Below are positions 1-64,000 of a stretch of DNA of 64,000 nt, one piece after another. The stretch is from positions 15,837,318 through 15,901,317 of the forward strand of contig CM026429.1 in the NCBI GenBank assembly GCA_014871385.1, in the 5' to 3' direction. The translations under genes were made by a program, and so were the position numbers. Positions within the stretch are counted from its first letter, which is position 1, and the number at the start of each line of letters is the position of its first letter. This DNA is from Ceratodon purpureus (taxonomy: Eukaryota; Streptophyta; Bryopsida; Pseudoditrichales; Ditrichaceae). The notes beneath the pieces were generated by a model. That model worked only from the letters and a program-made list of their open reading frames with translations. It was not told the origin of the DNA and did no database searches.

Positions 1-1768
1 CGAAGACCGATCACGTACTGCATGTCGTTGAGTGTTATGTCCCGGCGGGCTGGCTTTGGGGGAAATCCTGGTTTCAAACCGTCCTCCCCGATGATCCTCC
101 CCTCCTCCCAGGCGTTGAACACCAGTTGCCACTCGTTGTATGTTTCGTCAGACACGAAGACTAAGGGCAGCTTGAAGGTTTAGGACGTAGGGGACTTTCC
201 GAGAATCGGACTGAGGTACTCCTTGCAGAACTCCTACAAGGAAGAAGAAAATGACATTGATAAATAAATCCCACTTCTACAATACGGAGAACCACTTGAG
301 CGTCGGCGGGCCGCCGACGACTTTCAACTACATGTAAACAACAGGAAAAGGGGAAGATGTGAATTACCTTCCATGCGCTGAAGTCATCTTTCTTGTCGAT
401 CCTCCCCCGCTCGATCCATTTGGCGCGCATCTTCGCCAGCTGGGACCTGAAACTTACTTCGGCGACTTTATCCTTCACCTCGATGTTTAATGCGTTAGAG
501 ACCTTAATGAGGGTATCCTTGTTATCAGCATATACAGGAATGATATCGTGGTTAAGGTAATATTGCCGCATAGGAGAGTCCAGTAGTTCCTTCTCTCCCA
601 GTTCTCGACAAGCCTCAAACGTGTGCTGGCCCCCAATTATGTACCAATGGATGAGCTCATCTTCATACCAAGGTACCAGCGACGTTGTGCCGTCATCCAA
701 TGTACGTGAATACTTGATATTTAGGGCTGGCATAGGTCGAAGAAGTCCTTCCAAGCCTTTAAGCTTAATCTTGCTCGTCACTGGATCCTTTACTCTGGGG
801 TCACCACTCATAGGAAGGCTGTACAGCTCGGGCTTCTTCCGGATTGCTCCAAGTCCTTTGTAGAAAAGACTTATCTGATCCTGCCTCTTCCTGAATATCG
901 CTCTGTACTTAAATTCGTCGGGAGCTATGTGTATCCTGTTATATGGAATCTGACAAGGAAGGGCACGTTGCCCGTTGGGAAAGCAGTGCCCAAGTCCCTC
1001 CTCCAACGTCTGGTACATTGCAAGGACGTCGGTGTCCTTTGTTTTGGAAGTGAGATTGTTTGCGAGCATGAGAGCTTCCGCCACGGTCTGCTTTTTCTCT
1101 TCCTTCTTCCCACCTTTCTTCTTCCCACCTTTCTTCTTCCCACCCTCGCCCTCAGCAGCCGCTGCCTTTTGCTTCTTCTTTCTCGATGACTCCCCTGTCG
1201 TCTGTGTCTCTCCGGTCTCGGGGGTGACTGTACCAGTGCCCGCTTCTACAGCAGACTTGCGGCCGCCTCTTTTCTTTGCTGAAGGCTTAACCGAGTTCTT
1301 CGTCTTCTCTTCCATCACTTTGTCCCCGAGCGTATCAATCACGTCGAGTATCTGTTCAACAGCTATGTTCTCGCCCCTGCCCCAAGTAGCCGCATCCTGT
1401 ACTTCTTTAGAGCACAAGCCGTCCATGCACTTCTCAACCGGAATTACAACCGCGAAGCAGTCCACTGGTGTGCCCTCCACGACAGGAACCGATGCAAACA
1501 CCAAGCACACGTTGTTGTTATCCTCGCATTCCCTGGCTCCAATAATCTCAAATCTTGGTCCACCCGCCATTTGCTTCTGACCTATTTTGGTCACGAAGCC
1601 CAGCGACGTGGGAGTGTCACGCCAGGTGATGCCCCACTCCGTTATCTTCGAATCAGCGAGGAATGTCACCCTCGGTGTCAAGCCCCGTGCTCGTATTTGT
1701 ACTTCAAGATCAACAACCTTGTCACAGAGCCACCGTAACCCATTTGGTTTTGCGGTGGAGTCGACCAT
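1..1768 (-). CDS. ParB-like domain protein of element family A, partial, with an in-frame stop
   Basis: Seen: the ATG at 1768 lies seven bases inside an exon whose acceptor (TTTTGCAG) ends at 1776. The exon runs to a GTAATT donor after 368 (467 codons). The next exon starts at 233 after CTTGTAG and stays in phase. Residues 160-235 are a lysine-rich linker with repeated GGKKK. The second half carries a ParB/sulfiredoxin-like core with HWYIIGGQHTFEACRELG, standing where the other two proteins in the window have WDGNHR. After 17 codons of exon 2 a TAA (180-182) interrupts the frame, which then stays open to the window edge and looks like protein. It is weakly similar to the helical region after the ParB domain in the 7-13 kb gene. 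Inference: a ParB(-methyltransferase) gene copy with a nonsense mutation; alternatively the protein truly ends at 484 residues. The intron at 234-367 holds one GTCGGC palindrome. Confidence 0.6.
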
Positions 1769-1815
1769 CGCCCTGCAAAATTAGAATCACGAGATTAGAC
1801 CATGAGATTCTCACT

Positions 1816-2390
1816 CCATCGGCGGATAGCCGACGGGGCGGATGAACACGCCCTCCCCATCGGCGGACAGCCGACGGGGGGAATAACCATGTGAGAAAAT
1901 AGAAAAATGAAGGACTCAGAAAGGGGTGCCGTCGGCGGTCAGCCGACGGGAGGAACAACCCCATGCGCGAGAACACAAAACATGAAGGGCAAAAGAAGGG
2001 GTGGCGTCGGCGGACAGCCGACGGGAAGGACAAACCCATGCGAGAAAACAGAAACATGAAGGACAAAAGAAGGAGTGGCGTCGGCGGACAGCCGACGGGA
2101 GGGACAAACCCATGCGAGAAAACGGAAACATGAAGGACAAAAGAAGGGGTGGCGTCGGCGGACAGCCGACGGGAGGGACAAACCCATGCGAGAAAACGGA
2201 AACATGAAGCACTCAAGAAGGGGAGCGTCGGCGGACAGCCGACTGGACAACTTACCCACTCTCGGAGGCTGCCATGGCGTCGGCGGATGACCTTCGAACA
2301 GCAGCCGACGCGCGCAGGTGAAGGAGCCGACGCCCTCAACCCTAGCAGCCGACGCAAAAAAACCTAGCAGCCGACGCGACCTCTGCGGAG
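1816..2390. repeat. 74-bp tandem array carrying family A palindromes
   Basis: A palindrome of the form GTCGGCGGACAGCCGAC recurs near 1818, 1859, 1931, 2006, 2080, 2154 and 2227. The units from 1931 on are 73-75 bp apart and almost identical, so the spacer repeats too. The array lies directly upstream of the acceptor at 1776 of the minus-strand ParB-like gene, hence probably in its 5-prime intron. Past 2290 the motif decays into half-sites (CAGCCGACG) about 20 bp apart. The same palindrome family is found inside the DUF7869 gene region at 20.6-24.5 kb. Confidence 0.85.
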
Positions 2391-3089
2391 CGCTGAGAAG
2401 AGGACAAAAGAGAGCTGAAAAAGAGAAGGCTGGAAATGAGGAGGAAATGTCGGGAGTGGCGGGTGTATACCCTGCAGACCCCCACCTCCCGAGACTGAAT
2501 CGTCACGCCCGATGGGTCATGACGTATGGCTATGTACATACCATCCATGCATGGATGGTCATCCCTAACATCCGTCCCATCACGCCACGTAGGATGATGA
2601 TGGGACGTCTTTTGACTTTTTTTCAATCCGTCACCAAGTCATGATGGCGTGGGCATGTGATGTGACAGCTGCTCCAATCGCCACGTTCAAATTCGTAATA
2701 ATGAACTAACATTGTTGTGTGACGGCGGGGGTATCTCGCCGCCATGATGGGATCTTGATCTGTCCAAGGCGCGCAAAATTGAATTCGATTCTGGCGCCAA
2801 TTTGTACTCCTGGGAATTCATAACTAACCCCCCGTCAGATGCGCATACTTCATTCTATTTCTGTCATTGCACTTTCGATTCCCTCTGAGAGTGCTCCTGA
2901 CGCACACGTTTCCTGAGAGGACCGTTATTATTCTCGCATGTGCTTAACTGTCCAGCACCTTCTGTTGCCGTTTCTGTTGTCTTCGTCTATCGTTTATGAT
3001 TGGACGGTTGAGAGGAGTCTCTGATTGGACAGGTTAGAGGACACCATACTGCTTCTCAACTAAGGTCCCCTGCAATTTCTGTTGGCGGA
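2391..3089. other. 5-prime flank of the family A ParB-like gene, no coding region seen
   Basis: No convincing coding exon. The stretch should hold the promoter and any non-coding first exon of the minus-strand ParB-like gene. No clear TATA box could be assigned. Confidence 0.4.
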
Positions 3090-3275
3090 CGTGTCCGTCA
3101 TCGTCGGCGGATGCTATTTCTGGGCACACTCCGAGTCGTACGATCCGCGTTGGCTGGAGGGAAGTTACCATGCGTGCTGCGAGCGGCGAGCGGAGAGCGG
3201 CGAGCAGAGAATGGCGAGCACAGAATTTACCTTTACCAAAATTTTCAGGACTAATAATACCCCTATAACCGCGGG
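3090..3275. repeat. Left arm of a family A inverted repeat
   Basis: The reverse complement of 3171-3207 (a run of GCTCGCCGCTCTCC units ending GCAGCACGCA) matches 20114-20150. The reverse complement of 3259-3271 (CGGTTATAGGGGTA) matches 19958-19970, followed in both by AGTCCTGAA. The arms face each other across 16.6 kb and each lies just upstream of a family A gene that reads away from it. They are either shared promoter sequences of a divergent gene pair or terminal inverted repeats of two separate copies. Confidence 0.65.
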
Positions 3276-3927
3276 AAAAAACAGAAATTTGCCATTTTTT
3301 GTAGTTACTTTTTTTAGAAAAGATGTGTAATTCCGTGGATTTCTGGGTTAAAATCACTTTAGTTTATTATGTATTTACCAAGAGGTATAAATTAGGGCTG
3401 ATGTCATGATGACGTCATGCATATATATTTTTTGATTTGCGATGGGTTTAGGCAAGATACAATGATCAGGCGTTGAGTTTTAGATCAAACAAATAATTCT
3501 TTCATAGGTTTATGTGAATGCACAAGGAAAAAATCAAGTTTCACAGATCCTAAAGAAGTCAAGGTCTGAAAACTTCCTGGAATATTTCAAAATTCGTGTA
3601 TAATATCTTAACTGCTAAAACCAAGATATACCTTCTTGGAGTCCTTGTCTTCATCGAAGATTACTCTCTCTTCCTAGGCAGCAAAGCATCTTCATTTGAG
3701 TGATACAAGTAAGAGATTCTTATCATGAAACAACACTTGGTAAGCAAGGTTCCACAGGAGGAGGCCACTCTTGGTTTCTTGAGCTTGTTTCTAGGTGGCG
3801 TATTAGGATAGTGACACAGTCCTTGGCATTCTGTGCTGTATGTAAAGGTAGTGTAGGAGTTCGGGGGGGTCAATCTGCAACCTTGCGTGGAACGTTTTAA
3901 GATTTGAACAATTTAGTGTGTTGCACG

Positions 3928-4299
3928 ATGCCGAAGGTGCGTAATGCAAGACTGAGGAGGACGAGAGCGGCTGTAGGTTTGGCCCGAAAGGCACCGGCGA
4001 GTTATCAGGAGCTGCGGCCCTGGCTTCTGGAGGTGGAGCGCGCCAGGGAACGAGGCATGGACCTGCCACCGTTTAGGCACATCGGAAGCCTCCATGTTGG
4101 TGAAGGTGAATGGCGTTGGACAGTGCTTTGTACCAATGAGCTTCTCCGTATCATGGAGCTGTCCCTAATCCCGTATCCCTTGCCATCCACTGTGGAAGAG
4201 AATCCAGTTGTTCAGCTGCCCGAAGTGATCATATCGGATGGCAAAACTTGCTGGTTTGATATCGACAAGAGTTGGACTGTATATCCTCCGAAGGATTAG
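3928..4299 (+). CDS. Small ELRPW-motif protein, unknown function
   Basis: A single-exon ORF of 123 residues from the first ATG. The N-terminus is basic (MPKVRNARLRRTRAA); the core contains ASYQELRPWLLEVERARERG, then PPFRHIG, WRWTVLCTNELLRIMEL, PYPLP and SDGKTCWFDIDKSW. A second copy of this family is encoded at 24852-25373: ELRPW, a P-F-I segment, W-W, EL-L-I and a proline-leucine stretch line up in the same order. That the ORF is conserved in two places is the main reason to believe it is real. No known family was recognised. It lies between the family A left arm and the S1-like gene, so it may be cargo of the element inserted there. Confidence 0.55.
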   Translation: MPKVRNARLRRTRAAVGLARKAPASYQELRPWLLEVERARERGMDLPPFRHIGSLHVGEGEWRWTVLCTNELLRIMELSLIPYPLPSTVEENPVVQLPEVIISDGKTCWFDIDKSWTVYPPKD

Positions 4300-4768
4300 T
4301 ACTATAAAGACTAGAAGGGTATTCGTGTGCAATGAAGGAGTCCAGAAGAGTGAAGACGAAAGAACGAGTCTTTCTGTATTTAGCAAGGAGAGATATTCTT
4401 GCCTGACTTGGTGTCTGGGTTTCTCCGAAGAATGAGTGAGCTTGGAATTATAAAAAAAGATTACTGTTTGTAATCTAAGAGTTTAGGATCATAGGTCTCG
4501 ACGGAGAACAGATGATGTCAGTATTATGAAAACCAAAGATTAATATTTAAAGAAATTTCTAATAGTAAAGGAAGTCTCGGAATAATAGCTGAGATGGTAT
4601 CATGAGAGAGGTTGTCGTCCACTGAAGATGAATTCTAGTATTCATATTTAAAGAATATTTCTAAGAGTGTTTTGAGTATAATTGTAAAATGGGAGGAATC
4701 AGAATAATATAAAATGGTCGACGTATATTATGTAATTTATGTATTACAACGTCTGTAACTAATATATT

Positions 4769-5800
4769 TCAGAGTTCCGTGTGCTGTAGTTTTGGACGCT
4801 TTGGCGGTTGATCTTCATCGTCAGGTTCCCCTGTCCGCTTCCGTATTGGAACCCAGTCAAATCGTTTTTCCCAGATTGATCCGGTTTGTCCACATCCAAC
4901 TCGGTCCAGCCAAATCCCTTCATTGTCTGCTTTCCATGCACAATCTATACAGTCAATAGGCATTGAAACGTGATTCACTAGAGGAGGTTTCCATATTTTA
5001 ACATCTCTACGATATGCCATACTCCCCAGGTCTTTAAATTTGCATATCCAGGGCGAACTGAGTAAACGCTCGTCGGTGCGTGGATTTAAGGATATGTAAA
5101 AAAATCGTTCGGAAATGTGTGCTCGAAGTCGTCCAGGAATTTTCACAGTATTCATTGGCGCATCCATAACTCCAAATGTAAGTAGTAGTTCATCATCGAG
5201 ATCATTGAAAATAGACACTCTATACTCCTTCAGAAATTCGTGGTGGTCCTCGTCCTCCTTCCATTGCTTAAAAAGCTTGTACTGATGTCTCCCGCTAAAA
5301 GGATGGAACTGAGAAACATACAGACCATCTCGTTCAATATTCCATCGGCACAAATATGTATCAGGGCTGGGACCTTGTTCACAGATTGGACAATGGTCAT
5401 CGTTGAAATTTGCAGATTCGTGCCGCATAAGACGAGCATGGGGATGCTCCCAGATGCACATGTGATCTATCTCATACTTTATGGCACAATTCCATTCGCG
5501 GATTTCGTATTCAAAATCACAAAACAAATTATCTTCGAAATCGAGAAGACCGCGGCCAACTTCAACATTTGCATGAGGTTTGATTTGATAAAGTACGACA
5601 TTTTGCGTTTTTGGCACACCATGATCATAGACCTTTTCGAAGCAATCTAGCCATACCTTCTTGGGAATATTATTTGTAATTTCAACTGGTGACAATACAT
5701 TCTGTATAATTTCCTCATCAAATGATTGTACTAGTCGGAAAGTTGTCAGAATTAAGACATAGAGTAGTGAAAAAACGCATTTCAGTCCATGACCTTCCAT
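4769..5800 (-). CDS. Secreted S1-like (S-protein homologue type) protein
   Basis: Single exon, 343 residues from the ATG at 5800. Residues 8-26 (VFSLLYVLILTTFRLVQS) form a hydrophobic signal peptide, so the product is probably secreted. The segment around residues 75-145 has the signature of plant self-incompatibility S1 / S-protein homologues: NLFCDFEYEI, a cysteine-tryptophan pair, then LCRWNIERDGLYV. The protein is longer than the usual 120-150 residue family member: about 200 further residues end in a basic, proline-rich tail (PPKRPKLQ). The family has roles in cell signalling and pollen rejection in flowering plants; in other plants its role is unknown. It sits next to the ELRPW gene and may be cargo. 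Its long C-terminal extension was not recognised. Confidence 0.5.
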   Translation of the reverse strand: MEGHGLKCVFSLLYVLILTTFRLVQSFDEEIIQNVLSPVEITNNIPKKVWLDCFEKVYDHGVPKTQNVVLYQIKPHANVEVGRGLLDFEDNLFCDFEYEIREWNCAIKYEIDHMCIWEHPHARLMRHESANFNDDHCPICEQGPSPDTYLCRWNIERDGLYVSQFHPFSGRHQYKLFKQWKEDEDHHEFLKEYRVSIFNDLDDELLLTFGVMDAPMNTVKIPGRLRAHISERFFYISLNPRTDERLLSSPWICKFKDLGSMAYRRDVKIWKPPLVNHVSMPIDCIDCAWKADNEGIWLDRVGCGQTGSIWEKRFDWVPIRKRTGEPDDEDQPPKRPKLQHTEL

Positions 5801-6926
5801 GCTATTTAAAAAATGTGAATTCAAATTGAATTATAATAATTATAAGAAAAAAATTTGAAGTTTACGGAGACAGCTATTTAATTCTTCAAATGTTCTGAAA
5901 AGGTGTTGTGAACTCTGCGTATCCATCAATATCACTTATGATGACTTTTCAATAACAGTTATACTTTTGGAATATAGAAATAGTCATAGTACAGCAGTTA
6001 TTTATTCGAAAGATTCCTGCAACGAATACATAAACCATTTCTTATAAAAATTAGACGACGAGCTTGGTAGCTATGCACAATGAATTGAAACTTGAAGTTC
6101 TTTAATTTGTTAAAATGAAACTTGGAAGTCTGAGTTTCATACTTATTGCAGAGTTCTAGTTTAGACTCGGATCAGATTGAATGAAAATCCGTAAAAACCT
6201 TATGAGACTTGCATGTGCATCCGTTCGCACTTAGGACATTAATTCGACTATTTCAGGGAAGAGGTTCTTTTGTTTTGAAGAAATAAGGTGAGCAGATTTG
6301 CATGAGAAACATGGAAACTTGAACACCTCAAAAGAGTTATAAGCACTTGCTAAGTTTAATGTCAGCAGTACACAGTAGAATCGCAGAAGTAACTCCTCTA
6401 CCTACTGTTAATATATATATTCAGTTGTTACAGAAAACTGTGTGGCACAATCCATGTCTCCTCAAATCCTCAGTGTATTAGTGCTCGAACATACGCAGGA
6501 TTTGCACAAGATAAAATCGAAGTACGTAAAGTATACAGCTCACATTCTGGAGACCGGGTAAGTAAAGTGCAATAAAATGTTGGAATGGGTGAAGCTGAAC
6601 GAGATCATAAACGAAGACTACGGAATAAACTCATCATCACTTTCCGAAGCACTGTTTAAAATGAACGGGCAGATACTAGGATTATATTTTTTGCAAGGAC
6701 TAGATGAGGCACTCGAACTAGTAGAAGAAATCTGAGCTAACACTTCTGCTAGACCTTCAATGTAGCAAGGAAGTCTATCAGATCTGCTCGGTGACCGGTA
6801 CTCCCTCCAAAGACGCCTCAGATTTAGACGCCGACTGCGAAATCAAACTAAATGTTAGTTAGAAAGGAGAAAGTCAAAATAATAATTAAGAGCAGTACTG
6901 AAGGAAGGATGAAACTGGTAACGAAC
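5801..6926. other. Intergenic, AT-rich, no gene seen
   Basis: No sustained coding frame. A short stretch at 6770-6850 read on the minus strand follows a TTTCGCAG acceptor and could be a last exon of the ParB-methyltransferase gene, since a strong GTGAGTAAG donor precedes that gene's stop codon. The left boundary of element BC probably lies in or to the left of this stretch. Confidence 0.35.
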
Positions 6927-9900
6927 TTACTCACATAAATCTACAGCATCCTCCTTGGGAAGAACCTCCTCATCCTCGGTGACATCAGTAACTTCGGATG
7001 GCGCTACTGCATGAGGCACTGCCGCGGTCTTCTGAAGAGGATCCAGAACCTCCTTGAAAATGTTCTTATCACCTTCGAGTGCCACGATCGCCCTCCTTGT
7101 TGCCTGGGCGGCCAAGACAGAAGCCCCTAAAAGTACCATACGTAAACAGTTAGAAAACACGTACTTCAATGCAGGGCAGAAAGTAGTAACTAAAAATCTG
7201 GGGGATATGCTTACCAGTACCAGGAGAGAGGTCACAGACGATCCCATTTTCGGGGGTGAGTCCGCCAATCAGGAGCTCCATTAGGGCCTGAGACTTTTCT
7301 TTTGGACCTCTCCAAAGGAAGTCAGAATCCTTCCTCTTCAGCGCGGATTCTTCAGTTACAACATTGAAAAGAACATCATCCTTAGATAGGTTGATCTTCG
7401 CAAATTGAGGCCCTGTGACAATGGTAAGGCTCTTTGGATTCCTAGCCACAGGCTTGGTGAAGCTGCGCACTAACAAGACGGCCCGAAACATCAAGGTCTG
7501 CATTCACCAGAAGTTATATTAATAGGGTAGCAATCGAGAGATGAGGAAAAAAATAAACATGTGATGAACTTCACAATGGCGAAACCGGAAGCAGACAACA
7601 TACCAAACGTGCTGGGTCCAAAGGGTGAGTATGATGTAGAGAGTTGACAATGATCCACTATTTCTTCACGACCAGGTTGTTGTTCTTGAGGAAGCTTCCC
7701 AGAACCTTACTGATATGGCTGCTATCTGGAATGAAGAAGAGAAGAGCCCCATCATCGTGAAGGAAGCCTCGAGAGAAACCGACCGTAAGCTTTATGTAAT
7801 CCTTCACTAACTCATTCCACAGAGGGACATGCTCCGGATATTCTGATACCCCAGGGACATACAGTCCATCCGGAAAGTCCGCAATCACCAGGTCCGCAGC
7901 CGGTTTCTGATCAACCACTCCAAGGAAGTACTTTTGTCGACCTGCTCCAACCTGCTCGACAGAAAATGGTATAAATCCGAAATTATAAAAAATCATGCAA
8001 AAAAAAAGAAACAAATACACAAACTATAAGTGATTGGTGCCTCCAGCACTCGCATGGGCGATTGGCGCACGCGCATGAAGGAGCAGCAGATTGACTCTGC
8101 TGCTCCCTCACCCGCATGAGCCAAGGGCCCATGCGGGTGTCGATGAGGGGGCCCTCATGGCACTGCCGTCAACGGCAGTGCCATGGGAGGTGCCTCCAGC
8201 ACTCGCATGAGCCTCGGGCTCATGCGGGTGAGGGAGCAGCAGATTGACTCTGCTGCTCCCTCACCCGCATGAGCCAAGGGCCCATGCGGGTGTCGATGAG
8301 GTGGACCTCAAGGCACTGCCGTCAACGGCAGTGCCCTGGGAGGCTCCTGCAGCACCCGCATGAGCCTCGGGCTCATGCGGGTGAGGGAGCAGCAATGAAA
8401 CTCTGCTGCTCCCAAAAGGACTGCCGTTAACGGGAGTCCTTTTGGGAGCAGCAGATTGACTCTGCTGCTCCCTCACCCGCATGAGCCAAGGGCCCATGCG
8501 GGTGTCGATGAGGGGGCCCTCATGGCACTGCCGTCAACGGCAGTGCCATGGGAGGTGCCTCCAGCACTCGCATGAGCCTCGGGCTCATGCGGGTGAGGGA
8601 GCAGCAGGGAAACTCTGCTGCTCCCAAAAGGACTGCCGTTAACGGCAGTCCTTTTGGGAGCAGCAGATTGACTCTGCTGCTCCCTCACCCGCATGAGCCA
8701 AGGGCCCATGCGGGTGTCGATGAGGTGGACCTCAAGGCACTGCCGTCAACGGCAGTGCCCTGGGAGGCTCCTCCAGCACCCGCATGAGCCTCGGGCTCAT
8801 GCGGGTGAGGGAGCAGCAGTGAAACTCTGCTGCTCCCTCACCCGCATGAGCCAAGGGCCCATGCGGGTGTCGATGAGGGGGCCCTCTTTAAAAAGGTTGA
8901 AATCCGAAATAATGCACAAGGATGCATAGAGAAGATATGAATCGAGATAAATAGAGAGGTTTTAAATTACCTTAGTGAGAAATGCAATCATGGCCTCAAA
9001 GGAGGGTGGATATTTTCCTCTCGTAGACTTGTAGTCCACCATCATGTGAAAAGCCTCATCAAGAATGAGAAGCTTGGTCTGGTGTCGAGTGGAGGACGCG
9101 GCTGCCGACATGGTCTTCATGGCTGGAGGAATAAACTGGGAGGGAGCATCCTTCGAGGAAGATGCATGCTGAAGGCGCTTGAATTGTGGCCGGGGAGGTG
9201 GAGAAGGATTCGGCTCAGTTTCCGCAGGCTCGGTTTGTTGCACCTCGGTGCCTGCAGCGGTGTTTGCGGGTATGTCCTCCTCTATCTGCTCTTCAACCAG
9301 GTCCTCAGCCTTCCGCTTCGCCCCCCTTCCTTTCCTCCCCCTGGAAGTCGCCTTTCCCTTTGGAGAGCCCGCTGCTGCTTGCTGGTCTGGAGAATCCGAG
9401 GGCACAGCTGCTGGAATCTTCGCCAGAGCTGGCTGAAGAGAATCCCGAAGTGCCACATCAAAAGTAGGGCACTTTTTTGGGGGGCAGTCCATGTACCACC
9501 CACATCTCTCGTAATGAACGGGCTCCCAAGCCCTAAGCATCGCGGGTGTATACATACACTCAGAATTTGAAGTATCGAGGTAGTTAGGGAAAAAGGCCGG
9601 AACCTTGGAAATTGCCTTCCTCGGGAGGAGAACATACTTGAAGTACCTGTAGAGAACCCTGCGAACAGCCGGAAAAAAATTCGGCTGCTGATCCGAGGTC
9701 TTGTTCTTATGCACTTGGTCTCCTGTGAATTCCCTGAAAAATGCAGAGTCCCACAGCTGGCACCTCATGGCCTCGACATAGTCAAAAATGTGTTGTACTG
9801 GATCGCCATCGTCGGGAGTGTAGTTAACCTCCACTCCCAAGTCCTGAAGAACTCCCTTGAAGAGCTCCTCAACCTCCACAGCTATCTGGAGGTAAAGAAA

Positions 9901-12900
9901 GAAGGCAAAAGGACAGTTAGTTAAGATTTTAAGAGTGTGCATAGGAACCCGCATGAGACTGGCGGTCGTGCTTGTTTAAGAGCAGCAGTGGTATTCTGCT
10001 GCTCCTTAAAGGACTGCCGTCAACGGCAGTTCTTTTAGGAGCAGCAGAATATCTTTGCAGCTCCTAAACCCGCATGAGCACCAGTCTCATGCGGGTGCAG
10101 CAACGCCTCCCTCAAAGGCACTGCCGTTGACGGCAGTGCCTATGAGGGAGGGCTTGCGGCACCCAAACAAGCATTTTGCTCGTGCGGGTGGAGGAGCAGC
10201 AGAGATAATCTGCTGCTCCCAGAAGGACCGCCGTTAACGGCGGTCCTTTTAGGAGCAGCAGAGTTTCTCTGCTGCTCCTGCACCCACACGAGCACAGTGC
10301 TCGTGCGGGAGCTGCAAGGCCTCCCCCTAAGGCACTGCCGTCAACGGCAGTGCCGAGGGAGGGGTCCACTGGACCCCGCATGAGCAAGGTGCTCATGCGG
10401 TGCAGGAGCAGCAGAGAAACTCTGCTGCTCGCAAAAGGACCGCCGTTAACGGCGGTCCCTTTTGGAGCAGCAGATTGTCTCCGCTGCTCATGCACCCGCA
10501 TGAGCACCTTCCGTGCCGAGGCTTATGAACATAACAAAATAATGGTGAATTTCAAGAATGATGAGAGATTACTTACTTGAGCCCACCAAGTGGCCTTATG
10601 GAGCCAAGGGGGAAATATGACGTCGGAAAAGTTTGGCTTGGGAAACTTGTATGCATCCCGAATGGCGACAGTAGAATTCCACCTTTGAAGCCACTTGATC
10701 ATCATGGGCGTGGGCATCGCTGATGTTGCCAACATCCACAGCTTCTCTTGCTGCATCTCCGGCTTATCAAATTTCTCGTAATGGAGTTTTACCTCCTCCA
10801 GAAATGCGGACGTGTGTTTCGGATCTGCAACCGGCAAGTACTTCCGTAGCTCTGCGCTAAGCTTGTCCTCCGTTGCCTTCACAGCCTGAGCAACCCACTC
10901 GTCGGCAGAGCGTTCGGTCCATTGCTCTGGGTCCGGGTATTTAATCTGAAACCTCTCCTGAGCAGCATGTGCGGCCTCTCCAAGCTCTTGCTGCACTCCA
11001 CAAGAATTTGTTTCAACAATTCAAATTATTATGTATCCCAATGCACTATAAGACAAAGCCGCGGCTTGGAGGTCATACCTGATAAAGTACTGAGCATAAT
11101 GCTTCAACCGAGAGTGTGTACCACGTCCTTTTTTTCCCGGCTTGTTTCTTCTTTGCAGCCTCCAGAACCGGCTGCGGTACTAAACCCTCAAAGTATGAGA
11201 TCGGCTGCGGTGCTATGTTTTGGACGCGGTACAGTTTGTGGACAAGATTAGTTGACACATGCGACTTCTGATTCCTCCTGGACATGTACAAAAGCAAGAA
11301 AATTAGCACGCAAAAATAAAGAGGACAAGATAAAATAAACAACGTATGGTCAAGGCTGCCTCACCAGTTTACTTCGTGTAAAGCAGTCAGCGCAGACGGG
11401 ACGTCCCCTTTCGGGTCGAGTATTACACTCTCCACCCTGTAATGCCAGTTGATGTCTCCCGAATGATACTCCTCAATTATCGGCATCCAGGCCTGCAACC
11501 TATGGTTACCATCCCAGACATGGAACATCTTATTCGAAAACATCAGCAAATCATCGTCCATGCGCAAGCTCTGCTCGAAGTCCTCATTAACCTCCCTCCA
11601 TTCCTTGGACCAGGAATTCTCGATTGCCGGGGTAACATCGGAAGTGTGGCCATGGTTGTCTTCAAGGGCAACATAAAAGTACCCATTACCCTCCATGTAT
11701 CCATCCCGAACGAAATGAGCAGCAAGGTTATTTACATCATTTTTTAGAAAGGGCCGAACAACTGGAAGTGACACCATACGACAAAGAGGGATAAAGATTC
11801 GGCCCTTAGCCTTCGGCTGCCACTTCAGTTTCTCCAGACGAGATGCAGTATTCACGGATTCCTTGTTGACAAGATCGTATAACTTCTGCTTCAGCCCCCG
11901 GTCCGATAAAGGAACTGTATCAAAACATTCTGAAAATTAAAAACTCAATCAGCTTGCAATGCAGATTCTAGTATGCGACTAGAGCATTCAACATTCATCA
12001 AAAGGAATCCTAAATTTGTAGTGCCATTAGGATGATATAGCGTCACCTTCAATGGTGACGGAGGTGACGCTGAGCCATCCCGAAGGCACTGCAAAAGCAG
12101 TGCCGTTAACGGCACTGCTTTTGCAGTGCCTTCGGAATCGCTCAGGGTCACCTCCGTCACCATCGAAGGTGACGCTGTCCGATTCCAATGGCACTGCCAA
12201 AGCAGTGCCGTTAACGGCACTGCTTTTGCAGTGCCATTGGGATTGCTGAGGGTCACATCCGCTTGGTGACGGCGGTGACCCCATGCCATTCCAAAGGCAC
12301 TGCGAAAGCAGTGCCGTTAACGGCACTGCTCTGGCAGTGCCTTCAGAATCACCACAGGGTCCCCTTCTTCACCAACCGAAGGGGACCCTGAGTGATTCTG
12401 AAGGCACTGCCAAAGCAGTGCCGTTAACGGCACTGCTTTGGCAGTGCCATCCCAATTGGACAGCGTCACCTTCGAAAGCTTTCGAAGGTGACCCTGGGCC
12501 ATCCTGAAGGCACTGCAAAAGCAGTGCCGTTAACGGCACTGCTTTTGCAGTGCCTTCGGAATGGCTCAGGGTCACCTTCGACAGCTTTCGAAGGTGGGCC
12601 CTGCGCCAAACCCAAGGCACTGTAGAAGCACTGCCGTTAACGGCAGTGCTTCTACAGCAACCTGTGGTAGCCTAAGAGCCCACCTCATCGGAGCATTGAC
12701 GGAGGAGAATGGCCGATCTCCTCCGTCAATGCTCTGATGGAGGAGGCTGCTCGGACAAGTAAGAGCGCACCGCAAAGGCAGTGCCGTTAACGGCACTGCC
12801 TTTGCGGTGCGCTCTTACTTGTCCGAGCAGCCTCCTCCATCGAGTTGAAATGTTTGAAATTTCAAAACAAAACCCAATGCGCTTACCTTGAGGTAGCGCA

Positions 12901-13022
12901 TCTGACGTGTCGCGGCTCTCCTCTTGGAGGTCCTCCGACGTCGGTGTGTTCTCGGGCTGGTCCTGGGTCTCCTCCACCCGATCTGACCGAGCTGCGGAGT
13001 GAGCTCCGGAGTGGCTCGCCAT
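6927..13022 (-). CDS. ParB-like / beta-class DNA methyltransferase fusion protein of element BC
   Basis: Eight exons join in phase: 13022-12887, 11929-11365, 11277-11079, 10990-10577, 9885-8971, 7951-7670, 7497-7215 and 7126-6927, giving about 997 residues. Residues 184-189 are WDGNHR, the nucleotide-binding core of ParB/sulfiredoxin-like domains. A helical region follows, then a Lys/Arg and Pro-rich linker (GRKGRGAKRKAED). The C-terminal third has beta-class order: motif IV-like DLVIADFPDGLY (768-771 DFPD), then RGPKEKSQALMELL, motif I CDLSPGTG (near 926) and RRAIVALEGD as the cofactor-binding acidic strand. Bacterial beta-class enzymes methylate adenine N6 or cytosine N4; here the catalytic DPPY is replaced by DFPD, so activity is uncertain. 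Splice choices are least sure at the 7670 donor and at the end, where a GTGAGTAAG donor suggests one more exon. Introns 1, 4 and 5 hold palindrome arrays. Confidence 0.75.
8030..8895. repeat. Nested palindrome array in intron 5 of the BC methyltransferase gene
   Basis: Alternating perfect or near-perfect palindromes: CACTGCCGTCAACGGCAGTG, GACTGCCGTTAACGGCAGTC, CCCGCATGAGCC..GGCCCATGCGGG and GAGCAGCAG..CTGCTGCTC. The composite unit recurs about every 210-320 bp with very high identity, indicating recent amplification. The single-stranded form would fold into strong hairpins. Open frames over the array are translations of the repeat, not genes. Confidence 0.9.
9945..10512. repeat. Palindrome array in intron 4 of the BC methyltransferase gene
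   Basis: The same composition as the array at 8.0-8.9 kb: GCATGAG..CTCATGCGG stems, GGAGCAGCAG..CTGCTGCTCC stems and cores GCCGTCAACGGC, GCCGTTGACGGC and GCCGTTAACGGC. Copies are more diverged than in intron 5. Confidence 0.9.
12010..12840. repeat. Palindrome array in intron 1 of the BC methyltransferase gene
   Basis: About eight copies of a long nested palindrome centred on GTGCCGTTAACGGCAC. Each is flanked by GGCACTGC(A/C)AAAGC and its complement, then by GGTCACCTTCG..CGAAGGTGACC stems. The core is the same as in the intron of the plus-strand transposase at 16.5-16.8 kb, which ties the two genes to one element. The array ends in a perfect inverted repeat at about 12740-12840 (GAGGAGGCTGCTCGGACAAG and its complement). 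Confidence 0.9.
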
Positions 13023-13426
13023 ATCATACAAAAACGAGAGGGTTTGAGTTAGACAGACAGCCCGATCTTTGGAACTACAAAAAAAAAAGAAACTACTTGA
13101 CAATCAGCCCGATTGTTGCAGTTACCGCGACAAGATGAGATCGCAGCCAAAGCCGAGGGCCGAGAGGAGAGAGAAGAGAGTTAGGTTATTTGTCTGATGT
13201 AAGAAGAAGGGGTCGTGTCGAGAATTAGGGCACGCGGTTTTCGCGAGCCTAGTTACGTGATTGACATAATGAGAGGCTATGGACTGAATTTAGGCTACTT
13301 AGAGTATTGGGACATAATGCTGATAATTGCAACCATAAAACCTACAGAGTTTGAAAATCCCTGGAAGTCTCTTAGGAAAACAATCACGGCATGAACTCTT
13401 AAACGATCTCAAAAAAAAAATCATAC

Positions 13427-13693
13427 CTTTGTTTCTTGGCCTTGCATTTGCTGGGAATCCGAACTCTTACTGTTTTCCTTCCTTCCTCTCCTTCCATACT
13501 GCTTTGGAGTATCTTCTGTGAGAGTACCTAATGCTTCCTCCACCTCCGTTCCAAAATCTAAAACTTTCTGTAATCCGGTAGTCTCTGAGCCCTCAGTCGT
13601 CATCTTTCTAGTTCTCATCATTCGACTATTCCTCAAAGCCTTTGCACTACTAAATAACAAACCTCTCCTTCTTCTCTTCTTCTTAATCGGAAC
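13427..13693 (-). CDS. Possible orphan exon, basic and glutamate-rich
   Basis: An 89-codon open segment bounded by an ATATGCAG acceptor and a GTATGA donor, phase 0 at both sides. It begins VPIKKKRRRRG, a nuclear-localisation-like cluster, and continues with a Glu/Thr-rich stretch. It lies between the ATG of the minus-strand methyltransferase gene and the plus-strand transposase. Splicing it in phase to the 13022 exon meets a stop before the ATG, so it may be an alternative 5-prime exon, a small separate gene or chance. Confidence 0.25.
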
Positions 13694-14248
13694 CTGCATA
13701 TCAGGACCTTAATCTGCAAAACATCCTGCCAGATTGCAAACGCTAACTTCGACATAAGGATGACTGAGTCCCGGGGAGGAATTGGGACTACAAGTTTTAG
13801 ACATTCTTTTGCACATTGCAAGAGGAGCCTCCAAAATTAAAACCAGTGTTCCTTGAAGCCAGTGCACAAAGAAGATTTAAAGTACTACCATCATTATCAT
13901 TAATGTCAAATCTGATACCAGATGATGATATTTATCTTTCAAATGACGGCTCAATCTAAAACTGTACAGATACCAATCAGAATGAATTATGCCCACGATG
14001 AAGATTTTATTAATCCGTTAAATGTACATCTGAGCACCCACGACCTAATTGAAACTGACGGCTTCTTAATTCACTGAAATCAATACTTCATTTCCCTTTA
14101 CATCTAAACTGAAAGCATATTGTGCTAATGAAATGAGGAATGAACCCAGCACATCTAATAAGTAGCGCACTTGTAATGCACTAATCTTCTCAACCAGTAT
14201 TCACTAATTCGTCTCGTCTCATTCCAATCTTCCAACACAGTGCCGAGA

Positions 14249-17200
14249 ATGGCGCATCTCCCTGCAGACAGAGTGTTAGGCATGGCCGTCCTCAGAGCTC
14301 ATGGTGTTGGGATACCACTTACAGTCAGGGTAGATGAGGATGGCTTGGCAACTGTTACAGCACAGCGCCTGAGCCTGAGGTTCCACTTCAGGGAGGAGAG
14401 TATTAGTCTAGAGGAGGAGATTTATGATGATGAGACCAAGGAGATTACACACACTCTGGATCAGGTTTCAGAGAAAGACGATGACGATAACAGGTTGTGG
14501 AACCTGTATCCCGGTAGATACAGAGTTTATGGTCTTACAGAGTCCCAGATACAGGCGTCGACTGAAATTCTAACTCCTCGTCGTTCATCTACTGTTCAGA
14601 CTCCTCTGCCATGCGATGTTAAGGTCAAATTAGAGCCAGGACTGGATACTCCGGATGTTCCTTCAGTCATCTCCCTTTCTTCAGACGAGGAGACAAGTCC
14701 GCTGAAAGCAGCTACTGCGGTTCCAAAACAGTCTGTAGAATCTAGAATGCCTTCGGATCTTCCTGTCAAGGGCCCCAATACCTCTCAATCTCCAATGGAC
14801 GAGACTGCCAGTGTAGTCCCTCTCATTCGGAAACTTGCGGAGAGACCAGGGAGGAGTAACATTTTGAAAAGAATAGATTTCTCCTTGGTGAGACACGAGA
14901 AGGTTGAGTACTTACCTGCTATGTTCGACGACAGCGTGATCTTTGAGCTCCCTCCTGTTGGTGATGGAGCCTCCAGGACGCAGGCAAAGGCAATGCAGGG
15001 AATGGACAAGCGTTACGATGGACATGTATGGACCAAGACAATCACAACCAACATCGCTAACGATTTCGGCCTCGCTTTCCGCTACTCCAGCTGCGTTGGT
15101 TGGCTGCGCTGCAACAACCAGGACTGTGCATTCCTCAACCGACGACCGCGAATTGTTGAGGTAAACGAGACCGAGTTCGACGGATGTACCCTGCAACCGT
15201 TTCAGGTAGCTCAGCCTCCACCAGCTGATTCATCAATTGTCTGCAAGGTATGTAAAGAGCCTCCTGCATGTATTGCTACATGTGGAGCGAAAGTTTATTA
15301 CGTGATTGGGAAACCCAACCAGAGCAGGGCATGTATCCATATCGGAACACATGATCACCCAGTCAAGGTTGGGGACTATAGGGATACAAAGGCGGAGATT
15401 GGAAGCCTAATTGAAGAGCAGGTGGAGATGATGTCTTCAAGAGCTACGAAGAGCGCTGTTGTCTTGGAGGCAAGTAAGGTTCTGATCGGCAGCTATCTTC
15501 TTCAGCCAGAGGACTCATCGCCGAAGAAGCTGAGCATGGAGGAGCTTATCCCGGTCTTTGATCGCTGCAAAGACATGGCATCCCCGAACATCCGCAACAA
15601 AGTTATGACGTTTTGTCGACTCAGAAGGTATGGTGTTATGGACGCAATCACTAAACTCCGTGGTATCAGTCTCTGGGCGTTCGTCCAAGAGAACAAGTTT
15701 CCGGGTCAGGGGGCCGAACGGGAAAAAGTCTTTGTGTTCAAGATGTCCGAAGTTGGTCCCGGGAGTGGTGTCGACTTGGTATGTCGGATGCAAGCTGGCG
15801 GAGACCTTGAGAACGCATGGTTAATGTTCGACCACGTGAAACGTGTGACGAAATGGTCAACCATGGCTTGCCATGTTTACGACGCCACGTACTGCCGAGT
15901 GATGACAATCGCCAGCTGCGACATGCAATCCGAGGATACGGAAGCCCAGCTCGTCTTCTGGAAGAACCTGAATCTCGTCATGAACCGGAATGGCGTTGAT
16001 GCACCAAATTTCAAGGGCTTCATGGCTGACAATGCGCAGGCGAACTGGAATGCTGTGAGGATTATCTACGGCAATGGCAACAAAGAGGACCGAATGGAGG
16101 ATCGTGAGAGGTCCTGCCTCTTCTATTGGACTAAGAGCATGCTGCAGTATACAGTGAAGTACTTCCCTGAAGAACTCCGAGAGCAGCACAAGAAGATGTG
16201 TAACCAGTACAAGGCAGCTCAGAGTTTGACAGAGGCGGACACTCTGTACCACGCGTTGCGAGCCTGGTGGGTATCGACCGGGCTTCTGGGCGAGGTGGCA
16301 CTGACCAAACTGGATCAGTGGTTGGCTTATTGGCACCACCGCTACCGCCAGTGGGGAGGATTCATGTCTGGGGTAAGTTATCCCATGAACTGTGATACTT
16401 TCCTTTCATTCCTTATCATATCACCCTACTCAGAAGAACTTATTTCCATGGCTGTCAACGAAGGCCCTCGAGTGTCAACGAGGGCACTGTAAAAGTAGTG
16501 CCGTTAACGGCATTGCATTTGCAGTGCCGTCGCCTTCGCTCGAGGGTCCCTCACAAAACTGTCGTAGATGCTATCCTTCAGTTTCAACGAAGGCCGCCGA
16601 GTGTCAGCGAAGGCGCTGCAAAAGGAGTGCCGTTAACGGCACTGCTTTTTCAATGCCCAAGTTTGCACTTGGGGGCCCCTCACGAAACTATCCTGGAATC
16701 TATACTTTAGTGTCAGTGTAGGCCATCGAGTGTCACCGAGGGGGCTGCAAAAGGAGTGCCGTTAACGGCAGTGCTTTTGCAGTGCCCTCGTCTTCCCTGG
16801 AACCCCTTACTTAACTATCTTTTAATCTAACTAATTCCTTTGTCTACACTGCAGAAATTCACTGAAGAAGAACTTACAGAGATGCCCACCTGCAACCTCG
16901 CCGAAACTGTTCACAACAAGTGGCTCCAAGCTTCGGGGAACAACGGCAGCGATCTCTACGTTGCCACCGTCGATGATTATGTTCGGGCATTTCTACAGGT
17001 TGTTAACTATTACCAGTTTCTGAAGGGTGACCTGGGCGGAACAGGTCCATCGAAGAAAGAACTGAAGCTCAGGATGGCGGAGCGCAGAGCAAAAATTACA
17101 GGAAATCCTGCGCTTCTCGAAGATCCCATGCTGGACATGCCTGGAGCAGATGAGTTTTGCACCCGTGAACCTGTCATGCCTGGAGCAGAAGTATTTGGAT

Positions 17201-18348
17201 CACAGAAGCGGAAGGCCGACGTGCCCATCGGAGCTGAGGAGGAGTCACATCGCCCCGACATGGTTAACTTTTCGCGTCCAAGAGGTCCCGGGCGCGCCGT
17301 CAGACCCCGCCTTGTGCAGATGCCCGTGATTGTGGAAGACGATTCTGAACATGACGTTGAGGCAGAGGAGGACCAATCACCAGCACCGAAAGCTCCTTCA
17401 CCTTTAGCGTCACACGAGAATGAAGCAGGCATACGTCATGTCAACGCTGTAGAAGAAACGAAGGTGAATGAGAGAGAGTGGCACATCTCCAGGCTTCCCA
17501 AGACTTCTGGTAAGTGCTGCTGGGCCCAGAGAGCTGTTACGAAAAAAAAATGTACTGAGAAAATAGTGAGGGGCCCTAACTTCACTGCTGCACCGACCTA
17601 TACTGGAGTCTGGACTAACTATCGCAGGAACATAACTGAGAGGACAGAGTTCTTCTTCTGCTCCGATGATATTGAGCGCTGCGTGAAAGGCAATAAGCGT
17701 AAATGGGTAGCACACTACTCGAAGGACCAGGAAGTGCCCTCCATTCCTGAGATCTGGCTAGTGAAAATAGGTACTAACCTAAAGCTCACTGAGATTCTCG
17801 CTCTCGAAGCAGCAGGGTTTCAACTTCCGCAGAAGAAGCCGGTCTCCCCAAGACGCCTCTTCTCCTCTGCCCCGCTCCCTAAAAATCTCAGTTCGGTGTC
17901 AGTTCCTGCAGACGCTGACCGTTATCCGGGTAGGAGAGATGGCAAGATGGTGAAGCGCACTGCCACCCCCCCCAATACGGCGCAGCGACTCTCCATGGGC
18001 TCCTCCGAGTCCCTCAAAGCTCGTCTCCGTTCCATCATAATGATTCCTGAGCCGGGCCATGGTTGCATCATTCAGCTTGATTCCGGCATTGCCCCCAACA
18101 TCACACGTTACCATATCACCATCAGCTCTTGCCCTAGCTGCACTTGCCCTGCATTTAGGAAGACGATGACTACTTTTCGAGGCAGGGTTCAGTTCACTTA
18201 CTGTAAGCACATATATCACATCCTCTTGAAGGTGTGCAACCGTGATCCCGAAGCCGAGCTTTTCATCCATGCGCCTACCTTTAGTTTCAACGAAGTGAAG
18301 CTTCTCCTAGAGAGTGGAATCCTGACTCACCTCTCGGCCAAAAGATAA
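14249..18348 (+). CDS. MULE-like transposase with SWIM zinc finger, element BC
   Basis: Two exons, 14249-16372 and 16855-18348, join in phase to 1205 residues; the upstream GTG at 14240 is not a normal plant start. Order: an N-terminal domain of about 110 residues, an acidic Ser-rich linker, a cysteine cluster (CNNQDC near 287, CKVCKEPPAC near 331), then a catalytic-core-like region with FKMSEVGPGSGVDL, YDATYCRVMTIASCDM and FKGFMADNAQANWNAVR, then CLFYW. After the intron come NLAETVHNKW (candidate third acidic residue) and a SWIM finger (CTCPAF..YCKH) near 1133-1165. MULE transposases typically have DDE plus SWIM, so it should cut and join element ends in the nucleus. The plus-strand gene at 60.2 kb is a full-length relative without this intron. 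The minus-strand methyltransferase gene is divergent from it across 1.2 kb. Confidence 0.75.
16450..16830. repeat. Palindrome array filling the transposase intron
   Basis: Three copies of a unit about 125-130 bp long, each with GTGCCGTTAACGGCA flanked by GCAAAAG..CTTTTGC arms, separated by diverged CACTCGAGGG-like spacers. The whole lies in the 482-bp intron 16373-16854. The related transposase at 60.2 kb has no intron here, so intron and array may have arrived together. Confidence 0.85.
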
Positions 18349-18625
18349 GAGGCTAGAAACTTTGGATGTCAGGCATTCACATCGCGGGCAGTAGTTAATG
18401 TGGATGCTTAGTCACTGGTGATTGAATTTTTCCTTGTACTGAGTCAGCAATACAATTTCTGTATTGCCTATTTCAATATAAAGGTTTTGTCAATCACATT
18501 TACTCCATTGTGTAAGAGTAGCATTTGCATTGGACATCGGGCCTACTTACATTATCTCACCTAACAGTTGAAGTGTACTAGTGCCATCTTTACAAATTAT
18601 TAGCCACTTTATTCTTTCTACTTAC

Positions 18626-19061
18626 CGCATTTAGATATTCCCCTCGCATTTTCAGCTGAATCAGCAACCTCTGGCTGTACTACAGGACAAGCAACATTGA
18701 CGTTCACTGTTTGTTCTACACATCGAGATTGTCGTATGTGGGGACGTTTTGACAATGGACGCGCTTCACTCTTTCTACGCAGTGCTTCCCTAGAATAAGT
18801 CCCCGGAGGAATCTTCCCAACCTTGGAGTATGCATGACTTGAGAAGGGCAGGACCGTCTCCCTCTCAACAACTACACTACAGGTTGGCTCCTCTACCACC
18901 TTTGGTCCCCCTATGAGGTCTAATCCTACACTGACCGCAACGTTTCGTGAATGCCCTTCCCTGCCACCTTCCGCCTCATCTTCCCCTTCAACCTCCACAT
19001 ATGGTTGAAATGGGCCAACGACATCACTAAGTGAGACAGCAGTTTCTCCGATATCTTCCAT
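18626..19061 (-). CDS. Hypothetical protein exon, antisense and downstream of the transposase
   Basis: An open frame of 145 codons from the ATG at 19061 (MEDIGETAVSLSDVV) to a good GTAAGT donor after 18626. It is acidic at first, then basic (EALRRKSEARPLSKRPHIRQSR). No following exon was found, because the transposase 3-prime end occupies the DNA to the left. No family was recognised. Confidence 0.3.
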
Positions 19062-19957
19062 ACCCAAAAACACGCTCTACGTGGGAGTCGCTCCAAAAAG
19101 AGAATGCACAAAGAGGAAGAGACCTTCTACTGCCACTACCTAAATATCCTTGAACTGAGACGATGGCGCCTTTGAAACGGGGACCGTATAATGATTAATG
19201 AATTTCATCCTTTCGAAGTTAATCTGTCTAGGACCGTTAGCACTATTCAAATTGATTTGAAATCGGAAGTAAAGAATTAAACATGGAGGGGCACCAAACG
19301 AAAGGCCTACGTTCAGAAGCCTTAGTTCAAAGTTTTTAAAAATTTAAATCCGAAAAAAAAATTAAAAAAAATAAAAATAAAAATGAAATATAAAAAATTA
19401 CAAGAAGAATTTAAAAAATAAAACTTAAAAAAATAAAAATAAAAATAAAATTAAAAAATTAAAAAAAATTGACTAAAAAAATTAAAAAAACAAAAAAAAA
19501 AACCACAATGGTAGAAAAGAAATCTCTGGAAAAAGCTAGCAAAGTGGGTGTGTGTACACCGAGCGCAAAGAAGGATTTCCGTGGACAATTTGGAATGGAA
19601 AAAAAAGAGTAAATAGAAAATGAGCAAAGAATAATTAAGAAGAAAATGAACAAGTAATTAGAGAGTACATAGGCACAGAAATCAGAGTACACGATGGAGG
19701 AATAGAGTGGATACACCAATCAGGAATTGACAAGATTATTAGAATGGAAGAAGATGGAAAGCGAAACAAATCCAAATAATTACTACAATAAGTAATATGT
19801 TGGATGTCATATACTTGTGATTGGAAGAGATAAATTAATTTGAAGAAAATGACATAAAATTCACTAATTTAATTAAGGACCTTACAAAATATAGGATTAG
19901 TACACGAACAAAGCGGGAAGGTAATACATTTTTAGTATACAAACCTTGTTCAGTCCA
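19062..19957. other. AT-rich intergenic stretch with A-rich low-complexity block
   Basis: 19340-19510 is almost pure A with AAAAATAAAAATT-like units. The remainder is AT-rich with no coding frame. The right boundary of element BC probably lies here; I could not match it to a left end by eye. Confidence 0.5.
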
Positions 19958-20220
19958 CGGTTATAGGGTACGGAGAAAGTCCTGAATCTTAGAATATTCT
20001 AAGAATATTCTAAGAATATTCCCAGAATGTTCGAATATTCTAAATTTAAATTCGAATTTCAGTCAAAAAGTTACTTTTTAAAAGCTTTTTACTGCTCGCC
20101 GCTCTCCAAATCACCGCTCGCCGCTCTCCGCTCGCCGCTCGCAGCACGCATACAAGTCTCCCTCGCGTTGGCTGCCCGCCGAGTCGTCTTCGTTGTCGGC
20201 GGATACATTTTACTCCGTCG
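19958..20220. repeat. Right arm of the family A inverted repeat
   Basis: Contains the CGGTTATAGGGTA motif at 19958-19970, then the GCTCGCCGCTCTCC-type units at 20092-20150 and GTTGGCTGCCCGCCGA near 20170. The counterpart on the opposite strand is at 3090-3275. It ends about 60 bp before the ATG of the DUF7869 gene, so it doubles as promoter and leader. Confidence 0.65.
19992..20040 (+). promoter_or_regulatory. Heat-shock-element-like array of five GAAnnTTC dyads
   Basis: GAATATTC occurs at 19992, 20003, 20014 and 20033, and GAATGTTC at 20025. The first four are exactly 11 bp apart, one helical turn. Plant heat-shock factors bind alternating GAA and TTC blocks, and GAAnnTTC is the basic dyad; here consecutive dyads are separated by 3 rather than 2 bases. 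It lies about 240-290 bp upstream of the DUF7869 ATG and is absent from the left inverted-repeat arm. Confidence 0.5.
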
Positions 20221-20282
20221 GCGGGGACACATCCCGTCGACCCTGTCGGCTGTGCGCCGACGAGGTCTTCATCTTTTATCCA

Positions 20283-23200
20283 ATGGAAGTAGAGCCGATC
20301 CAGACGTTTCTAAGGAATGGCCGATCAGGGCGGTGGAAGGTTAAAAAGGGCGTAGTCGTGGCCCTTACTCATTCTGGGCTCTATTATGCAGGCAGGGCAG
20401 TGATCCAACGTGTTGTAGAATTTGATCCTATAATGGTGGTGGTAAAAGTGATTGAGGTTTCAGACAGCACGGAAATGAATATACCATTTCCGGATGAGGG
20501 TGTGAAGTCCTTGAGCAACTGCTTAGGACAAATGATATTGTGGGAGGCGGCCGACCTGAGGCCTTTCGGAGAGGTGGAAGACGATGACATCAAGGCCGTC
20601 GGCTGCCCGCCGACGGATGTTGAAGAAGATGTCAAGCCCGTTCAAGAATTCCTGGACCTCGCAGAGCAGATGGAAGTTGCGCTCCTCGAGGAATCCGGAG
20701 GCTCAAAGCGTTGTGTAGCCGCTGGAGTCATTATGGAGTGCTCTCCTAAAGGAACGTGGGAGGGGTTCTTGATTCCTCACAGCTTCTTTCTAATAGTGAG
20801 AGTGTCGTCCGTCAATCCAGAATTCTCTGAAACACCTGCTTTCTGCGAGTTACCGGATGTGTTAACGATCGGGTGTGCTCTGGGGCGATTGGTACTTTGG
20901 AGTGGATACAAGGTATGTCCACTTGTGAACGGCGCGTTGGCAACTTGGCTGGCACATGTCCTGTCGGCTGCCCGCCGACGGAACCTCACTTGGGGAACGA
21001 CAATGAAGAAATTGATGAAAGCAACTTCGCTCCGTCTGAGCAGGATCTGGGGACTAGGTCTCCAATGAATATCAACAGTGACGACGATGTGTCTAAACAA
21101 GGGGAATCCGACGTAGAAACAGATGATCATTGTTGGGGTCCGGATTCCGGGACCTCGGGTACTCCTTCCACTCCAGATGCTTCTTATCCTGACCGCCACC
21201 TCTGGAGAAATCGGTATGTCGAACTTCTTAATGATGATCTATCAGTCCGTGGTAGAGCAATGATTCAAGTATGTTTACCGGACGAGGCATGTGATGATGA
21301 AGTCCTAGGGGATACAGAGGTTGGGGTTCTCTTCGTCTCTGAAGACGATCATCTGCAGATGACAACTCTCAGATGGCGTCTGACTCACACTCGCTTAGAA
21401 GGGGGTCACCTTCTCTCTGATATAATTACTTACTGCTCCGAGAATTTAGCAGACGCCGACGCGGACGATGGTCTGGATGGTGTCCCGAAGAATGCCTATC
21501 GATCGGTGCGGAGGAAAGTTCGTGAAAAAGATGACGTCTCTTCCACTAAGCTTCGTCGAATGGTTGTCCCTGCTGAATGCCGCTTAGTGAGCTCAAAGCG
21601 CTGTTGCAAGGACCGATGTTGCCAGACTTTTAGATGGGAAGATACTGTGAGTATTCGTCGTAAATTTTACGCAACAACATTCGAGGCGAGGCGAGAGATG
21701 TCCTTTGCTGTGCAAGGGCACTTACATACTGTACCCGGCAAGCGGAAGCTCTATGTTACTCTTGCGAACGTTGACGTATGTGAAGTGGCGTGGTATATCA
21801 TTCACGGAGTATCGAAATCCGCGTACTACAGCTACAAGGCTTCGGCCCGAAGTGGTCGTGTCAATGGGAGTCACGGAAATTCCGGTGTACATCGTCCCCA
21901 CATTCACACAATCCAGGCCCGCGCGACGTTGACCACTATCGTTAATGAGAATGCCGACCAAATGCCCAATGAGTTTCGGATGATTGGCAAGAAGAGAGTG
22001 GCCGCGCTCAAAGTACTCCCGTCTGCGATGAACTGGAATCACATGCGCGAAATGGCCAACGCCGTAAGTTCCTCCTCATCTTCTTTCACTTTGGATAGTT
22101 TACTGAATTATAGTGATTACTATCGTCGGATGCCCGCCGACTGGATGACGAACTTCCCAACTGATCGACCTCACTCTGTGCTATTCAGGTCAATGAGCAG
22201 TGCAACGCGAAGCTGATTTCGCAGTCCTCCGTTAGTCGCATGAGGAAGGAGTACTTCCGCAACGTAGAGGTCAAGGCAGTAGGAAGTAATTTCTCCAAGT
22301 GCACTGAGTGTGACTTCCTCGTTGAACTCATTGCCAAGTATCCAAGAGGGTCGGACGAGTGGCAGAGCTTGACAGAGGATAGGACCAGGCATTTGAACTA
22401 TCAGCGAGCTTGTCGCAACATTTATTACGGATGGACAACCCAATCTATACAGAGTCCTACTGAGTTCCTATGCATCATACATGATAAGATGGACACATCA
22501 AAAACAGCGATCCCCCGGATGCAACGTATCACGAAGGCTACGGCAGGGCTTGGTCAAATTCCGATTTCCTGTACTGGAATGCTGACTCACGGTCACGGAG
22601 ATGGCGCCTACGCACACTATGCAACTGCCCTGTGGCCAGGAGACCCAAATTTCACAATCTCCTCGTTGTGCAGGGTATTCCGTGCCTTGGAGAGACTACC
22701 TGTCCGGGAGTCAAAAGCACTCTTCGAGGCACCGCCACAGAATGAATTCTTTGCAGCGCTAATGCATGGATCGTCACGTTGCATCCCCTCAATTCCACCT
22801 TCTAGGGATGAGCCACTCACTCCACCTCTGCCTGGTAGGCCTGCTGTTCCTTTGCCGAAGAAGTTGTATCTCCAGCTTGACAATTCTGCGAAGGACAACA
22901 AGAACCGGTTTCTTCTAGCATTCTGCTCGTTGCTGACGGCGAGGCGAATATTCAAGGAAGTTACAGTTGGTTTCCTGATTGTGGGACACACACATGAGGA
23001 CATCGACGCCCACTTCAGTCACCTGTCGAAACTCATTAAGCGAAAGAACACATACTGCCTTGCCGACCTTATGAAGGCATTCATGGATTCTCAGAAGATA
23101 GTTGCCTTTATTCCAGAGGTTGTTCAGGAAGTGGCAGACTTCAAAAGTTATGTTGCTGATTTTCATCACGACGGAGGTAATGCGATAGAAGGTCACAGTG

Positions 23201-24201
23201 AAATGCATCTTTTTAAGTTCTATGTAGTGGAGGATGGGGAGGATGCGGGGTGGCCCGTGATGAGGTACAAGAAGCGTGCAACTGATCCGTCATGGCTTCC
23301 ACCTGGCAAACCCGTGAAAATGTGGAGGGCAGACAAAGAGGGTAAACCACGTTTGCCCGTCGGTGATCCCAAACCGGTTCCTCATAAGCACTTATGGGGT
23401 AGTGTTGAAGTCGATGAGGGCAAGAAGAACGCGGATAAAGAGGTGGCAAGGGCAGCGGAGTGTTCAGAGAAGAGAAATTTCATTAAAAGTGGATTATCTA
23501 AGTACATTGAGTACTGGAGAACTGGCATGGCTCGGGATAAGAAATACGCACAAGACATGTTACCATATGTACTGTATTGGGAGCGAATTTTAAAGGAGGT
23601 CAACGAGCCACTGCCCCCCAATTCCGCCACCTTACAGGAAGGATTCTGGCCTATCTCAGACTGGAAGCGGGACCACGTCACCACATTCGATGCAGAGGAC
23701 GAATATATACCGGATCCGGATATTCGTCCCGGTGACGAGGATGAGGTGGAGCCCTATCCTTTCTGTGGTCCGAAAAACTCTAGGCCGAAGTCTGTGTTTA
23801 ACCCATATCGTGACGTTTTACGTGGCGATTGGGTTTTCTGTCGTCCGTGTAAGGAAGACCACCTACCCATTTGGATGGGTAAGGCGATAGAGCCTGTTAT
23901 AACAGAGCCTGGTCCTAATTACGGTAAGTTCAAGGTTGAATGGTGGACTCCGATGAAGGTCAAGAAGGAAGGTAAGAAGAAGGTTGCGAGAGAGTGTTGG
24001 ACAAGACGGTGGGAAAGGGAGTTGACTCTTGCGGAGTGGGTGGAGTGTAAATCCGTTGTATACACTCATAGGACCAAGAAAACTACGCATGAGGGGCCCC
24101 CAAAGTCCCATCTAATACCCGAAGATGTTGTGATTGCTGCCATGGCAAACTTCGAAGCGCATGGAATCTCTATGAACTGGAATGATGAGGAGGAAGACTA
24201 G
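20283..24201 (+). CDS. DUF7869-type protein, candidate transposase of element family A
   Basis: Three exons join in phase: 20283-20912, 21044-22063 and 22189-24201, 1220 residues. The C-terminal half has the DUF7869 hallmarks LQLDNSAKDNKNRFLLA and VGFLIVGHTHEDIDAHFS followed by KRKNTYCLADLM; upstream is CTGMLTHGHGDGAYAHY. A cysteine motif (CRLVSSKRCCKDRCC) lies in exon 2. DUF7869 proteins are widespread in plants and invertebrates and have the look of RNase H-fold transposases; their reaction has not, to my knowledge, been shown. The N-terminal 200 residues were not recognised. Palindromes occur in both introns and, in frame, inside exon 1 at 20597-20613, read as VGCPPT. The acceptor of exon 2 (GAGCAG at 21043) is chosen for phase and is the weakest join. 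Confidence 0.75.
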
Positions 24202-24851
24202 TCGGCTGCCCGCCGACGATTGTGATCTTAGCTGTAGAAGATGTAGCTAGTGATGGTTTCCTCTGTAAACGTTATAGTTGAATATTGTAAACACTGTGAT
24301 TCCTTCGAATAAGAATTGTATTCTACCGTAGACCCAATACTAGTCATGTATTACGGTTTGTCTTCTATTTGTTGTTCTGATGCCTTACTTTTCCTTCTTC
24401 GGTGGTCGTCGGCTGTCCGCCGATGCCTCTAACCATGTTAGATAAGCATCATGAACGGTGACTTTGTGAGGCTGGTCTATATTGTATGGCCTGTGATTTT
24501 TACGGTGGACACTGTTACTCTAGTCGGCTGCCCGCCGACGCTTTCCACAACATTTGTAGAACCACTATGCGCTTTGAGAAACGGGGAAAAAATATTTTAC
24601 CATTTCATTATATTCTTATCGGAGTACAACGGTAGTGTTCCGCCCTTTACATGTTACTTTGTATTGTGTATACATCAGAGATGCCACTACTCCTAAAGCC
24701 TCAGTAACAAATGCTAACCATGAATTCTACAACTATCCGAGTGTGTGAAGCAGCTCTATTGAAAACGAGCTAAACAATTCTAACACACACTAATTCACCC
24801 TAAAGCCAAAAAACCAAAAAGCTGCATATGGTCGCCAACGCCATGAAGCGA
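24202..24851. repeat. Family A palindromes downstream of the DUF7869 gene
   Basis: GTCGGCTGCCCGCCGAC begins right at the stop codon (24201-24217) and recurs at 24523-24539; GTCGGCTGTCCGCCGAT is at 24408-24424. The rest of the stretch is 3-prime flank without a gene. Confidence 0.8.
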
Positions 24852-25373
24852 TCAGTCCTTCGCAGTAGACTTGGCTCGGACAACACTACACCCAGTATCG
24901 ACGGATGGATGCACGGATCCAAACGACGAATACGTGGACTGCGGGCTTGCGTTCCCTCCGCACCACTGATCTTGGCCAGAGCACCGACTTCCAGCACCCT
25001 CCGAGATGTCGTAAGCTTCGTCAACAAGGCGGAGCCACCCTGCAGTTGACATGGTTTGCGTCGACACTTCCCCTGTGTGGCTGAAGTGAACGCTGCCAAC
25101 ACTCCCGGACTCCTCGGACTCCTCGGACTCCTCGAACGTCAGTGGGAAGGCGATGCCGGAAGCGTCAGAGATCTCCAACAACTCAATGCTGTGAGCAATA
25201 CTCCAAAACCACCGCGCACCTGGCTGCAGAAGGCGTGGGATGTATTTGAAAGCTGGAATGGCGGTGTTGCGAGAACGGGCGACCACCGCCCTATACCATG
25301 GCCGGAGCTCCTCGAGGTTAGCCGGTGTCTCCCGACCAAATGGTCGCTCCACATTGCTACCCCGCCTCCCCAT
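24852..25373 (-). CDS. ELRPW-motif protein, second copy
   Basis: Single-exon ORF of 173 residues from ATG at 25373. ANLEELRPWYRAVVARSR, then IPAFKYIPRLL, ARWFWSIAHSIELLEI and IAFPLTFEE correspond in order to the 123-residue protein at 3928-4299. It differs in having an acidic EES repeat and an extra C-terminal Ser/Gly-rich tail of about 50 residues. It is convergent with the DUF7869 gene and may be accessory cargo of family A. Function unknown. Confidence 0.55.
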   Translation of the reverse strand: MGRRGSNVERPFGRETPANLEELRPWYRAVVARSRNTAIPAFKYIPRLLQPGARWFWSIAHSIELLEISDASGIAFPLTFEESEESEESGSVGSVHFSHTGEVSTQTMSTAGWLRLVDEAYDISEGAGSRCSGQDQWCGGNASPQSTYSSFGSVHPSVDTGCSVVRAKSTAKD

Positions 25374-25384
25374 AACGACAAAAT

Positions 25385-25960
25385 ATTGGACAATATGCGA
25401 CTAACTTCTACAGTATGCGACCTGCTTCTACAGTATGCGACCTTCTTCTACAGTAGACAGCCGACGAGTTCGTCTAGTAAACTGGTAAACGTTCTAGTAA
25501 TCCACTTCTCTAGGGTTTTCTGGACGACTAATTGCCAACGTCGACCTAGTCTAGTAGCCCCTACTCCCCTACTCGGCTGGTAGCCGACTAGGACTAGCTT
25601 ACTCATCATTTGCATCATTAGGACTAGGACTTATTTGTGAATATCATTAGGACTAGTAGCCCCTACTCTCCTACTCGGCTGGTAGCCGACTAGGACTAGC
25701 TTACTCATCATTTGCATCATTAGGACTAGGACTTATTTGTGAATATCATTAGGACTAGTAGCCCCTACTCTCCTACTCGGCTGGTAGCCGACTAGGACTA
25801 GCTTACTCATCATTTGCATCATTAGGACTAGGACTTATTTACTCATCATTAGGACTAGTAGCCCATACTCTCCTACTCGGCTGGTAGCCGACTAGGACTA
25901 GCTTACTCATCATTTTTATCACTAGGACTAGGACTTATTTCCTCATCATTTTTATATGTA
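25385..25960. repeat. Short 22-bp repeats followed by a 101-bp tandem array with a variant palindrome
   Basis: 25390-25455 holds three units of TATGCGAC..CTTCTACAG directly upstream of the ELRPW ATG. From 25553 a 100-102 bp unit is repeated four times (starts 25553, 25655, 25757, 25857). Each unit has the palindrome CTCGGCTGGTAGCCGAC followed by TAGGACTAGCTTACTCATCA. A full GTCGGCGGCCAGCCGAC-type copy follows near 26010. This looks like the subterminal repeat region of family A. Confidence 0.85.
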
Positions 25961-26214
25961 TTTCAAATTCCAGAGGTCGGTTCAGTGAGGAAGAGGTTGG
26001 CTCTCCTAGTCGGCGGCCAGCCGACTACAAAGGACTTCCAATCGTTGTGACCGTGAATACTGTTCATTCTAAACGACGACTCCGGAGTCCTCACAGACGG
26101 ACACCCCAATGTGAGATGCCTGGCAGTCGTGTCCACTCAGCGGGTCGCCGACGATCTTCCCTTCACCCGCTTCAGTTCACAGATCCACATTTTGCAGAGC
26201 AAGTATTTCCTTTT

Positions 26215-26300
26215 ATTAGAACAGATAGATTTCTAAGGATAGGGTTTCTAGGGTTTAGGTTTTCTAGGGTTTAGGGTTTCTAGGGTTTAGGGTTCTCAGT
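26215..26300 (+). repeat. Degenerate plant telomere-type repeats
   Basis: About six units of TAGGGTTT with TTTAGGG and TTTCTAGGG variants. TTTAGGG is the common plant telomere repeat. The block lies inside the sequence just right of the last family A palindrome. Confidence 0.75.
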
Positions 26301-26759
26301 CAGCCACTCGCTGAGAGATTCGGCCATGACAGTGGGACTGGGATGTCCTCTATTCAACATTATAATAAATTCACTCAAATGATTTTATCCCTTGTAAACG
26401 GAATGCATTTTTTCATAAATATTTGACATCTTTGTCTTTAAATTTGAGGGATAACACATGAATTGGACGTCTACTGATGATGCAAAGTAGTCCATAATTG
26501 AGCGTTTTGTCCATAATTACTTAAATACCCCTTTTTCGTTGAAAAGTGCCAAAACAAGTGAGATCCGATACTCGTTTGCTTGTTGCTCCACCTGCAGCCA
26601 ATGCTGGATCGCAGCAACGTGCTCCCCCAAATCCTCTGATGGTGGTGGTGGAGGGGGGAAGCTGTATCGTGAAGGTGCCCAGGACATGGCTGCTGAAGCC
26701 AACAACCCGACCTTGCCATCCCTCTTTGGAATCGCAGATCCTGGCCTCACCGAATCTGC

Positions 26760-27790
26760 CGCTCAGAGCTCTCCCAAATTCTCTTCTCCCCCTCGCAGGT
26801 TCAGGCCTCCCTCACTTCACCTCCCCTCGCTCTCCCTCGTTTTCTTTTTTGCTCGCACTAGATCAGCTGTGAATGCTTGCTGCTATCTTGCTTTGGTGAC
26901 ACTCGGGTTTTTTTTTAATGATTCGCTAATTTCTCCCTCGGTGCTCTCCCTTCTTTCCTTCGATGATTGCAGAGTCCCTGAATCCCAAGAACCTCGTCAA
27001 ATTAACCCCGCCAAGGCCCCAACTCAGTCCCTCCTTGCTCTCAGGTTCCTCTCTCTCACCCTCCGCCCACCTTGCCGATCCTCTCCCCCCTTCTCCCGTT
27101 TTTTTTTTTTTTCCTCCTTGCTCACTGTCCTTCCTCAAAGTCTCTCACTTTTTTCTCTCGTATTTTCACTTGATCCTCTCCTTCTCCCCGGTCTCTCGTC
27201 TCACTGTCCCCCCTTTCTCTCGCTTGTTTCTCTCGGTTTCCCACTGCTCCTCCCTTCTCTCTCTCCTCTCGGTGATCTCACACAGTCCCCCCTCTCGCTC
27301 CTTTATTTTTTTTCTCCTGTTCGTCACTCCGCTCCCCTCTCTCGGATCTCTCGTCTCACTGTCCCCCCTTTTTCTTGCTTTTTTCTCTCGGTTTCCCCCT
27401 GATCCTCACTTCTCTCTCTCTCCTCTCGTGTTTTTTTTTTTGGTTTAGTGCTCCTCCCTTCTCTCTCTCCTCTCGGTGATCTCTCCTCTCGGTGATCTCT
27501 CCTCTCACTGTCCCCCCTCTCTCTCACTTTCTTCTCTCGGTTTTCCCCTGATCCTCACTTCTCTCTCTCCCCTATCGATTTTTGTTTTTGGTTTTCTAGT
27601 GCTCCTCACCTCTCTCTCTCCCCTCGGTAATCTCTCCTCTCACTGTCCCCCCTGTCTCTTGTGTTTTTTTTTGGTTTTCTACTGCTCCTCCTCTTCTCTC
27701 TCTCCCCCCTCTGACCCCTTCAATCTTCCACTGCCTGCACCTCCCCCTCGGTGATCTCACTCTTCTCCCTCGATGACTGCAGGTTACTAG
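26760..27790 (+). repeat. One-kilobase polypyrimidine tract
   Basis: The plus strand is nearly all C and T, with recurring CCTCTCGGTGATCTC and CACTGTCCCCCCT blocks forming a diverged tandem repeat of roughly 90-130 bp. Long plus-strand frames here (Ser/Leu/Pro-rich) follow from the composition and are not taken as genes. A short unassigned open stretch precedes it at 26540-26750. Confidence 0.8.
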
Positions 27791-29087
27791 TCCCGTCTCA
27801 GCTCGTCCCTCACCACCTACACTCGAATCAACTCTGATCTAATCCTCGCAGTCTCTGCTCACAGCGTACTCCTTGCGGCTTGCTCACTGTCAACCCCTCC
27901 GCACAAAAACTATACCTGACCCCCTTCAACTCACTTGCAATCTGTGTTACACTCTCACCCCTCACACACAATCCCTCTGTATTTGCTAAGTTGCAGTGAA
28001 TCAGCTACAATTGCAACAGGAAAATGTAGTGCTTGCTTTAGACTCTCCCCTCTATGTACCGAATTGGTGGATTGAATGCTCAATCTGCAAGACTTCTATT
28101 TGCATTCTCAACATTTGTGTGCCCTTGATGTCAATTTTGCAAGTGACGGCCCCATTCTTCTTGTTGCCATTGTTATTGCCCTAAGCCTTGATTGCAAACT
28201 GATTTGGGGGCTAAGAGAATCTCTCCTCCCTCGCCCCATTAGTGCTTGCTTTGGATTCTCCAAGTCTAGGAAGGTAGAGTTTGCAGTTGTGCCCCCTTCC
28301 AAACCTCCACATTTGAGTTGCTAAGTTTGAAATTGGAGGTGCCATGTGTACATTTGATTTGGAGGTTTTTTTCTCCCCCAACCACTGTGGCTTTCGACAT
28401 GGACACACTTTTAGGCTTTCAAAAGTTGTCCCTAAATTTACAGTCTGCCCATTTCAGTGTGACCATCCTCGACGAGCATCCCTTCAAAAAAATTCCGAGC
28501 ATCCCTTCAAAAAAATTCCGAGCACCATTTTTACACCCCAAACTCACTGCCCTTGCAAACCAAACAACCTCAAGTTGGAAAAATGTCACTGCACGGTATT
28601 GATCATTTCCTCTTTGGACGGCTCTCAAAATTCACATTTGTATAATTTTTACCCAAAATAAAGCAATTATGATAATTTACACCTTCTAGATGTCAAAAAA
28701 AATTTCTTGGATGAAAAACTGTCAACTGAATGACGGCTGCGAACGGTCAAAGAATGAAATCGACCAGTTTTTGGTCGTTTGGGCATTTAGGGGTTAACCC
28801 CTCGATATGCCTAAGTTATCATGACACCTCCACTGTGGGCGTGCTCAAAACATGGCACAGTCATTGACGTCATCATGACCCATCATCCTTGAATTGGGTG
28901 TCTCCTTCACCATTGCTCCCAAAGTTGCATTTTTGCACCCAAGGTTGCAGTTTTGGAGTGGAAAAAAATATGCAAAAAGAAACTTAACTCAACACCTGAT
29001 CATGATGTTCTCCAGCTTGGTTTTGTGAGTCCAAGCTTGAGAGTGAGTGATTGTAAACTCAGTTGTCATCTCATGTGCTTAATGTAA
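27791..29087. other. No gene recognised upstream of the glucose transporter
   Basis: No sustained coding frame. A 24-bp direct duplication (CGAGCATCCCTTCAAAAAAA) lies at 28475-28525. The last few hundred bases should contain the transporter promoter. Confidence 0.4.
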
Positions 29088-32000
29088 ATGCCGAGAGTTG
29101 TGGTGTTATTTGCACGCTCATTGTTATCATCTTGCTCCGATCTGGAGGTGGTTTATTGCAACTCGTTCAGGTGAGTTTTGTGTTGTGTTTTTTGTGATGG
29201 TGTTCGGTGTGTTTTTGTTGATGTTGTTGTGAGTTTTCTTTTTTTTGGTGGATTGGAGTGTGTTGGTTTTGGAGTTGATCTGTGCTGTGGGTTGATTGTT
29301 TTTGGAGGGGGCTTTGTGGATGTTGGAGTTTGTTGTTGTGGTGTTTTCTGTGATGTTGGTAGCTGGTGGATGGTGTTATATATTTTTAGAGTTGGGATGA
29401 TCTTAGGTTGAGTGCTAGTTGTTGAGTTATGTTGGTGATGGAATGAATGGTGGTAGGTTTTTTTTAGGTTTTGAGGTGGAGGAAAAGTGGAGGTTTTACC
29501 GACACTTTGATCAGCTGAAGGATTCATTTTTGTGGTGACATGCTTCGCAGAGCTTCATTTGGAGCATGCATTTGCAACTAGGGTACTTGCTACAGGGGAG
29601 GGCAGAACAGGGGGCAGTGAATTCAGTGCAGTGATGATGAAGTGAAGACCATGAAGAAGACGTGAACATCTTCCAAGAAAATAATTGCTTCATCGTTTTG
29701 TAACCCTCAATTGATTCTTGAGCTCACGGGTACGATTCTCAGGTTTTATGTCTCTTGAGGCTTTTGGGGTCATGGAGGTCAATTCTTCTGTGTTTTTAAT
29801 TTTTCTTTTTTTGGTTGCAAAAGTCGATAAATTGGCACCGATTGTGGGATGCGTGCAGAAGAGGAGGGATATTGAGAATGAGGAAGCCATGGTCGTCATC
29901 TGGAGATGCCGTGTTGCCATACGTGGGCACGGCATGCCTGGCATCTCTCCTGTTTGGCTACCACCTCGGGTACGATTTCATTTCCACTTGGTCACTTCAT
30001 GTTTCTCTTATCTTCTCTGTCTAGAAAACCGTCCAAGTCTCCCAGTTCGTGGAAATGGTTCACTAATGGAGCAAATGGAGAGCTGCAGAGTGATCAATGG
30101 CTCTCTGGAGCACATTGCTGCCGGGCTTGGTTTTGCTGGCGATGCTATTCTGCAAGGTATTACATCTGCTTGCTCTTGAATAGGATAATTAATATGAGTC
30201 CCATGGAATCTACTTAGTGTTGATGGAGTGCTGATTTGATGCAGGATGGGTGGTGAGTTCCACGTTAGCCGGGGCAGCAGCAGGGTCATTTACAGGCGGT
30301 GCACTGGCAGACAAAATAGGCCGACGCCGGACGTTCCAGCTCAATGCAGTGCCTCTGTTTCTGGGTCCTCTCCTAAGGTGAGATTCTCTAATACTAGCAT
30401 GAATATCTGAATAAAAGCAACGATCATTTTATGTGATATGTATTGACATAAGGGAGGACATGGTTTGGACAGTTCCTGTTCAGGCGGCTTTGAAAGCATG
30501 GTACTTGGACGCATCCTGGCAGGGCTTGGGATTGGCATTTCGTCTGCTGTTGCGCCGCTCTACATCTCAGAGGTACTAAGAGAAGTGTTGGCATTCATAT
30601 TACACCATCATTTGCAGATATGACTGATATCTTTGTGTGCAGTTTTAATTTTATTTCATTGTGGCAGATTGCTCCTACTGAGGATCGTGGGGCTCTTGGA
30701 TCACTGAACCAACTAGGCATCAATATTGGCATTCTGCTGGCTCTTGTAGCAGGGCTTCCGCTTGCAGATTCACCCAACTGGTAATACTCTTTGCTTTTCA
30801 AATCATTGTCGATTCTGTAAGTAATGCAGCGATCTTTTTTGCCTCTTCTCATGGCAGGTGCATTGTTGGAGCAAACGACTTCATATGTCGTGGCCTCCAA
30901 TAAATTTTGTTCTCATTTCATATGTGAATCCACATCGAATAGAAATAGCATTGTAAACCACTCAAAGTGTGAATTGAAAGTGGTCTACACTTTCTGATAC
31001 CGTATGTGACCTATCTTGTGTCTGTCGGGCCGATCAGGTGGAGGGCCATGTTTTTATTGGCTACAATCCCGGCCGTGTTCCTTTTCGTGGGCATGTTCAA
31101 ATGCCCAGAAAGCCCCCGTTGGCTTGTGAAGGTAGCATCTAAACTCACTCAGTTACATATGTTTCAGCCACTGGTCACAATCTATTGTTCAATTTGCATG
31201 CCATGAATCGTGTATTGGCGAGCAATGTATGTAGCATTTAGTATTTGTAACTTGTGAAGTACCCCACTTTTAATAGGCAAAGTGTTTGATTGTTGTCCAG
31301 CAAGGGAGGCTAGCCGAAGCAGAGATGGCTTCAAGGCTGTTGTGGGGAAAGACGAATAAATTCGAGGAAACGATAGGTGACCTGAAGAGTGACGGTTCTG
31401 AGGCTGTCGAGCAGGATGCCTCGTGGGGGGAGCTGTTCAGCAAGCGTTACTGGAAAGGTATTACTGCTTTGGTAAACAATTTGTTGCAGTGAGCATTTTC
31501 CATGGGTTTGAATGTGAGTGCCTGGTCGTCCATAATTTTGTATAACTTTTCATAATTTCAGATGATAAGAGTGTGCAATGTGACTAAATTGTCCTGTTGT
31601 TGTAATCTCTTTGCAGTTGTGAGTGTAGGGGCAAGCCTCTTCCTGATCCAACAATTTTCTGGCATCAATGCTGTCGTCTTCTTCTCAACAGCTGTCTTCC
31701 GTGGAGCAGGCATTAAATCTGATGTGGCAGCCAGTGCCCTTGTGGGGTTGGCCAACGTGATAGGTGTATGTCGACTCCTGATGCTCAGAAATTACTACCG
31801 GTACCATGCTAGCTGTTTTGAATCCCATTTGTATAGAAGCACGACTTATATGTGTAACAGTATTGACTTGGATTGATTTGCAGGTTCAATAGTGGCATCA
31901 TCTCAGATGGACAAGCAAGGTCGCAAGTACCTGCTCATCACCAGCTTCACAGGCATGGTATGGACACCTGATTTGACTCACATTGTGCGAATGAATAGAA

Positions 32001-32828
32001 AAATGCCTACAAATTCTTTAAAATCATGTAACTTTTGGTTTTCTAAGAGCTTTTTGTTTTGCAGGCTATTTCGATGCTAATACTAGCTTTGAGTCTCGCA
32101 TGGCGTGCGCTACAAAATTTCTCAGCGGTCTTGGCAGTCCTTGCAACTGTCTCGTAAGCCTCTAAACGCCGTGCATATTAACGTCTTGGCAAACTCTTTT
32201 CTTCGAGTCCATGAAAAAAGATTTAGGAAACATGACGTGATTGTGGATATGGTATTTGCAGGTACATGCTAGCCTTCTCATATGGGGCAGGACCAGTACC
32301 AGCACTACTCCTGGCTGAAATGTTTGCATCACAAATACGAGCCAAGGCTATGGCTCTGTCCCTCGGAGTTCACTGGGTACACAACCACTCTCACTTGGCA
32401 AAACCTCTCGCCTCTGTACATTTTTTTCACTGTTTTTTAAATCTTTCATTGGTCGAAACAACATATTTGTTTCCTGTCAATACATCAAAAACCAACCAAA
32501 TAAAACCATCTTTGTGCAGAAATTAATCTTTGTTTTTACAAAGTTGAATTCGTTTGAAAATAAACATGATGGTACATTAACACTGACTTATTCTCTGATT
32601 CACTTTGCTTCGCAGGTCTGCAACTTCATCATTGGGTTGCTGTTCTTGAGCGTGGTCGAGAAAGTGGGTGTGAGTGTGGTGTACCTGGGCTTTGGATCAG
32701 TTTGTTTAGGTGGAGCCTTTTACGTCTTGAACAATGTGGTAGAGACCAAAGGTCGGTCACTTGAGGAGATCGAGCGGGAGCTGAGCCCTGTTGTTTACGA
32801 TGATGCAGCAGCATTTGCTCATCTATGA
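29088..32828 (+). CDS. pGlcT: Plastidic glucose transporter (major facilitator superfamily)
   Basis: Thirteen exons join in phase: 29088-29170, 29859-29969, 30089-30156, 30245-30377, 30473-30572, 30668-30780, 31038-31131, 31301-31457, 31617-31763, 31884-31957, 32065-32153, 32262-32376 and 32616-32828. The protein follows Arabidopsis pGlcT closely: LFGYHLG, FTGGALADKIGRRRTFQL, LAGLGIGISSAVAPLYISE, PESPRWLV, QQFSGINAVVFFSTAVFR, SDVAASALVG, GAGPVPALLLAEMFASQIRAKA and NVVETKGRSLEEIE, within twelve predicted membrane segments. The family exports glucose from starch breakdown across the inner plastid envelope. Exon 1 encodes a short Ser/Arg-rich N-terminus (MPRVVVLFARSLLSSCS) that fits a transit peptide and joins in phase, but is less certain than the rest; another small exon could lie in the first intron. 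No inactivating lesion was seen. Confidence 0.88.
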
Positions 32829-35800
32829 TCAACGTGTCTGTGTCAGAATTCTATCGGTATTTGTGAGGAACTTGGGTGCAACTGGAAAAAAACTTGACTC
32901 CTTATCAACTTGGTTTTGAAGTAATCAATATCAACTAAGCTTACCACAGTTTGCAACTTGGTGATAAGGAGCATGGAATATTGTCAAGAGGCTGGATGCT
33001 TTGTGGATTAATTAGAGGAGTTTTCAGGGTCAGGTATGGAATTTGGTTTACAGTTGTTGATAGTAAGGGTAAGAAATGATGAAATAATAGAGACTCCTGT
33101 AATTAGAGGCAGAGAAAAAAGTGAGCTGTGAGTTTGATATTGTTAGTCGCCACTGTAATCAATTGTTTTATATTTCAATTAGTATATGCTATAGATATAT
33201 CGAACCACTATAAACTACGGTACAGAGACAAGCTTGTTGAAATAAAAGGTATACTTTTATCTTCTGGAAATAGAATATATAATATCTTTGCCTCAACAGA
33301 AATCATACTGTACATAACTTTTGAAAGGGAAAAGAAGTGCAAAGGGAGATTGCAATCTCCAAGGTTTGTTTGTAGTATCAAAATACACAACATGGTGAGG
33401 AAAACAGAATAGCAGTTTTGAAATCTTGTGTAGAGTTGTAGAATTTAAAATAAATCGATCTTTGGTTGTTGTAAACAAGTCAACTTGGGTACATAAGTGC
33501 ACGGAAGGCAATTTGCAAGAAAGGTGGTTGCAAGAATGGAAACAAATTTGAAATTTAATGAAGATTTAACTAAAATAGAGTTATCCTTATAGTCAGTTTG
33601 AGTTTTAAAATGATACTAAGAGTTTTGCTTGAATTTATTATCATATTTTATTCAAAAAATTTGGAGGCATGGAAGAGCTTGATGGTTTCACTGTATTTGG
33701 AATGTAATAACTTGGTGGTCTCTAAATTTAAGCAAAATTAGTTTTGCCGTTAGTCTGTACTTGAAAATTAGTTTAAAAAAAATAAAATAGAGACCACCAA
33801 GCAATTGCATCTTGACCTTAAGGTAGAGAACCCAAAAACTCTGAAAATAAGGTGATTCGACCTGAAGGAATGGAGTTAAAAATTATGTGAAATTTTTTTG
33901 AGATGAAGAAGAAGAAATGATGAAGGATGCAGCTTGTTTTATATTTTTATTCGCCGTAAATGATTGTCTAGAATTTCTCAAAGTGGGAAGTTCATCAAAC
34001 CCCCTTCTTGTATACTAGACTCTTTCTAAACCAAACATGATGGTGTTCTTAAGGCGGGTTCCCGGGTATATAAAGCCGGTACAGACTCTCACCATTTGAA
34101 ACCCTATTCCTGTGAGACCTCTCCATCTCTCTCGGAGCTCTCAAGCAATTAAAGCAGTAGATCAAGATATTTTCACTCTGAAGATAGAAAGGGGGAGGTA
34201 ACCTCGGGACTGAGTGGAGGAGTACCGGTTTAAACGGTTAACTAATCTCATAGAAAAGTGGACTTAAAAATACCACAATTGACATTATGTGGCAAAACTT
34301 GATTAGTCCACCAAAACTTGGTTGCTCATGCAGAAATTTTCCGTTTTCAGTCCACCATGTCCCTGTTTCACTACAACTCTACTCCACCCCTTGTGGGCAT
34401 TATCCGTTTTTGGGTTTCCTACCTTAACGGGACCACAAACAAGAGAGGCTTGCCACGATCCCTCATTATGCCCTATGCTTTGTACAATGTCGAATTGCAA
34501 CAAAGTCTTGGTCAGTGCAAAATATTCCAACACCTTGCACTTTGGTCACATGGTCACATTAATTTGATTTTTGGACTCCAACAATCAATATAATCTAATT
34601 TGACATGAATATCATTTTGTTACAACTTCCTTTATTTTGAAGTTCTAATGCGAAATACTTAAGTGGTGGATATAGGTTTTCGAAGCAGTGTAGTTTTTAA
34701 AAGTAGCCCTTTGTTGAAACTCCTTCTTACAAAGGTAGTGTAAACTTTATAGAGATTGCTCCTATCAATCTTATAGCGGGCCCTTGCAAACACACTCATG
34801 CTGGTCCTGTTGAGAGGTGATGGTGGCCACGCTTTTATTCACCAAATATGGAAAAACCACCAAGTTCTTCATTGTTTGTTAACATTTCAAATTAAACAAA
34901 TAAGATTATGTTTAATCAAAATTCATGGTATCGAAGTTGAATATCAGATGCCTTTTAACAAATAACTCCAATAATTAGAAAATTTGTTTCAAAATTTACG
35001 TATTTAAATGAAATTAGTGTAAAATTTTCCTTTAATAAATTGCAACATGTAATGAAAGTAATTGACATTGTGTACGAAGAGGCGCTTCACACTATGGCCA
35101 AGTTAAGAGATGAAACGTCAAAAATTTAGACCAAACTAAGTCAAGATTTCCAACTTTTGGGCTAGAGAAATATATTAAAGTAGTACTTCAAGCTTTCGGT
35201 AAGTCATAGTATAAAGCTCCAAAGTCCAAGTCCAAAGGCCGAAGACCTACGATTTGAATATTTGAAAATTGATAGAAAATTGAAAAAATATCTAAAAATT
35301 GCAAAGTAGAGGAGATGGTGCAAAAACTAATGAAGAACACGTGGAATTTTTTTTAGCAATATGTTCATTGTTACGATAAAGTTATGACTAATTGATAGTT
35401 TTTGTACTAGCATAAATGGAGTGCCAATGATTGTCAAAGACTTAGTTAATAAAGCATGACAAGGCTTGTAGATTATGACTAGCGCTACTTAGCCTAAGAG
35501 CCTTGCCTTCTTATGCGTATTTTATTCAAAAAATTCTACAACCTCTCGACGGAAGTTTGAATTAAGAATTTTACTCCACGAAAGTTGTACTTGAGAAGGC
35601 GTCGTTCTGGCACCAAAGCTTCCATAATGTGCTGCCATAAAGGTTTTTTGGGAGGCGACGGCCTTTCGACCTTTGGTCATAATATTAAGGCATTTTGGTT
35701 CGATTTTGGGCATTTTAGTCATAAAAAATACATCCAAAATACATGAATACGCTGTATTTCAAATGGAATGGCTAGAATGCCCAATGTGAAGACATTTTGG

Positions 35801-36875
35801 CTAGACTTTGGGCATTTCCTTCAACATAAGGCAATAGTCACTTTTACTACATCACACAAATTTTGCTTCCTATATTTACATCGATGCAATGAATAAAATT
35901 TTGTATGTATTCAGATGGTGATTATAGACTACCTATATCTACCAGTTCAAAATAATTTCATTTCCGCATAAGCAAAAAGTTCCTGCCCAACTAGGTGGGA
36001 GGGTAGCGTTTGCATTAAATGCCATAAATCAGTTCTGGGATCGCTGATCATGACACTGAACTTCTGTCTAGTTATTGGATGATCACAACAATAAATTTCT
36101 GTCTGGTCATTTAATGAAGAAGAAATTGAAGTGCAAGACGAGAAGTGAATCCATCACCACCATCCTTGCACTTTCTTAAAAATACTTTTAAAAGCACAGT
36201 TTGGAAGGACACCAGACATAGCCATAAGTGACTCGTGATCTGAGTGATCTCAGCATGACACATACAATAAAAAAACAAAACAAAACAAACAAAACATCCA
36301 CCTACTTTATTTAATTCTCAAGAGGGGCACAAACAGATTGCTATTTTACAGTTGTTTATCATGATTGTTTTAACTGACCTACTTTACTTTTACATAAAAA
36401 CAACAGTTTGACACTGGGTATTGCATTTTTAATATTTCTATGTTTGTTTCAATGCCATTTACATCTAGACGTAGTTACAGCAAGAGCTCACAAATGTAAA
36501 TTAATCTCGAGTAGTGCATCATAGATAGAAAGTCAGAAATCTAACAATGCGGAGTCTCACAAAATCAAACTGTTTTATCAACTTGCTGCAAGTTCTCAAC
36601 GCATCTGGAACCAGTAGACAATTTTACACAAACCCGAAAGTTCGAAAGTACTGCTTCTTCAGACCGACACCGTAAAGCTGCGAAGTCGAACCCAACAAAA
36701 AATCTATACATCTTTTACGAATTCATAGGGAGTGCAAAGAAGGGAGTGTCACTAGCTCCTATGATCATCAAAACATATACCTGTCATTTGCTACACCAGC
36801 TACCTGATCTCAACTATGTTAAGAATCTCAGAACTACATTAATTCAAAATCCTTACAATGAACAGAAGGTGGTCC
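32829..36875. other. Long AT-rich intergenic region
   Basis: No gene recognised over 4 kb. 34050-34230 holds TATATAAAGCC followed by a leader-like stretch, which could be a decayed LTR fragment but has no visible partner, primer-binding site or coding remnant. 35640-35820 repeats a GGCATTTTGG motif loosely. Confidence 0.4.
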
Positions 36876-39656
36876 TCAATTTCTGATCGCTCGAGGGTTG
36901 ACGGACCGTCTGAAATTCGCAAACAGCCATTGCACAGGCTCACAGCATCCCCACGTGTCTGAAGAAACCTGGATGGGCCCAAGTGTTCTGGGCTGATCCT
37001 AAGAATCCAACATAATGAACAAAACTTGAATTCATTAGTGCATGCCAGATATGACCCTCAACACATAGTTGTTTCTGCCATATCAACCTCAACCTTCTAG
37101 CAGTTTTTTTTTGTTTGTGTGAGACCTTCCCATGTTAAGTAAAGACTAGCAGCAAAACAATTCATGACAGGAATTGGAACCAGTTCGGGAAACTATGTAT
37201 AGAAGCGTTGGAGCAAGAGCGGGATCAACAAATTCTCTAGCTGGCCTTAGTAGAATTCCAGAAACTTAGCTACCTGCATTCAAGGGGTAGAAGAATCCAG
37301 CGTAAGCCAAGAACACTAACCTCTTTTCTTTGATGTGTGGCTTGTTCATGTTTCTCTGACGACCCTGCAAATTTACCGGTACTCAAATCTGTTGAATCCA
37401 GCAGGTCTGAATCAACCGGGGAAGAAGACTCCTTCAGATGAGGAGCCTCTTGAGTTACAACGGGCTGAAAAACCTTCACTTCATCTGATGTATGATGCAG
37501 GTCTGAATCAGCCGGAGATGAATCCTTGAGAGGAGAAGCTTCTTCAGGCTGAAAATCCTTCATTTCATCTGTTTTCTTATGCAAGTCCGAATCGACCCGA
37601 GAAGAAGAATCCTTGAGAAGAGGAGCCTCTTCAGCTTCAACAGGCTGAAGCTCCTTCACATCACCCCCTTCCACGGGTTTGGAAGGCTCGATTGCAGACA
37701 GAACTTCTACCAGCGGCTGGGGCTCCACAATGCCTTTTCCTAACTCCTGCTCCTCCTGTGCTAATATATGTTCTTCTTGTTTTCCCAAAGCAGCTATCTC
37801 CTTGGAGTGAGCAATCTCGAGGAGTTGTTCCAGTTCCTCTTGGTTCGGTTCAGGTACGCCACTGCTGAAAGGAGAGTCATGAACTTCCTTGGCAACATTT
37901 TCCTCACCCCCTTGTGCTTCTGACAGACTCGGAGTAGGAGCAGTTTTTTCTACCTCCGAAGAACTGTCTTTAGTTGGCTCGATAATCTCTTCCTCACTAA
38001 CAGCCCGAACAAACGTGTAGGGATGCTCAGCGAAACTCTTCTCCGAGGTCCTCTCTGGTGTAGTAGGTTCAATAAGAGTCGCTTCTTCAGCGACACCTGC
38101 GTCTCCTTCAACGTTCGGCTCTGGATAGGGCTCAGATGCCGCAGAATTGGTGGCCTCATGACCTGATTTATGCACATCCGGCGCCTGAGGCTCCGTCTCG
38201 GTCGATTCTGGCACCTGTTCATCCTCTGTCTTCAGGTCTCCTGTAATCTGAGGCTCCTCTTCTCCGCTCTGATGGCGAATTAGAGAGGAAAGATCAATAG
38301 CATTGCTACCAGAGTGCACATCAACAAGATCCTTCACATTAGAAAGGTCGGAGAAAAGTCTATACTTCTCTTCTTCTTGCTCATCTGATGAGGCGGGTTC
38401 GATGGTGCTGCTGGCATGATCCTCAACTCCAGAGAAGGTTTCATAATTGTCTTCCTCTTGCTCTTCTGAAGATGCAGGTTCAATAGCGCTGCTGCCCTGA
38501 TAACCACCCTCTTTCCCATCAGGCGAGGACAGGTTCGCAACACTCCCGTGGTCATCCTCTCCCCTGGCTCCAACTGAACCAACTTCCACATAGCTACTCT
38601 CCTGGCTATCTTCCTCATGCTCCCGATCCGACGGAACAACCACAATGCTGCTCGATCTCTCCTCATCGTCAGACTTCTTCGGATAAGCATCAGATCTGCT
38701 ACCAGCGCTTCTGCTACTAGAACTAATCGAGCTCCGAGAACTCTTCCCTCCCATGCTCCCGCTGCTCACACTCTTATCATCATCCTCCTTTTCCGAATCA
38801 GACCCTGACATAACAACATCCACATGCGGCAATTTCTGCCCCTGCTTCCGCCCAGACCCGGACGAATCCTCCGCTCCAAGATGGTCCGCTTCACCCACCT
38901 CCTCCGCAGACGAGGAATTCCCTGCATTATCCCCGGACACAGTCTCCCACTCAGCAAGCTTATCATGCCCCCGCCCATCCCCAATGCTATCCTGCGCATC
39001 GAAGTCACTCTTCGCAGCGGTGGACGTCGGCGTGCCCACGTCGAAATCCGACACCCGCACCCACTCCTCCGTCTGAAACGTCTGATCAGCCGGCCTCTCG
39101 TTTCCCCCCCTCGACAACGACAACCTCGAACTCCTCTCGTCTCCCGTCTTCGGACTCGTCCCTTCATCCGACACCAGCGAGTCCGACACACTCGCCTTGT
39201 CCGCAAAAGCATTGTCTGCCACCAAACCAACCACCTCTCAGCACAAACCACTCCCTCTAAACCCCAAACACCCCATCTCTCCCAAACCACCACACCATAA
39301 CCTCCCAAAAACCACCCCCTCCCTCCAAACTCACCAACCCCACGACCAACCCAACCTACACAAAAACCAAAACAAAAAAAACTCCAGAAATGCAACACAA
39401 CCACCACAACCGAACTCTAACCTCTCAATTCCCGACCCAACTCCATGCAACCCTGACTAAAACCACCACCTTTACCAAACCCCGAATTCACAAACCTAAG
39501 TTAACAGAAGAAGAAACCAAAAACGGACGCGCGTGGAAAGCATGGCAAGAGACGCAGTCAGAGGGAGGGCAATGGGGGCCAACCTAGGGAGACTCGGGTG
39601 CCGGGTCGTCCCATGCTGCGCCTCCTGGCGGCACGCTTCTTCGGACCCGAAGGCAT
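36876..39656 (-). CDS. Acidic Ser/Glu-rich protein with a basic MPSGPKKR start
   Basis: Three exons join in phase: 39656-39584, 39215-37321 and 36968-36876, 686 residues. The N-terminus MPSGPKKRAARRRS is strongly basic. The long middle is a low-complexity acidic region rich in Ser, Glu, Asp and Pro with repeated modules such as SSPVDSDLH, EEAPLLKDSSS and IEPASSEEQEE. The last exon gives SDTWGCCEPVQWLFANFRRS. A basic MP(S/P)G-KKR start, acidic middle and Trp-Cys-Cys end recall a family of uncharacterised plant proteins; this is from memory and not a firm assignment. The middle is probably disordered. The G/T-rich intron 1 on the minus strand (39583-39216) explains why no frame continues upstream. 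Function unknown. Confidence 0.65.
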
Positions 39657-41339
39657 GGTGAAAACCTCGTGAGATGAAAACTTAACCTTCCAGGCACGCT
39701 CATCAAAGGAGGTCCAGGCTCACGGGTTGGGTTGCTGCTGCAACATGGGGAGGCTCAGCCCCGCACGAGCAACGAGGAAGGAGGAGGACTCGTTGGAAAG
39801 GGTTGAAAGCATGCAAGTTGTGGTTTTTTGCTCTTGCTCGCCAGGCTGAGCGAGGAGGAAGACGAAAGCCTGCCTGCCGGAGCTCCCTCCGAGGCTGCAG
39901 ATTCCTGCTTGTGGGCCGCCTCGAGGCTCGGTGCCGTAGCATCCAAACTTGGCATCCGGGCCGCGGGCCCGGGTCAATTGGCTGTGACCACGCCGGGCGG
40001 GACTCTCGCGGCCCAACCCAAATTTGCAGTGTTTTTTGGGGAAAAAAACGGAGGATGGTTGCAGTTCTGGGCTTCGGAGACGATGATAAAGAGCGTTTTG
40101 GTTTTGGTTTGAGCGTGCAGGTTTGGGGCTGTTTTTGGCGTGTCGATGAAAAGGATTTCGTTGCCGAAAGTTGAGTGAGTTGGAAACTGTAGCTAGCAGT
40201 TGTCGTTTAGAAAAAAAAGTGGAATTGGGATCTTCGGGGTGTTGGTGGGGCAAGCATGCAACTGATGAGCATGCAAAACTTTGTTTTCATGTGAATTTGA
40301 AATGTAATAAATGCAAGTCTAGGTGTCATTTTTAAATTTCATTTTTAGCTGATTTCGATTATCTCTAGGTTCCAAGTGTTCACTGACCACATACTTGTTT
40401 TTTTAAGAATTTTAAAATAAATTAGGGTACTAAATGTTCCATATGAGTTCATTTTGTATTTTAATATACTAACAGAGATTAGGGTCCATGTCACTACAAG
40501 AAAATGGAATTTGTTTTTTGGAATTTCGTCAACATGTACCATAAGAAAATGCAAATTACACCATCTTTTGTAGAAGGCCAAAAATGGGAAAGAATGGTCA
40601 CTGTTCTATCAGAAGTTAGAATGAAGAGGAGACTGGCCAGTCAAGAGTAAATTCTTGATCATCTCTTCCAACAAGAATGATTCTGGTTGTTTTGTGAGTC
40701 CAAGACCAGAAGTGACTTCACTTAACAAGTATCTCATGCATGTGCCTAAATGAGCATGCATATATCCCAATTCCAATGGAACTCCTGCCGTTGAATTGGC
40801 TCCGGATCATCTCCCCATGATAAGGATAATCCATAACGGTCCAGTATATCTTTACAGCTATTCTTGTGAAGTCATCTCCGGATGACTCAGGAGGGAATGT
40901 TTTGTTTCTTGGTAAATGCATTGGATGTGTGGGTGTGTACTTGTGAACTGGTTATTGAGCTTGCTTTGTTTCTGAGGATTTTGTAGTTACAGTAGCTTTC
41001 TGGTAACATTGGTTTCCATAGTTTTTGATGTGCTGATGCTTTTATGGTTCTGTTGAGGATGGTGGCTGATGCTATGGTGGTTGTTTTTTGGGTGACTTAT
41101 TGAATGTTGGGAGCTGGGAGGTTGGTAGCAGTGTAATGGAGGATTGATCATGCATCCAACTCGTGGAGGTCCATTTCACCGAGCTTCCCCTCGAATATGC
41201 ATCTGCGAGATGGCTGTTCTAGAGAGAATGAGCTCAATAGAGAGATGGTGAACAGAATAGCATGAAGGAGGCGTAAACGTCTTTCCAGAAATGAAGGACA
41301 AGTTCGTGACCCGTTGCTTGCCTCTCAAACCAATTCCTG
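39657..41339. other. 5-prime flank of the acidic gene and intergenic DNA
   Basis: 39720-40250 is GC-rich with several overlapping frames and probably represents promoter and leader. The rest is AT-rich. From about 40980 the sequence begins to resemble loosely the DNA upstream of glucose-transporter exon 2. Confidence 0.35.
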
Positions 41340-41990
41340 AGCTCACTGGTACGATTCTCATATGTCACGGTTTTTTTTAAGGATTGTTTAGGGGTCATGG
41401 AGGACGGCTTTTGTACGTTTGTGTTATGCATTACATGATGGACTTGCAACTTGGGCACTGCTTGTGCGTGACATAATTCTTTAGAACCAGCTGTGAGCAT
41501 CTTAATGTTCCTCCTCTTTTGCACGCATCCCGCACTCCCGCATGACGTTCTTTAGCTGTCAGTCAACTTCGTCCTTTGATTTTCTGCTGAAAGTCTTGGT
41601 GGGTAAGAGGATATATATAAGAGGGGAAGGCACTAAATGGGCTTGTTATAAGAATGAGAAAGCCGTGGTTGCCATCTGGAGATGCCGTGTTTCCCTTCAC
41701 GGGCACGGCAAGCCTGCCGTCACTCAAGTTTGGCTACCACCTTGGGTTAGGCATCTGCCCACCTTGCCACTAGATTCATTTCTCCTGTCAGTCTCTCCAT
41801 GAAACCGTTCACGTCTCCCAGATTGTGGGCACCTTACGGTTCATTATTTAAGAGCTCCAGAGTGATCAATGGCGTCTTCAACCGTCCGTGCATATTTTAG
41901 AACCCTGGGATTGCGATTCAGAGTACGTAATCAAGCGGAAGGCTCGGTGAGGTCCGCTAGGGGTGGGCAAGCAGCCTTGTGAAATCCAGA
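41340..41990 (+). pseudogene. Truncated copy of the plastid glucose-transporter gene
   Basis: Matches the transporter at about 29700-30290. It includes GAGCTCACTGGTACGATTCTCA, a lead-in, then the exon 2 equivalent starting MRKPWLPSGDAVFPFTGTA and ending FGYHLG, the GAGCTCCAG acceptor followed by AGTGATCAATGG of exon 3, and a broken exon 4 (GGCTCGGTGAGGTCC). The exon 2 donor has changed from GTACGA to GTTAGG, exon 3 breaks down after about 12 bases, and nothing of exons 5-13 is seen. It lies 11.5 kb downstream in the same orientation, so it is a decayed tandem duplicate and not a retrocopy, since intron sequence is kept. Confidence 0.75.
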
Positions 41991-42822
41991 ATCATACAAG
42001 GATGGATTTTCTCCTCACATCTTCGCCAGTATCCATGTCGTCCATGGAGATCAGTCCACGTGATTTTCAAAGATGAGGCTACAGAGCATTTGTTGAGCAA
42101 TAATCTCCAAAATCATTCAGCCTTGATTGGACTTTTTTCGGCAGGGGTGCGTTGCATTGAGGTGGTTTGATGCTAGTGTTTCTGTCTCTGAGTTGATTTC
42201 CTTGTCTCGACGCTTTCTTTTAGTTCTTCACGCCCTGCTCAACACAGGGTAATTGTAGTGATGGTCATTGGTGAAGTGGGAGTAACTGAGTCCTAAAACG
42301 CACCAGTCGTGTGTGTTATTGTTTCCATTCTGATTCGGAAACACTGAGCCTAGCATTTCAATGTACAGTACAGAAATAACAGAGGTGGATTCAGATTACG
42401 GAGGAAGATGACAATCTACAGGGCTTAAAATGCCTGCTTTTATATTTTTGTAGAGAAACATAGGATCATGCATTTAATTGACATGCCTTTAGTTAACATG
42501 CCATAACTTCACAAGGGCACTACATTGTTGCAACTCTGTTTTCAGCGCATCTAGACTGCTGCCAGCGGAATCGGTTCATCGTTTGAACAGAGAAAACGAC
42601 CTGCACTCTGCCTCAGATGTCACCGAAGAACTTCACCAATTTTTTCACTCTCTGTGTTTCCCTCAACCATTGCTTATAAAATTACAACTATTAACAACAC
42701 TGCTGCTAGACATTCTTTCGGTGAAGGTCTTGCGACAAGTTAGCTGGAGCATTTTAAGTTCTCAATTCACTCAAATTAACTTAAATTGTAACGATGAGGA
42801 GGTTGTTGTGGTGATACAATCT
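41991..42822. other. Intergenic, no gene seen
   Basis: No coding frame of note. The stretch separates the transporter pseudogene from the 3-prime end of the MLO gene. Confidence 0.4.
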
Positions 42823-45800
42823 TCACTTGGTTGAATCTCTGATACACCTGCAGTTGAATCCTTTGATCCTTAAACTGAAACTCATGCTCCCGTTGGAGTG
42901 CTTGAGATTCGCATCAGCCTCTGTCATCTGCATTCGATTTTCTCTCACTCGAATCGATTTGGACGTACACGCTGTGCTGTCTGTCCACACCTTTTTGCTT
43001 TTGACTCTTCTTCTTTCCCAAAGATGGCCCAGAGTCCGGCTCACTGTTATTTGTGGCAAACACAAGGCATAAAAATTGGCATTAGACCACAAACACATCT
43101 CTCTGCACTCACTCAAATATTTACATGACTCTTTGGATCTACAAGCTAGACCATGTCGTAGGAAGTTTGTGTGTAAATAGCAGTAACACGTTGTACCTTT
43201 CAATGGGAATGTCTTCCATAACGAAGTGCTCAGGGGGCGACAATGAATTCGGATCATTAGCATCTCTCAGGGATTGCTCTTCTAAGGTTGGTGAGCTTCT
43301 CTTCTTACTGAAGCTAAAGCTCATTTTCACTCTCTTTTTTGCGCCCTTATGCCAGGTATGTAAGGCTCGCCCAACACTTGGAGGCAAAACGGATTGTTTG
43401 TAGTTGCTACCCATCTGATACATGTCATAGTGCTGATTAGTTTGTCAATTTTGTAAATATTCTTAACTTGAAACACTAATTCCCTGGACATATGATAGTG
43501 ACGCTGTAGAAGAAATTCCAATTAGAATGGGTATAAGTTGTCTACTAACAAGCATATCCATTAAATCGGCAGCAAGAGATTTGTACAAAAGTTTGAGTTT
43601 ACCTGAGAAACAAGAGCATACAGTGGTAATGTACTGACACTACAGAAGAGTTGTACACCCAATCTGCGTGAGAGAATCCAATCAGTTCAGTCTTCATAGC
43701 ATATAAGCCAACATTTAATCACAAAAATTATAAAGAATAATAATCTGCCGAATGAGCCTCGAGCAAGAAGAAGATTAGTGCCACAGAACGGTACCCCATT
43801 GCGAGGCGGACGTACACAAATGTCTTGTTCTCCTCCAGCAAGCACGAGTGAAATCCAAACGTCCACTGCAATGAAATCAGACAATGCTTCGGTGTTTCTC
43901 GTCCAGAGCTTGTTTGGAAATGGACCGCTCTCAATACAATACACTCAAGAGTAGATACAATATTACTTCTAATGATGGACACAATCAGGGTGGAGGTTTA
44001 GGGCTTACCACTTGCCAGAGGAAAGTCGCTAACTCAAACGAATTCTGCATCCCATACAAGCAAGATTAGTGCAAATCCTAAGTTCAAAATATAAAACTAA
44101 TCAGCATTCTTCTGCAGTGACCTAAAAGATGACTCCCAAATCACTAAACTATGTTTGAAGATGCAAATTCCGCACATGAAACAGGTAGGAGCAGGACTAG
44201 GGGGTGCAAGAGATCACATACTTGGAAGAGGACCAAGTGCAGAAAGGAGAGGAGCAACTCTGGTCGATCGAACCAAAACAACTCATCCCGTGGCCGTAGC
44301 ACGTGACCTACATATGCACCTGGCACGTTCGCAGCTTCCAATGCCAAAGTGGCCACCACATACTGCAGCTTCGCACCAATGAGCAGGACGAACTGCACAA
44401 TTACACCCAGAAAGACGTTAGAGGGGGATGCTGCTACGGGGATAGCTTCAAATTGACAAGTAGAAAGACCATTCAAAATGTGTCAACGCTGTAAACATAA
44501 TCCGTATACTTCGGTAATGTTTTCAACAAGAAAAATGAGTAAGAGCATGATCAGTATGTGCTTACGATGACTGGAATGAATGATGACCAGAAATACAAGT
44601 AGACCCCTGCACCATAACCAAAGTTTTTGCACTTAAATGAGCGCCATGGAGAAAATGTAGGGCTTTGGGTTTGAGTGTTCAAAGATCATTGAGAAAGATA
44701 ATAGCCCAACTAAAAATTACTAAAAACTCTGCTGGAAGAGAACTAGGCTCAGACCGTGAATGTTGAAGAGCAAGAACAAGATGACGAATGCCCACAATTT
44801 AGCACTGCAAGAGAAGAACAAAACACCATGCCAGTAGTTCAGGAATGTTAAGATTTGTTTCATCGGTGCTTAATAGAAGCTGAGCAATAAGCATTGTCTT
44901 GGAAAGGTTTCATTATGGAGTGTAGTTTTGGAATAATACCTTATTCCTACTATTTTCTGAAACTCGTCCTCCATGCAGCGGACCATGTATTTATCAAAGT
45001 TGTAGTCGTCCCGCAAACTATGGTTCTGCAATTAGGTTGGATTGAATCAGTATGGTTTTTTTTTCCCATTCCATATAATGACCATCTGAACCTATTACGA
45101 GTTTCACTTGGAAGGAGTAAACTTGACAACACTTACAGATGTGAAGCCCTGACGGAGAGTGATATAGTCGGCACGAGGAATATACATTTGCTGGAAGAAG
45201 CAGACCTGTTACATGACAACCACTGAGAAGATCGGTCCCATTTATCGTATGATCATGACATCTTTTCTTCATCCTAAAATCGACAACCTTGTTAAGAGTC
45301 ATACCGTTTAATCTACAATCACAAAATTTCCAATAGAAGCATACTTCAACTTACCACCCACACAACAATTGTGTTGCTGCTGCAGCACATGGAGGTGTGG
45401 TATTTTTGAAACGAAGACTTTCTTGTAAACGTTATGCTATTCACAATATCTGCATAACATGCACGTTCTAATCAGCTTCTCTTACATCAACGGTAAGCTC
45501 CAAACTTGACCCCTCCAAATCTTAAAAATGTCTCAAAAAGTCATCGAGATTTCAGTTGCTATTCGGTGTTATATAGATGTTGGAAAGTTACCATCTAAAT
45601 TCAGATCCTGTGCAGCTTGCTGCGCTTCTCTCTCCCATTTCTTCCAGCTGTGTACCTGGAAAATTTCACAGGCCGGAAAATCTGAGCATAAATTGCTAAA
45701 GATACTAGATCCCAATTTCTAGAAATTTAAGCTGAGGCACGAACTTAATCAATGCTTGAATTCTGTGTATGCTTGTACCTTGAGGAGAGCGAGGAGCATA

Positions 45801-46818
45801 GTAACGCAAGAGTAGAACACATGAACTGCAGCCAGAATGAATATAAAGATGTGGAGAGAATGCAGTCCACTTGATGAAATAAAAGGCTCCTGACCCTGCC
45901 ATTGCCAGAAAGAGGATCCTAAGCCAACAAGATCGACTAGAGCACGAATGCAATGACAAACAGATGCCTGAGGTTTACTGTACATAATCCTTCTCTCATG
46001 TTGTGGAAGAAGGTGCAAAGTTTAAGATCAATTATAATTTTTCTGAAGTTAGGGAGTTTTATGAATATTGTACCGCTGGACAACCACCAACCCCTTCGCC
46101 TGCTGCGAGGAGCCGCCGTCGCCCCTGTCCACTAACTCGCTCGTCGAGACTACAGGGCGTCCATTTATCGTACAGTGAGGATTTGATACAGATTTTGGAG
46201 ATTGGCGTTTGCAGCAAGGCCATTGCCAATGATATAAACCCCACCAACATCAACTCTGCCAAAGCGCGCATCATTCACTTGTTCATTAGCAACAGGTTCA
46301 TTAGCGCCTCTGAATCCACTAACCCACATTTTCAACACAGATTAAATTCGAATGACCATGAATGCCAGCTCAAAACAGCAACAAGCTAGGGAATTTCTCT
46401 CCTGTCGTGAGCGAGAAAGTATTACTACTGCTATTTCTGTAGTTCTTGAAAGCACAAGTGGCCCTGGCGATATAATAGTACTAACCATCTTTTATCTTCA
46501 CAAGAGCTGCAAAGAGCGCTTTCCGTTTTGTCTTGTGCAGAAACTGCAACAAAAGAACTTGTTAAGACTCACTTTGCTGCAAACGATCAAGTCCGGTCAT
46601 GGAGTGGAAAGGTGTTAGTGGGATTCTCAGAGAGAGCTTGACAGGAGAAAAATTGGGAATTAACAATGAATGGAGACAAGGAATGGACATACATGGCCAA
46701 GCCAGTGCAGGAGGCGCTCCACGATATACGACACGGTGACGAACACAGTGGCCACGATGGCCAGTGCCCAAGTAGGCGAGTACTCTAGCGACCTCTCGCC
46801 TGCTTCAGACGACGCCAT
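42823..46818 (-). CDS. MLO: MLO family seven-transmembrane protein
   Basis: Sixteen exons join in phase: 46818-46693, 46543-46486, 46255-46074, 45895-45779, 45655-45592, 45449-45355, 45205-45137, 45025-44940, 44804-44755, 44606-44566, 44392-44222, 44044-44009, 43865-43795, 43663-43603, 43414-43197 and 43102-42823, about 574 residues. MLO landmarks: LEYSPTWALAIVATVFV and VERLLHWLGH in helix 1, ELMLVGFISL, GLHSLHIFIFILAAVHVFY, HSWKKWERE, DYITLRQGF, YMVRCMEDEF, LFWFDRPELLLSFLHLVLFQ, TLPLYALVSQMGS and the calmodulin-binding helix around TWHKGAKKRVK. MLO proteins are plasma-membrane calcium-linked channels or regulators with roles in pathogen susceptibility and tip growth. The first fifteen exons are well supported; the last is chosen only by phase and gives an unconserved tail. 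No internal stop was seen. Confidence 0.88.
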
Positions 46819-49508
46819 TTCCAAAACTCTTTCTCAGCTCTCGCCTCTTGACAATGTCAGTTAGTCTCTCCGCCAGTCCCCCCACGCGTGCGCAAATCTT
46901 CCGTATCCCTTTGTATCTTCTCAAGAACCGTTTGTTCAAGATTGAACTCGAAAATCAGTTAAGTGCACTGAATCGTCCATTCAGGTTGTGAGAGATTCTC
47001 CGATGTATGCAGATCAGTGAAAGTTACCCATTTCACGATCGAGCTGAAAACCATGCTAAGGCTGCTAATGTGGAACTTTGCTTTCATCTGCAAACAACTA
47101 GCTGTTCGCTAGTAACGTCAATACGACCAGGAATGCCGCATGAGGCACAGATGTTATAACTAGCTTCTCTCACTCGCAAGGAAGTTCCTCCTCTTGCTCC
47201 AAGCTGCACCTCACAATCATTCGCAATCGTTCAGGTCTCCCCGCCAAGATCATCGTAGACAAACAATTCATTCTAGGTGATCACACATTGAGTAATGCCA
47301 CTTACAGAACCACGACTCAATGCTCCGAAGGTATGATTGCGCAGTGCGCGTGGGCATAATATGTCTTTCTCGACCAACCTAGCTACCCAGTAGTCAAACC
47401 AAGTTCTCACAGATGCAGGTCTATGATCAGAAGTTTAGTTCAGACGGCGCAGCTCGTCGATCACAACAACGCGGGCTCTGACAAGACTAATCTGTTTCGT
47501 CAGCAAACTGATTGACACGAACTCAGTTGACAATCTCACACACACCCGAAAGTCCGAAAGCACTACCGATACCCGAAAGCTCCAGAGGAAGTCGACGGGG
47601 CATGACACACGCTGAAAACGCTGCGTCTCTGCAGTCTCTGTCACAGCACCGCCGAGCAAGTGGTCATTTGCAGTAAAAAAAAAAGTGGGAAAAGGTTATT
47701 AGCAGCATGTATGGGAGGATGAGCTTCCTGAATTCCCTCATTTACTCAATTCCCTCTCATCTCATTGATGACAAATTTGTGTTGCACAGTAGCGGGACTC
47801 TCGGAAGAAATGGAAACGTGCATGTCAAGTGCATGGATGGTTCGGAGTACTGATCTCGGTGCAAGTCCAGTTTCACTTCACGACTCGTGACAAACAGGAA
47901 TCTTTGCATAATAAAATACTTGGATATTTTCGGTGATATTGGAAGCTGAGAGCATTTAATTGGAGTTGGGAAGTGAAATGGTCGACATCTGGCATTCGAT
48001 GATGTCATTTGGGTTGAATCTGGCGTGGAGATCTATCATGTGTATACTGTTGAACATTGTGTTAGTATGTACTAGGCAGTGTACGAAGTCTTAGAATATG
48101 GGCGTACAGTGTGGAGAGCCTTGCACCTTTGGCACATGCCCTGGTACGGGTCCGGCAAAGGATGCTCAGGTAGAAGTGAATATCTTATCTTTGTGTTGTT
48201 GCAGGTCTTGTGCTCGCCGGAGTCTTCGGTGTTGTTCCGCTACTTCGGAGTGAAAGTAAAAGGTTCAGTTGAGATTGGAAAAGGAGGATGAAAGAAATGG
48301 GTGCTGATATCAGTGGTTTTATATTTTAGCAAGAGATTCTACAGGATTTCGATCGAAGGTTTGCATCAAGATTGTCTTAAGGTTTGATTGAGGAGTGTTT
48401 GAAGTTCACAATGGCATGAACGGCCGAGGTAGTAATACACAGTGAAAAGTTTCATAAGCCATTGATTACCGGCGCATGAAATAGCTTGGTCACAAGCCAT
48501 ACAAGGTAGAGACACCAGAGCATGATGATATTAGAGATGTGGTACCTTGGAAGTGCAGGCAAAATGAAATGAAATCATGAATGTCTTATCAAATTTGAAA
48601 GGAAGAATAAGGTACTGAAATTGTAATTTTTAGGAGCATGAGCAATTTTACAAGAATTATTGAAGCAGAGGTGAACTGTTGACACTTATTCGAAGCCAGA
48701 CTTACTCAAAAGAAATAAAAAAACCACCTTTGAAGCAACAGAAAGGGTAGCTTTTGGTAGCTCTTTCATAATTATCCGAGTTCATTTCTAGCTTATGACA
48801 ATTTTAGATGATCCTAATTTTAGATATTACCTATTTGAACATCTCACCTAGTGTTAATTTAGTGTGGAGATTATATTTTGAAAAGGTAATGTTAATAATA
48901 ATTGAGGATTTTTTTACTACCAAAGTGCAAATAAACCTTTACAGTATGGTAATGCACAATCATATATGTCTTGAGAGGCAGTGGTTGGAGAGTGCGTCGC
49001 TGCCCGTGCGCGTAGGCCTGCCCCGATCCAGACTGGCAGCGAAAACCAGTGACGCGCCAGAAGACGAAAACAACAATTCATTCAGTGAAATTAAATCATC
49101 CAACAAGAAAAGTGCCGCAGAAAAGAATAAATGGAAAATACAGGAGAGAATAACCGATGTTGTATTTCATCCAGGACATTGACAGACGTGATGAAAGTGT
49201 ACTCCATCTAAACAATACACAATAATCGAAACACTACAGATACGAAATACAGGCGACAAAACAAACAAAATATGGCCATTACATATTTATAAATCTACAA
49301 ACATATTCAATACGGAATACATGTATTATACAAAAATACGTACGTATCTAGTTCAAGGTCTGTATCCATACAATAAAAATCACAATCACCCGCTGGGAAT
49401 CAGTTGTAAAAATATGATATATGCATTTCAAAATGAGACGATCTAAATAGAAGCCTCCATAAAGGGCGGTGTACTGATTCGACCAAATTGCGCATATTCA
49501 TGAAGAAT
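46819..49508. other. MLO upstream region and intergenic DNA up to element D
   Basis: No gene recognised. 47490-47600 (CACCCGAAAGTCCGAAAGCAC and neighbours) resembles 36590-36700, which lies downstream of the acidic gene, suggesting a remnant of that gene's 3-prime flank. The left boundary of element D lies somewhere between about 47.7 kb and 49.5 kb. Confidence 0.4.
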
Positions 49509-50350
49509 GGCGCGGGCGCCACATGCCAAGGAGTATAAAATCTGTTCACGCCTCATTCCATATAATCGTAGACTAGTCAGATTGAAAAATGACAGGATCT
49601 TGAAACACTTTAATGTAACCGGCAAAAGGATGAAGAATGCGAAAAAGGAAGATTGTTGACGGTTAAACAATGAAGCCATGATTTTCAAAAGGGAGATTGA
49701 AACTCCAGAAACACGCCTAATGAACGCGAAATCCAAGCATCAAGATTTAAAGTAGACACTGCCGAAGCCATACACCACTCTGTCCCACATAAAAATCCGT
49801 CCAACTAACAACCATGTCTCCAACAAAGTTACAAACTGAATGTAAAAACGACGTCCAACAATTAGGTGGAAACAGACATCGTTTGAATCCAGAGCAACGG
49901 CTACTCAAATCATGACAGAATATAAGCATCCAACAGGATCGCACAAAATAAAATCAATCATGGCCAACATCCAAGGGAAGCAGAACAGTTTCTGGCGCCA
50001 GCGCCAACAGAATTAACGAGCATACGCTCTGTAAATTGTCGTACTTTATACAATTGATATCAAACATAAAAGAACGGGGGCGATTTCAGTTGGCGCCAGC
50101 GCCAAGAAGAAGATCACCATAACGAGCGATGGATTGGCATATAATGTGAGCACCATGATAAAGCATCAGAAATCAGCACATGAATTAAACAGTTATAAGC
50201 AGGCAACGAGAAAAAGTATCATATATTCAAAATGGAACAAATATCAGCATCATAAGAACGAGGATAATTGATACTGGATATTTGATAATAAGGAACACTG
50301 TAACCAACATGAAATGTTAAAACTTCACTAAACAACGATGCAGTGACTAA

Positions 50351-50986
50351 TCAAGAAGTGTAAGTCGGCTGAATCTCAACTTCCTCCCACGTGCCGGTAT
50401 CAGTCACAATGTAACGCGCAGTACCTCGGTGAATCCAGGTGACACCGGCGTCGTTCAGCTGCCAAAAATGCATAACTTGCATGCGGATACGCCCAATTAT
50501 CTGCCGAGTGATGAGGACTTGTCCAGGGAGAAGACTCTCCCACTTGCGGCTTAGAAAAAGACAGATCCGATCAGAGACCGGCCCCACACTAGCGCCTTTT
50601 ATAAGGATTAGATGCGGCTGGTAAGGGAAGGAGTCGATTCCGATCCCTTGGGTAATCGAAAGCCATGAAAAACAATCCACGGGACATGGAGAAAGCAGTG
50701 GAAAAATCCCCATCAGAAGTTTGAACAATCGGCCTGATGACAGTGACCTAAACCATCGAGTAGTCAAGACTGGATTAGCCACGACTGAGTCCTGATTAGG
50801 TTCAAAATCAGAGTCGCTGCTGTCACTTTGATCGCTAATAACTTCCATACCCCCAGAGAAATCAGCCCAGCGCAGTGCTTTCCCTTCAAAAATCTCATGA
50901 ACTTCCGGATATGTCGGAATCGCTACCAACTGTGATTCTCCAGCATCATCCCGATTAGCAGCTCCGATAATGGTGGATTTTACCAT
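50351..50986 (-). CDS. Unrecognised protein of element D (211 residues)
   Basis: Starts at ATG 50986 (MVKSTIIGAANRDDAGESQ); the frame extends upstream past a CTTCAG, so a leader intron is likely. Contents: a short acidic Ser/Asp run (SDQSDSSDSDFE), a hydrophobic centre (LLMGIFPLLSPCPVDCFSWL) and a C-terminal part rich in beta-strand-like residues ending TGTWEEVEIQP. No family recognised. It lies at the left end of the element, transcribed in the same direction as the ParB-methyltransferase gene. Confidence 0.4.
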   Translation of the reverse strand: MVKSTIIGAANRDDAGESQLVAIPTYPEVHEIFEGKALRWADFSGGMEVISDQSDSSDSDFEPNQDSVVANPVLTTRWFRSLSSGRLFKLLMGIFPLLSPCPVDCFSWLSITQGIGIDSFPYQPHLILIKGASVGPVSDRICLFLSRKWESLLPGQVLITRQIIGRIRMQVMHFWQLNDAGVTWIHRGTARYIVTDTGTWEEVEIQPTYTS

Positions 50987-51550
50987 CGCAATACTGAAGG
51001 ACAAGAGAAAATGATAAAAGTCGATTAACAAGCAGAACAAGAGGGTCACTGAGATGTTGCAACCGTCTACAAAACGACACCGAAGCTAGATTTGAAACAA
51101 GCCAAGCCCTTGTTCAGATATATAATCAGTTGCCTGAGTAAGTGTTTTAAACCAACTGCGACAGTACATAAGTACATCAATTTAAAAAGCAAAACATATT
51201 ATAACAGCAAGAACAATAGAAAATCAAACAACGTTCAGAGTAAAGGCCAATGCACACTAGGTCAGCCGGATTGCAATACACCAAGATAGAATAAGGATCC
51301 AACAAAGTAGATACCCAAATTGTGGCAATAGCAATGGCGAATCAGTGAGGATCCTGTACAACTTAAACCAACGCTGGGAATGGCGCTTGCAATGCGATGT
51401 TAATAAATGACTGTCCGGCAGACTGAAAAACTGGCGCACTCTGCTTTGGACCGAGAGCTATTAAATATCAAACCAACCTTGATCAACTAACATGTTCTCC
51501 CAAAGGCTATGTATTCAGTATCGCCAACATTTTGAGAATTCAAATATGCT

Positions 51551-52115
51551 ATGACTGGAGCTAAGCGGGGCGCCATGGCTGGAAGTAAGCGGGGCACAAG
51601 GGCTGGGACTAAGATGGGTGCGATGACTCGAACTAATCAGCGTGCAAAGGCTGGAACTTTGCTGAGAGCAAGGACAACACCTAACCGGAAGTCACCACGC
51701 GGTAGCAGCGGCGGAGGTAGAGCTGAGAGGTTGTCACCGATTAACTCCAGTCACGGGTGTGCTGGTAAGCGCAGCTTACTATTCAAATTGTGCGTTTCTG
51801 AAATGTGGTGTGAGAATTTGAAATCATCTACTGTGCATATGTTTTCTTGCAGAGGCCTACTGCCTATGGCATACTGAGTACAGCACGAGCCTTGATTTCA
51901 CTCCATGGTTCCAGAGTTTAGACAAAGCGGAGGAAATGACAATGGCGATAGTGAATGACAGAACGAGTTCGACCCCACTTGACAATGTAGCGGCAGATGA
52001 CAGGAGCCCGACGAAACGTGGAGTGATTCAGGATAGCGTGGAAGTATCGGCCGCGTGGGATTTCATCAGCAATTTCTGGGTGGACATTGTAAGTGACGAC
52101 GACGGTACAACATAG
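51551..52115 (+). CDS. Small two-exon protein with basic repeat N-terminus
   Basis: Exons 51551-51764 and 51853-52115 join in phase (GTAAGC donor, TTCTTGCAG acceptor), 158 residues. Residues 1-40 are short basic repeats of the kind AGxKxGxxAGT, likely DNA- or RNA-binding. The second half is acidic with aromatic residues (TPWFQSLDKAEEM, AWDFISNFWVDIVSDDD). Clean splicing and the frame staying open for 88 codons after the join support a real gene. Function unknown. It converges on the methyltransferase gene end at 52424. Confidence 0.45.
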
Positions 52116-52423
52116 GCATTTTGATTTGTGCAATTAAATTATAGAGTGATCAAATTCTGTTCTTGCTACGCACACACTAGGTTTATTCAATCTTGCCAGT
52201 TCATACAAGTAGTTGTCAATGCACTTGGTTGTCCAGGATGAACAGTATATATTTCACGAATTATGCCAGGAATTACAACTAGCAGCAAGTGCGAAACTTA
52301 TTAGCACTAGTCATGGATAAATTCAAACGCCATCGACCGTAGTTGGCTCACATAAGAGCACTATAGAATGGAAGTAGTGCAAACAGTGATGCCTCAAGAA
52401 GATGTAACCTACAATTTTCCTAA

Positions 52424-55400
52424 TTAGCTTGCCATACTGGCCGTTCCAGTCGAACTACCGCTCAAAGAAGGCTTCGGTTGTGAACACCGGCCATCGAGTT
52501 CGTCAAGATGTTGCTGTAAACTCTGTACCCGGTTATCTTCGATATCATTGTCGCCAATAGAATGTTGTGCGTCGTCCTTAAGAAACACCTGGTAGGCAGC
52601 CCTGTCCTCCTCAATGGCAAGGATATGTCTACCACTCAACTCACATGCGTCCATAGACGATCCTGAATCAAAGTTAAGGTTTTAGTGTGAGATGGGACGG
52701 TGCGCATGCAGAGTATTTCTTCTACGTAAGTTGCGGGGACTAGAGGTAATTACAGTCCGAGTGAGAGATACACTTACCAACACCGGCCGTGAGATCGAGT
52801 ACTGCACTGCCTTTGTTGGTGCAGATCTCAATCATAGTTTCCATAAAGGCCGGGGATTTTTGCTTGGATCCACGATAAGACTCAGTCTCTTCGCAGCGAA
52901 GGAGGTTGGAATCGGTAACCACGTTTTCCAACACATCCGACTGTTCCGGGTTCCAGTCCATGAACTTGCTTGCAACCTCGTTGAATCGGAAATTCTGATG
53001 GATCATGCCCTGCCGTCTGAAAACCTTCGCTTTGAACAGTCGTCTCTGAATCCAAAGTTGAATCACGGACAATTAGTGCCATCTAGCGATTGCAACCATG
53101 ATCAAGACTTTGTAGTGCACCCAAATATACTGAAGATGCAGGAAACTTACCCACTGTGGAAAAAACGGTCGATGGTTGACGACGTAGAATGTCCGAATGC
53201 ACGTCCATTCTTTAGCCCATGGGCTGGCCATCAACTCGGATGGCTCCTCTGCTGGCACGAAAAGCAGCAAAACTCCAGAGTCGGCGAGGATATTATCTGC
53301 GACATGAAATATAGCCGAGAAGGTATGTTTCTTGACCATGTTCCACTGGGGCACCGCGAGTTTGCCTTCTTCTGTACAACCAGGAACGGGATTATTGTCG
53401 GGCGTGTCACAAATTATGAGATCAACGCAATTGCGGCTTGCAACCCGGTTATGCTGTCTAAGCTTTCCCCCATTGATCTGCATAAGAATCCAGGAGTAAT
53501 CGTTAGCATGAATAATCTGTCAAATACAAGAGCTATCCGTGCCGCGAGGTTAGGTGTAAGCGAATACTCAACTGAGATCCATGTGATCACAATTTATCAC
53601 CCCAGCCTATTAGTTCAGAGTCACAGACACGCTGGATTTGATGAATGGTTATACAAACGCTGCGAAAAGGATCTCCTAAGTTTGATCAAGAACACGAGCA
53701 TCACTGACAAGCGGCATGCGCCAGCGCCAACACGCAGACAATTATGAATTAATATGCTGGGTATACAAATTCCAGCAATGATGGTCTGCTTTCGATTTTA
53801 ATACAACATAAGAGGTAATGATAATATACAGAATGTGTGCCTAATCTAAGATTGCCATGAGCCTGTTTGAGAGTTTAAGATTATCAACAATCGGAATGTA
53901 CTCAGAAGTGACATTATTAGAAACAAGTTAAGGAGGCTGCACAAATCGAGACTCGGGAACCAGAAATAGCTTGGCGCCGGCGCCTGTTCGGAAACTGCCC
54001 TATCAAAATACTACTTTAGAAGAGGAACAAAATGGCGACGAGCACTTCAATTAGAAAGTGTAGAGAACAAGATCGGAAGACAAATACATTTAAGCAGGAT
54101 ACAAGCTCAGGATAATGTCCAGTACTAACAGAGCCCTAGAAACAGGTAAAATATAAATGTAGAGAGTTCCGGATAATCTGAGTAGTGCCTTAACCAGTGA
54201 TCGGATGACGCTGGCGCCACATACGACTCATGCGACAACAGTCATGACTGTCAATAACAAACATAGAACTAAAATTTGGTCAATGCGGACAAGAGAAGAA
54301 CCTACGAACTAATCGAATGTGACTCACAATAGGTGTAGAAGCTTTTCTAAATGAACAAAGAGTAACAATTTCAAACTTGCCCTTCGCTGAATGCAGATTT
54401 AAATGTTCGCGGTCACTTCAGAATGGATAAATTATTAAGATTAAATACACCGCGACCAGTCCTTATTTGAAGAAAAATTAGGACATCCAAATGAACTGTG
54501 CCAATGAATGCTCGAACGAAACTCACCTGCTTGATTGCTTCCATGAACATCAGAAAATCAGATCGCGGTAGTCCCTCAACAAAACTTTCGAGTTCCAAAC
54601 ACAGAGATCGACGTACAGAACGTTCGACGCCATCAATCGGCAACGCAGTAAATCTGATCAATGATGTACCCTCCCCATCGGCCTTCGCGGGCTTCTTCAT
54701 GGGTCTCGGTGGCGGTTTTCGCTGCGACCTGATCGGGTCCGTGAGCTCCTCCTCATCACCTGACGCCGGCGCCGAATGATCTTTGCGTGCCCTCATGTTG
54801 TAACTTCTAACAGGCACTGCCACAGACATAGCGCGAGGTTGCGTCTCTTTTGTAACGACGACTTCCTCACTGTCAACTGCTTTGCTCAATAACTGAGCAT
54901 CCTGAGAACCTCCGGCATGAACACCGCCAGGCTCATCCTGCTGGGCAGGTGCAACACCTTTCTTTGACCGTATTATTTCCTGCAGCTCAGATATCAAAAT
55001 CGGACCAAAATGAGTTTGGATCCCCGAACTAATAAGTGGTACGTATACACAATGATTACCGGACAACGCAGAAGTCAGGGCAGGCGATGGGCTGGAAGAA
55101 AATCCGTCTACCATGTCTGAGGCATCATCAGCATTCTGAGGAGAAGACAGTTCTGCTATGATTTCCTCGAGAGTCTCGTCAAGGGCCGCAGCTTTTTCGA
55201 CAAGTGTTGCATTTTGGACCTCGGATATCTCATCTAGAACCTTCCGGTAGATTGACTCGTCCCCTGCATCGAGAAAGCCCTCCACACCGGGAACATTCTC
55301 CAGGTACCACCCAAGCCACTTCAGGTGAGGAGGAACGAATTGGAGAACCTGAGCGGCGGTAAAAGATCCATCCTCGGTTGGTCGCATCCAATCCACAAAG

Positions 55401-58400
55401 ACCGGGATCTTGCCGAACTCCCCAAACTCCTCCATATTGATGTGACCAGACACACCAAGCCAACGAACGAACCTCATCACAAACCTTCGAACTGCTTTTT
55501 CACCAAGTTCAAATGTGACCTGATCCTTCCACGCCTTGTGTCGAACTGGTCCTCGTTCTGGAGTAAAAATTTCTGGAAAGAATCTATTAAAACCAAAGAC
55601 CATGACATTATCGAAGTATTTCTTCAACAACTGCTGAACATTCACGGCACCAATTAAAATAAGTTCGCCGATTCCCTTCTCTGCTCTTGACCTTCCCGTA
55701 AGGCCACCAAGGACTTCGCATACCCTCGTAAACATCTACTCACAACAATTCACCGAACGCCAATCAGTACGGCGTCATTTTAGAAAATCATTAAAAGAGA
55801 TAAAACAGCTTGGAGCATAAACTTCCCTGATCTGATCCAAAGAAGTCTTCATCCAATTTCTAAACCTAGAAATTACCCTCATACCGTGGAATAAACGAAG
55901 GAGCCGTAGCCCAATAAAAAACAAAGGCATTGATATACTGTGGACACAAAACTCAAAGGGCGCCGGCGCCACCAGGCACGACTAAGGGGACTCTATTGAT
56001 GCAGCATAACAATGTACAATGCCGACATACTGAGATGAGTCCGGGAATACGACCGCACTCGAGATCAAAGACCGCCAGCGCCAACATTTGTAGCTCTGGG
56101 ACATGATTCGATATTTTTAACATTTTAGCAATTGGGACCAAATCAAGGCTAACAGACTCCCCGGATTGTAACACTCACGAATGCTAATCACGACAAAATG
56201 CAATTCAACTTTCGAATGGAAATAAATACCTGTTCCCACCAAGCTCTACGATTGAGCCAATTCTGAAAAGCCGCCCTTGTAAAATTCAAATCGGGGAAAT
56301 GGTACTTTTCTTTCTCGGCGCTTGTACTGTTCCAAAGCTTTAAGACTTTTTCAATATCCACACCCTGAGCGCCAACCAGTATTCCCAGGTTGTCAATCGT
56401 CATTATTCCAGTCTTCCGAGTCTTATCTCGCATGTGAATGACAAGCTGCTCGCTGAGATGGGGGTGGTATTTCGGGTTGCAGAGGCGGAAAACCTTTTTC
56501 ATGTAATCAATTTTCTCTTTACGCAGACCTTGCGTGCCCACATGCTTTGCCTCCTCGATGTCCACCGGCGATGGAGTTCCAACCCTGTCTCTCAGTGCTT
56601 TGACAGCTTCCCTCTCGGCCAAATTAATTTGACGCTGAAAAAAGACAGCGTAATTAATGAACGTTTTGTATACATTGACAAAGAGCAGAGTTGCTAAAAG
56701 GAAGAAATATCATTGATCATTTCTAGACAAGAAGAAAGCGACGAACTTACCTTAAAATAAACCTCGCTAACAGCGTCGCACGTCATATTGTACCAACGCC
56801 CTTTGCATACATCTCGAATCCGATCAATCTCAGGCTCTGAAAAGTAAGGACCATACTCCTGGGGGTCCCTTCGAGCAATTTGCTGCACCTCGAAAATAAT
56901 GTGAGCTAGTTGCTTCTTCACAGTTGTGTTTGCGCTGCCACTGCAATTAAAGCGAACATGGATTATGACTAAGATGGCATACTTGAAGTAACTCGGCAAT
57001 GATAGACATGCATCCTACACATTACGTATCCTTTGTTCAAACATAAGATGAGAAGTTCAAGCGAAGCAAGAGGATCGAACTCAAGGCATTCAATTGGGAA
57101 GAAATAATCCAAATAACCAAATAATTTACTCACTCGTTAATGTCCCGCATAAAATTCGAAATCCACCCCTGGTCCTTCTCTGTGTCGTTGAGGACGAAGC
57201 AGTTGACTCTGATGGGCTCGCCGTTGTTATCTTTGATGTGACGCATCCAAGCAATTGCTCGGTGGTTCCCGTCCCACACATTCACGTATCGGCCAATCAT
57301 ACGTTCGTACACAACCCTGTTCTCTGGATCACTCACACAAAGGCCTCGCAGATCACTGTCAAACTTATCTGAGACCGTTGACCACCTCTCACGATCGCTG
57401 AAATTCGGTGATGGATATGGACCTGGATTCCCGGAAGTAGTAACCCAAAAGTTAGTCCCCCAATTTCCAATATGGAACCCCTCATATACAGTCTGGATAT
57501 CTGACTCTAAGGCCTGTCGAACCCATGTAGTAGGAAAGAGTCTGCACAGGGGAATATCCATGCGAATCGGTGTGAGTTTGCGAGCTCTAAGGTGCTTGCG
57601 GATATTAAGCTGACTGAATAAGGACTCCTGGAACTGCTCGAATGATGTGATTGTAGGGCTAGGATTCGCATCCCGTTCAATGGCCATTGGAACATCGTCC
57701 TGAGGTTCATCTTCCCCTTCATCGGAATCCCGGAACTCGCTCTCCAGGGCAATCTGCATTATAATCATGGGAAAAATGTCAGACAACAAACAAAACTCAC
57801 AAGGAAATCGATTTGCATACAGTCGGTCCAAATCATTGCGACTCAGTCCCAGTAAATATAGTATGCTACCCTAAGCATTTCAAATGAAAAGCCCCGTGGT
57901 CTCCTTTCGCTACAAACTGATTTGAAGCTTGGCGCCAGCGCCAAATCTATGGTAGTAGAAAGACTTACATTATGAATAGAAATCCTTACCGAAACAATCA
58001 AACCACTTGTCAAAAAGCAGTAAGAGGCGCTGACGCCAATATAATAAATCCCGGGTATATCCGGATTAACAAGAGTCCTCATTTAGTTCTTAACAAGCAC
58101 CATACGAATTAGGACTTCTTAGCTATTAATGCGGTGTCCATATGATATTTGCACGCAGATTATTATGAATGACGACTCCATACTGTGAAATCCAGGACAT
58201 TCTATTCGTCGATATTATAAGTGACCTCCTACATTACACCAAAGTGTGAGAGGCGCTGGCGCTGGCGCAAAACAGTCGGGACATTCAGCACCTCGAGTAC
58301 AAAGCAAGCTAATAAATTTATCAACATGAATCACAGAGTTACGGCGGTTACCTCGAAGACGTCGTTGTAGGCTGATCAACAATAGCATGAATCCTTTGAA

Positions 58401-59710
58401 ACGATTTAGTCATTAAACTGATACTTAGATCAAGAAGACCAATTAGTAGGGCCTGGTTACTCGGGCGCTTTTTTGAGGACTGTCCGTAGCTAGACATTCT
58501 GAAATCGGGAAATATAATAACCAACATGATGTAGAGAGCCGCTCTAAACCAAAATTTAAAAACAGGCAGCACAGCATTGCAGCAACGACATTGGAAACTT
58601 CGATACACCAAAGCAGAGTAATATCCAAAGACCACAACATGATAGACAGAGTATCGGCGATGGCGCTGGCGCTTACCAAGAAGGAACATTCTAACAAATG
58701 ACATCAACGTAGACTTATTAGGACAAACATATATCCTTTGCCTTGATTTAGTTGTTGACTGATGCTCAGATCTTTATCAACAACTAATAAACCTGGTTGC
58801 TACGTCGCTAATTTGAGAACCGACTTAGTTAAAAAATTTGAAATCATCTACAAGGTGTTTCGAACCTTAACCAGAATTTCTAACGACGCGGCGCTGGCGC
58901 AAAGCAGTCACGACCTTAAGCACATCAAATGGTTGACAATCTACACACCGAAGCATTGAAATATACTGAACTTGATTAAACTGAGTAAGTGCGATGGCGC
59001 CGGCGCTCACCATGACGAACCATTTAAACAAGAATCAACAAAAACAGATCTAGACTAGCGTAATTCGTTTGACACGATTTAATCATAGAACTGATGCCCC
59101 ATCCAAACGACCATCCAGGGGGACATGGTTGAATGGTCGCAGTTTAGACAACAGCCCCTTGCCACGAGGGAAATCAGATCGACAATGCATTTTCACACTA
59201 GATATCGCCATGACCTAATTACTCGAAAGGAGGAATAGCTTACCCTTACTACAACCTAACGACTCTGAATCGCACCAAATGCAATGGAGCTCGCATCCGC
59301 AACAATGTAATCATTCCAGGATGCCAACAAGGACTTCTCACAAACTAGAGTCAAGTCCAGTCAGCTACGCCATAGACACTTATCCAGCAACTAATCAGCC
59401 CACTCAGACAGCGGCAAAGGCAGAGAAAATGCACACAACTCAAATCTCAGGGCCCAATCAACCAGCGAAAAGCCCAACACCGAAAACCTCTGGCATTAAG
59501 AGATCTTACCTCTTCATTTGGCTCTTGAGGATCGCTCCTCCCACGCTTAGGCATACTCCGTCGGATATCTCCGCCCTTGCGTTTCAGTCCCATCCCGAGT
59601 CCTTCCATGAGGCTAGATTGAGCTCTGCTATCAGTGTCCCCACCCATCAAGCACCTATCAAGCAGACTACCACCAGTGAGTCTCCTCGCCATGCTCGCGG
59701 TGCTCGGCAT
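52424..59710 (-). CDS. ParB-like / beta-class DNA methyltransferase fusion protein of element D
   Basis: Eight exons join in phase: 59710-59510, 57753-57134, 56940-56751, 56634-56230, 55735-54527, 53477-53151, 53045-52778 and 52662-52424, 1152 residues. Residues 227-232 are WDGNHR in a ParB-like domain. Exon 4 matches its BC counterpart (LWNST, FPDLNF, WW-Q). Exon 5 carries a related helical region, then an acidic linker and a basic stretch (RSQRKPPPRPMKKPAK). The methyltransferase region shows DLIICDTPDNN (DTPD at 899-902), SYRGSKQKSPAFMETM, motif I LDLTAGVG (near 1068) and ACELSGRHILAIEEDRAAY. Exon number, order and the phase-2 junction after the ParB exon all agree with the 7-13 kb gene, so both derive from one intron-bearing ancestor. 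DTPD in place of DPPY leaves catalysis open. A TATAAATA box lies about 115 bp upstream. Confidence 0.78.
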
Positions 59711-60204
59711 TGTTTGGAATACAGCTGACCAAGGAGACGTATTGCAAAAACCTAGAATCACGAGGTCCACAAGCTGACAGATGGAAAAGTCGTGCAGCGT
59801 GGATAAGAACGGAAGATACGGCCTATTTATACAAGTGCCAGCAACAGTCAGCGTTGTTTATAGTTCCGTTGTCAACAACTCCTCATTCCCGAGGCACCTA
59901 CAACTAATTTGAAACGTCTCTCTGTAAGATTGTGATCTAACGTCGCTAAAAATTGAATGGTGAAAAGTAACGAGATTCGATCTTCGCAAATAGCCGTCAA
60001 AGTGTGAAGGAACTTCAATTACCGACCGTTTTAGGTGTCATATCTCTTAATACGAATTCATCACAATTCCAGAAATCCGTTCAAAGATGGTTATCCGTTC
60101 AAAGATGGTTATCCGTTCAAGTATGGTGTATAAGTGGATTGGTACGCATTCTGATAATTTCCAGCATATCCCCGTAACCCACAATCCAGTACTCTGTCGT
60201 TGAA
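59711..60204. promoter_or_regulatory. Compact bidirectional promoter of element D
   Basis: Only 494 bp separate the ATGs of the two divergent genes. For the minus-strand gene a TATAAATA box is the complement of 59824-59831, about 115 bp before its ATG. On the transposase side three units of TTATCCGTTCAAAGATGG (the last varied to CAAGTATGG) stand at about 60078-60126, roughly 80-125 bp before the plus-strand ATG, a plausible regulator or transposase binding site. Confidence 0.5.
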
Positions 60205-63200
60205 ATGGCTACAGCAACAGTCCCATCACTAGTCCGAGAGGTCCAGCTCAATCATTCAGGAAGCAACAAGCACATAAGGATTAGGTCTGAGGGTCCAAGT
60301 TTAGACATTCCGGAGCATCATCTTGTTCTATCGTTTAGGCTGGCTGCTGGAACAATTCATATTAAGAGAATGGATGACAACCGTGCGTTTTGTGGTCATT
60401 ACTGGCCTGCAGACCTCGATGGCAAGTCCATGTTCACGCTACCAAATCCTCATTTTGGCTCCTTTTTGGTTTTTGGAGAACCTCTTCAGCTGGATGTTGC
60501 AGACGACTTGCAGTTCAGCAATCCTCTTCAGAATCGTACGTCCAATGTCATTGAGATAGACGACAGTACCTCAGAGAGTGCTTATAGTGACAGCCAGTAT
60601 TCGATAGGGAGTCAGGAGTTTAACGCACCAATGCCTTTACGAAACTCAACTGTTCCAGGACGGAGGACTCTTACTCTTGAGGATTATCCGGTCGAGCCAA
60701 TTGGCGAAGTGGCCACAAATAATAACGAATCGGGAGAGGACGCCGCGAGTCCCAATGCATCTGGATGCCAATCGCAAGGCAGATCTTGCGGAATACCAGT
60801 CAACAACGCGGATTCTGCTCACGCACCCCCAGTTCATCGGACGGACAACGTTCAATTGCCAAGAGGAGGCCAGGATCAAAGATATGACATTCCATCCCCA
60901 TGCACACCACCAAGACCAAGGGCTGTTGTTGCTGAAGGCGAGGACTCACCTTTTCCTGGAGTCATGTCAATCATGGAATTGTTGATGGAACTTCCAACTC
61001 GGGGATGCACTGGTGAATTTGCAAGCTTGCCACTGAGCGAATTTCCACATACCAAGTGCCGGTACCTACCGACTGTGTATGATGGTGACCAGATATTTGA
61101 AGTCCCACCTGTATTGGATGACGACACTATATCGACGGATGTGGCGTTCGACGGTCATCCTTGGATCAAATCGAACAGCTACAACTCCAAACGACTAGAG
61201 GAGGCGGGTTTAAAAGTCCGAAAAGCATTCTGTGGAGGTGCGTTCGAGTGCCCAAATACCGATTGTAGCCATCTGGCCCATCACGAAACTCGTAACACTC
61301 TATATTGGGAGGGCCGATGTCACACACGGCCATTTCCAGGGGATAGACCAATTACTGGTGATTGGAGATGCTCATTTTGCCAGGACACACCGGTCTGCGT
61401 ACTTCGTTGCAGTTCCGTTATGTGGACTGTAACACACGAGACCGAATTCTACACACGAGTCATCGTTCATATGGGCAAGCATTCACATCAATCCGCTCCC
61501 GGTAGAAGCCGTGGGGCTTACGTACATATGACGGATGCGATTCATCGATTTTTGGACGACCAGCCATGGCTCATGGGTGCTCCCGGGTGGGTTGGGTTCC
61601 GATGGGCTCATAAGAACTTTATGGACCTGATAATCCAAAGTACCAGTGTAGACGATCGTGAGATGCTTAGCGCAGCAGACCTGATGGAGATATTGGAGAA
61701 TGCGCCTCCCTACCAAGACAAGAACCGAGTCAAGACTGTTGTAACGAAATACAGATCGGACCAAGAGAGATGCATCTTTGCTCTGAAACGGTACTCTCGG
61801 TATTCCTACATACAGGACAGTCATTTCCCTGGTCAATCCCACGACGGAATAAAGTTTGTGTTTAAGATGTCTACTGTGGGAATTGGGAGTGGTGTGGACC
61901 TGGTCTCTAGAATGACGAACGGGGATCTGAAGGAGTCATTTATTATGTTCGACCATATAAAACGAGTGCACCAGTGGACTACCATGGCGGCCCATGTTTA
62001 CGATCACACCTTGCAGAGGCTCCTCACTATTGCAGTATGTGAGATGAAACTAGAAAACACCGCGAATCAGGTGAAATTCTGGGAATTATTAAACGAGACT
62101 GTCCAGCGCCACGGGCTTCCCAAGCCAGCCTTTAAGGGCTTTATGGCAGATGCGGCCCCTGCCAATTATAACGCAGTCCGAGCTGTATATGGGAATTCAG
62201 AAGGTCTGGATGGAAATCTTTGTGAAGGAGAAGATGAAGCACCCAATGGACGACAAGAAGAACAATCCGGAGGCAACGGTAACGGCCCAACAGCCCCGAT
62301 TTTGAGAACATGCTATTTCCATTTTGTCCAAAGCATTCGTGACCATACAAATAAGTGGATACAAGATAAATTCCGAACCCATCACACAGAAATGTGCAAG
62401 CGCTGGGCTGCAGCACCCTCCAATGAGGAATTTCACAAAATCGCAGACGAATTGGAGGATTGGTGGTCAAGCTCAAGCGCTGTGCTTCAGATAAATCTTC
62501 GGCATATGCAGGCCTGGAAAACCTGGTGGATGGCTCGTCGCACGTTATTCGCATACCATCCACTCAATGAACTCGATCTAGATATCGAAAGTGAGGCCCT
62601 GGTCCCCACAACAAACTTATGTGAGCCAGTGCACAGTTCAATGTGGGCAACATCTGCAAGTGGCCTCAAAGTAAAGATGGATTTGTACACCGTCTGTGCT
62701 GAAGATATGACCCGATCCCTACTCCAGCAGCAGTTCTGCTTAGCAGCATCAAAAGGCCTGCTTCGAGGTTCTGGCCCATCAAAAGAGGATCTAATACTTA
62801 GGTCTGCTGTCCGGTCACATCGACCCGAACGAGTTGCTCAAGCCATTAAATCAGCAGTTGAAGGAACGCCGTTCCATTCCAGGGGTTTGGGCTTGGAAGG
62901 AGAGTTGGATCGGACCCAAAATGTCCGCATAGGGTCTAGGCCAGGAAGGAGGGTTGCTGCCCGCTCACATAGGCCTGATAAAGACAGTCGCACCATAAGG
63001 GTGCCGCTTAAGCAGCAACCGAATGTTGTGACCACACCCAAGCCACCACGGGTCCGAGGTGGCAGAAGGAGCTCGGTGGTAGACACCAGAAACTCTGACC
63101 CGATCTTATCCGGATGTGAACAAAATGTGAACCAGCCCGGCACTTATTCAAATCAAATCCCCAATGCGACAACAGTACCAGGCTTCCAGGGACGAACCGA

Positions 63201-64000
63201 AGTTGGGCAATCAAGCATGGCGCCGGCGCAAGTACCCTTCCAGTACATACATCAGACCCAGCCCTACACACACTCGATCATTGGGTCACAAATGCAAAGG
63301 GCGCCGGCGCACGATGCATATGCTCAGCCAAATCAGCCCCATCCGTATGTAAGACCGCCATTGCAGACGCCTCCTTTACCCTCCTACAACACGGTCCCTT
63401 ACACCGATGGAGGATATCAAAGTGTTCTAGACTACAGCACCCAAACACCAAATCCCCATACGCCCGATTATCCATCACAACATCAGTTTTTGGGTAGAAT
63501 GGAAGGGAATTCCAGGTACATATCTAACCGTCCTGATTGTGGGCCCTATTCGCGTGGATTCAATGTCTCTCCCTGCCCTATGCCTTCATTGGATCGGGAA
63601 GCGGCATCACTTCTAAACCACGAAGGGATTACAAGAACCTTCCCATCCACTATGCCGGTGGCCCCGTCGGCTATGTACCAATCCCCCATCCAAAGAGACA
63701 TCCGCGGTGACCTAGGGTGGCATGCAGATGTACCCCGAGACGGTTACAATACCAGTTCAGATTTTCAGCAATACCCGACACCTCGCCAGCCGATTGGTCA
63801 TTTTCAACATTCGTGTACGTATCAACATGGATTACCAATTGCTGAAGTAGAACCAGCGCACAAGGATTGGGCGATCCGGAGGAGTTTGCCTGGTGAAAAT
63901 CCGAAGTGCTCGGCCGTAATCTTTCGGAACGGCAGCTGGGAATCATGTGGAAAAAGTATCAAAGAATCCGGAAATATTAGCCTTCCAGGGCCATGCTTTT
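60205..64000 (+). CDS. MULE-like transposase of element D, truncated by the window end
   Basis: One frame stays open from the ATG at 60205 for 1265 codons and leaves the window without a stop. The N-terminal domain, cysteine cluster (ECPNTDCSHLAHH, CSFCQDTPVC), FKMSTVGIGSGVDL, YDHTLQRLLTIAVCEM, FKGFMADAAPANYNAVR (near residue 646), CYFHF and NLCEPVHSSMW follow the 14.2 kb transposase in the same order. It lacks the intron of that gene. From about residue 900 it differs: an Arg-rich stretch (RPGRRVAARSHRP) leads into several hundred residues rich in Pro, Gln, Tyr and Ser. A cysteine motif (NPKCSAVIF) begins near the edge, so a zinc finger may follow. Two palindromes are translated within it. 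No stop or frameshift was seen, so the gene may be functional. Confidence 0.75.
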   Translation, partial: MATATVPSLVREVQLNHSGSNKHIRIRSEGPSLDIPEHHLVLSFRLAAGTIHIKRMDDNRAFCGHYWPADLDGKSMFTLPNPHFGSFLVFGEPLQLDVADDLQFSNPLQNRTSNVIEIDDSTSESAYSDSQYSIGSQEFNAPMPLRNSTVPGRRTLTLEDYPVEPIGEVATNNNESGEDAASPNASGCQSQGRSCGIPVNNADSAHAPPVHRTDNVQLPRGGQDQRYDIPSPCTPPRPRAVVAEGEDSPFPGVMSIMELLMELPTRGCTGEFASLPLSEFPHTKCRYLPTVYDGDQIFEVPPVLDDDTISTDVAFDGHPWIKSNSYNSKRLEEAGLKVRKAFCGGAFECPNTDCSHLAHHETRNTLYWEGRCHTRPFPGDRPITGDWRCSFCQDTPVCVLRCSSVMWTVTHETEFYTRVIVHMGKHSHQSAPGRSRGAYVHMTDAIHRFLDDQPWLMGAPGWVGFRWAHKNFMDLIIQSTSVDDREMLSAADLMEILENAPPYQDKNRVKTVVTKYRSDQERCIFALKRYSRYSYIQDSHFPGQSHDGIKFVFKMSTVGIGSGVDLVSRMTNGDLKESFIMFDHIKRVHQWTTMAAHVYDHTLQRLLTIAVCEMKLENTANQVKFWELLNETVQRHGLPKPAFKGFMADAAPANYNAVRAVYGNSEGLDGNLCEGEDEAPNGRQEEQSGGNGNGPTAPILRTCYFHFVQSIRDHTNKWIQDKFRTHHTEMCKRWAAAPSNEEFHKIADELEDWWSSSSAVLQINLRHMQAWKTWWMARRTLFAYHPLNELDLDIESEALVPTTNLCEPVHSSMWATSASGLKVKMDLYTVCAEDMTRSLLQQQFCLAASKGLLRGSGPSKEDLILRSAVRSHRPERVAQAIKSAVEGTPFHSRGLGLEGELDRTQNVRIGSRPGRRVAARSHRPDKDSRTIRVPLKQQPNVVTTPKPPRVRGGRRSSVVDTRNSDPILSGCEQNVNQPGTYSNQIPNATTVPGFQGRTEVGQSSMAPAQVPFQYIHQTQPYTHSIIGSQMQRAPAHDAYAQPNQPHPYVRPPLQTPPLPSYNTVPYTDGGYQSVLDYSTQTPNPHTPDYPSQHQFLGRMEGNSRYISNRPDCGPYSRGFNVSPCPMPSLDREAASLLNHEGITRTFPSTMPVAPSAMYQSPIQRDIRGDLGWHADVPRDGYNTSSDFQQYPTPRQPIGHFQHSCTYQHGLPIAEVEPAHKDWAIRRSLPGENPKCSAVIFRNGSWESCGKSIKESGNISLPGPCF

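Follow-up and report, generated by a model that had tools for sequence, protein, structure and literature searches.

A 17-kb DNA transposon, recently active in the moss Ceratodon purpureus, with a ParB-methyltransferase-like partner gene and a candidate self-recognition dyad in its introns

Element 1 is a 17-kb DNA transposon of Ceratodon purpureus that has been active recently and whose ends are MULE-like. Introns of its two divergent genes, one coding for a transposase and the other for a ParB-methyltransferase-like partner protein, carry arrays of a single dyad. The odds that the partner protein recognises its own element through these dyads, probably as an anti-silencing factor, appear to us about even (a probability near 0.5). 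Such a protein would be similar in its working, but unrelated, to VANC of the Arabidopsis VANDAL elements, which are of MULE type. By the window we mean the whole stretch of 64,000 nucleotides that was analysed, which a sequence-only reading had correctly guessed to come from a bryophyte.

The extent of element 1 was set by BLAST boundaries common to copies elsewhere. The left boundary was also found in copies c2, c8a, c10 and c8b, and the right boundary in c1, c5, c8a, c10 and c8b. The whole element, its ends and three further ORFs are as follows.

3157..20164, unstranded: element 1, whole, 17,008 bp
3147..3156, unstranded: left target-site duplication (GCGTTGGCTG), the same 10 bp at both ends
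20165..20174, unstranded: right target-site duplication
3157..3205, plus strand: left terminal inverted repeat, 49 bp, 43 of 49 identical to the right repeat
20116..20164, minus strand: right terminal inverted repeat
3928..4299, plus strand: small ORF, 123 aa, 38% over 68 aa with an ORF of the neighbouring element at 25397-24855
4769..5800, minus strand: ORF, 343 aa, weak Pfam match only (Self-incomp_S1, E 0.017, below cut-off)
18618..19061, minus strand: ORF, 147 aa, no Pfam match

Target-site duplications of 10 bp were present in all four copies with both ends in hand. The sequence-only reading had outlined a unit of about 12 kb and proposed that it was mobile. The element turned out to be larger, and its mobility is backed by the ends, including the terminal repeats that were looked for, by the target-site duplications and by near-identical copies.

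The divergent arrangement of two genes described in that reading was borne out. The partner gene runs from 13022 to 6927 on the minus strand in eight exons, with seven introns that are all GT..AG; the transposase gene has two exons on the opposite strand.

12887..13022, minus strand: partner gene exon 1
11365..11929, minus strand: partner gene exon 2, domain with the DGNHR motif (ParB-like)
11079..11277, minus strand: partner gene exon 3
10577..10990, minus strand: partner gene exon 4
8971..9885, minus strand: partner gene exon 5
7604..7951, minus strand: partner gene exon 6, motif IV position (VIADFPDG), one in-frame stop in the window copy
7215..7497, minus strand: partner gene exon 7, motif X and start of motif I (WRGPKEK.., DLSPGTG)
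6927..7126, minus strand: partner gene exon 8, end of motif I, motif II and stop
14249..16372, plus strand: transposase exon 1, DDE-like core
16855..18348, plus strand: transposase exon 2, SWIM-like C terminus

None of the 11 other sequences examined has a stop at this place in exon 6; elsewhere, c8a has a single stop in exon 8 and L027 a single stop in exon 5.

The pairing of the two genes held beyond the window. A partner gene was located within 20 kb of the transposase for 54 of the 58 transposases scored (49 found by script and five read by eye from the table, all counted from the transposase side), while random placement of the 150 ParB-like exons scored would give about 0.24 co-occurrences. 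Together with the copies and the ends, this rules out a chance neighbourhood of two genes.

In the partner protein, a DGNHR domain is joined to a methyltransferase-like domain of the beta type. Among 58 sequences the G, N and R of DGNHR were invariant, and D and H nearly so. We take this motif (DGNHR / GxxR, in the active loop) to be a mark of the ParB/Srx superfamily, though no significant ParB/Srx profile match was found in Pfam, PDB or PHROGs. The best PDB match of the domain was to an unrelated protein (E 0.087); in PHROGs, one of nine members matched a ParB-like family at E 0.057 and one of nine matched DndB at 0.17. The ParB label given to the gene earlier is therefore carried by the motif and not by the profiles.

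The methyltransferase part, on the other hand, was matched by a PHROG DNA methyltransferase in all eight relatives (best 4.9e-09), by Pfam N6_N4_Mtase in seven of the eight (best 4.7e-05, with member 1 below the curated cut-off) and by DpnA in PDB at 4.4e-04. Its motif order is that of the beta type, and the GxG of motif I is kept. In beta-type N6A/N4C DNA methyltransferases the catalytic motif IV reads (D/N/S)PP(Y/F/W). We found no DPPY-like motif IV in any partner sequence read; where the position was covered it was [D/E/N/Y/Q]-x-P-D-[G/N], with D instead of the aromatic residue in the fourth position. Only in c8b and P0023, two sequences that may come from the same locus, does S replace P. 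Because motif IV is x-x-P-D-G/N rather than DPPY, methylating activity is doubtful; the methyltransferase label stands as a fold assignment, with a non-canonical motif IV.

The partner gene is under purifying selection. Between element 1 and c10, dN/dS was 0.028 for the ParB-like exon and 0.114 for the methyltransferase part. For the latter, values were higher in very close pairs (0.275 for element 1 vs c8a, 0.35 for c10 vs c8b, and 1.3 for element 1 vs c2, from a handful of changes), while between lineages dS was mostly saturated. DNA conservation was mostly 77-85% in transposase exons (68% in one stretch) compared to 65-76% in the partner gene.

As to the origin of the partner gene, the single protein had no match at E 1e-3 among 5.8 billion proteins searched. 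Profile searches, run to E 1, yielded 34 matches from 8000 scored candidates in one case and 302 in another, of which 120 were listed. A prokaryotic or viral source was considered and rejected, with relatives at E 1e-3 in 0 of 15 viral and 0 of 135 genome pattern matches. Phages yielded 201 records at E up to 10, the best being E 4e-3 among the 10 listed.

The motifs VYD, FMAD and NLxExVH, presumably the D-D-E triad of the transposase, are kept between transposase families that are 30% identical. The Pfam MULE-transposase domain was matched neither by the whole element 1 transposase nor by the core of the two families. A SWIM zinc finger was matched in Pfam at E 0.39 with the whole protein and at 0.019 with the C-terminal fragment, neither of which reaches the curated cut-off. 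Like Mutator-like elements, for which the consulted part of one source gives target-site duplications of 8-11 bp (PMC6446971), element 1 has a duplication in this range, terminal inverted repeats and a SWIM-like C terminus; unlike them, it has no Pfam MULE-domain match and carries the ParB-methyltransferase-like partner with three further ORFs. The earlier MULE label keeps its basis in the length of the target-site duplication, the inverted repeats, the DDE-like motifs and the weak SWIM match, and lacks one in the Pfam domain.

The palindrome GCCGTTAACGGC occurs at 21 sites with at most one mismatch, compared to 0.06 expected in shuffles. As the sequence-only reading had claimed, these sites form four arrays of one palindrome family (8.16-8.75, 10.0-10.45, 12.1-12.8 and 16.5-16.77 kb), every one of them intronic.

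8164..8754, unstranded: dyad array, partner gene intron 5
10015..10453, unstranded: dyad array, partner gene intron 4
12101..12795, unstranded: dyad array, partner gene intron 1
16499..16770, unstranded: dyad array, transposase intron

The whole of GCCGTTAACGGC was rejected as the conserved unit, since what the lineages have in common is TGCCG and CGGCA, with four variable bases between them. The palindromes represent a single dyad, TGCCG-N4-CGGCA, which recurs in the matching partner-gene introns (the introns covered by this comparison) of seven diverged relatives; intron 1 is inferred there, as the identification of exon 1 was unreliable. The introns of these relatives are otherwise unalignable, and for intron 4 the alignable stretches listed between lineages span only 22-64 bp.

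We scanned 12 sequences for dyads with 5-bp half-sites of at least three different bases and spacers of 0-8, with 20 shuffles each. TGCCG-N4-CGGCA ranked third or higher in 11 of the 12 sequences, and its GGTACC-centred form was the top one in the twelfth; the best dyad in shuffles never exceeded 3. None of 199 exact dyads fell within matched partner-gene exons, and in four copies we counted 97 dyad sites in 68 kb of element vs none in their 52 kb of flank. In element 1, no dyads were found in the ends, the terminal repeats or the intergenic region. The number of exact sites varied from 18 to 32 among close copies, of which there are five, not independent of one another. Copies c1 and c5, each without an end, were excluded from motif and exon counts, and c2 was included despite its missing right end. 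L031 had one exact TGCCG-N4-CGGCA, its sites having a different outer base, and two occurrences of the shorter word TGCCGGCA, which is not a full dyad, lay inside exon matches of L032 and L033. The mean length of the symmetric arm was 21-25 bases in close copies and 7.5-13.3 bases in the seven diverged relatives, the 5-base half-site included. Arm mismatches were of G-U type in 64 cases and of A-C type in 69 (p 0.73), that is, without strand bias.

The window holds a second divergent pair (unit 2) at 52-64 kb, where the same system had been thought to recur. The gene pair is real, and the palindrome is not shared, since unit 2 has its own motif, GGCGCYGGCGC.

52767..57627, minus strand: unit 2, diverged relative of the partner gene, three matching pieces, 26-30% identical
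60205..63999, plus strand: unit 2, diverged transposase, 30% over 688 aa, a single open frame running off the window
49509..63311, unstranded: unit 2, 17 sites GGCGC-N2-GCGCC with at most one mismatch

This asymmetric motif is oriented along transcription on both sides. The surrounding element 3 also has its own repeated motif, and by eye most of its sites follow the direction of transcription. The repeated motifs of the window's elements are TGCCG-N4-CGGCA, GGCGCYGGCGC and TCGGC-N5-GCCGA. Element 3 has a DUF7869 partner, and a GGQHTFEA motif was seen by eye. As a further ParB-methyltransferase case it was rejected: neither profile comparison nor Pfam, PDB or PHROGs produced a match, and we therefore claim for it only the motif and the DUF7869 partner.

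Several other explanations of the dyads were weighed. The partner protein could have N6-adenine or N4-cytosine methyltransferase activity and mark the dyads of its own element, the modification protecting or activating the element. The motif order, the GxG and the profile matches described above would agree with this, as do the authors of the algal cases, who propose likewise in the consulted part of their paper (PMC12477816); a motif IV with D, E, N, Y or Q in the first position and D in the fourth makes it unlikely in our view. That the dyads serve the transposase as internal binding sites, for transposition or autoregulation, while the partner protein has a different role, seems to us improbable: the same element encodes the transposase and has dyads in introns of both genes, but none lies in or near the terminal repeats of element 1, where such sites would be expected. 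The transposase exons are also better conserved than the partner gene, which by itself is silent on which protein binds.

We give an equally small chance to the palindromes acting as intronic RNA hairpins that control splicing, or that feed or block small-RNA production. Every element 1 dyad does lie in a transcribed intron, the arms are long in close copies, and the unit 2 motif and, by eye, most element 3 sites follow transcription. Against this, G-U on the sense strand is not in excess over A-C mismatches, so nothing in the mismatches points to RNA folding as the conserved property; the arms are short in the diverged relatives, and the unit 2 motif with its 2-base centre would not form the same kind of stem-loop. 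Functionless, satellite-like expansions begun in introns by chance would fit the variable number of exact sites among close copies, but the dyad core persists in matching introns of lineages whose introns are unalignable and is missing from partner-gene exons and flanks, and we regard such neutral growth as very improbable.

In the self-recognition that we favour, the partner protein, probably dimeric, would bind TGCCG-N4-CGGCA and so pick out copies of its own element in the host genome; many dyads per element would provide avidity and hence restriction to self. The bound protein would most likely shield or re-open the element against host silencing and so permit transposase production, as VANC does on VANDAL. 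Since motif IV is not DPPY, we think of the partner protein as mainly a binder, perhaps SAM-binding still, and not an ordinary methylating enzyme. Counting against an anti-silencing role, the dyads are missing from the ends and the intergenic region of element 1, where such a factor might act. The joint function of the two genes proposed earlier gains indirect support from the conserved dyad that both carry in their introns. More diverged elements may have moved to other motifs, so that each family would recognise only itself. It is a tentative extension, which we hold to be possible rather than probable, that moss giant transposons with at least two kinds of transposase each have a private code, a word scattered in introns and other parts of the element and read by a protein made of bacterial-type ParB and a methyltransferase that would have lost its catalytic motif; these mutually exclusive codes would be an invention similar to VANC/VANDAL and independent of it.

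In VANDAL21, according to the consulted part of the source, the VANC motif is repeated in tandem, in a family-specific manner, within introns and further non-coding regions (PMC5735166). As described there, VANDAL/VANC resembles element 1 in that the short motif is rare in other families, and in that the second gene evolves faster than the transposase (PMC5735166, PMC10398659, the latter also consulted in part); arrays are gained and lost between related copies, as in the moss elements. Family-specific motif arrays in introns of element genes are thus present in the moss, which we read as an analogy of working and not as membership. On the other hand, VANC carries DUF1985 and DUF287 (PMC5735166), whereas the moss protein has DGNHR and methyltransferase-like domains. 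The VANC motifs are not symmetric, in contrast to the moss dyad. For VANC, DNA binding and demethylation have been demonstrated; for the moss protein, binding is a prediction from sequence. No Pfam match to DUF1985 or DUF287 was found in the moss partner protein.

We know of no self-binding sites for the fungal DNA transposons with TET/JBP dioxygenases. These are like element 1 in having an accessory gene for a DNA-modification enzyme and unlike it in the enzyme class, as far as the consulted part of the source describes (PMC12730594). Closer is Sola1-1_Ec32 of the brown alga Ectocarpus, presented in a 2025 paper that in its consulted part also cites green and red algal cases (PMC12477816). 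In this giant DNA transposon, a gene for a ParB-like protein with an N4C/N6A methyltransferase lies on the opposite strand from, and divergent to, a Sola-1 transposase. A self-encoded ParB-methyltransferase, seen in the sequence-only reading as an unusual companion of a transposase, is therefore not unprecedented. The proteins are alike in size, at about 1,020 and 1,104 aa, while the transposase superfamilies differ, being Sola-1 and, in red algae, giant EnSpm. In this comparison by description only, the consulted text mentions no binding sites, motif arrays or motif IV changes; its authors guess that the algal proteins bind and modify their own element (PMC12477816). Algal primary sources aside, there was among the literature matches listed neither a candidate target site nor a moss case of ParB-methyltransferase genes.

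With a dyad conserved amid unalignable introns, the binding guess made for algae can now be tested by gel shift. If true, self-recognition would mean that sequence-specific recognition of a transposon by its own protein evolved at least two times in land plants, in moss from prokaryote-like parts, and that a methyltransferase fold may have turned into a DNA reader. It would also help to account for the continued activity of very large elements in a plant with transposon silencing.

Comparison of the window with six 30-kb regions around close transposase copies elsewhere in the 362-Mb source assembly placed the ends of element 1, the transposon with a transposase gene and a divergent partner gene, at points identical among copies. 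The left end fell at 3157 in four of the six regions (c2, c8a, c10 and c8b) and the right end at 20164 in five (c1, c5, c8a, c10 and c8b). Each end is a 49-bp inverted repeat, the two agreeing at 43 positions. The four copies that have both ends (window, c10, c8a and c8b) are each flanked by a 10-bp direct repeat of different sequence; the mobility proposed in the sequence-only reading is thus borne out. That reading had delimited the unit as 6927..18348, where the two main genes do lie, whereas the whole element is larger, 17,008 bp with three more ORFs. The family has transposed recently, since a genome search in which 58 of 2768 candidates were scored returned at least eight full-length matches to transposase exon 1, the window's included, at 98-100% identity.

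The claimed pairing of the two genes held as well: the partner gene was paired with the transposase in 54 of the 58 scored transposase exons. A divergent ParB-like exon lay within 20 kb in 49 cases, and five more, read from the table by eye, had partner exon 6 rightly placed 4.6-6.3 kb away. Because only part of the candidates was scored (58 of 2768 for the transposase exon, 150 of 1867 and 150 of 1628 in the partner-gene exon searches), these totals are lower bounds. The largest contig (C6, 110.5 Mb, 30% of the assembly), which would fit the large sex chromosome of Ceratodon purpureus, carried 73 of the 150 scored ParB-like exons, with 2 of the 12 closest and 21 of the next 32.

The partner gene has the following structure.

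13022 to 6927, minus strand: partner gene, eight exons, 1,019 residues, one in-frame stop in exon 6

In all 12 sequences (seven diverged relatives, four close copies and the window) exons 2 to 8 occurred in the right order. None of the other 11 shares the exon 6 stop of the window copy; single stops elsewhere occur in c8a (exon 8) and in the diverged relative L027 (exon 5). The G, N and R of the exon 2 DGNHR motif were invariant among 58 sequences, and the databases searched gave no confirmation of the ParB assignment of this exon. Exons 6-8, whose motifs follow the beta-type methyltransferase order, gave weak but consistent matches to N6_N4_Mtase, PHROG DNA methyltransferases and DpnA. The methyltransferase-like part retains the GxG of motif I; at the motif IV site, DPPY is replaced in the sequences read by one of D, E, N, Y or Q, followed by any residue and then P-D-G/N (with S in place of P in c8b and P0023, perhaps one locus).

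The ParB-like exon gave a dN/dS of 0.028 between element 1 and c10, and the methyltransferase part one of 0.114. Closer pairs gave 0.275 (c8a) and 0.35 (c10 versus c8b) for the latter, and the value of 1.3 with c2 rests on a handful of changes. Synonymous change was mostly saturated in between-lineage comparisons. Synonymous divergence from c10 was strongly uneven along the gene: exons 2 and 4 gave roughly 0.49-0.63 and exons 6-8 gave 0.23, a hint that element copies may have undergone recombination or gene conversion.

As the sequence-only reading had noted, introns of both genes share one palindrome; the TGCCG-N4-CGGCA dyad of element 1 is confined to three introns of the partner gene and the single transposase intron. 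We compared the seven diverged relatives (ParB-like exons 61-77% identical), counting sites by each lineage's own core word. Intron 4 and the stretch upstream of exon 2, by position intron 1, contained sites in all seven, scattered in L027, L032 and L033 and in arrays in the remaining relatives. L031 and L032 had further sites in a later intron, and L032 and L033 had two 8-base words inside exon matches. The centre of the dyad varied among lineages (TTAA, TCAA, GTAC, GCAC and TTGC among others), and the half-sites TGCCG and CGGCA were common to them.

A scan for dyads of 5-bp half-sites, each made of three or more different bases and separated by a spacer of 0-8, ranked TGCCG-N4-CGGCA in the top three in 11 of the 12 sequences; the top dyad of L031 was a GGTACC-centred form with another outer base, the exact dyad occurring once. 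With 20 shuffles per sequence as control, the best count was at most 3. None of 199 exact dyads fell in matched partner-gene exons, and four copies held 97 dyads in 67,955 bases of element versus none in 52,045 bases of flank. Between lineages, exons align at 65-85%, and intron 4 is alignable only across 22-64 bp in the stretches listed. A 14-bp word kept while the surrounding background is unalignable is the pattern left by selection on a candidate binding site. As for RNA folding as the conserved property, dyad-arm mismatches on the sense strand comprised 64 of G-U type versus 69 of A-C type; the former do not exceed the latter, and therefore we see no sign of folding being maintained.

Element 1 is itself nested inside another element (element 3), with TCGGC-N5-GCCGA present on both flanks (1-2242 and 20246-26024) and 19 exact sites in the window versus 0.01 expected.

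22168-24198: DUF7869 protein of element 3, on one flank of element 1 (E 9.4e-44)

The host element is represented by 1-3146 and 20175-26100 and by region L041, left of the window. Its dyad array at 1819-2242 lies directly upstream of an ORF (1780-164) bearing a GGQHTFEA motif; at 20168 a near-match (one mismatch) to TCGGC-N5-GCCGA contains the element 1 target-site duplication. Two adjoining ORFs of L041 (1191-1901 and 1-873) are of FCP1/NIF phosphatase type, the one tested matching PF03031 (E 5.7e-14) and the second assigned by eye; they are apparently accessory genes beside the element 3 dyad. Small ORFs at 3928-4299 (+) and 25397-24855 (-), in elements with different transposases, are 38% identical over 68 aa, suggesting a possible exchange of accessory genes.

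Unit 2, at 49.5-63.3 kb and with a diverged version of the gene pair, contains 17 GGCGC-N2-GCGCC sites with at most one mismatch, against 0.67 expected across the whole window. The word is better given as GGCGCYGGCGC, and its sites are not all intronic (63219 and 63300 lie inside the transposase open frame). From 49995 to 63300 the motif reads on the minus strand near the minus-strand gene and on the plus strand near the transposase, and therefore its orientation follows transcription; sites 53973 and 55959 match both strands. The words of element 1, unit 2 and element 3 are all distinct, so that three elements in one window carry three different repeated words.

PMC12477816 describes a ParB-methyltransferase gene opposite the transposase in a Sola-1 transposon of Ectocarpus; its authors also mention green and red algal cases and suggest self-binding. 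This kind of gene is therefore already known from algae. Among the entries listed by text searches of the literature there was neither a moss case nor any binding site, and the moss case with its candidate binding sites appears new within those listings.

In Arabidopsis, according to PMC5735166 and PMC10398659, the 9-base motif to which the anti-silencing protein VANC21 binds recurs in introns and elsewhere in the non-coding sequence of the VANDAL21 transposon; the motif is highly enriched in its own family, where VANC21 causes loss of DNA methylation. The moss layout is similar, whereas the protein parts are unrelated. Because of this resemblance, we regard self-recognition, most likely serving anti-silencing, as the best explanation of the moss system, with a probability of about 0.5; by analogy, the moss partner protein would work like a VANC without being one.
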